From positions 1 through 34,709 of the forward strand of contig JAADHV010000111.1 of the NCBI GenBank assembly GCA_013151635.1: a DNA stretch of 34,709 nt. The letters run 5' to 3'. The stretch's first letter is position 1; every line of letters begins with the position of its first letter. The notes under the pieces were generated by a model, which did no database searches, was not told the DNA's origin, and saw only the letters and a program-made list of their open reading frames with translations. The position numbers and the translations under genes were made by a program. Positions 1 to 34,709 of the stretch are shown here, piece after piece. Origin of the DNA: Deltaproteobacteria bacterium. Lineage in GTDB: Bacteria; Desulfobacterota; Desulfobacteria; Desulfobacterales; Desulfobacteraceae.

Positions 1-1227
1 GTTTTTTACCTTGATATCACCTTCCATTAACCTGGCAAGCTGCCTTGATATGGCGAGACCTAAGCCTGTACCACCGTATTTTCTTGCAATGGATGAGTCC
101 TGCTGGGAAAACTTGTCAAACAGGACATCTTTATAAGATTCTTTAATCCCCGGCCCTGTATCCTCTACTTTAAAAAGGAGTATAAGACCGTCTTCCAACT
201 CTTTTTCAATCATGGCGGAAAATTTTATAAAACCTGCTTTTGTGAATTTTATGGCATTCCCGACAAGGTTAATCAGGATCTGCTTGATCCTTGTCTCATC
301 TCCAAGGAGAAAGTGCGGCATGTCCTTTGAAACACGGCCTGAAAATTCAAGCTGTTTTTCATCGGCTTTAAACCTGAAAATGGATTCAACTTCGTTTATA
401 AGCATTCTTATTGAAAAACTTTTTTGTTCAAAGGTCATCTGGCCCGCTTCTATCTTGCTTAAATCAAGAATATCATTGATGATGGTTAAAAGCGAGTTAG
501 CCGACCTTTGAATTATACGGGCATATTCTTTTTGCTCTTTTGTCAGGTCTTCATCCATCAAAATATCCGACATGCCGATAATACCGTTCATGGGAGTTCT
601 GATTTCATGGCTCATGTTGGCCAGGAACTGACTTTTCAACTGATTTGCACGGACAAGTTCCTTTGTTCTTTTCCTGACTTTATCTTCCAGGGTTTTATTC
701 AGGTTTAAAAGATTTAATTGTGCTTGTTTTCTTTTTTTAAGTTCCCGGCCAAGCTGTATGGAAAGCCTATAGGTTCGAAGAGAAGTTGTGATAAGGCTGA
801 TAAGTTTTTGAACCTTTAATTCGGTTTTAGAATAATATGCATTAATTTTATATTTTGATATAACCTCGTATTCAGGCGCCATCCCGGGCTGGCCTGTCCG
901 AATAACAATCTGCACAAGATTATTTTTCAAATTTTCCCTTATATAACGGACAAAATCCAACCCTGCATTCTGGGTTTCCATCACAACATCAACAAGCAGT
1001 AATGCCGTATCAGGATGCAGGTTAAAAAGCCCCATTGCCTGCCGGCCTGAAAAGGCGTTTAAAAACCTGATACCATGTCCTTCGAATATAAACCCTTTTA
1101 AACTGGCAGTGGTAATATCGTGGATGGATTTTTCGTCATCAATGACCATAACTTTCCAGAATTTATCAGGGGATTCACTTTCTGAGGTATCACTATCATC
1201 CTTGAATATGACAGGATTATCGTTCAT
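1..1227 (-). CDS. Receiver-histidine kinase (response regulator domain followed by kinase core), 3' end cut by window
   Basis: No stop codon is reached before base 1, so the gene continues outside the window. From the ATG at 1227 the product opens with a receiver domain (about residues 25-150): acidic pair Asp30/Asp31 in VIDDEKS and probable phospho-acceptor Asp80 in [10 protein letters not shown]. The receiver resembles the type found upstream of DUF3369 domains. A short coiled linker (about 155-195) leads to a HisKA domain with H-box [12 protein letters not shown] (His207) and a HATPase_c domain with N-box [12 protein letters not shown]1 box VEDTGPGI, F-box FDKFSQQD and G2 box [10 protein letters not shown]. 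There is no membrane segment, so it is probably cytosolic and receives phosphate from, or passes it to, another kinase. It is divergent from aconitase across 121 bases. The signal is unknown. More receiver or Hpt domains could lie in the missing C-terminus. Confidence 0.93.
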
Positions 1228-1348
1228 GGCTGACTTTATTTTTTGTATTAATATTGATTGTGACTTGATCTATTACAGGTTTAATAATATCCTACTGGTT
1301 CAAAATTTTCAACAATTTCAAAAAATAAAAACTCTTAGGAGCAAATAA

Positions 1349-4000
1349 ATGACCAGCAAAAGCTTAAAGCAAAAACTAATCTTAAACAACCGGGAGTATA
1401 TTGTTCACAATATAAGTTTACTTGAAAAAATGGGTTTGGCAAAAATCAACCGCCTGCCTTTTTCCGCCAGGATACTGATAGAAAATCTTGGTCGAAATAT
1501 GGATTCAAAAATAATCCAATGGAAGGACATTGTCTTTGCCGCGAACTTTTATGAAACCTGTCCTCAAAATTCCAAACTGGTTGCGTTCCATCCTTCAAGG
1601 GTTCTCATGCAGGATTTCACAGGAGTTCCGGCAGTCGTTGATTTCGCAGCCATGAGGGATGCTGTTGAAAAGTCCGGCCTTGATCCGAAAAAAATAAACC
1701 CCATGGTCCCTGTGGATCTTGTAATTGACCACTCCATCCAGGTTGACCACTTTAAAGAAAAAAATTCGTTTTTCTTAAATGCCCGGAAAGAATACGAGAG
1801 GAACAAGGAGCGGTACCAACTTTTAAAATGGGCCCAGAAAAGCTTTGATAATTTCAGGGTTGTCCCGCCTGAATCAGGAATCTGTCACCAGGTAAACCTT
1901 GAATATCTTGCAAAGGTTATTTCAACAAAAAAAACCAGGGACGGCCTTGCGGCCTTCCCTGACACCCTTGTCGGCACGGATTCCCACACCACCATGATAA
2001 ATGCCCTTGGAGTCCTTGGCTGGGGTGTCGGCGGTATTGAAGCAGAAGCAGTTATGCTGGGCCAGCCTTATTATATGAATCTTCCCCAGATCATTGGTGT
2101 TAATTTGACAGGCAGGCCCCGAAAACAGATCACATCGACAGATATTGCCCTATATGTTACAAATGTTCTTAGAAAAGAAAATGCAGTTGAAAAAATAGTT
2201 GAATATACAGGGCCCGGATTAAAGCACCTAACATTGACCGACAGGGCAACCATTTCAAATATGTCTCCAGAATACGGTGCCACGGCCGGTTTCTTTCCTG
2301 TTGACGAGCATACCCTTGATTACCTTGAAAAAACAAACCGGTCGGAAACAGCCCGCCTTGTTGAAGCATATTGCAAGGCCTGCGGATTATTCAACTCTCA
2401 CTATAATGACATTAAATTTTCAAAAAAAATAGATATTGATCTTTCTTTGATCGAGACATCTATTGCAGGTCCTTCAAGACCCCAGGACAGGCTGTCTCTT
2501 GACAGTGTAAAAGAAAAGGTAACAAAAATATTTGACCTTGATACGAAAAAAGACGTCCTGATCAACCCCGGGAATAAACCTTATGCACTTACCAACGGAA
2601 GCATTGTGATTGCCGCCATTACATCCTGTACCAACACATCCAACCCCTATACCATGATCGGTGCGGGGCTTGCTGCCCGAAATGCTGTTAAAAAAGGCCT
2701 GTCCATTCCATGGTACGTGAAAACATCCCTTTCACCAGGTTCCAGGGTGGTGTTAGATTACCTGAACGGCTCCGGGTTAATGGATTATTTCCAGGAGCTT
2801 GGCTTTAACAATACCGGCTTTGGATGCATGACCTGCATCGGGAACAGCGGGCCTCTTGACCCTTTTATTGAAGAATCTGTTAAAACCCATGACCTGGATG
2901 TAATGTCAGTTCTTTCAGGCAACAGGAATTTTGAGGCAAGAATACACCAGGATGTTAAAGGCAATTTTTTAATGTCGCCCATACTTGTGGTCATATATGC
3001 CATTGCAGGAAGGATTGACATCAACCTTAAATCAGAACCCATCGGTATTTCCAAAGACGGCAACCCTGTATTTATGCGTGATATCTGGCCTGCTGCCGAT
3101 GAAATAAACCATTTTGTGGAAACCTATGTAAAAGAAAAATTCTTCAAGGACCAGTATGCCGACATTTTTAAGGGAGACAAACTCTGGCAGGCACTTGAAG
3201 TGGATGAAAGCACCACCTTTAAATTTAATAAAGATTCCACCTATATTAAAAAACCTCCCTTTTTCAAAGACTTTTCCACAGATGTGCCGCCAATAAAAGA
3301 CATCAAGGGAGCCAAAGCCCTTCTTGTGCTGGCAGATTCAGTCACAACAGACCATATTTCTCCGGCAGGTGCCATTCCCGTGGATTACCCGGCAGGCAGG
3401 TACCTGGTCGAGAATGGTGTAAAGCCCCGGGAATTCAACTCCTACGGATCACGCCGGGGAAACCATGAAGTTATGATGAGGGGAACATTTGCAAATATCA
3501 GGATAAAAAACAAACTTGTTTCCGATACAGGCGGGCTAACCCTTAAATTCCCTGAAAAAAAACAAGACTTTGTCTTTAATGCTTCACAAGAATACCGGGA
3601 TGAAAAAACCGACCTGCTTGTTTTCGGGGGCCAGGAATACGGCACAGGATCTTCAAGGGACTGGGCGGCAAAGGGAACCACTCTCTTAGGAATAAAGGCT
3701 GTTATCGCAAAATCATTTGAAAGAATACACAGGTCCAATCTTGTGGGCATGGGGGTTCTGCCGCTTATTTTCAAGGATCATGACTCATTTGAAACACTGG
3801 GGCTTAAAGGGGATGAAACCTTTAGTATCAATAATTTAGACAAAATCAAACCCAATGAATTTTTAAGCGTTAAAGCCTTGAAAAACGGCAGGGAAAAAAA
3901 TTTTCAAGTCCAGGTCAAACTAAATATCGAGATTGAAATAGATTATATTAAAAACGGCGGAATCCTTCACTATGTTTTACGAAAAATGATCAAAGCTTAG
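1349..4000 (+). CDS. acnA: Aconitate hydratase, AcnA/IRP1 type
   Basis: Interconverts citrate and isocitrate in the TCA cycle using a [4Fe-4S] cluster. The 883 residues match the usual AcnA/IRP1 length of about 890. Cluster ligands are visible as Cys427 in TSCTNTSNP and Cys493/Cys496 in GCMTCIGNSG. Other AcnA signatures are DSHTTMINALGVLGWGVGG near residue 211, YGSRRGNHEVMMRGTF, and the swivel-domain motif QEYGTGSSRDWAAKGT, whose serine/arginine stretch binds substrate. The start is supported by TAGGAGC seven bases upstream. Its 3' end overlaps the convergent aminotransferase by 11 bases. With the malic enzyme nearby this fits an oxidative or reductive TCA cycle, as known in acetate-oxidising Desulfobacteraceae. 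No frameshift or missing ligand is visible. Confidence 0.97.
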   Translation: MTSKSLKQKLILNNREYIVHNISLLEKMGLAKINRLPFSARILIENLGRNMDSKIIQWKDIVFAANFYETCPQNSKLVAFHPSRVLMQDFTGVPAVVDFAAMRDAVEKSGLDPKKINPMVPVDLVIDHSIQVDHFKEKNSFFLNARKEYERNKERYQLLKWAQKSFDNFRVVPPESGICHQVNLEYLAKVISTKKTRDGLAAFPDTLVGTDSHTTMINALGVLGWGVGGIEAEAVMLGQPYYMNLPQIIGVNLTGRPRKQITSTDIALYVTNVLRKENAVEKIVEYTGPGLKHLTLTDRATISNMSPEYGATAGFFPVDEHTLDYLEKTNRSETARLVEAYCKACGLFNSHYNDIKFSKKIDIDLSLIETSIAGPSRPQDRLSLDSVKEKVTKIFDLDTKKDVLINPGNKPYALTNGSIVIAAITSCTNTSNPYTMIGAGLAARNAVKKGLSIPWYVKTSLSPGSRVVLDYLNGSGLMDYFQELGFNNTGFGCMTCIGNSGPLDPFIEESVKTHDLDVMSVLSGNRNFEARIHQDVKGNFLMSPILVVIYAIAGRIDINLKSEPIGISKDGNPVFMRDIWPAADEINHFVETYVKEKFFKDQYADIFKGDKLWQALEVDESTTFKFNKDSTYIKKPPFFKDFSTDVPPIKDIKGAKALLVLADSVTTDHISPAGAIPVDYPAGRYLVENGVKPREFNSYGSRRGNHEVMMRGTFANIRIKNKLVSDTGGLTLKFPEKKQDFVFNASQEYRDEKTDLLVFGGQEYGTGSSRDWAAKGTTLLGIKAVIAKSFERIHRSNLVGMGVLPLIFKDHDSFETLGLKGDETFSINNLDKIKPNEFLSVKALKNGREKNFQVQVKLNIEIEIDYIKNGGILHYVLRKMIKA

Positions 4001-4841
4001 CTGTTGCCCGGTCAAAAGCCTGTTGCAACTCCCGCGCGACAGGCCCGGGTGTTCCATCCCCCACTTTTTTATCATCATATTGGATTACCGGTATGATTTC
4101 TTTAGTGGTTGAAACCACCATCATTTCATCTGCCGTGTCAAGCCGGGAACTCAATATTGGATATTGTTTTACCCTGACCCCGATTTCATAACATAATTCA
4201 AGCACGACTTTGCGGGTGATTCCGGATAAAATATAATGGCTTTCCGGGTGTGTGTACAATACATCATCAAATACGGCAAAAAAATTGGAAGATGCGCCTT
4301 CTGTCACAGCACCGTCTCTTATGAAAACGGTTTCAGCGGCATCATTTTCCACGGCCTTTTGTGTTGCCAGAACATTTGCTACCAGGGCCACGCTTTTAAT
4401 GTCACACCTTGCCCACCGTATATCAGGTCTGAAAATAATTTTTACACCTTTTCCCTGTTCCTTTTTTGTAGAAGGACACGGATTTATCATCATATAAATA
4501 GCAGGGGCCACGGGTTTTCCTGGAAAACAATGGGTTCTTCTTGCCGCCCCCCTTGTGATCTCGATATAGATAGCCGCATCCTGATTGTCCAGTTTATTCT
4601 CACAGGAAAGGCGGTGGCAGATTGATTTCAAGTTATCGAGCTCTTCAAATTGAATTTCAAGACCATTAAGGCTTCTTTCCAGCCTTGAAAGATGGGCATC
4701 AAATTCAAACATTTTACCTTGATAGGTTTTTATAACTTCATAAACCCCGTCACCAAAAAGAAAGCCCCTGTCCTCAGGTGAAATTTTTACAGCTTCTTTT
4801 TCCAGGTAATCTCCATTAAAAAACACTATTTGATCTTTCAT
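3990..4841 (-). CDS. Class IV PLP-dependent aminotransferase, D-amino-acid transaminase-like
   Basis: Fold-type IV aminotransferase of the D-amino acid transaminase / branched-chain aminotransferase / aminodeoxychorismate lyase family. I start it at the ATG at 4841 (283 residues), where AAGGA lies 8 bases upstream and the product begins KDQIVFFNGDYL, the normal family N-terminus; an ORF extending to 4892 has no better site. Visible motifs: DRGFLFGDGVYEVIKTY (residues 24-40), the probable Schiff-base lysine Lys149 in DIKSVALVANVLATQKA, and the phosphate-binding TEGASSNFF. TRGAARRTHCFP (about 96-107) resembles the Arg/His carboxylate-binding segment of D-alanine transaminases, which favours D-amino acid specificity over IlvE. 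It is convergent with aconitase, overlapping by 11 bases, and divergent from malic enzyme. Specificity is inferred. Confidence 0.88.
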   Translation of the reverse strand: MKDQIVFFNGDYLEKEAVKISPEDRGFLFGDGVYEVIKTYQGKMFEFDAHLSRLERSLNGLEIQFEELDNLKSICHRLSCENKLDNQDAAIYIEITRGAARRTHCFPGKPVAPAIYMMINPCPSTKKEQGKGVKIIFRPDIRWARCDIKSVALVANVLATQKAVENDAAETVFIRDGAVTEGASSNFFAVFDDVLYTHPESHYILSGITRKVVLELCYEIGVRVKQYPILSSRLDTADEMMVVSTTKEIIPVIQYDDKKVGDGTPGPVARELQQAFDRATAKL

Positions 4842-4858
4842 AATCCCCATCCTTTTTT

Positions 4859-4892
4859 GTTTCATATAACGAAACACTATTGCATATTGCAA
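4859..4892. promoter_or_regulatory. Two adjacent small palindromes upstream of the aminotransferase
   Basis: GTTTC-N7-GAAAC (4859-4875) and TTGCA-TAT-TGCAA (4880-4892) lie side by side just upstream of the aminotransferase start. They are possible operator half-sites. No cognate regulator is evident and short AT-rich palindromes can arise by chance. Confidence 0.28.
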
Positions 4893-4926
4893 ATATTTTT
4901 CAACTAATGAAAATAACTCATTTTTT

Positions 4927-4957
4927 TTGACTTTTATTACAAATAATATGATATAAT
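4927..4957 (+). promoter_or_regulatory. Sigma-70-type promoter of malic enzyme, extended -10
   Basis: TTGACT (4927-4932) and a perfect TATAAT (4952-4957) preceded by TGA, giving an extended -10. The 19-base spacer is long, which the extended -10 may offset. Predicted transcript start is near 4964, about 57 bases before the gene. Confidence 0.6.
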
Positions 4958-5020
4958 ACTTCCCGCTGTTTTTTTATAGTTTTTTTTAAAAAATGTAATT
5001 TTAAGGGAATTTTTTAAGTC

Positions 5021-6754
5021 ATGGAAATTAATCATTATGAGTTTGAGTATGGAGAGTATGGAGAAACCATTGGGATACAAATCAATCTGAGGGGTTTTGA
5101 TGTCCTCCGCTTTAATAACATCAGCAAAGGCACGGCCTTTACGATTGATGAAAGGCATAAGCTCAAACTCAGCGGTTTTCTGCCGCCAAGGGTAAAAACA
5201 CTTGAAGAGCAGGTAAAATCAAGCCTGAGTATCATTGAAGAAAAAAAGACTGATATTGAAAAATTTATCTATATCCGAAGCCTTTATGACAGGAATGTTA
5301 TTCTTGCCCATGCTGTCATTGCAAGCGATATAACAAAATTCCTGCCAATTATCTATACGCCCACAGTAGGTCTTGCCTGCCAGAAGTATTCATCAATGTT
5401 CCGGGGGGCAAACGGAATCCATTTTTATCCTGGAAATATTGATTATGCAGAATATGTTCTGCGTAATTATACAGACCAGGATATCGGGATTGCAGTTGTG
5501 ACAGACAACCAGGGTATCCTGGGAATTGGCGACCAGGGAGCGGGCGGTATCCCGATCTGCCTTGGAAAACTCATGCTCTATACCCAGGGTGCAGGACTTG
5601 CCCCATGGCATTGTCTTCCAATATCCCTTGACGTGGGAACAGATAATGAAGAATTGCTGAATGACCCCAACTATCTTGGCTGGAGGAATAAGCGCCTTCG
5701 TGGAGAAGAATATTACACGTTTATCGAAAAATTTGTGACTGCATTTAAAAAACATTTCCCCCGTACTTTATGCCAATGGGAAGATTTTTCAAAACAAACT
5801 GCCTTTACCGTCCGGGATAAGTATCTTAAGGAACTGATCTCTTTTAATGACGACATTCAGGGGACCGGGGCTGTTGCCCTAGCTGGCATTCTTGCAGCCA
5901 TGAAAGTAAAAAAAGAAAAAATGCCGGATCAGGTTTACCTGGTTAATGGTGCGGGTGCAGGCGGCGTTGGCATTGCAGAACAAATCTGGACCGAGCTTGT
6001 GGAACAGGGCATGGATGAGAAAGAAGCCAGTGAAAAAATATTTACCATGGATTCAAAAGGGATTGTCACCTTGGACCGCAAAATTGAGCCTTACAAAATG
6101 AAATTTGCCAAGGACCCAAAAGCGCTTACCTGGCTTACATCCCCAGAGGACAATACAATTTTAAATCTTATAAAGAATGAAAAGGTAACAGTTTTGATCG
6201 GCACATCAGGCCAGCCCGGATTATTCACTAAAGAGCTTATTCATGCCGTGGGTGAGAATACAGACAGACCTGTGATCCTGCCATTGAGCAACCCGACCAC
6301 AAAAGCTGAGGCTGTTCCCCAGGATGTCTATGACTGGACAAACGGCAAAGCTCTTGTGGCAACAGGTTCTCCTTTTGAACCGGTCCATTACAATGGCAGG
6401 GACTATAGAATAGGCCAGATGAACAACTCGTTCGTGTTCCCCGGTATTGGCCTTGGTGTTGTAGCATCGGGTGCTTCAGAAGTCCTGCCGGTCTTCTTTT
6501 CAGCCGCTGCCCACGCAATTGCCGGTTTTGTCAGCGAACAAGACCTTGAAGACGGCATTTTGTTTCCCCCCCTGGACCAATTAAGAGAAGTCTCCCTTGA
6601 AGTTGGCAAAAAAGTGGGTGCTGAAGCCATTAAGGCCAATGTCACACAAATGGGTTGCACTTTCTCAAAATTTAAACACAATAACGATCCTGAACGTCTG
6701 AACATACTTGTGGATAAAATACGCTGGAGCCCCAGATATTTTAATCAGGCTTGA
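5021..6754 (+). CDS. maeA: NAD-dependent malic enzyme (oxaloacetate-decarboxylating)
   Basis: Oxidatively decarboxylates L-malate to pyruvate. At 577 residues it belongs to the large eukaryote/SfcA-type malic enzymes rather than the short MaeB-type. The catalytic tyrosine is Tyr112 in IYTPTVG and the general base is Lys183 in LGKLMLY; both fall at the same numbers as in human malic enzymes. Metal-binding acidic residues are in WEDF and FNDDIQGTG, and the Rossmann dinucleotide loop is NGAGAGGVGIAEQ near residue 310. Dinucleotide preference (NAD over NADP) is inferred from family. AAGGGAA lies about 12 bases before the ATG. It is transcribed alone from the promoter at 4927-4957 and connects C4 and C3 pools next to aconitase. 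Confidence 0.95.
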   Translation: MEINHYEFEYGEYGETIGIQINLRGFDVLRFNNISKGTAFTIDERHKLKLSGFLPPRVKTLEEQVKSSLSIIEEKKTDIEKFIYIRSLYDRNVILAHAVIASDITKFLPIIYTPTVGLACQKYSSMFRGANGIHFYPGNIDYAEYVLRNYTDQDIGIAVVTDNQGILGIGDQGAGGIPICLGKLMLYTQGAGLAPWHCLPISLDVGTDNEELLNDPNYLGWRNKRLRGEEYYTFIEKFVTAFKKHFPRTLCQWEDFSKQTAFTVRDKYLKELISFNDDIQGTGAVALAGILAAMKVKKEKMPDQVYLVNGAGAGGVGIAEQIWTELVEQGMDEKEASEKIFTMDSKGIVTLDRKIEPYKMKFAKDPKALTWLTSPEDNTILNLIKNEKVTVLIGTSGQPGLFTKELIHAVGENTDRPVILPLSNPTTKAEAVPQDVYDWTNGKALVATGSPFEPVHYNGRDYRIGQMNNSFVFPGIGLGVVASGASEVLPVFFSAAAHAIAGFVSEQDLEDGILFPPLDQLREVSLEVGKKVGAEAIKANVTQMGCTFSKFKHNNDPERLNILVDKIRWSPRYFNQA

Positions 6755-6771
6755 TTTGTCCCGAATGCTTG

Positions 6772-6805
6772 CAGCCGGTTACCCTGGTTTCGGGGCAGCC
6801 GGCTG
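6772..6805 (+). terminator. Hairpin downstream of malic enzyme, weak terminator candidate
   Basis: CAGCCGG (6772-6778) pairs with CCGGCTG (6799-6805), with possible extra pairing of ACCC and GGGG inside the loop. It lies 17 bases after the malic enzyme stop. No T-run follows, so it may be an RNA-stabilising 3' stem rather than an intrinsic terminator. Confidence 0.35.
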
Positions 6806-6941
6806 TGAAATTCATTATTGTTGCTAATCCACTAAAAAATGATCAATGATATTCCTGTGACCGGGCATAACAGCGATAAAAAAAATATTAAACCATAAAA
6901 ACAATATAAACTCCCGGACAACAACTTAGGAGGTTTTATCC

Positions 6942-8150
6942 ATGGATAGCACAGCATTTCAACCTGCAAACCTGGCAGGAATTCAATTAAAAAACCGGAT
7001 TTTACGCTCAGCAACCCACGAAGGGATGGCTGATGAGAACGGATTTCCCCTGGCCACTTTAAAAAAACTTTACATACGGCTGGCAAAAGGGGGTGCCGGG
7101 GCCATCATCACGGGTTATTCAGGCATCCAGCCAGACGGGAAATCTCCTCTTTTTCGAATGACAATGATTGACAGGGACGATGTAATTCCTTTTTACAAAG
7201 ATATAACAGATGCAGTTCATGAGTTTAATACACCCGTTATAATGCAGATTGCCCATGCAGGCAGGCAGACCCGTACAAAAATCACAGGCCTGCCGACTTA
7301 TGCACCATCTGCTGTCAGGGACAAGTTCTACAGTGAAGATATGCCAAGGGAACTTGATGAAACAAAGATAAATTCCCTTATTAATCATTTTGTGGCTGCT
7401 ATTGTCAGAGCTCACAAGTCAGGATTTGACGCTGTGCAGCTGCATGGAGCCCACGGTTACATGCTGTCTCAGTTTCTATCGTCCCATTCAAACCTGAGAA
7501 CGGATGCCTGGGGCGGAACAACCAGAAAGAAATTCAGGATCATTAAAGAAATTGTAAAACAGGCAAAAGATATACTTCCTGATTTTCCGATCCTGATAAA
7601 AATCAGCGCACATGACAGTCAAAAAAACGGGATAAGAGTAAAAGAAGCGGTCGAAATCGCCAAATTAATCGAAGAGTCCGGCTGTTCAGGGATTGAAGTT
7701 TCATGTGGGGTTTTTGAAGACGGATTATACACTATGCGGGGTAAAAAGCTGCCTGCCGATGCTGCCATGGAATATACCTTTAAATACAAGACCCTGCCCG
7801 GATTTGTAAAAACAATTGCAAAACCTGTTCTTAATCTTATGATAAAGCAGCCAAAGCCGTTATTAAAATTTAACCTTGATGCTGCCATCCAGATAAAAAA
7901 AGCCGTTAGCATACCGGTGATCATAGTTGGCGGAATCAACAATACAGACGACATTCACCAAATAATTGACAAGGAAAAAATAGATTTTGTTTCTATGAGC
8001 AGGCCGTTTATCATCCAGCCTGATATTGTAAATAAATTTATACAGGGCCAGCAGGACCGGTCAAAATGCATTATGTGCAATTATTGTTCAATTATCGGTG
8101 AAGAAAAACCTCTCAAATGCTATTATGGCAAACTGCCCATGTCAGATTAG
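6942..8150 (+). CDS. NADH:flavin oxidoreductase, old yellow enzyme family, short form with C-terminal cysteines
   Basis: FMN-binding TIM-barrel ene-reductase domain of the old-yellow-enzyme / 2,4-dienoyl-CoA reductase family, 402 residues. Family motifs: LKNRILRSATHEGMAD at the N-terminus, QIAHAGRQT, the active-site segment AVQLHGAHGYMLSQFLS, and IIVGGINN with the phosphate-binding SMSRPFI. The C-terminal FAD/NAD(P) domain of dienoyl-CoA reductases is absent. The end carries Cys376, Cys379, Cys382 and Cys393 (CIMCNYC...C), resembling the [4Fe-4S] motif of the longer enzymes, so electrons may arrive through a cluster from a separate partner (inference). A strong TAGGAGG lies 8 bases before the ATG. 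It is a single gene, convergent with nudC. The substrate, presumably an enoate or enoyl-CoA, cannot be read from sequence. Confidence 0.88.
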   Translation: MDSTAFQPANLAGIQLKNRILRSATHEGMADENGFPLATLKKLYIRLAKGGAGAIITGYSGIQPDGKSPLFRMTMIDRDDVIPFYKDITDAVHEFNTPVIMQIAHAGRQTRTKITGLPTYAPSAVRDKFYSEDMPRELDETKINSLINHFVAAIVRAHKSGFDAVQLHGAHGYMLSQFLSSHSNLRTDAWGGTTRKKFRIIKEIVKQAKDILPDFPILIKISAHDSQKNGIRVKEAVEIAKLIEESGCSGIEVSCGVFEDGLYTMRGKKLPADAAMEYTFKYKTLPGFVKTIAKPVLNLMIKQPKPLLKFNLDAAIQIKKAVSIPVIIVGGINNTDDIHQIIDKEKIDFVSMSRPFIIQPDIVNKFIQGQQDRSKCIMCNYCSIIGEEKPLKCYYGKLPMSD

Positions 8151-8217
8151 CCGCCTTAAGGTGACCGGCAACGGGGTTTGAAAAATTTTACCGCATCATT
8201 ATAAACAAAATGATAAT

Positions 8218-9048
8218 TTAATCTTTCTTTTTTTGTGTTTTGACAAACCAGTGGATAAGCTCCCCGGAAAGGGTTGGTTTTCCGGGAACCAGTGGTAACC
8301 GGTCTGCCGTGAACCACCCGGCCTCAGCAATTTCCTTGGGATCAATAGAAAGCCTGCCGCCTTCATATTCCGCAGTAAATCCGACCATGAGGCTGTCTGG
8401 AAACGGCCAGGGCTGGCTGTCAAAATAACTCACATTCTTCACCTTAATCCCGGTTTCTTCAAACACTTCCCGCTTAACGCAATCTTCTAAACGCTCCTGT
8501 GGCTCTACAAAACCAGCCAGAACAGAAAACATTTTTTTATTTGGAAAATTGATACCCCTTGCCAGCAGGAGTGTATCTTCTTTGACAACTGCCGTGATAA
8601 TGGCAGGAGAGATCCTCGGATAAAAAGTAAGATTGCATTGATGACAGGTGCGCGCATGCTCATTCGTTTCTTGTTCTGTTTTTTTACCGCATTTCCCGCA
8701 GAATTTATTGTTTGCATGACAATCATTAATCTGTTTTGCATATCCAATGACTTCCCAAAATTCAGGTTCCATTTGGGGAAATAACGCTCGTAAATTATGC
8801 CACTGGTACTGACCGGGCAAATTGCCATCATTCAATCCCGCACAATAGCAGGGAGTTGAGTCACAAAATCCCAGAAAATTTTCCTGCCTTAATGTCAAAT
8901 CTTTTGCAAATGCATTATCAAAACAGGGAAGGCCTACACATGTATCGTTTTTCTTTTCAACAAGCAGGTGGCCCTTTTCATTAAACAGTAAAAAAAAAGC
9001 CCTTGACCAGGGTGTTTCAGGAGCATTAACTGTCTTAACAAATTTCAT
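8218..9048 (-). CDS. nudC: NADH pyrophosphatase / NAD-cap hydrolase NudC
   Basis: Nudix hydrolase that splits NAD(H) to NMN(H) and AMP and, in characterised homologues, removes NAD caps from RNA. In the 276 residues, a zinc ribbon with two CxxC pairs (FCGKCGKK and TCHQCN) precedes a complete Nudix box in GFVEPQERLEDCVKREVFEE followed by TGI. The SQPWPFPDS motif after the box is the NudC-specific signature. The N-terminal domain is the usual variable NudC type. AAAGGGA stands in front of the ATG. It is a single gene: convergent with the ene-reductase downstream and separated by 231 bases from the DUF3088 gene upstream. Function is confident; its physiological role here (NAD turnover or RNA decapping) is not resolved. 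Confidence 0.95.
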   Translation of the reverse strand: MKFVKTVNAPETPWSRAFFLLFNEKGHLLVEKKNDTCVGLPCFDNAFAKDLTLRQENFLGFCDSTPCYCAGLNDGNLPGQYQWHNLRALFPQMEPEFWEVIGYAKQINDCHANNKFCGKCGKKTEQETNEHARTCHQCNLTFYPRISPAIITAVVKEDTLLLARGINFPNKKMFSVLAGFVEPQERLEDCVKREVFEETGIKVKNVSYFDSQPWPFPDSLMVGFTAEYEGGRLSIDPKEIAEAGWFTADRLPLVPGKPTLSGELIHWFVKTQKKKD

Positions 9049-9279
9049 TTAGTCCCTTTATTAAATCTTTTCGTGATTTATATTATGCTCCACATAATAC
9101 AGAAAGCAATACTGTGGCAAGCTTTTCTAAATTTACTGCACTGACTGTCCCAGGGATCAACCAGCCGGCGAATACATGGCAAGCAACCTAAAACTACCCT
9201 ATCCATCCTTTACAATCTTTTTAAATATTGGTACGTATAGCATCCTGAAACACATCGTGTAAAACAAGGAGAAACAATT

Positions 9280-9633
9280 ATGGAAAAACCGACTCTTTTC
9301 ATGCTGAACCCATGGCTTGATGACGGCGGTATTGGCCCCTTTTACTGCCCTGACTGCGGTGTTATTGAAGGATTTTTAGCTTACAATCCCGACATCAAGG
9401 ACCAGCTTGAAATTATGCCTGTTGATTTTAAACGCCCCCGCCAGAAAATCATTGAATCTCTGGGTGAAGAAAACCAGGGCAGCCCGGTTCTGGTCTTGGA
9501 AGATGTTGTTCCGGTCCCCGAAGGTGCAAAAAAAAGCCTGTCCACCGGTAAAACATTCATTGATGACCCGGTGTTGATTTGTGAATATCTCGGGCACCGG
9601 TTTGAAGGCGTCAAGCCCCATCCGCAAGATTAA
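9280..9633 (+). CDS. DUF3088 family protein with CPDC thioredoxin-like motif
   Basis: A 117-residue protein that I recognise as DUF3088, a family with no established biochemical role. It begins with a beta-strand-like segment (LFMLNPWLDD) followed by FYCPDCGVIEGFLAY. The CPDC motif at the start of a helix after a first strand, and the later PVLVLED resembling a cis-Pro strand, suggest a thioredoxin/glutaredoxin-like fold. That is inference. The segment PRQKIIESLGEENQGSPVLVL is the most family-like stretch. A clean AAGGAG precedes the ATG. It is 90 bases upstream of the ACT-domain gene, with an inverted repeat between, so co-transcription is uncertain. It is a cytosolic, soluble and presumably intact gene. 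Confidence 0.85.
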   Translation: MEKPTLFMLNPWLDDGGIGPFYCPDCGVIEGFLAYNPDIKDQLEIMPVDFKRPRQKIIESLGEENQGSPVLVLEDVVPVPEGAKKSLSTGKTFIDDPVLICEYLGHRFEGVKPHPQD

Positions 9634-9643
9634 TGGGCAGGAA

Positions 9644-9695
9644 CTGTCAAATGGGAACAAGCCTTTGACAGACCTGCAAAATTATCGATTATATC
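9644..9695 (+). promoter_or_regulatory. Inverted repeat overlapping a possible promoter ahead of the ACT-domain gene
   Basis: CTGTCAAA (9644-9651) and TTTGACAG (9664-9671) form a perfect 8-base inverted repeat around 12 bases. The right arm contains TTGACA (9665-9670), a consensus -35; TTATAT/TATATC at 9689-9695 could be the -10, with an 18-19 base spacer. This could be an operator covering the -35 or a weak terminator stem for the upstream gene. No T-run follows. Confidence 0.35.
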
Positions 9696-9723
9696 ATTTA
9701 AAACAAACTATTAGGAGCGTTAC

Positions 9724-10251
9724 GTGGAACATAAATTTATCATGACCGCATTTGGTAAGGACCGACCTGGAATCGTAGCTGAAATAGCTGGAATCATTTA
9801 TGAAAACAAGTGTAACCTTGAAGATTCAAACATGGGAAGGCTTGCGGACGAATTTAGTTTGATCCTTCTTTTAGCAGGCAGTGGCGGTGATTTGCAGGAC
9901 AAACTTTCCAGGGATTGCAAACGCCTGGAAAGGGAAAAAGACATTTCTGTGTTTATCCGTCCTCTTGATTATAGCCGGCCGGATACAAAAAACGGGAATA
10001 ATATTCATACCATTGAAGTTGAAGGTATTGACCAGACCGGTATTGTATATAAAGTTGCCAAGCTTTTGGCTGTTTTAAAAATCAACATCGAAACATTGAC
10101 TTCCAAAAAGAAATTTTCACCCAACAGTGGGACCGCTATGTATGCAATGGAAATCACGGCCAAGGTTACGGATATGACTTCAATGGTTGATTTAGATGAA
10201 AAGCTTGAGCAGCTTGCCAATGAGCTTAATGTGGATATTACTTTAAAGTAG
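9724..10251 (+). CDS. Two-ACT-domain protein, GcvR-like
   Basis: A 175-residue protein of two tandem ACT domains (about 4-80 and 92-172) joined by a short linker. The first opens IMTAFGKDRPGIVAEIAGII and the second IEVEGIDQTGIVYKVAKLL; both have the DxxGI turn that commonly contacts amino-acid ligands. This is the architecture of the glycine cleavage repressor GcvR and related regulatory ACT proteins. GcvR itself binds GcvA rather than DNA. No gcv gene or DNA-binding domain is visible here, so the ligand and partner are unknown. Translation starts at GTG 9724, supported by AGGAG 7 bases upstream; the next ATG (residue 8) would break the first beta strand. An inverted repeat at 9644-9671 may control it. 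Confidence 0.87.
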   Translation: MEHKFIMTAFGKDRPGIVAEIAGIIYENKCNLEDSNMGRLADEFSLILLLAGSGGDLQDKLSRDCKRLEREKDISVFIRPLDYSRPDTKNGNNIHTIEVEGIDQTGIVYKVAKLLAVLKINIETLTSKKKFSPNSGTAMYAMEITAKVTDMTSMVDLDEKLEQLANELNVDITLK

Positions 10252-10415
10252 TTGCCGGCATTTCTCCATTTCCAGCCTGAGGGGCATATTGAATAATCGG
10301 GCTATAATTACATTCAATGCTCTTGCCTGTAAAAAGAACTCGTTCTTGAAATATCTCTTACCGTCAACACCAAATGATCAAAGGAATCTATTTTTATTTT
10401 TTCTGTCATTTCGTT

Positions 10416-10982
10416 TTATTTTGGTATTCCAATCCATCTTCCGGTTCTTGATTTGTACAAACGGTATTCCTTTCCGTAAAGACGTTCGAGATAAGGCTCT
10501 GCCAACCGAGCAGTATACAAACAGATAACAATGGCAGCCGCTCCAGTAAGCACAAAAGCAAACCCTGAACGTCCGGCAAGCGATATGCCTAAAAGATAAA
10601 GAAGACAGCCGATAAACTGCGGATTCCTACTCCAGCGATATATGCCTGTGGTTATAAGTTTTGAAATGTCTTGTCCGCAACTTCTGCGCAAGGAACGGAA
10701 CTCAATCATCCCTGTTGCCAATACAATAATACCAACCACAATCAAAACCAAGCCACCCGTTAAGGCGAATGTCTTGTTAATCGGTATCAACCACAAGCCA
10801 TATAGTGACGATAGGATCACCGCCAGATGGTAGACCCCCCACATAACAAACCAAAGGTTCAGAAGTTTACTCGTGAAAACCCCATTTCTATCATAGGCCT
10901 TTTTCACTTCTGAAAAGACATATATGCCTAATATTATCCAGACACCTATGGAAACACCCAAGCCTGTATACAACCACATCAT
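10416..10982 (-). CDS. Membrane methyltransferase of the ICMT/PEMT superfamily
   Basis: A 188-residue integral membrane protein with about five hydrophobic helices, for example residues 4-24, 43-63, 73-93 and 125-155. The C-terminal signature RNPQFIGCLLYLLGISL followed by AEPYLERLYGKEYRLYKSRT matches the isoprenylcysteine carboxyl methyltransferase / phosphatidylethanolamine N-methyltransferase superfamily. In that fold the RNP and the E...GxEY..Y elements bind S-adenosylmethionine. Bacterial members act on lipids, isoprenoids or unknown small molecules, so the substrate is not assigned. GGGAG stands upstream of the ATG at 10982; a second ATG follows directly. The gene stands alone, convergent with the ACT gene and divergent from the intron-remnant stretch. 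Confidence 0.8.
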   Translation of the reverse strand: MMWLYTGLGVSIGVWIILGIYVFSEVKKAYDRNGVFTSKLLNLWFVMWGVYHLAVILSSLYGLWLIPINKTFALTGGLVLIVVGIIVLATGMIEFRSLRRSCGQDISKLITTGIYRWSRNPQFIGCLLYLLGISLAGRSGFAFVLTGAAAIVICLYTARLAEPYLERLYGKEYRLYKSRTGRWIGIPK

Positions 10983-11071
10983 TATCTTTCTCCCTCGTAT
11001 TTATTCTTTATGTTGCCTAATCGCGGTGCTGACCGGTGCCGAGGGTCGTGCAAGCAAAACGCAGTTTGGTT

Positions 11072-11212
11072 GTGCGGTTCACGATGTCCGGTCCAAGCCC
11101 CTTGTGTACACCCGGCACGGGCGTAAATTCATGGGGTGAAAGCCCCCTATACGTGAGTCCTGTTAACATATGTTTTGTTAACACAAGTACTAGCCGAAAA
11201 CAAGGGTGGACC
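11072..11212 (+). mobile_element. Probable 5' remnant of a group II intron
   Basis: The segment begins GTGCG, the consensus 5' end of bacterial group II introns. It then shows domain-I-like elements: GGGG-TGAAAG-CCCC at 11133-11146, a TGTTAACA-N7-TGTTAACA hairpin at 11161-11183, and CTAGCCGAAAACAAGGGTG at 11190-11208, which resembles the conserved GAAA...CAAGGGTG part of domain I. No reverse transcriptase gene and no domain V hairpin follow, so this would be a truncated fossil. The call rests on remembered consensus, not a covariance search. Confidence 0.45.
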
Positions 11213-11255
11213 CTCTTTTCACCTAAGTAACACCGAATACATCAAGGAGAAAATT

Positions 11256-11348
11256 ATGAAAGATGACACGGAACCGTTGCAAAGTCACGACATCTTAATT
11301 AAGCCATTGAACAGTGGAATTATCATCCCGCCTGACAAGCGATTGTAA
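11256..11348 (+). CDS. 30-residue ORF with a strong ribosome binding site
   Basis: ATG at 11256 with AAGGAG at 11244-11249 and a 6-base spacer, closed by TAA at 11346-11348. The product begins MKDDTEPLQSHDILIKPLN and is charged with no membrane segment. I do not recognise it. It lies between the intron remnant and the sigma-54 promoter, so it may be a small protein, a leader peptide or the front end of a gene truncated by rearrangement. The good ribosome binding site is the main support. Confidence 0.3.
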   Translation: MKDDTEPLQSHDILIKPLNSGIIIPPDKRL

Positions 11349-11388
11349 AGGTTGCAAATTCAATTAAATTCATTTAATCTATCCTTCA

Positions 11389-11404
11389 TGGCACAGCGAT
11401 TGCT
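11389..11404 (+). promoter_or_regulatory. Sigma-54 (RpoN) promoter of the hdrA-like operon
   Basis: TGGCAC-AGCGA-TTGCT fits the -24/-12 consensus TGGCACRNNNNTTGCW at every fixed position. GG is at 11390-11391 and GC at 11402-11403. Predicted transcript start is near 11414, giving a leader of about 78 bases before the ATG at 11493. It requires an AAA+ activator, and one is encoded downstream in the same gene run (15320-16663). Confidence 0.85.
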
Positions 11405-11460
11405 GTTAATCTTGCGGGAAAAGGAATGCAATCTTGCAAACTTTTAAATTAAGAAAGGAG

Positions 11461-11488
11461 CCTGAATTCCGGATTTCAGGTTTTTTTT
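11461..11488 (+). terminator. Intrinsic-terminator-like hairpin in the hdrA-like leader
   Basis: CCTGAA (11461-11466) pairs with TTCAGG (11475-11480) around an 8-base loop, followed at once by eight T residues (11481-11488). It sits inside the predicted leader, between the only good Shine-Dalgarno (AAGGAG, 11455-11460) and the ATG at 11493. It may act as an attenuator, or its folding may bring the Shine-Dalgarno close to the start codon. Confidence 0.5.
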
Positions 11489-11492
11489 AAAT

Positions 11493-14009
11493 ATGGAATC
11501 AAATGCAAAAAACAAAAGCGTTATAATCATTGGCGGGGGTGTGGCCGGCATGGCCGCAGCCGAGACTTTAAACGATAGCGGTGTCAATGTACACCTTATT
11601 GAAAAAAACGATCATCTTGGCGGGAATACTTTTTCCTGGGCATGCATGGCAACAGGCTCCTGCCGGCACTGTTCAGCCTGTTTAAGTCATGAAATGGCCG
11701 ATAAATTACACAGGATGACATGTGTTAACACACACCTGAATTCTGAAATCTTGGAAATAGATAAAAATCAAAAAAAATATACTGTCCGTTTAAAAGGGGA
11801 CCTTGATCAATCCATTGAAACTGATAAAATCATCCTGGCCACCGGATTCACACCCATAAACCCAGACGGTCTCATCGGCGAGATACACAAAAAAAATAAA
11901 TATGTCATTACCACTGTTGAACTCAACCATATTTTGAAAAATAATGCTATTGGTGAATACTTTCCTGACACAAGTTGCCCTAAAATCGGTTTTATTCAAT
12001 GTGTCGGATCAAGAAACCGTGAAAAGGGCAGAGATTATTGTTCCCAGGTATGCTGCAAGATATCCCTTCGTCACATAAACAAGTTGATGCACCTTTACCC
12101 CGGAGCAAAAATAAGCCTTTTTTATATTGATCTCCAGGTCATAGGAAAAGAGATTAGAGCCGAGTTTGACTCTCTTTCAGATAATGTTGATCTGATTCAG
12201 GGTGTTCCAATTGAAATTTTTAACAACAAAATGGACAAAAAACTATCGGTCATCAGAGAGGATGACGAAAGTGGAAGCCGCATTGCTGATCATTTTGACA
12301 TGATGGTGCTTTCCGTGGGGATCGCGGCCCATGAAAACACAACCGGCCTCATGGGCAAATTAAAGATATCTTCTGATCAATGGGGATTTATTAATGATAA
12401 AAGCCTTCCTGCCAGAAAAGATATCTACGTTGCAGGATGTGCCGCAGGCCCTGTTGATATCCTCACAGCAAAACAGCAGGGAATTAACTGTGCAAAAAAA
12501 ATAATTCAATGCTTTAATCCTGAGAAACCAGGCCGGGCAAAGGGATTAATTGCCATTATCGGGGATGGTAATGAAGCCAGGAAAACCGCATCTGCTGCAT
12601 TAAACGAGGGATATGACGTATGGATGTTCGGCCTTTCCAATAAAAAAGAAAGCCCAAAAAAAGGTATTCATTATATCCATGATACTAAACTCATCTCAGT
12701 CAAGGGTGCGGCAGGGAACTTTGCTGTTCTCTACAAAAATTCACAAAAACTAAAGCAGGAAAATTTTACTGCAATTATTGTAGCAGAACCTGTAAAAACA
12801 TCACCTGCCGGACAAAAAACAAACCTTACCCCTGATGTATTATATTCTCTGGAAGACTTTTCAAATATCTTAGAAAAAAATCCTGAAGATATCCCTGCTG
12901 CCATTGTTTTCTGGCTGGATTATTCAAAGCCTGAGTTCAAAACCTTTTCAAGAAAGGCACTGGTGCATGCCATAGAGCTTGCCAAAGCGGGAAAACAAGT
13001 TTCTTTTATCATGAATAAAATGCTGGTGCATGGACTTTCAGGGCAGAAACTATACGACAAGGCACGGAAACTGGGAATAAAATTTCTAAGAACAGCCTCA
13101 CCAGGAGATGTAAGCGTTAAAAAAGAAAACGGAAAAATTTTATTTGACCTTAAAGAAAAAATATTGAAAAATTTAATAATTTCTTTTGAAAGCGACTGGC
13201 TTATCATACCGGAACATATTTCACCGAGTAAGCAAAACCCAATGATTGCAGCACTTTTAAAAGAAAATATTGATGTTGAAGGGTATCTGCAGTCTGCCAA
13301 TGTAAGGCACAGGTTAACCAATAGCCCCAGGAAGGGAATATTTTATACAGGATCATGCCACGACGAAACAGACGACCAGGATCAAAACATAGAAATTGAA
13401 ATAATCCTGTCATCAATAAATGACATTGCCTGCAAAAAAACAATGGGTTTATCCTGTGGCATTGAAATTAATACAAAAAAATGCAGAAAATGCCTGACCT
13501 GCTTTAGAGCCTGCCCCCATGGAGCTATAGTCTTAAATGCCGACATGAAGCCTTATATTGTCCCTGAAGCATGTTTCTCATGCGGGTTATGCCTGTCCAG
13601 CTGCCCTGCTCTGGCCATTGAATCCAAAGAATTTTCCGACGAGTCATATATAAACTCAGCCTCAGAAGACAAGGTCATAATATTTGCATGTGAACGCTCA
13701 GGCGCTCTTGCGGCAGGACCAATTGAAAAAAACTTGAGGGTCAATATTCAAAAGGTACCATGCGTGTGCAGGATCAGCAAAAATATCCTGATGAAAACTT
13801 TGGAAAAGGGTGCAGAAAAAATAATACTGGCCGGCTGTCATACTGACAACTGCCGTTCCCTAAAGGGAAGTCAAACAGCCCAGACTAGGGCAAAGATCTT
13901 AGGCAGGCTTCCGGGAATCAATGATTCAAATATTATCTTTTATCCGGTTGCAGCCAATGAATCAAAAAAATTCGAACAATTCCTGGCCCAAGAAGTTTTA
14001 TCAAAATAG
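11493..14009 (+). CDS. HdrA/QmoB-like iron-sulfur flavoprotein with ferredoxin and MvhD-like C-terminal domains
   Basis: An 838-residue relative of heterodisulfide reductase subunit A and QmoB, proteins that bifurcate or relay electrons in methanogens and sulfate reducers. Domains: FAD Rossmann motif IIIGGGVAGMAAAETL (about 11-26); cysteine cluster Cys51, Cys57, Cys60, Cys63 (SCRHCSACL); the HdrA hallmark FIQCVGSRNREKGRDYCSQV with the following CC pair (about 165-190). Residues about 350-630 look like a second, degenerate HdrA-type module (IAIIGDGNEARKTASAAL ... TNSPRKGIFYTGSC). Next come two [4Fe-4S] motifs, CRKCLTCFRACP and CFSCGLCLSSCP (about 660-710), and an MvhD/FlpD-like domain (728-838) with VPCVCR and GCHTDNCRSLKG. 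The first MvhD CxxC appears as CERS, so one usual [2Fe-2S] ligand is missing. It is followed after 21 bases by the HdrD-like gene. The electron donor and acceptor are unknown. Confidence 0.9.
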   Translation: MESNAKNKSVIIIGGGVAGMAAAETLNDSGVNVHLIEKNDHLGGNTFSWACMATGSCRHCSACLSHEMADKLHRMTCVNTHLNSEILEIDKNQKKYTVRLKGDLDQSIETDKIILATGFTPINPDGLIGEIHKKNKYVITTVELNHILKNNAIGEYFPDTSCPKIGFIQCVGSRNREKGRDYCSQVCCKISLRHINKLMHLYPGAKISLFYIDLQVIGKEIRAEFDSLSDNVDLIQGVPIEIFNNKMDKKLSVIREDDESGSRIADHFDMMVLSVGIAAHENTTGLMGKLKISSDQWGFINDKSLPARKDIYVAGCAAGPVDILTAKQQGINCAKKIIQCFNPEKPGRAKGLIAIIGDGNEARKTASAALNEGYDVWMFGLSNKKESPKKGIHYIHDTKLISVKGAAGNFAVLYKNSQKLKQENFTAIIVAEPVKTSPAGQKTNLTPDVLYSLEDFSNILEKNPEDIPAAIVFWLDYSKPEFKTFSRKALVHAIELAKAGKQVSFIMNKMLVHGLSGQKLYDKARKLGIKFLRTASPGDVSVKKENGKILFDLKEKILKNLIISFESDWLIIPEHISPSKQNPMIAALLKENIDVEGYLQSANVRHRLTNSPRKGIFYTGSCHDETDDQDQNIEIEIILSSINDIACKKTMGLSCGIEINTKKCRKCLTCFRACPHGAIVLNADMKPYIVPEACFSCGLCLSSCPALAIESKEFSDESYINSASEDKVIIFACERSGALAAGPIEKNLRVNIQKVPCVCRISKNILMKTLEKGAEKIILAGCHTDNCRSLKGSQTAQTRAKILGRLPGINDSNIIFYPVAANESKKFEQFLAQEVLSK

Positions 14010-14030
14010 GACAATAAAGGATATAATATA

Positions 14031-15260
14031 ATGGAAAATGTTAAATTAAATACAGGTTCATATCTTATTGAACAGCTTAATACATCCCAAAAAAATGACA
14101 ATGTATTCGAATGCCTTTCATGCGGGGCATGCAGTTCAAGCTGCTCCTGGTTTGAAGGGGAAGGAGGCCCTGTTCCAAGGCAGATTATTAAAATGGCTTC
14201 CCTTGGCCTTGATGATTTATTAATAGAAAGCGGTATGCTGTGGGATTGCCTTTTGTGCAACAGATGCACACAAAATTGCCCCATGGGGATAACCATGGGA
14301 AATGTAGTCAGAAAAGGGCGGTCTCATCCCAAAGCAGGCAAACTTATTTCAAAGGACATCCAGAACGGTATCAAAACAAGGCTGACCACAGGGGATGTAA
14401 ACGGACTTACCAGGGAAGAATTTATCGAGACCATTGAATGGATGTCAGAAGAATTTGCCGATGAAACAGGAGACCCTGATGCCACAATCCCTTATGACCA
14501 AAAAGGTGCTGAATTTTTATACCTGCCCAACCCAAGAGAGCTTGGCATCAACCTTCTGCACCTTACCGCCATGGCAAAACTTTTCTGGATGTCGGATCAA
14601 TCCTGGACCATGTCCAGCAGGCATACTGATGTCACAAATTGGGGATACTTTGTAAGTGACGATGAAATTGCCCGGAAAATGGCCCTGATGGTAATTGAAC
14701 CTGCTGAAAAACTCGGTATTAAGACCCTGGTGCTGTCGGAATGCGGCCATGGATATCACGTTCTAAAAGTCCTGGCTGAAAAACTGATCGGGAGAAAACC
14801 TGAATTTGAAGTATTAAGCATGCCTGAATTTGTTTTAAAATTTGTCAAACAGGGGAAGATCAAGCTTGACAAAAATGCACACCCTTATCCTGTTGCTTAT
14901 CACGATCCTTGTAATCTTGGCAGGAAATCAGGCCTTTATGATGCCCCAAGAGAACTTTTGGCCCTTTGCTGCAAAGAGGTTGTTGAACTGGTTCCCAATC
15001 GTGAAAATGCAATCTGCTGCGGTGGAGGCGGAGGTATGCTCCAGGACAGCAAAAGTAAACCCAAGAGGATGATAACCGGTAAAGCCAAGGCAGACCAGAT
15101 TATTGCTTCCGGGGTTCAAAACCTTGCCGCCCCTTGTCTTTCCTGCCACCGCCAGCTCGGGGAAATTTCAAACCACTTCAAACTCGGGGTAAAAGTGTAC
15201 ACTGTTGCTGAAATAGCTTCAAGCTCTCTTATATTACCAGGAGATAAAAAAATGGTTTAA
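14031..15260 (+). CDS. HdrD-like (HdrC-HdrB fusion) iron-sulfur protein
   Basis: A 409-residue protein with an HdrC-type ferredoxin domain, Cys28/31/34/38 (CLSCGACSSSC) and Cys73/76/79/83 (CLLCNRCTQNCP), each able to hold a [4Fe-4S] cluster. An HdrB-type CCG region follows: one complete CCG copy, DPCNLGR (about 293), CCGGGGGM (about 329) and APCLSCHRQL (about 369), and an earlier, degenerate copy at LSECGHGYHVLK. CCG domains bind the non-cubane [4Fe-4S] clusters that reduce disulfides in HdrB and occur in DsrK, HmcF and TmcB. No membrane helix is present, so it is cytosolic. It is directly downstream of the HdrA/QmoB-like gene (21-base gap) and is almost certainly its partner. A disulfide or persulfide substrate is plausible but unproven. 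Confidence 0.9.
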   Translation: MENVKLNTGSYLIEQLNTSQKNDNVFECLSCGACSSSCSWFEGEGGPVPRQIIKMASLGLDDLLIESGMLWDCLLCNRCTQNCPMGITMGNVVRKGRSHPKAGKLISKDIQNGIKTRLTTGDVNGLTREEFIETIEWMSEEFADETGDPDATIPYDQKGAEFLYLPNPRELGINLLHLTAMAKLFWMSDQSWTMSSRHTDVTNWGYFVSDDEIARKMALMVIEPAEKLGIKTLVLSECGHGYHVLKVLAEKLIGRKPEFEVLSMPEFVLKFVKQGKIKLDKNAHPYPVAYHDPCNLGRKSGLYDAPRELLALCCKEVVELVPNRENAICCGGGGGMLQDSKSKPKRMITGKAKADQIIASGVQNLAAPCLSCHRQLGEISNHFKLGVKVYTVAEIASSSLILPGDKKMV

Positions 15261-15297
15261 ACCGGTATTTAATTTAAAATAATCCCTAAAGGTTAAT

Positions 15298-15330
15298 ATG
15301 AATTCAATTCGTTTTTATTATGGCAAATAA
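15298..15330 (+). CDS. 10-codon minicistron overlapping the start of the sigma-54 activator gene
   Basis: AAAGG (15288-15292), a 5-base spacer and ATG at 15298 encode MNSIRFYYGK, with the stop at 15328-15330. The reading frame runs across the ATG at 15320 of the activator gene, which has no Shine-Dalgarno of its own. An in-frame TGA at 15299-15301 rules out an upstream start for the activator. It is a candidate translational-coupling leader. Confidence 0.35.
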   Translation: MNSIRFYYGK

Positions 15331-16663
15331 AAAAAGATTCAAACCCCTGACCGGCGAAACCACCAAGGTAATCCTTGAATGTATCTCAGACGGGGTTTTT
15401 ACAATAGACTACAATTGGGAGATCACCTCCTTTAACCGCGCCGCAGAGGAAATCACGGGAATCTCCCGCAAAGATGCAGTTGGCCGGCACTGCTGGGAGG
15501 TCTTCCGGTCCAATATGTGTGAAAAAGATTGTGCCCTTAAAAAAACAATGGAAGAAGGCAGGCCCTTTGTCAGTACATCAGGATATATTATTAACAGTGA
15601 AAAAAAACGTATTTCCATCACGGTTTCGACATCTCTTCTCATTGATGAAACCGGGGATGTCATAGGGGGCGTTGAAACATTCAGGGACCATTCCCTTGTT
15701 GAAGAACTCCGAAAAGAACTTGCCACGCGATTCAAGGTTGAAGATATCATCAGTAACAGTGATGCCATGAAAAATATCTTTGATATCCTTCCGCAGGTAT
15801 CAGAAAGTGATTCATCTGTTTTGATAGAAGGAGAGACAGGGACAGGAAAAGAACTGCTTGCCCGTGCCATCCATAATTTAAGCCCCAGAAAAGACAAACC
15901 CTTTATTGCGATTAATTGTGGCGCACTTCCTGACACTCTGCTTGAATCCGAATTGTTTGGATATAAAAAGGGTGCATTTACCAGTGCCATCAAAGATAAA
16001 CCCGGCCGGTTTGCCCTTGCCGACAGCGGCACTATCTTTCTTGATGAAATAGGAGATACAAGCCCCGCCTTCCAGGTCAGCCTTCTCCGGGTCCTCCAGG
16101 AGCATGAATTCACTCCTCTTGGTGGTTTGAAAAAAGAAAAAACAAACATCAGGATTATTGCTGCCACCAATAAAAATCTTACAGAACTTGTATCTCAGCA
16201 TCAATTCAGGCAGGACCTCTATTACCGTATCAATGTAATCAGGCTTTCCCTGCCGCCATTAAGGCATAGGATGGAAGACATTCCTCTTCTTGTGGACCGG
16301 TTTATCCAAAAAATGAATATGCGCCAGGGGAAATTTATCCAGGGAATTGAAAAAAAAGTCCTCCAGGCATTTATGTCCCACGAATTTCCAGGCAATATCA
16401 GGGAACTTGAAAATATCATTGAACATGCCTTTGTCCTCTGCTCCGAGGGCTATATACAACTGAATCATTTACCAGGTTTTTTATTATTGCCTCCTGATGC
16501 CAGTGACAAAAAAGATAATGATCCTGTTAAATCAGCACAAATCAAACTCATTACCGATGCCCTGACACGAAATAATTATAACCGCAGCGCTGCAGCCAAA
16601 GATCTGGGAATCCATAAAAGCACTCTTTTCAGAAGGATTAAAAAGCTTGGAATGACATTGTAA
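15320..16663 (+). CDS. PAS-domain sigma-54-dependent transcriptional activator
   Basis: A 447-residue enhancer-binding protein. A PAS domain (about 14-125) carries Cys58, Cys67 and Cys71 (HCWEVFRSNMCEKDC), a cysteine pattern seen in several deltaproteobacterial regulators and suited to redox or metal sensing (inference). The AAA+ domain has Walker A GETGTGKE at about 171, GAFTSA at 218-223 (the sigma-54 contact loop, normally GAFTGA), Walker B TIFLDEIGD and the R-finger region FRQDLYYRINV. The C-terminus (about 405-447) is a Fis-type helix-turn-helix, NRSAAAKDLGIHKSTLFRRI. There is no receiver domain, so the PAS domain probably senses directly. It follows the hdrD-like gene and lies between two sigma-54 promoters, which are its likely targets. 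Confidence 0.94.
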   Translation: MANKKRFKPLTGETTKVILECISDGVFTIDYNWEITSFNRAAEEITGISRKDAVGRHCWEVFRSNMCEKDCALKKTMEEGRPFVSTSGYIINSEKKRISITVSTSLLIDETGDVIGGVETFRDHSLVEELRKELATRFKVEDIISNSDAMKNIFDILPQVSESDSSVLIEGETGTGKELLARAIHNLSPRKDKPFIAINCGALPDTLLESELFGYKKGAFTSAIKDKPGRFALADSGTIFLDEIGDTSPAFQVSLLRVLQEHEFTPLGGLKKEKTNIRIIAATNKNLTELVSQHQFRQDLYYRINVIRLSLPPLRHRMEDIPLLVDRFIQKMNMRQGKFIQGIEKKVLQAFMSHEFPGNIRELENIIEHAFVLCSEGYIQLNHLPGFLLLPPDASDKKDNDPVKSAQIKLITDALTRNNYNRSAAAKDLGIHKSTLFRRIKKLGMTL

Positions 16664-16769
16664 AGGCTGTTTTTTTTAAATGCAACATTTGCGCTCAAAA
16701 CAGTCTTGGTTTTGCGACCTTTGTTATTGCCCCAAATGTATCCCACCACATCATGCTCCCACCCTAACC

Positions 16770-16798
16770 AATTGATATTAAATCAAATATGATCAATT
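16770..16798. promoter_or_regulatory. Inverted repeat upstream of the second sigma-54 promoter, possible activator site
   Basis: AATTGAT (16770-16776) and ATCAATT (16792-16798) are perfect arms 15 bases apart, with an extra ATCAA at 16782-16786. The centre lies about 60 bases before the predicted transcript start. This is closer than most enhancer sites but compatible with binding by the adjacent regulator. I did not find the same motif ahead of the hdrA-like promoter. Confidence 0.3.
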
Positions 16799-16817
16799 AA
16801 AATAAAAATCAATATTT

Positions 16818-16833
16818 AGGCACATGCCTTGCA
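16818..16833 (+). promoter_or_regulatory. Sigma-54 promoter of the NifX-like gene
   Basis: AGGCAC-ATGCC-TTGCA matches TGGCACRNNNNTTGCW except for the first base. The invariant GG (16819-16820) and GC (16831-16832) are present. Predicted start is near 16843, 25 bases before the TTG start codon at 16868. Confidence 0.75.
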
Positions 16834-16867
16834 ACCCTTTTAAAGACAAAACAAATGGAGGGTAATA

Positions 16868-17233
16868 TTGAACTTAGCCATAACAATCTGGGGCAACCGG
16901 GTTTCACCTGTATTTGACGCTGCGAGTACACTTCTTGTCGCACACATTGAAAACCGGATGATAATAGATAAAAGCTATACGGCCTTTAACCCTGAAAGGA
17001 CTTCCGATCTTATAAAACTGCTGAAAAAAAAGCAGGCCTCTGTTCTGATATGCGGTGCTATTTCCACAAAGCCTGCTGAGCTAATCGTTGAAAGCGATAT
17101 TAAACTCATCTCTTTTGTAACCGGGAATGCCATTAATTTTCTAGAAAACTTTGCCCGCAAACAGATTATTGAAAAAGCATTTATGATGCCCGGATGCAGC
17201 ACACAATACTGCTGGCGGCAAAAATCAAGATAA
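16868..17233 (+). CDS. NifX/NifB-type (dinitrogenase iron-molybdenum cofactor) family small protein
   Basis: A 121-residue single-domain protein of the FeMo-cofactor-binding family (NifX, NafY, NifB C-terminus and many small stand-alone relatives). The opening segment, AITIWGNRVSPVFDAASTLLV, is the clearest signature. The middle, SVLICGAISTKPAELI, matches the strand-loop region of the fold. The C-terminus has a CxxxxC pair in PGCSTQYCW that could bind metal or act in redox chemistry. Stand-alone members are common in anaerobes without nitrogenase and are not understood; no nif gene lies nearby. The start is TTG at 16868, preceded by TGGAGGG. It is transcribed from its own sigma-54 promoter, so it probably shares the regulator with the hdr-like genes. 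Confidence 0.82.
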   Translation: MNLAITIWGNRVSPVFDAASTLLVAHIENRMIIDKSYTAFNPERTSDLIKLLKKKQASVLICGAISTKPAELIVESDIKLISFVTGNAINFLENFARKQIIEKAFMMPGCSTQYCWRQKSR

Positions 17234-17453
17234 TATCATCTTCAAGAGGATAATTTTTTTTAGAGAATTAACTTGAAACTACACAAAAAATCAAACAATT
17301 TTTTCTTTACACCATAGCCGGTAATTGATATCAAGGCTATCCATGCTTTTTTAAAGTGCTGTATTGTCACAACAAGGTTAATCAGGATTGTTATTGACGC
17401 TGACAAACTGCTGTTACTTTTTTTAAAATTTTTTATTTCATCCTGGTAATGCA

Positions 17454-19373
17454 ATGATTCGAAAACCCACATATGAAGAGTTGGAGCTTAAGATAGAAAC
17501 CCTTAAAAAGGAAGCCAAAAAAGCCAGATCCAAAAATCAGGCCACCCGGACTGCAAGCAAAAATTATAAACGCTTTTTAAAATTTTTACCCTATCCTGTT
17601 ATTGTCAGGGATACAAAGGGGCTTGTCACTTATCTTAACCCGGCTTTTACCAGAACATTCGGCTGGACTTTAAGGGAATTGAAAGGCCGTGAAGGCAAGC
17701 AATATGTACCCGAGTCTCGAAAAGATGAAGTTACCGACAAAATCAAAACCATGGCCATCAAAAAAAATATTCTCCACCTGAACACCCGGAGACTTACAAA
17801 AGACGGCGATGTTTTGGATGTAATGCTCCGGGTCGGCGTGAACCGGGATCATAATAATAATCCTGAAGGAGTGATAATTGTCCTCAGGGATGTAACAATG
17901 GAAAAACGCATTAAACGAAACCGTGGCGCCATGAACCGGATCAGCCAGGCTTTGCCCAGGTATCCGGATTTAAGAAAACTGCTTTTCTATGTAAATACTG
18001 AAATTAAAGAACTGCTTGGAACCGAAAGTGCCAACACAATCCTGCTTGATGATGCCCAGAAGGAATTCTATTTTTTAAGCGCTGTCCATGATGACCCGTC
18101 CACCCGGGAACGTATTGAAAAAGCGAGATTCCCAGTTGATGAACTACTTTCCGGCCAGGTGATAAAGACCGGCAGGCCCCTGATTGCCAACAAGCTTTCC
18201 AATGACTGCAACCAGTATGAATCAAGGGACCGGAAAATAGGTTATAAGGTTAAAAATGTACTATTGGTGCCTCTAAAAAATAAGGACCGGACTATTGGAA
18301 TACTGGCCGCTGATAATAAAAAAACAGGAGATTTTGATAATACTGATCTTGAGACCTTGAATACCATTGCCACAACAGTCGCACTTTCAATTGAAAATGC
18401 ACGGGTTTCAAGGGAATTGAGAAAAGCTTATGAAGAGTTAAAAAGCCTTAACCGTGCAAAAGATAAAATGATCAGCCATTTGTCCCATGAGCTGAAAACT
18501 CCGGTGGCCATACTTCTTAGCTCTTTTAAAATCCTTTCAAAAAAATTGGTTGATCTCCCTGAAAAAACCTGGCGGCCAACTTTTGAAAGAATACAAAGAA
18601 ATTTGAACCGCATTATCGGGATTGAAGATGAAGTCTATGATATTGTTGAAAAAAAGGAATTCTTTCACCATAAAATTTTTTCCCTTATTCTGGAACAATG
18701 CCAGGATGGACTTGAAACCCTTATTGCCGAAGAAACAGGAGAAAAAGAGGTAATAGCCAAAGTAAGGCAAAAGATCGAAAATATTTTCAATACAAGGGAC
18801 CTTGCAGTCCAAGACATTTTTTTAAACCAGTTTGTTGAAAAAAGGATCAAAGCCCTTGAACCTGATATGGCCAATAGGGATGTCTCCATTATCACCCGGC
18901 TCAAATCTTCTTCCCCGATCCGGCTTCCGGCTGAGCCTTTAAGAAAGACAGTGGATGGACTCATTCGAAATGCCATTGAAAGCACACCGGATGGCGGGAA
19001 GATAGAAATTCTTGTTCACCAAAAAGGCAAGGGCATGCAATTTGTGGTAAAAGACCATGGAACAGGGCTTACCAGGGAAGCCCAAAAAAGAATTTTTGAA
19101 GGCTTTTTCACAACACAGGAAACAATGAATTACTCATCAAAAAGGCCTTTTGATTTTAATGCAGGGGGAAAAGGAGCTGACCTTTTGCGAATGAAAATAT
19201 TTTCAGAAAGATATGATTTCAAAATTTCCATGACATCGAACCGGTGCCGGCGCATCCCGAAAAACAAGGATGTATGCCCGGGTTCAATAAAAGAGTGCAA
19301 AAAAATAAAAGGGCCTGCATGCAACGGGATGACAATTGTTACCTGCTTTTTCCCTTTTCCTGATAATAATTGA
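17454..19373 (+). CDS. Cytosolic PAS-GAF sensor histidine kinase with C-terminal cysteine cluster
   Basis: A 639-residue kinase. An N-terminal coiled segment (TYEELELKIETLKKEAKKA, about 5-30) is followed by a PAS domain (about 45-155), a GAF domain (about 165-320), HisKA with H-box SHLSHELKTPVA (His345) and a HATPase_c domain with N-box RNAIESTPDGG and G1 box KDHGTGL. The usual G2 box is replaced by NAGGKGADLLRMKIFSERY. Near the end Cys598, Cys608, Cys615 and Cys623 (motif CPGSIKEC within) are grouped, possibly a metal or redox site. No membrane helix is predicted, so the signal is probably internal. The ATG at 17454 has only a weak upstream GG. It is followed after 62 bases by the haem-motif sensor, a plausible partner. 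Confidence 0.9.
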   Translation: MIRKPTYEELELKIETLKKEAKKARSKNQATRTASKNYKRFLKFLPYPVIVRDTKGLVTYLNPAFTRTFGWTLRELKGREGKQYVPESRKDEVTDKIKTMAIKKNILHLNTRRLTKDGDVLDVMLRVGVNRDHNNNPEGVIIVLRDVTMEKRIKRNRGAMNRISQALPRYPDLRKLLFYVNTEIKELLGTESANTILLDDAQKEFYFLSAVHDDPSTRERIEKARFPVDELLSGQVIKTGRPLIANKLSNDCNQYESRDRKIGYKVKNVLLVPLKNKDRTIGILAADNKKTGDFDNTDLETLNTIATTVALSIENARVSRELRKAYEELKSLNRAKDKMISHLSHELKTPVAILLSSFKILSKKLVDLPEKTWRPTFERIQRNLNRIIGIEDEVYDIVEKKEFFHHKIFSLILEQCQDGLETLIAEETGEKEVIAKVRQKIENIFNTRDLAVQDIFLNQFVEKRIKALEPDMANRDVSIITRLKSSSPIRLPAEPLRKTVDGLIRNAIESTPDGGKIEILVHQKGKGMQFVVKDHGTGLTREAQKRIFEGFFTTQETMNYSSKRPFDFNAGGKGADLLRMKIFSERYDFKISMTSNRCRRIPKNKDVCPGSIKECKKIKGPACNGMTIVTCFFPFPDNN

Positions 19374-19435
19374 AACTTTATAGAACCTTCTTGGTTTTTA
19401 TTGTTTTTCCCTTATAAAAAGACTAAATAAAAAAT

Positions 19436-20473
19436 ATGAATAAAAATAAACTAAAAAAGAAGTTCAATCCTAACCTGTTATGGTATTATGCTCTGGGCGC
19501 GATTGCAGTATGGACATTATTTATAATACTGTCATTGCTGTGGCACCGGAAAACAATACGGTCAAGCACACTGGAGGCTGCAAGGATTGAAGCAAGGGAT
19601 GTCTTACAAAACCACGTCATCTACCGAAGCTGGAATGCATCTCATGGTGGACTTTATGCCCCTGTTACCCCTAAAACCCGGCCCAATCCATACCTTGATA
19701 TACCAGAGCGTGATATTCAAACACCATCAGGTGTGAAGCTAACTAAAATCAACCCGGCATATATGACGCGCCAGGTAATTGAACTGGCTTTGAAGAAATT
19801 TGGCTATATAGGCCATATCACCAGCCTTAAGCCTATCCGGCCTGGGAACAAACCGGATGATTGGGAAGCTCATGCACTGAAAAGCTTTGAACGGGGTAAC
19901 AATGAAGTCAGTTCCCTTGCAATAATCAACAAAAAAAAATACATGCGGTTGATAAGACCCTTAATCACTGAAAAAAAGTGCCTGAAATGCCATGCAAAGC
20001 AGGGATATAAAGAGGGCGACATCAGGGGGGGCATCAGCGTTGCCGTCCCGGTTGCCCCGCATTTTGCCATTGAAAAGGCAAATTTAAAAACCTTCAGGTT
20101 GATGTATGCTTTACTCTGGTTTGCAGGACTTGCCGGCACTGTTTTTTTCATAGCAGTTTTAAACCGTCAGATTCAAAAACGTCTAATAGCTGAGGATGAA
20201 CTGCGCCGCCGTGAAAAAATGGAAGGCGTAATTGAACTGGCCGGGGCCATATGTCATGAATTGAACCAGCCATTACAGACAATCCTGGGAAATTCAGAAA
20301 TTATAATGATGGATAATATTGACAAACAAAGCATTTTAAAGAGGGTCCGGCTGATCAGGGAGCAGGTCGACCGAATGGGAAAACTGACCGGAAAACTGAT
20401 CAAGATAGCCAGCTATGAAACAAAGGACATGCCCCAGGGCAAGGTTATAGATATTGAAAAATCATCCCGGTGA
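19436..20473 (+). CDS. Membrane sensor with haem-binding Tll0287-like (DUF3365) domain and HisKA, no ATPase domain
   Basis: A 345-residue protein with two membrane helices (about 14-36 and 222-242) enclosing a periplasmic Tll0287-like/DUF3365 domain. That domain carries a c-type haem motif CLKCH (Cys182, Cys185, His186), implying covalent haem attached outside the membrane. After a linker, the HisKA helix has AICHELNQPLQTILGNSEI with phospho-acceptor His274. The protein ends at residue 345 with no N, G1 or G2 boxes, so it cannot bind ATP for autophosphorylation. No frameshift is visible: the gene stops at 20473 and the next gene is on the other strand. Phosphorylation in trans by the kinase encoded just upstream, or loss of kinase function, are the main options. 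Likely signals are redox state or a diatomic gas (inference). Confidence 0.85.
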   Translation: MNKNKLKKKFNPNLLWYYALGAIAVWTLFIILSLLWHRKTIRSSTLEAARIEARDVLQNHVIYRSWNASHGGLYAPVTPKTRPNPYLDIPERDIQTPSGVKLTKINPAYMTRQVIELALKKFGYIGHITSLKPIRPGNKPDDWEAHALKSFERGNNEVSSLAIINKKKYMRLIRPLITEKKCLKCHAKQGYKEGDIRGGISVAVPVAPHFAIEKANLKTFRLMYALLWFAGLAGTVFFIAVLNRQIQKRLIAEDELRRREKMEGVIELAGAICHELNQPLQTILGNSEIIMMDNIDKQSILKRVRLIREQVDRMGKLTGKLIKIASYETKDMPQGKVIDIEKSSR

Positions 20474-20508
20474 ACCAGCTGAATCCTTTCACTTTCAAGA
20501 ATGCAGGT

Positions 20509-20835
20509 TCACGGTGTATTAAAAAAAGATACCTGCCATAAGTAAAGCCTCAGATCAATGGTATCATTTTTGGAAAACCGAATGCCTTCTGATTCAAGAA
20601 GTGCCTTTTGAAGCTCATACCCCTGGGACGGTTTTAGGGATATTTTCCCTTTTGAGTTGATAACACGGTGCCAGGGAAGGTCATATTTTTCTGACATTGA
20701 ATGAAGAAGCCTTGAAATCTGCCGGGCGCCGTTTGGTTTTCCTGCAAGGACTGCTGCCCTGCCATAGGTCAGCACCTTTCCTTCCGGAATATTGCGAATA
20801 ATATTCATAGCTTTTCTGGTGAACCGTGTTAACAT
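20509..20835 (-). CDS. Alkyltransferase-like (ATL) DNA repair protein
   Basis: A 108-residue homologue of the C-terminal domain of O6-alkylguanine-DNA alkyltransferase. The active-site PCHR is replaced by PWHR (Trp55 in LPWHRVIN), the defining change of ATL proteins. These bind alkylated guanines and flip them out without removing the alkyl group, and recruit nucleotide excision repair. Other family marks are IPEGKVLTYGRAAVLAGKPNG with the DNA-binding Arg in the helix-turn-helix, and GARQISRLLHSM. I start it at the ATG at 20835 because AAGGTGG sits just upstream; a GTG at 20844 would add three residues. It is convergent with the haem sensor and divergent from the EamA gene. Confidence 0.88.
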   Translation of the reverse strand: MLTRFTRKAMNIIRNIPEGKVLTYGRAAVLAGKPNGARQISRLLHSMSEKYDLPWHRVINSKGKISLKPSQGYELQKALLESEGIRFSKNDTIDLRLYLWQVSFFNTP

Positions 20836-20938
20836 GCACGCCACCTTGCCATATTTATCATTTTTTTACAATTTCTAAAGGCTGCCTGTTACCTGATTTT
20901 AAATTGATTTAATTTCTTTAATCCATTATGGAGGGTGT

Positions 20939-21814
20939 GTGATTATTAAACTCAAAAATATGCTTCCGGTCCTGTCGATCCTCGGGGCGGTTTTTTTATG
21001 GGGCAGTTCCTTTTCCGCCATGCGGATCATCCTTCGGGATTTGAACCCTTTTGCCGTTATGTTCTGTCGACTTTTTATCGCCTTTGTATGCATTATCCCG
21101 ATATCAGGAAAACTGTTTCCAAAATCCTATAAAAAAGGCGATTGGAAAATCCTTTTGCCCATGGTTCTATTCCAGCCCTGCCTCTATTTTTTATTTGAAT
21201 CCAATGCCTTAACATTCACCACTTCATCCCAGGCCGGCATTATCGCTGCCTGCCTGCCCCTGATGGTTGCTGTTGCCGCCTGGTTTTTCCTTTCGGAAAC
21301 CATATCCGTAAAAACAATCACCGGGCTTATTTTATCGATTTCCGGGGTCGTGGTTCTGACAATCTTTCAAGACAGCCATGCAAATGCACCCCACCCTGTT
21401 GTCGGGAACCTTTTAGAACTTGGTGCAATGGCAAGCGCCTGTACAAATATGATCCTGATAAAAAAGCTCAGCTTTCGGTACAGCACATGGTCTTTGACAG
21501 CCATGCAGATATTTGCAGGGCTGGTATTTTTTCTTCCCGGACTAAAGTATGTGATTGTTGCGAATCCATCCATATGGACCATGAAACTTGTCTTGCTGCT
21601 GGTTTATCTCGGCACTTTTGTTTCCTTTGTTGCCTTTGGACTTTATAATTGGGGAATCAGTAAGGTTTCTGCTTCCCGTGCCTCTGTATTTATCAATCTT
21701 GTTCCCATTACAGCAATCCTTTTAGGCTGGATGGTTCTAGGAGAGACATTAAACCCCATCCAGATTGCTGCGACTATTATTGTCATTTCAGGAGTATTCC
21801 TCAGCAATCAATAA
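20939..21814 (+). CDS. EamA-family (drug/metabolite superfamily) transporter
   Basis: A 291-residue inner-membrane protein with ten hydrophobic helices in two EamA repeats. The first repeat begins LGAVFLWGSSFSAMRIILRD and the second SACTNMILIKKLSFRYSTW; the end of the second, VFINLVPITAILLGWMVLGE, is the usual family signature. Members export amino acids, metabolites or drugs; the substrate cannot be read from sequence. The start is GTG at 20939, supported by TGGAGGG immediately upstream; the overlapping GTG at 20937 is followed directly by a stop. It is separated by 187 bases from asd and appears to be a single gene. Confidence 0.9.
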   Translation: MIIKLKNMLPVLSILGAVFLWGSSFSAMRIILRDLNPFAVMFCRLFIAFVCIIPISGKLFPKSYKKGDWKILLPMVLFQPCLYFLFESNALTFTTSSQAGIIAACLPLMVAVAAWFFLSETISVKTITGLILSISGVVVLTIFQDSHANAPHPVVGNLLELGAMASACTNMILIKKLSFRYSTWSLTAMQIFAGLVFFLPGLKYVIVANPSIWTMKLVLLLVYLGTFVSFVAFGLYNWGISKVSASRASVFINLVPITAILLGWMVLGETLNPIQIAATIIVISGVFLSNQ

Positions 21815-22001
21815 TAGAAGACAGTTTAAATCTTATTTCTCAATACATTAATGGTTATAAAAAACATAGGATTTGTGAAAATATTCAGAAACACTGGTAT
21901 CTTTTAAAAAAAAAGGGTATGAATCATGTCTTAACCTTAAAAAATTTTTAAAAATTCATCAATCTTTTCTGGCTATTTCAGGATTGAGAAAGGAGAGAAC
22001 A

Positions 22002-23108
22002 ATGAAAAAAGTTGGAATTGTTGGATGGCGTGGAATGGTAGGCTCGGTACTCATGGAAAGAATGATAAAGGAAAATGATTTCAAAAAATTCAGCCCTTTT
22101 TTTTTCACAACTTCCCAGGTCGGCCAAAAAAGCCCTGATGTCGGTGTTGAAACGCCCTTGCTTGTTGATGCATATGATATAGACTATCTTTCAGGCATGG
22201 ATATTGTCATCTCCTGCCAGGGCGGGTCATACACGGAATCAGTACGCCCGGAACTTGCAGGAAAAAACTGGGAAGGATACTGGATTGATGCTGCATCAAC
22301 CTTGAGGATGGATGAAAAAAGCATTATCGTGCTTGATCCTGTAAACAGAAAAGTCATTGATAATGCCTTATCCGACGGCATTAAAAACTATATTGGAGGT
22401 AATTGTACTGTATCTCTCATGCTCATGGGGCTTGGCGGCCTGTTTGAAAATAATCTGATAGAATGGCTTACATCCATGACATACCAGGCAGCATCCGGTG
22501 CAGGAGCAAAAAATATGGAAGAGCTTGTAACCCAGATGCAGACCATTGGCAAACTGGCATCCCCGGTGCTCGAAAATCCGGCATCCGCTATCCTTGAACT
22601 AGACAAAAATGTCATAAACACCATGAGATCCACAGAACTTCCTGTGCAGAACTGGGACGTTCCCCTGGCAGCAAGCCTGATCCCATGGATTGACAGTGCT
22701 TGGGACAATGGCCAGACAAAAGAAGAATGGAAAGGGTTTGTTGAAACAAATAAAATCATAGGGCGGTCAGACAACCCGATTCCCATTGACGGCCAATGTG
22801 TCAGGGTTGGCTCCATGAGGTGCCACAGCCAGGCGTTTACCATCAAATTGAAAAAAGATGTCCCGTTAAATGAAATTGAAGCCATGCTGGCCGATAACAA
22901 TGACTGGGTAAAAATTATTCCAAATATGAAAGAAGACACCATAAAAGACCTGACCCCTGCCGCAGTTACCGGCACTTTGAATGTTCCTGTGGGACGTATA
23001 AGAAAAATGAACATCGGAGACGATTATCTCACTGCCTTTTCAGTTGGGGATCAACTTCTATGGGGGGCTGCAGAACCACTTCGCAGAATTTTGAATATCA
23101 TTGTGTAA
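22002..23108 (+). CDS. asd: Aspartate-semialdehyde dehydrogenase
   Basis: Reduces aspartyl phosphate to aspartate semialdehyde with NADPH, the branch point for lysine, diaminopimelate, threonine and methionine. At 368 residues it is of the enterobacterial Asd type (367 in E. coli). The N-terminal NADP loop is [18 protein letters not shown], the catalytic cysteine is Cys135 in [15 protein letters not shown], and [17 protein letters not shown] contains the substrate-binding Arg/His region. I choose the ATG at 22002 because AAGGAGA stands just before it; the TTG at 21984 would place that Shine-Dalgarno inside the gene. A strong hairpin at 23175-23210 ends the transcript. Confidence 0.96.
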
Positions 23109-23174
23109 GAAATCATTGTTTCAAACATCAGAAAGGCGGATGACATAAGTTCCATCCCCTGAAAGAAATGAAAA

Positions 23175-23210
23175 AAACCTGCCACTCCTAATGGTTGGAG
23201 CGGCAGGTTT
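23175..23210. terminator. Bidirectional intrinsic terminator between asd and amtB
   Basis: AAACCTGCC (23175-23183) pairs with GGCAGGTTT (23202-23210), extended inside by CTCC/GGAG. On the minus strand the stem is followed by a run of seven T (complement of 23171-23177), so it should terminate amtB strongly. On the plus strand only TTTT follows, still adequate for asd. Confidence 0.85.
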
Positions 23211-23236
23211 TCGGGGCTTAAACTTTTTCTTGCGGA

Positions 23237-24640
23237 TCAGGTCTGTTTAATCAGTTTTCCAGAAGCTAAAGACGAGGCATGTTCAGGGCTGTGAGGCCCG
23301 TCTGAAATCCCGTAAGTTCCATGGTTAATGGTTGTAAAATCAGGATATGCCTGTCCACCATGCTCTGTAGAATCAAGGCCTTCCAACTCATCTTCTTTGG
23401 AAACTCTCAATCCAATAGTAACATCCATCAATTTAAACAGGAGATAGGCCAGGGAAAATGTCCATAAAAAACAAGCCGCTATCCCTGTCAACTGGACAGT
23501 CAATATCTTAAGTGTTACGCCTCCCATATTAAAGATACCGGCGGCAAGAGTCCCCCATGCCCCACAGACACCATGTACTGAAATAGCACCTACTGGATCA
23601 TCAATTTTTATTTTATCAAAAAACAGGACAGAGAAAACTACAATTACGCCTGCTATGCCACCAATGATAATTGAACTTGCGGGCGTAACATTGGCACACC
23701 CTGCTGTAATTCCAACAAGCCCTGCCAACGCTCCATTCAGGGTCATCCCGACTTCGGGTTTTCCAAACTTAACCCAGGAAACCATCATAGCCATAATCGA
23801 ACCGGCCGCAGCGGCAAGGTTTGTGTTGACAAAAATCATGGCAATGTCCTTAGATGCAGCAGTAGTGGAGCCCGGGTTAAACCCGAACCAGCCTACCCAG
23901 AGGATAAACACCCCAAGGGCTGCCAACGGAATATTATGCCCGAGTATTGGATTGACTTTGCCTTCTTTTGTATACTTTCCAAGACGGGGACCTAACACAA
24001 TAGCCCCTGCAAGCGCTGCCCATCCTCCAACTGAATGAACAACGGTTGAGCCTGCAAAATCGATAAACCCTAAATTTTCAAGCCACCCGCCTCCATGAAA
24101 CAGGCTTCCCCATGCCCAGCTGCCGAAAACCGGATAGATCAAGGCTGAAATGACTACAGAATACAAAAGGTATCCTATAAATTTAGTCCTTTCCGCCATG
24201 GCACCGGATACAATAGTGGCGGCTGTGGCGGCAAACACCACCTGGAACATCCAGAATGCCAGTACCCACGGGTCTCCGCCAATTTTAAAATCACTTAAGA
24301 AAAATCCGGTGGTTCCAAAAAAACCGGATTTGGAAACACCAAACATAAGACCGAATCCAACTGCCCAATATACAATAGAACCCATTGCAAAATCCATCAG
24401 GTTCTTCATCATTATATTGATAGCGTTTTTAGCCCTTGTAAAACCTGTCTCGACCATTGCAAAACCTGCCTGCATAAAAAACACAAATACCGCGGCAACC
24501 AGAGTCCATACATAATCTGCGTGGGACTGTACCAAATCAATGGCAGCCCTGTTAGACGCTATCGTGGGTGGTTTGTCGCCGGCAAAGGCAATTGCTATTG
24601 AGCATATCAAATAAATTATTATTATACCGATTTTTTTCAT
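23237..24640 (-). CDS. amtB: Ammonium transporter AmtB
   Basis: A 467-residue trimeric ammonium channel of the Amt family with an N-terminal signal-like helix (1-20, MKKIGIIIIYLICSIAIAFA) and eleven core helices. Family signatures: FFMQAGFAMVETGFTRAKNA, the first pore histidine in GSTVVHSVGGWAALAGAIVLG, and the second in VGAISVHGVCGAWGTLAAGI. The C-terminal tail (SKEDELEGLDSTEHGGQAY) is the cytosolic region that PII proteins contact. It lies 20 bases downstream of glnK in the usual operon, under a sigma-54 promoter, so it is expressed under nitrogen limitation and gated by GlnK. It is terminated by the hairpin at 23175-23210. Confidence 0.97.
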   Translation of the reverse strand: MKKIGIIIIYLICSIAIAFAGDKPPTIASNRAAIDLVQSHADYVWTLVAAVFVFFMQAGFAMVETGFTRAKNAINIMMKNLMDFAMGSIVYWAVGFGLMFGVSKSGFFGTTGFFLSDFKIGGDPWVLAFWMFQVVFAATAATIVSGAMAERTKFIGYLLYSVVISALIYPVFGSWAWGSLFHGGGWLENLGFIDFAGSTVVHSVGGWAALAGAIVLGPRLGKYTKEGKVNPILGHNIPLAALGVFILWVGWFGFNPGSTTAASKDIAMIFVNTNLAAAAGSIMAMMVSWVKFGKPEVGMTLNGALAGLVGITAGCANVTPASSIIIGGIAGVIVVFSVLFFDKIKIDDPVGAISVHGVCGAWGTLAAGIFNMGGVTLKILTVQLTGIAACFLWTFSLAYLLFKLMDVTIGLRVSKEDELEGLDSTEHGGQAYPDFTTINHGTYGISDGPHSPEHASSLASGKLIKQT

Positions 24641-24660
24641 TTTTTACATCTCCTGTTCAA

Positions 24661-24999
<339 letters not shown>

Positions 25000-25047
25000 T
25001 TAAATCTCCTTTTTTTAAAATTAAAAATACATTTGCCTTACCTTAAG

Positions 25048-25063
25048 AGCAAAAGAGGTGCCA
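25048..25063 (-). promoter_or_regulatory. Sigma-54 promoter of glnK-amtB
   Basis: On the minus strand, TGGCAC-CTCTT-TTGCT matches the -24/-12 consensus except at the weakly conserved purine after TGGCAC. Predicted start is near 25037, about 37 bases before glnK. NtrC-type activation under nitrogen limitation is the established mechanism for this operon in proteobacteria. Confidence 0.85.
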
Positions 25064-25144
25064 TTGTTAAAAAAAAATTTATATTTATATTTAACTATTT
25101 GAAATAAAAGGAAATTTAATGTATGAAGCAATTTTGATTAAAAT

Positions 25145-25196
25145 ACGATTAATAACATTTTTGTAAATTCATAGATTCAAAAATGTTATTAATCGT
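25145..25196. repeat. Perfect 19-base inverted repeat between glnK and the geranylgeranyl-reductase-family gene
   Basis: ACGATTAATAACATTTTTG (25145-25163) and CAAAAATGTTATTAATCGT (25178-25196) are exact reverse complements separated by 14 bases. It lies 54 bases after the 3' end of the minus-strand gene ending at 25251 and about 82 bases upstream of the glnK promoter. It could be a long AT-rich terminator stem for the flagellin transcript, though only a weak ATTTTAAT tract follows. It could also be a protein-binding palindrome or a miniature element end. Confidence 0.7.
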
Positions 25197-25250
25197 TTGA
25201 AGACAAAAAAACATTCATATTTGGATATTACAATTTTGCTGGTTTATTTT

Positions 25251-26348
25251 CTATATGTCTTTTTTAACAGGCACTTTGTTGTAAAGAATCCGGGCCATGG
25301 CTTTACCTTCTGCAAGCCCGTTAACAAAGCGTTTGTGGATAAATGGAAAGGACAAGGCTTTTAATGAAGGCCCCGGAAACCTGTAAAACCATTTTGACGC
25401 TAAATTATAAAACTTTAAATCTGACCGGACTTCCTTTAATTTTTTAATATAAAGATCCCTTGCCTCTATTTTGTTATCTCTCGATTCCAGGATAGAAAGG
25501 GCCGCCTCCTGGCCGCTTTTAACAGCAAAAAAGATACCTTCCCCTAAAAGCCTTTCTGCAAGTCCTGCCGCATCCCCTGCAAGAAGAATCCTTTTTGAAT
25601 CCGACCGATAATTAAACCCGCCCGTACATATGGGATAACCTTTAACAGCTTCAAGTCTTCCGGACAAATGCCTTTTTTTTGCAAATTCATAAAGCTGCTG
25701 AATTTTAAGTTTCCCATGCGAACCAACAGAATATATCCCGATATTCACATGATCATCTTTGGGAAAAACCCAGTAATAACCATTTTTTATTTTTGAAAAA
25801 TCAAATTCCATTTTATGCGTTTCCGGCCTGTCAGTCTTTACATCCGCCTCTATGGCAAATTGTTTTTGTAAAAATACAGGCCTTGCGGCAAACCGCCTGA
25901 CAATGCTGTTGGCACCGTCCGCACCGATCAGGTACGATGCCTTGAAATGCTCAGTGCCGGTATGGATTTCTACATAAAAAGGAGTTTCATTAATTGATTG
26001 AATCTTTTTTATTACCTTAAAATGCCCACCCTTTTCTATGACTTTATTTAAAGAAAAAAGGTCAAGTTCTTCCCTTTTTGTCATATAACAAAGGGCTTTT
26101 TCAGCTTTGAGAAAAAATGATTTTTTATTTGGGGGATTGATTTTTACAATGCGGCATTCTCTTTTAACAACACAAGAAATATCATACCGGAACAAATGGT
26201 ACCCTTTCGGGGTAATTCCACCGGCGCAGGCCTTTTTTCTTGGAAATTCATACTTATCCAGCACCAGCACACTTAACCCTTTTGATAAAAGGTCAAAGGC
26301 TGCTGCTGTTCCGGCGGGCCCCGCCCCTATTACTGCAACATCAAACAT
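25251..26348 (-). CDS. FAD-dependent oxidoreductase, geranylgeranyl reductase family
   Basis: A 365-residue flavoprotein of the geranylgeranyl reductase / p-hydroxybenzoate-hydroxylase-like superfamily. FAD motif DVAVIGAGPAGTAAAFDLLS lies at 3-22, with CAGGITPKGYHLF after the dinucleotide fold, typical of the archaeal and bacterial GGR family, and the second FAD motif RILLAGDAAGLAERLLGEGI. Family members saturate double bonds of isoprenoid chains (menaquinone, carotenoid or lipid precursors) or of other lipids. The substrate here is unknown. The start codon lies only 9 bases after the flagellin stop and has no clear Shine-Dalgarno, which suggests co-transcription and perhaps translational coupling. 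That pairing is unusual. Confidence 0.85.
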   Translation of the reverse strand: MFDVAVIGAGPAGTAAAFDLLSKGLSVLVLDKYEFPRKKACAGGITPKGYHLFRYDISCVVKRECRIVKINPPNKKSFFLKAEKALCYMTKREELDLFSLNKVIEKGGHFKVIKKIQSINETPFYVEIHTGTEHFKASYLIGADGANSIVRRFAARPVFLQKQFAIEADVKTDRPETHKMEFDFSKIKNGYYWVFPKDDHVNIGIYSVGSHGKLKIQQLYEFAKKRHLSGRLEAVKGYPICTGGFNYRSDSKRILLAGDAAGLAERLLGEGIFFAVKSGQEAALSILESRDNKIEARDLYIKKLKEVRSDLKFYNLASKWFYRFPGPSLKALSFPFIHKRFVNGLAEGKAMARILYNKVPVKKDI

Positions 26349-26357
26349 GGATTTTTT

Positions 26358-27188
26358 TTATTCAAAAATATCCACGATCTGCTTTGCTGTTGAATTGGCC
26401 TGGGCCTGGGCAAAGGCCCGGGCTTTTGACAAAAGCTTAATTTTGTTCAAATTAACAGACTCCTCAGCATAATCAATGTCCCTGATTTCAGATTCGTCCG
26501 ACAGGGTGTTGATCCTGTTATTGGATAGATTATTAATGGTCGATTCCAACTGGTTTTGATTTGACCCGAGTTCAGACCTTTGCCGGGAAATATAATCAAG
26601 GGCAACATCTGTAATCCCGATGGCATCCTGGGCCCCCTGCATGGTTGTTACATTTATATCAGCCAGTGTTCCAAGGCTTTTATCAAAGATCCCGGCAGGA
26701 TCAATGGAACCAAGTGAAATTTCAACCGTTTCCCCTGAAGACGCGCCCACCTGGAATTGTTTATCTGTAAACGCACCTGATAATAATTTCTGGCCGTTAA
26801 ATAAGGTGTTATCTGCAATTTCTTTTAAGGATTCAAGGGATTTGCCAATATCAGCCTGGATAGCCTGCAGGCTTTCCGGGGATTGGGCTGCACTGGCGGC
26901 CTGAATGGCCTTAACCCTGATATCCTGAATCAGGTTGGCTGCCTGCCCAAGGGCACCTTCTGCCACCTGTGTGATAGAAATAGCATCACCGGCATTTTTC
27001 ATGGCCTGGCCGAATCCGCTGGATTGGCTGGCAAGCTTATTGGCAATCACCATGCCGGCTGCATCGTCTGATGCTTTATTTATTCTTTTCCCAGAGGAGA
27101 GACGTTCAAGCGAGGCTGATAACTCAACCTGACCTTTATGCAATTGGTAACTGGAAAAAAAACTGCCCGTGTTTATTTTTAAACTCAT
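26358..27188 (-). CDS. fliC: Flagellin
   Basis: A 276-residue flagellar filament protein with the conserved D0/D1 ends and a short variable centre. The N-terminal signature LERLSSGKRINKASDDAAGM is complete. The C-terminal domain has SEIRDIDYAEESVNLNKIKL and AFAQAQANSTAKQIVDIFE, which differs from the usual LAQANQ...VLxLL ending. No D2/D3 domains are present, as is common in short flagellins. No other flagellar gene is in the window and I see no sigma-28 promoter upstream. Secretion is by the flagellar type III system, with no signal peptide. It is followed after 9 bases by the geranylgeranyl-reductase-family gene. Confidence 0.93.
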   Translation of the reverse strand: MSLKINTGSFFSSYQLHKGQVELSASLERLSSGKRINKASDDAAGMVIANKLASQSSGFGQAMKNAGDAISITQVAEGALGQAANLIQDIRVKAIQAASAAQSPESLQAIQADIGKSLESLKEIADNTLFNGQKLLSGAFTDKQFQVGASSGETVEISLGSIDPAGIFDKSLGTLADINVTTMQGAQDAIGITDVALDYISRQRSELGSNQNQLESTINNLSNNRINTLSDESEIRDIDYAEESVNLNKIKLLSKARAFAQAQANSTAKQIVDIFE

Positions 27189-27291
27189 TTAAGGCCCCCA
27201 TAAAATTTCCAGGTTCTTTTCCAAGTATAGGGAATTATAAAAATAAATCAAATAAAAAAAATGAAGCGTTGATATCTAAATGATAATAAAA

Positions 27292-27906
27292 TCACTTATT
27301 AATGAGGGCAGTGAACATTGATTCAATTACAAGACCGATTCGCTTCATATGGGCAATCCTTTCTTCTTCAGATCGGCCCGGATAATTTCTAAAAGCGATT
27401 AAAATACCAGAGAGGCAGGAAAAAAGGGTATGGGACATTAATCTTGTGTCTTTTCTGCATCCGGAATAAATGAAAATTGTCTCAAATGCATCCATCAGCC
27501 CGCGCCCGATCTCGTTGAGTTTATCAATAGATCCCATATCCCTGTTACCATGAAGGGCAAAATGAGTAATCATTCTCCACTGGGGTTCATTTGCAATATA
27601 ATAATCCAGAAAATATTCAATAGCTGTCCTGATGACATTTTTATCTTTTTTTTGAATCTGTTTTTTTAATTCCTTGATAAACACGCAGGCATCCTGGTAA
27701 GCAACTTTGGCATACAATTCTTCCTGGCTTTTAAAATAGGTGTAGATAGAAGACTTGGCGATCCCTGCAGTATTTGCAATTTCAGCCATGCTAACGCTGT
27801 CATAGGTTTTTTCCCCAAACACCTGCCTTGCAGCCTCAATAATGAGGCTTTGCCTTAATTCCCGTTCTTTTTTCTTGAGCCTTACCAAGGTGTCTTTTTT
27901 TGCCAT
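27292..27906 (-). CDS. TetR-family transcriptional regulator
   Basis: A 204-residue repressor-type regulator. The N-terminal helix-turn-helix (about 20-65) reads VFGEKTYDSVSMAEIANTAG followed by IAKSSIYTYFKSQEELY, the standard TetR signature. The C-terminal ligand-binding domain is all-helical and variable, as usual. I start at ATG 27906 because AGGA lies 5 bases upstream; an in-frame ATG at 27927 has no ribosome binding site. It is divergent from the BcrC/BcrB-like operon. A palindrome (27985-28005) lies between the -35 and -10 of that operon, so this protein is the likely local repressor. The effector could be an acyl-CoA or aromatic-CoA of the pathway (inference). Confidence 0.92.
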   Translation of the reverse strand: MAKKDTLVRLKKKERELRQSLIIEAARQVFGEKTYDSVSMAEIANTAGIAKSSIYTYFKSQEELYAKVAYQDACVFIKELKKQIQKKDKNVIRTAIEYFLDYYIANEPQWRMITHFALHGNRDMGSIDKLNEIGRGLMDAFETIFIYSGCRKDTRLMSHTLFSCLSGILIAFRNYPGRSEEERIAHMKRIGLVIESMFTALINK

Positions 27907-27979
27907 ACCTGTCCTGCAACATTCCATTAAAAAATTTTATACCTGAATACCATAAGATAAAAATAAAATCAAGCTCCGG

Positions 27980-28008
27980 TTGACATATCGACCGACATTC
28001 GATATAAA
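27980..28008 (+). promoter_or_regulatory. Sigma-70 promoter with palindromic operator in its spacer
   Basis: TTGACA (27980-27985), 17-base spacer, TATAAA (28003-28008). The inverted repeat ATATCG-N9-CGATAT (27985-28005) fills the spacer. Repressor binding there would block RNA polymerase directly. The divergent TetR gene starts 74 bases to the left. Predicted transcript start is near 28015, leaving about 139 bases of leader. That leader contains a TTCGCC-AAAAA-GGCGAA hairpin at 28118-28134. Confidence 0.75.
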
Positions 28009-28153
28009 AACCGAAAGACAAGAAAATATCTGGTGTTTGCCGCCGGACTGGTTATAATATTTCCGGTGGATGGAAAAGCTGCCTTAAAAACATTACAGGA
28101 TGAAAAGACTGAAAAGCTTCGCCAAAAAGGCGAACACACAGGAGATAATTAAT

Positions 28154-29266
28154 ATGAAGGAAATCAGAATTTTTCATGAAGCCATTGAAAACACATCAAA
28201 CATGGCTCGCAAAATCAAAGCCGGGCAAAAAAAAATTATCGGCCACCTTTGTTCCTATACACCGGAAGAATTGATATATGCAGCAGGGTTTCATCCCATG
28301 CGGCTGTTTTCTTCAAAATCAGATATTGTTCTTGCTGAAAAACATCTCCAGTCCTATTGCTGTTCCCCTGTAAGGGGCGTACTTGAAGACAGCCTTTCAG
28401 GCCGGCTTGATTTTCTTGACGGCACAGTGTTTCCACATACCTGTGATTCCATCCAGAGATTAAGTGACATCTGGCGCATGAACGGGAAATATGAATTCTT
28501 TGCAGATGTTATCCTGCCTGCAAAGCTGAACACAAGAAGTGCAAAGACATATATGACTGATGTGCTGACAGGATTTAAAAAAGAGCTTGAAAAAGCCTCC
28601 GGCAAAAAAATCACTGATACCAGTCTCCATGAATCCATCAAAAAATTTAACCTGATACGCGAAAACCTGTCAAAAATTTATGAACTCAACTCCCATAACC
28701 CCGGATTAATTAAAGGCGCTGATCTATATGCCATTGTGAAAGGCTCAATGGTGATGGACAAAGATGAGGTGGCAGGTCTTTTACCTGTAATTGCAGCCAA
28801 TCTTGAAAAAATAGACCCTCCTTCTGAAAAAGGCAAGCGAATCGTTATTTCAGGCTCGATCTGTGATTCACCGGGATTTTATGAAACAATTGAAGAGGCA
28901 GGCGGCCTTATTGCAGGAGATGACCTTTGCACGGGCCAGAGGTGGTTTGAAGGTATGATCCAGGAGGATGGAGATCCGATGACGGCCATTGCGTCAAGAT
29001 ATTTTGACCGCATAAACTGTCCTGCAAAGCATACCAGCCTTACATTCCGTGGTGAAAACATCGTATCCCTTGCAAGAAAAAATAATGCGAAAGGAGTCAT
29101 TTTCATGCTGCTTAAGTTTTGTGATCCCCATGCCTTTGATTATCCATACCTTAAAGAGTATCTTGATAAGGAAAAAATTAAAACCATGGCTGTTGAAATA
29201 GATGAACAGCAGCAAAGCCTCGGACAATTATCCACCCGGATCGAAACTTTTATCCATATGATATAA
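28154..29266 (+). CDS. 2-hydroxyacyl-CoA dehydratase / benzoyl-CoA reductase subunit, BcrC/HgdB type
   Basis: A 370-residue iron-sulfur subunit of the family that includes 2-hydroxyglutaryl-CoA dehydratase and class I benzoyl-CoA reductase. The family opening GHLCSYTPEELIYAAGFHPM (30-49) is clear. Cysteines able to hold a [4Fe-4S] cluster are Cys69/Cys70 (SYCCSPVRG), Cys97 (PHTCDS) and Cys323 (LKFCDPH). I start at ATG 28154, with AGGAG 9-10 bases upstream; an in-frame ATG at 28100 has a poorly spaced site. It is first in a three-gene operon with a BcrB-like partner (16-base gap) and an ATP-dependent activator. The two-subunit plus one-activator layout resembles dehydratases more than the four-subunit BcrCBAD reductase. 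The substrate is unknown. Confidence 0.88.
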   Translation: MKEIRIFHEAIENTSNMARKIKAGQKKIIGHLCSYTPEELIYAAGFHPMRLFSSKSDIVLAEKHLQSYCCSPVRGVLEDSLSGRLDFLDGTVFPHTCDSIQRLSDIWRMNGKYEFFADVILPAKLNTRSAKTYMTDVLTGFKKELEKASGKKITDTSLHESIKKFNLIRENLSKIYELNSHNPGLIKGADLYAIVKGSMVMDKDEVAGLLPVIAANLEKIDPPSEKGKRIVISGSICDSPGFYETIEEAGGLIAGDDLCTGQRWFEGMIQEDGDPMTAIASRYFDRINCPAKHTSLTFRGENIVSLARKNNAKGVIFMLLKFCDPHAFDYPYLKEYLDKEKIKTMAVEIDEQQQSLGQLSTRIETFIHMI

Positions 29267-29282
29267 AAAAAGGATTTGCAAT

Positions 29283-30506
29283 ATGCAAGGCAAGCCCCAA
29301 AAAAAAATAAAAGCCGCAAAAAAAATGCGGGATTTAATGACCACCTATTACCTTGAGGCCATGAGCGCCGGGCAAAACAATAAACAGATCGCCTGGATCA
29401 CTTCCGGAGGCCCTGTAGAACCATTAGTTGCCATGGACATTATCCCTGTTTATCCTGAAAATCACGGGGCCATGATAGGATCATCCAAAATGGGGGAAGA
29501 CCTTTGCATCAAGGCCGAAGACATGGGATACAGTTCCGATCTTTGTTCCTATGCAAGAGCAGATATCGCATGCTCCGTTGTCAAAGGCGGCCCCATAGGC
29601 GGATTACCCAGGCCTGACATGCTGATCTGCTGCAATAATATTTGCGGCACTGTTTTAAAATGGTATGAAGTCCAGGCAAGATTTTACAAGGTACCTTTGT
29701 TTATCTTAGACACCCCTTTCTGCCATACAGGATACTCTCCTGAGGCAGCAGTATACGTCCGGTCCCAGATTGATGAATACATTGGTTTTCTTGAAAAGGT
29801 CACAAAGAAAAAATTTGATTACGATAAAATGGCCCTTGCAGGAAAACTTTCCCTTGAGGGCCAGCTTCTCTGGCAAAAAGTCCTAAATACTACCGCCCAC
29901 AGGCCATCTCCCATGTCTGCCTTTGATGCTTTCTTTTTTCTTGCCCTGATTGTAACATTGCGGGGTACTCAAATCCCGGTCGATTTTTACAGGGAACTTA
30001 TAGATGAAATGGAACAGCGAATAAGGGATGGCATAAGTATAATTCCAGATGAACAATACAGGCTTTTATGGGACAACCTGCCTTTGTGGTATCAGCTGAA
30101 ATGGCTTTCCTCTGAATTTTCAGAACATAATGCCTGCCTTGTTGCAGATACTTATACCTCGGCGTGGTGCGGCGCCATAAAATATACGGATGAAAATAAT
30201 TTTTTAGATTCCATGGCCCAGGCCTATACCAGGATCTATCTTAATATCGGTGTTGACCAGATGGCAGACCAGGTGCTTGAAATGATAAAATTTTATAATG
30301 TCGATGGTTTTGTCATGCATTCAAACCGGTCCTGCAAGCCTTACTCTTTCGGGCAGATGGATATCATGAAAATTGTAAGAGAAAGGGCTGAGGTTCCGGT
30401 CCTGATGATAGAGGCAGACATGGTTGACCCAAGGAATTTTTCTAAATCCCAGGTGGAAACCCGTATTGATGCATTCATGGAAATCGTAAAACAAAGGAAC
30501 AAATAA
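29283..30506 (+). CDS. 2-hydroxyacyl-CoA dehydratase / benzoyl-CoA reductase subunit, BcrB/HgdA type
   Basis: A 407-residue partner subunit. Segments typical of BcrB/BadE/BzdO are IAWITSGGPVEPLVAMDIIP, VYPENHGAMIGSSKMGEDLC, YSSDLCSYARADIA and LICCNNICGTVLKWYEV. Candidate cluster cysteines are Cys88, Cys116/117, Cys121 and the late NRSCKPYS (about 353). Together with the upstream subunit it should form a heterodimer with two [4Fe-4S] clusters that carry out a one-electron, ketyl-radical type reduction or dehydration of a CoA thioester. Resemblance by eye is to benzoyl-CoA reductase subunit B, but the matching BcrA/BcrD pair is replaced by a single activator. Soluble, cytosolic, with no frameshift. 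Confidence 0.87.
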   Translation: MQGKPQKKIKAAKKMRDLMTTYYLEAMSAGQNNKQIAWITSGGPVEPLVAMDIIPVYPENHGAMIGSSKMGEDLCIKAEDMGYSSDLCSYARADIACSVVKGGPIGGLPRPDMLICCNNICGTVLKWYEVQARFYKVPLFILDTPFCHTGYSPEAAVYVRSQIDEYIGFLEKVTKKKFDYDKMALAGKLSLEGQLLWQKVLNTTAHRPSPMSAFDAFFFLALIVTLRGTQIPVDFYRELIDEMEQRIRDGISIIPDEQYRLLWDNLPLWYQLKWLSSEFSEHNACLVADTYTSAWCGAIKYTDENNFLDSMAQAYTRIYLNIGVDQMADQVLEMIKFYNVDGFVMHSNRSCKPYSFGQMDIMKIVRERAEVPVLMIEADMVDPRNFSKSQVETRIDAFMEIVKQRNK

Positions 30507-30507
30507 C

Positions 30508-30531
30508 ATGAACGGTGCAACAGCCATATGA
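30508..30531 (+). CDS. 7-codon minicistron overlapping the activator gene start
   Basis: AAAGGA (30493-30498) precedes ATG 30508, which encodes MNGATAI and stops at TGA 30529-30531. That TGA overlaps the activator start codon as ATGA (30528-30531). The activator ATG itself has no evident Shine-Dalgarno, and an in-frame TAA at 30504-30506 rules out an upstream start. This suggests translational coupling. Confidence 0.35.
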   Translation: MNGATAI

Positions 30532-31295
30532 TTTATGCAGGCATAGACATAGGCTCCATCACAGCCAAGGCAGCTTTTATAAAAGGTAATAAGCTTCTTG
30601 GAACCCGGGTCATTCCCTCGGGGTATAACCCCTTAAATGCAGGGATCAAAGTATTTAAGGGCCTTTTAAAAAAAACAAAGGTTTTAAAATCAGACATTAC
30701 TGCCATTGTTTCCACAGGCTATGGCCGTGCCAGTGTTGATTTTGCAGATAAGGCCATGACCGAAATCATCTGCCATGGTGCTGGTGCTTTTTTCATGAAC
30801 CCTGAAATTCGAGGAATTATTGATGTTGGCGGCCAGGACAGCAAAGCCATTCTCCTAGATAGAAAAGGACATGTCGACAACTTTGCCATGAATGACAAAT
30901 GTGCGGCAGGCACAGGGAGATTTTTTGAAGTCATGGCCAATGCGCTTGGCCTTAAATTAAATCAATTGGGAGACTTCAGCCTTAAAGCAGACAAGCCTTC
31001 AAAAATCAGCAGTATCTGCACAGTATTTGCCGAGTCAGAAGTTATTTCCATGATTGCCGGGCAGGAAAAAAGAGAAAATATCATTGCAGGCATTCATGAA
31101 TCAGCAGCCGCACGTATCAGCAGCCTTTCATCCAAAATTGGCATTAAAGAACCTGTGATGATGACAGGGGGTGTGGCCAAAAACAAAGGATTTTTAAAGG
31201 CTCTTGAAAACCGCCTTGGTTTTGAGCTTATTATGGGGAATTTACCCCAGGAAAATGGTGCCATCGGTGCTGCCGTACTTGCGTCAAGATTGTAA
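30528..31295 (+). CDS. ATP-dependent dehydratase/reductase activator, HgdC/BcrA-BcrD (BadF) family
   Basis: A 255-residue ASKHA-fold ATPase that injects one electron at low potential into its partner enzyme while hydrolysing ATP. The ATP-binding loops are GIDIGSITAKAAFI (5-18) and IIDVGGQDSKAILLD (97-111), with TGGVAKNKGFLKALE near the C-terminus. The two cysteines that bridge the homodimer's single [4Fe-4S] cluster are Cys125 in NDKCAAGTGRF and Cys164 in SSICTVFAESEV, almost the same numbers as Cys127/Cys166 in the Acidaminococcus HgdC protein. Third gene of the operon; it probably acts as a homodimer on the two upstream subunits. Its translation seems coupled to a minicistron. Confidence 0.93.
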   Translation: MIYAGIDIGSITAKAAFIKGNKLLGTRVIPSGYNPLNAGIKVFKGLLKKTKVLKSDITAIVSTGYGRASVDFADKAMTEIICHGAGAFFMNPEIRGIIDVGGQDSKAILLDRKGHVDNFAMNDKCAAGTGRFFEVMANALGLKLNQLGDFSLKADKPSKISSICTVFAESEVISMIAGQEKRENIIAGIHESAAARISSLSSKIGIKEPVMMTGGVAKNKGFLKALENRLGFELIMGNLPQENGAIGAAVLASRL

Positions 31296-31310
31296 GGAGA
31301 CTTTTTCAGG

Positions 31311-31400
31311 CTAACTGCCACGGGCAGACCTGGTATTCCACCAGAGTTTGCCCACAACAAAACATGAAAGTCCTGATTTGGATTGCAAAGACTTTCATAT
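31311..31400 (+). repeat. Structured repeat, copy 1
   Basis: About 90 bases, starting CTAAC and ending CTTTCATAT. First stem CTGCC/GGCAG (31315-31327), then an extra possible CTGGT/ACCAG, the conserved GCCCACAAC block at 31350-31358, then a 9-base stem ATGAAAGTC (31364-31372) / GACTTTCAT (31390-31398). A second copy in the same orientation lies at 34619-34709, with paired changes in both main stems. It lies between the activator and TPR genes. Confidence 0.75.
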
Positions 31401-31429
31401 AAAACTGATCCGGTTCCTTACAATGGCAT

Positions 31430-32059
31430 CTATTTTCTATTTTTCATTTTCTGGACTAAAGAATCAACAGATTCCCCGTTGGGGGCCAGGGCCATGGGGT
31501 TTTGTTCCACAAGTTTTTCCCATGCCTTTATGCCGCCTTTCAAATCCTTCAAATCGTGCAACAGCACAATTCCCTTATTAAATCTTGCAGTCTCAAAGGA
31601 AGGATCGATTGAAATGGCTTTATTAAAAGCTTCAACAGCCTTTTCAGGCTGCTTATTCCTCCGGTACATGACCCCTAAGTCAGTGATAACCGTGGTTTTG
31701 TAAGGCTCTATTGCCAGTGATTTTTTATATGCATCAATAGCATTCACATATTGATTTGAATCAAAAAACTGGTTGCCCAATTGAGCCCATGCACCGGCAT
31801 CTTTGGGATTCTGTTTAAGGTATTGCTCCAATTTCAGTATTTTTGAAGCAACCTCGGCTGAATTATCCTGTTGAACTGCGGCCTGATTATTTCCGGCAGC
31901 ACCTTTTACCTGCTGCTTCACTTTTGTATCAGAGGCAAGTTTAAATGAGGAATATACGATTCCGCCGATAAATCCGATGAACAATGACAGGATAACAGCG
32001 ACCGCCAATGTTTGTTTTTTTACGAAATCCCTGCTTTCAGCTTCTTTATTTTTTGCCAT
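31430..32059 (-). CDS. Membrane-anchored TPR protein
   Basis: A 209-residue protein with one N-terminal membrane helix (about 17-38, TLAVAVILSLFIGFIGGIVY) and short cytosolic leader (MAKNKEAESRDFVKKQ). The helix is followed by a low-complexity linker and about three tetratricopeptide repeats (about 85-190): AGAWAQLGNQFFDSNQYVNA, DLGVMYRRNKQPEKAVEAF and ARFNKGIVLLHDLKDLKGGI. The domain outside the membrane is probably periplasmic. The layout recalls CcmI/NrfG-type assembly TPR proteins, but no cytochrome c assembly gene lies nearby and I would not assign that role. AAAGGG precedes the ATG. It is convergent with the activator operon, with repeat copy 1 between them. Confidence 0.85.
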   Translation of the reverse strand: MAKNKEAESRDFVKKQTLAVAVILSLFIGFIGGIVYSSFKLASDTKVKQQVKGAAGNNQAAVQQDNSAEVASKILKLEQYLKQNPKDAGAWAQLGNQFFDSNQYVNAIDAYKKSLAIEPYKTTVITDLGVMYRRNKQPEKAVEAFNKAISIDPSFETARFNKGIVLLHDLKDLKGGIKAWEKLVEQNPMALAPNGESVDSLVQKMKNRK

Positions 32060-32870
32060 AATAAAACCCTTTTTTGCTAATTAAGTAAAAAATTCAATCG
32101 TGATAACTTAAGATCGCGCTTGACTTAAAAACTATCCGGAAAAAGTCATTGATACAATCCTTGTTTATGTCCTTTACCATATCCGGGCCAGGGAAGCAAA
32201 AGTTCCTTTCCATTACAGTCTTGGTTGACGAGTTAAGTGTCAAACCATAAAAAAAATCATTAAACAATAATTTTTTCATATAAATCAGGTTGCAGCTTTA
32301 AAACCGTTGATGAATAAATGATCGCATATTTGCAGCCATGCAAAGCCAATAAGCTGCCTTTCAAATCATAAGCATCTAATTTTATGACTATTTTAAAAAA
32401 AACGAACCAATATATTTTTTTGGCATGTGTTATGCTCTTTCTATTTCTGACTTTGATTTTTAAAATAACAGTTACCCCCAGCATCGGCATGGCAATGAAG
32501 CTGTCTGAAGTTAAACCTGAAAAAATATATTTAAGTTCCTGCCTGGCCAATGCCGTGCCAGGATGCCCTGCCACAAGGCTTGATAATATGGATCCTTGGA
32601 AATGATAGTACCAGCGCCATGGGAACCTGTAACAGAACCGGATGAACTGGTACCACTATGGAAAATCCTTCACCTGACCGGAGTTGACTGGACTTATGGA
32701 AGCCACGGATGGGGAAACAAGAAATTGGAATCCTTCAACAGAAGTAATATTAAAAAAATTCACAAATATAGAACAGGCCAGCAGCAACATAAAAAATGAT
32801 GGAAACTGTAAAGAATATCCTATATGGTACAAATGGATGCAAACAGGTATAATCACTTTAGAACTGTCAT
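32060..32870. other. Gene-poor stretch of 811 bases with possible decayed ORFs
   Basis: No convincing gene. The best candidate is an ORF at 32384-32605 (+, 73 codons) with one hydrophobic helix (YIFLACVMLFLFLTLIFKI), but it has no ribosome binding site. Two overlapping short ORFs at 32596-32799 and 32684-32878 in other frames share Trp/Tyr-rich stretches and could be pieces of one frameshifted gene. GTACCAG/CTGGTAC arms occur near 32608-32654. A sigma-54-like TGGCAT...ATGCT near 32420 has two mismatches. Confidence 0.4.
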
Positions 32871-33578
32871 ATGATTGAAAATAATACAGATACTGTTTCT
32901 ATTTCCAATCTCGTGGAAGATTACGGGCGATTGGTTTCATCGATTTGCCGTCGAATGATACAGGATGAGGAAACCGCCCGGGATGCAGCGCAGGAAGCGT
33001 GGTTGGAGATTACAAAAAGTTTGCATTCTTTTCGGGGGGGATCGAAAATCTCAACTTGGATTTATACCATCACTTACCGAGCGGTTATGCATTATGCTAA
33101 GAAAGAGAAGGTATATTCTGCAAAATATGTGAGAGACTACTTCAGCCAAGAAGAAATAAAATTACCCTGTTCGCAAGACCTTGACAAAAGGCTCTGGGTC
33201 AAGCAAATGTGCGATAAGTGTCTCACAGGAGTTCTGTATTGCCTGAATCATAAATCTCGTATGGCATACATTCTGAGAGACATTGCCCGGTTGTCTTATG
33301 AAGAAATTGCTGATGTTCTGGAACATAGTCCTGTGTCGGTTCGGCAAATGATTTCTCGATCCAGGAAAAAACTACAAAATTTTTTAAAGGATGAATGTAT
33401 ATTGCATAACACCAAAGGGAAATGCAGTTGCAGGATGAGGAAATGGGTCATAGAGATCGACCTGGTTCGTGAATACCAAGAACTTACACAATCTATCGCC
33501 GAAGTAAACGTTTTTAGAGAAACAGAAGAGATTATATCCAGAGTGAACTATTGGAGACAATTTCTATATATGGACTGA
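32871..33578 (+). CDS. ECF-type RNA polymerase sigma factor with C-terminal cysteine tail
   Basis: A 235-residue sigma-70-family factor with regions 2 and 4 only. Region 2 (about 12-80) reads LVEDYGRLVSSICRRM, ETARDAAQEAWLEITKS and STWIYTITYRAVMHYAKKE. Region 4 (about 120-172) has the helix-turn-helix RLSYEEIADVLEHSPVSVRQ and MISRSRKKL. The linker holds Cys114/Cys117 (MCDKC). The tail after residue 173 adds Cys176, Cys185 and Cys187 (CILHNTKGKCSC), a pattern seen in some ECF groups with C-terminal extensions and suggestive of zinc or redox control. No anti-sigma gene is adjacent. The ATG has only a weak ribosome binding site. The alpha/beta hydrolase begins 89 bases downstream and may be its target. 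Confidence 0.88.
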   Translation: MIENNTDTVSISNLVEDYGRLVSSICRRMIQDEETARDAAQEAWLEITKSLHSFRGGSKISTWIYTITYRAVMHYAKKEKVYSAKYVRDYFSQEEIKLPCSQDLDKRLWVKQMCDKCLTGVLYCLNHKSRMAYILRDIARLSYEEIADVLEHSPVSVRQMISRSRKKLQNFLKDECILHNTKGKCSCRMRKWVIEIDLVREYQELTQSIAEVNVFRETEEIISRVNYWRQFLYMD

Positions 33579-33667
33579 CTTGTCACAAACCTGTTTTCAG
33601 TTCCACCAATGTAATAGAGCCCTTTAAGGGCACTATACACATAAAATATATTTGGAGGAGCTTGAAA

Positions 33668-34516
33668 ATGAAAACAAAGAATCTTGAAAGACAGTGGGTA
33701 ACACTAGACGCATGTAACGTCGCGTACCGTCAATGGGGAACAACGGGAAAGCCTATTGTTTTACTCCATGGTATCCCAATGAATAGTTCATTGTGGGAGC
33801 GGACCGGCTCTAAGCTTTCTACAGATGGGTATCTTGTATATGCGCCTGAAATGTTGGGGCTGGGCTATACTGAGGGCCCAATCGACTATGATCACTCGTT
33901 AAATGGGCAAGCCCGGTTGGTAAACCTGTTTATAAACAAGGTGGTGAAAGACGAATGCATTCTTGTTGGTCATGATCTGGGAGGAGGTGTAGCTCAGATT
34001 ATTGTTACAGGGTTTTCGAGCCAAGTCGGAATCAGAAAATGTGTATTCACAAACTGTGTAGGCTTTGATTCCTGGCCAGTAGAAAAGATAAAGCTGTTAA
34101 TCGGAGCTGCTTACAAAAAGAATTACGCACAGATATTCTCTTCCGAATTTATAGATAGTTTTATAAGGAAAGGGTTATCTGCCGGATTGTTCAATGCATC
34201 TTTAAATACCAATGAGCTTCTGGGTGATCTATGTGGGGGACTTGTCGGGGCCAGGGAAAGAATGGAACACTTTGTGCTTTTCCTGAAGTCTATGGACAAC
34301 AAGTATACTCAAGAAGCTTCCCATAAACTCAAAACGTTTGGGCAGCCCGCGCTGGTAATCTGGGCTGACGGCGACAAGTTCCAACCTGTTTCTGTTGGAA
34401 AAAAATTACGGGACATTTTACCTGATGCTACCTGGAAACTTATCGAGGGAGGACATTTTCATCCTCTGGAGAGTGATGCACTGGCGGAAGCTATAGTTCA
34501 GTGGGATAATAGTTAG
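33668..34516 (+). CDS. Alpha/beta hydrolase with aspartate nucleophile (haloalkane dehalogenase / epoxide hydrolase-like)
   Basis: A 282-residue alpha/beta hydrolase. The nucleophile elbow is GHDLGG with Asp103 in place of the serine of esterases; this is the hallmark of haloalkane and haloacetate dehalogenases and epoxide hydrolases. The oxyanion segment is LLHGIPMNSSLW (32-43). The catalytic acid is probably Asp235 or Asp237 (IWADGDKF) and the base His263 in EGGHFHPLES. A cap-domain insertion lies between about 130 and 215. GGAGGAG precedes the ATG at 33668, which I prefer to an in-frame ATG at 33551 that would overlap the sigma gene. GCCCTT-T-AAGGGC at 33619-33631 lies in the gap and may be an operator or stem. 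The substrate is unknown; a light-producing or ester role is less likely given Asp103. Confidence 0.88.
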   Translation: MKTKNLERQWVTLDACNVAYRQWGTTGKPIVLLHGIPMNSSLWERTGSKLSTDGYLVYAPEMLGLGYTEGPIDYDHSLNGQARLVNLFINKVVKDECILVGHDLGGGVAQIIVTGFSSQVGIRKCVFTNCVGFDSWPVEKIKLLIGAAYKKNYAQIFSSEFIDSFIRKGLSAGLFNASLNTNELLGDLCGGLVGARERMEHFVLFLKSMDNKYTQEASHKLKTFGQPALVIWADGDKFQPVSVGKKLRDILPDATWKLIEGGHFHPLESDALAEAIVQWDNS

Positions 34517-34618
34517 CAATCTTGAGGTGGCTGTCTAATCGGGTATTCAACATTAAACCGGTATCCTTAATTATATAGTGGGGGAAAAAGCCTGCGAAAG
34601 CAATGGAACTGATTCTCA

Positions 34619-34709
34619 CTAACAGCCATGGGCTGCCTTGATTTTTCATCCCGGCGTGCCCACAACGAATCATGAAAGAACCTGATTGGTTTGGTATGTT
34701 CTTTCATAT
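34619..34709 (+). repeat. Structured repeat, copy 2
   Basis: Begins CTAACAGCC and ends CTTTCATAT at the window edge. First stem CAGCC/GGCTG (34623-34635), conserved GCCCACAAC at 34658-34666, and a 10-base stem ATGAAAGAAC (34672-34681) / GTTCTTTCAT (34698-34707). Same orientation as copy 1 at 31311-31400. It may extend beyond the window. It follows the hydrolase gene by about 100 bases. Confidence 0.75.

Follow-up and report, generated by a model that had tools for sequence, protein, structure and literature searches.

We propose that a sigma-54 regulon of the ORP type (orange protein, DVU2106-like) took over an HdrA-HdrD electron-carrier pair in the 34,709-nucleotide stretch analysed here, referred to as the window. 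We assign this reading, which draws on gene content, promoter and enhancer sequences, their spacing, synteny and phylogeny, a probability of about 70%. The ORP-type regulon is known already; what appears to be new is the joining of hdrA and hdrD (hdrAD) to it in one HdrD clade. The genes and promoters concerned are the following.

11389..11403, plus strand: sigma-54 promoter of hdrA, an exact match to TGGCA-N6-TTGC
11493..14009, plus strand: HdrA-like FAD/Fe-S/FlpD protein of 838 aa (FAD, two Fer4 and FlpD/MvhD domains)
14031..15260, plus strand: HdrD-like protein of 409 aa (dicluster ferredoxin and one CCG domain)
15320..16663, plus strand: one-component PAS-AAA-HTH_8 sigma-54 activator of 447 aa (domain matches; GAFTSA loop)
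16818..16832, plus strand: sigma-54 promoter of the NifX-like gene, AGGCACATGCCTTGC, with one mismatch to consensus
16868..17233, plus strand: NifX-like protein (Nitro_FeMo-Co) of 121 aa with a TTG start (domain match)
17454..19373, plus strand: PAS-GAF-HisKA-HATPase kinase (domain matches; cysteine-rich C-terminal motif)
19436..20473, plus strand: Tll0287-like c-haem (CxxCH) membrane sensor (HisKA match)

The six genes named in the initial annotation are real, all being intact open frames. HdrA and HdrD are Hdr-type carriers in the broad sense, the former by its FAD, Fe-S and FlpD features and the latter by its dicluster and CCG cysteines, with 15 cysteines of HdrD invariant in seven orthologs. 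Domains in common with HdrA2/HdrABC, QmoAB, DsrMK, TmcB and HmcF are FAD, ferredoxin and FlpD, together with dicluster ferredoxin and CCG, but the present proteins form a soluble-looking two-gene pair, and both fell below the cut-offs of all NCBIfam models for these systems (HdrA2, 276 against 1100; TmcB, 196 against 735; HmcF, 180 against 750; DsrK, 170 against 400). The next best HdrD-like match within the same genome is 30-31% identical. HdrA-HdrD is a conserved gene pair among relatives, and a constant metabolic partner was rejected because the neighbours differ between loci. Rfam gave no match upstream of hdrA, and an RNA element or intron there was also rejected.

The likeness of the activator to DVU2106 of D. 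vulgaris is drawn from the description of that system, namely its loop, site layout and gene content. DVU2106 has a non-standard GAFTxA loop, tabulated as GAFTDA (PMC4641369), and the window protein, also a one-component sigma-54 activator, carries the equally non-standard GAFTSA. The published account places palindromic sites at -131 and -88, upstream of sigma-54 promoters, and reports the D. vulgaris activator gene to be sigma-70 driven. Here, a PAS-AAA-HTH sigma-54 activator likewise lies beside a NifX-like gene, putative palindromic activator sites occur upstream of the sigma-54 promoters, and MinD-like ATPases with ferredoxin motifs are found under the same predicted control in trans, on contig C44. 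Palindromic sites, NifX-like proteins and two MinD-like Fe-S ATPases are thus shared with the ORP system of D. vulgaris Hildenborough. The arrangement differs from that system in that the operons are divided over two contigs, hdrA and hdrD come ahead of the activator gene, which itself appears to lie inside a sigma-54 operon rather than under sigma-70, and the kinase and haem sensor adjoin. The window NifX-like protein is not a member of the MrpORP family by its model (30.8 against a cut-off of 450). Of the 31 loci among L201-L240 that bear an activator, 24 have nifX downstream of it and on its strand, and 17 of the 24 relatives with both genes have MinD-like genes in cis.

Both sigma-54 promoters of the initial annotation were recovered. 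The one before hdrA is an exact consensus at 11389, one of two such sites in the window (the other at 25049, minus strand). Matches with up to one mismatch were more numerous in the window than expected (27 against 14.4 +/- 4.1, with 0/100 shuffles reaching 27), so that a lone site of this kind means little; the case for the nifX promoter is its conservation rather than its single-site match. A sigma-54-like site precedes nifX in 21/21 aligned relatives, with scores of 12.1 to 14.1 (L220 and L210 weakest) under a custom weighting devised for the present analysis.

An enhancer motif, AGTCGCA-N4-TGCGACT, was learned from 21 relatives, excluding the window; the training set omitted L213, L217, L224 and L227, in which nifX does not follow closely on the activator, as well as loci without nifX on the stretch. 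The motif located these elements in the window.

11275..11292, plus strand: enhancer-like site before hdrA, CGTTGCAAAGTCACGACA, score 9.6, 114 bp upstream of the sigma-54 site
11424..11441, plus strand: start-proximal enhancer-like element near hdrA, score 8.6
16702..16719, plus strand: enhancer-like site before nifX, AGTCTTGGTTTTGCGACC, score 10.3, 116 bp upstream of the sigma-54 site

The two sites upstream of the promoters are weak, with 2 and 3 mismatches in 12 arm positions and scores that about 2% of shuffles reach (38/2000 for hdrA alone and 35/2000 for nifX); the hdrA sigma-54/enhancer pair was reached in 4/2000. Genome-wide there is one perfect enhancer copy; it is on C44, a contig other than the window's, 114 bp ahead of a third sigma-54 promoter, and this promoter precedes an orp1-like operon, REC-MinD-MinD-NifX-NifX, whose MinD-like ATPases carry the Fe-S (ferredoxin) motifs. 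The occurrence of the held-out motif at both window promoters, at a spacing (114 and 116 bp) like that on C44, supports the earlier suggestion that one activator would serve both. Allowing up to one mismatch, RGTYGCANNNNTGCRACY occurs once in the 4.2-Mb genome (control 0). With a looser 16-mer, 10 genomic sites compare with 8 for the control, and when the RGTYGCANNNNTGCRACY type of search is run on relatives, several of them yield fewer hits than their control (e.g., 3 against 19 in G237). A strict enhancer-plus-promoter pattern gave seven matches in 86 genomes (control 0), four of them before REC-MinD. The stretch 16770-16798, put forward in the initial annotation for footprinting of the activator, was rejected as an activator site with a score below zero under the learned motif; it lies between enhancer and promoter, and its edge is overlapped by an IHF-like sequence (9/9 consensus positions; 16765-16777, minus strand).

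The combination of enhancer and promoter before hdrA was sought in 40 upstream regions from 51 loci, the 11 without upstream sequence being dropped (L019, L021, L022, L026, L028, L031, L032, L038, L054, L059, and L060) and eight distant loci (L064-L067 and L069-L072) standing outside the count. It was present in three regions, those of the window, L017 and L018, and in 0/37 others, and hdrAD was therefore rejected as a general target of the activator. L041 has an enhancer-like site before hdrA without a promoter. Other hdrD-like genes of the genome were rejected as regulon members, the seven read with flanks (L002-L008) having no enhancer plus sigma-54 site upstream. It could be argued that the neighbours met by chance, hdrAD having an unrelated sigma-54 promoter with another activator while this activator runs only nifX and the orp1-like operon, as might be suggested by the weakness of the window hdrA site and by the 50 orthologous hdrAD loci, most of which lack this activator alongside. 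We consider this unlikely, given the strong enhancer-like sites at matching spacing before hdrA in L017 (19.2 and 16.2) and L018 (22.4), a pattern spanning the whole HdrD clade (window, L017, L018, L019 and the L381 remnant; 100/98), and decayed copies both in L381 and near the end of the window. In L018 hdrAD has its promoter, yet the activator is absent from the same contig. The decayed copy in the window comprises three elements.

32288..32337, plus strand: enhancer-like doublet, scores 7.8 and 12.2
32421..32435, plus strand: degraded sigma-54-like site, TGGCATGTGTTATGC (sequence match)
32498..32736, plus strand: two HdrD-like remnant pieces (51% over 37 and 71% over 38 residues)

From its sequence, the doublet probably belongs to a decayed second promoter. 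The HdrD-like remnant resembles the second HdrD of L017. In L381 the end of hdrD is retained just before the activator, most of hdrAD having been lost, and its promoter region has no good sigma-54 site. These remnants at 32288-32736 and in L381, with the location of the orp1-like operon on another contig, would also suit an ORP locus split by rearrangement and decaying, in which hdrAD and nifX are functionless leftovers on their way out; the intact frames of all six window genes and the invariant cysteines of HdrD make this very improbable.

Relatives carry comparable elements ahead of the activator gene, which supports self-regulation as claimed in the initial annotation, and hdrAD thus probably lies within an autoregulatory operon. 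A start-proximal-type element precedes the activator gene in 16/19 relatives scanned, and elements like 11424..11441, possibly a negative autoregulatory site, occur in L017 and L018. Immediately ahead of the activator, a clear sigma-54 site was found at the window's distance in 4 of the 19, and such a site also occurs in L374 and L375; at the threshold used it was absent in the remainder of the 19.

The order activator-nifX-kinase recurs in 16/30 close loci, with the haem sensor behind the kinase in three (L362, L374, and L375), and we dropped the view that the two sensory genes are unrelated passengers. Like Tll0287-like/DUF3365 c-haem sensors, the window protein has a Tll0287 domain with CxxCH plus HisKA; unlike them, it stops after HisKA, as do three fully read relatives, and no HATPase domain was matched, leaving a DHp-only tail. 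These recurring orders, together with a small cytochrome c7-like protein encoded between nifX and the kinase gene in two loci (L347 and L350), would fit a single six-gene signalling unit whose kinase and haem sensor act directly on the PAS activator to switch it. Such a unit is quite unlikely, since the activator has no receiver domain match, which makes its direct phosphorylation by the kinase improbable, and all six genes occur together in none of the fetched loci. Moreover, G192 (L228) keeps the kinase and its EamA neighbour although neither an activator nor a NifX protein was matched there at the cut-offs applied, and 7/30 close loci have the activator and neither kinase nor MinD genes. 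The 50 hdrAD loci gave no kinase match, and for the haem sensor two weak matches to its HisKA part (L046 and L050). Co-occurrence holds for activator, nifX and kinase, and in three loci for the CxxCH sensor, not for the set of six. Nor is the proposal of an indivisible, undescribed system supported, as the activator and its NifX-like partner match the ORP-type regulon already known, and a single small clade has hdrAD attached to it. Probably, the kinase and DHp-only haem sensor instead form an associated sensory branch that works via a different receiver.

Under the preferred takeover of hdrAD by the ORP-type regulon, the PAS activator would bind sites resembling AGTCGCA-N4-TGCGACT that lie some 114 bp ahead of three sigma-54 promoters, driving expression of a presumably co-transcribed hdrA-hdrD-activator operon and of nifX in the window, and of REC-MinD-MinD-NifX-NifX in trans on C44. 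The circuit would be self-regulated because the activator lies in the first operon, and the start-proximal element may damp it. The likely signal is redox state, sensed via PAS cysteines 58, 67 and 71, a triad present in 70/70 activators. HdrA-HdrD would shuttle electrons, with a soluble donor on one side and, on the other, a disulfide or Fe-S partner required while ORP metal-cluster proteins are being made, and the kinase and haem sensor would add a branch, perhaps via the orphan REC of the C44 operon.

In published work, ORP proteins are proposed to contribute to cell division and to the maturation of Fe-S proteins. A further-reaching reading, which we hold to be rather unlikely, is that ORP is an electron-dependent metal-cluster assembly machine with HdrA-HdrD as its dedicated reductase here and the kinase/haem-sensor branch feeding the orphan REC. 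If so, a redox signal through the PAS cysteine triad would call up reductase, NifX-like carriers and loading ATPases together, and the c-haem DHp-only sensor and cysteine-rich kinase would form a split branch to an orphan REC belonging to that regulon. Having this kind of regulator govern an Hdr-like carrier, in the neighbourhood of haem and redox sensors, opens a role in redox or cluster assembly to direct testing, and living relatives would preserve intact, rearranged and decayed stages in the capture of a metabolic gene pair by a regulatory circuit.

Domain and family matches bore out the positions given in the initial annotation for all six genes: hdrA and hdrD (together hdrAD), a PAS sigma-54 activator, a NifX-like gene (nifX), a PAS-GAF kinase and a CxxCH haem sensor. 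The sigma-54 promoter proposed at 11389 before hdrA matches the consensus exactly, and the second one, before nifX, lies at 16818-16832 with one mismatch. The sole other exact sigma-54 site in the window (25049-25063, minus strand) precedes a P-II gene and an ammonium transporter, the expected nitrogen-control arrangement. At 28100-31295, two proteins of the HGD-D family and, behind them, a BcrAD/BadFG ATPase are predicted to form a set resembling 2-hydroxyacyl-CoA dehydratase or benzoyl-CoA reductase.

A motif for the activator's putative enhancer was trained on an alignment of 21 relatives (L017 and 20 others) with nifX close behind the activator. All 21 have a sigma-54-like site ahead of nifX, weakest in L220 (12.1) and L210 (12.4; sigma-54 scores on our own scale), and upstream of it the palindrome AGTCGCA-N4-TGCGACT (42 sites, 21/21 relatives), a count that is circular because the same sites trained the motif. 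The window was held out of training, and its five best matches include sites before both hdrA and nifX; scored with this motif, the activator footprint initially placed at 16770-16798 is not the enhancer.

Enhancer matches (five best, whole window scanned) and nitrogen-control genes
32320: enhancer match, score 12.2, top-scoring in the whole window
16702: enhancer match, score 10.3, before nifX
14997: enhancer match, score 10.1, inside hdrD
11275: enhancer match, score 9.6, before hdrA
11424: enhancer match, score 8.6, after the hdrA promoter
24661-24999, minus strand: P-II (GlnK-like) gene
23237-24640, minus strand: ammonium transporter

Single enhancer sites as good as those before hdrA and nifX were reached in 38/2000 and 35/2000 shuffles, and the pair of enhancer and sigma-54 site in 4/2000 shuffles of the hdrA region. 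The top-scoring match forms a doublet with 32288, upstream of a degraded sigma-54 site (32421) that is followed by two pieces resembling L017's second HdrD-like protein, one at 51% over 37 residues and the other at 71% over 38; the region 32288-32736 is a putative decayed copy comprising enhancer doublet, promoter and HdrD-like pieces. Directly after the remnant, 32871-34516 holds an ECF-like protein with sigma-70 regions 2/4 and an alpha/beta hydrolase that overlaps its end. HdrD-like genes with one in-frame TGA occur in L017 (7075-8397) and on two other contigs of the window's genome (C107 and C18; L004, L005). The TGA stands before GH in a conserved E-C/TGA-G-H motif, and selenocysteine is possible at the first CCG position.

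Among 50 orthologous hdrAD loci, 48 have hdrA then hdrD, the contigs of the remaining two (L031, L060) starting just before or inside hdrD. The activator lies directly behind hdrD in L019 and about 6 kb downstream in L017. Three hdrA upstream regions, those of the window, L017 and L018, have an enhancer with a sigma-54 site, against 0/37 other regions examined; 11 loci lacking upstream sequence were left out. The former three, L019 and a remnant in L381 (filling only 16% of columns) form one clade (100/98) in the HdrD tree of 56 rows. In L381, a 65-residue C-terminal hdrD piece remains immediately upstream of the activator, with an enhancer doublet farther upstream and no good sigma-54 site. 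Across the 86 family genomes, 42 have an HdrD ortholog (E up to 1e-100) and 68 the activator (E up to 1e-170).

Within the order, activator matches occur in 127/194 genomes (E up to 1e-115) and NifX-like matches in 104/194 (E up to 1e-8), cut-offs that also admit paralogs; HdrA matches are rarer (7/194, E up to 1e-100). The activator (at least 58% identity) is present in 31 of 40 stretches fetched, with nifX downstream on the same strand in 24 and a MinD-like ATPase (at least 40% identity) behind nifX in 17 of these, three of the ATPases being only partial, owing to the end of the stretch or to their quality. This content resembles the orange-protein (ORP) operons DVU2103-2109 of D. vulgaris as published (PMC3897727, PMC6345978, PMC4641369). 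The accessible text of the D. vulgaris regulome paper (PMC4641369) gives only two orp operons as targets of the ORP activator DVU2106, and searches of open-access literature, which excludes most subscription papers, turned up no paper joining Hdr genes to the ORP activator. A second activator paralog (L367-L371; 65-67% identity), present in genomes such as G243, adjoins a further NifX-like gene, with several sigma-54 sites alongside.

In 30 close loci (activators at least 75% identical), nifX stands behind the activator in 26; the kinase follows nifX in 16, three loci have REC-MinD and seven have neither, four contigs ending too early to tell. In three of the 16 (L362, L374, L375) the haem sensor comes behind the kinase; for two of the 16 the contig stops within the kinase. 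In L347 and L350, nifX and kinase are separated by a small cytochrome c7-like protein. Of 13 full-length kinases other than the window's, 12 keep a four-cysteine motif close to the C-terminus; the exception, L375, lacks one of the cysteines. The window's haem sensor stops after HisKA, as do three relatives inspected at full length. Tll0287 c-haem sensors in L229, L230 and L231, which end at this point, have a conserved VIDI(E/D)KA tail and possibly represent a family of DHp-only haem sensors. The window's activator has no receiver-domain match; its PAS cysteines (58, 67, 71) are kept in 70/70 activators, paralogs included, and we infer that they may serve in redox sensing.

The window's own genome (4.2 Mb, 136 contigs, 95% complete) holds one occurrence of RGTYGCANNNNTGCRACY at up to one mismatch (control 0), and a looser 16-mer gave 10 sites, one mismatch-free, versus 8 in the control. 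Both indicate C44:7957, 114 bp upstream of the sigma-54 promoter TGGCACATGGCTTGC, behind which lie REC (a match under the Pfam cut-off, 23.9 versus 30.2), two MinD/Fer4 ATPases and two NifX-like genes. Enhancer-to-promoter spacing is 114 bp both here and at hdrA, and 116 bp at nifX. For the one-mismatch search of RGTYGCANNNNTGCRACY, some other family genomes give as many control hits as signal hits or more, so this pattern alone is not discriminating. A strict composite pattern gave seven matches in 86 family genomes (control 0), four ahead of REC-MinD, one ahead of a protein NifX-like by eye and two unclear; strict patterns miss the window's own weak enhancer sites.

Before the activator itself, 16 of 19 relatives scanned have a start-proximal element (-44 to -76), 12 have upstream enhancers (-121 to -244) and four (L349, L350, L361, L362) a sigma-54 site scoring 13 or more between -93 and -106. 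L360 has a further one at -198, the others of the 19 showing none of at least 13; L374 and L375 also carry a sigma-54 site, at about -108. The same scan gave -218, -104 and -69 ahead of hdrA in the window. The simplest reading is that hdrAD lies between the promoter through which the activator regulates itself and the activator gene. The activator tree has a 13-row clade (100/99) in which the window branches first; the complete loci of this clade carry nifX and kinase, and L019, L358, L381 and L017 branch elsewhere. Given this separation, the hdrAD-activator link would be either ancestral and subsequently lost, or moved.
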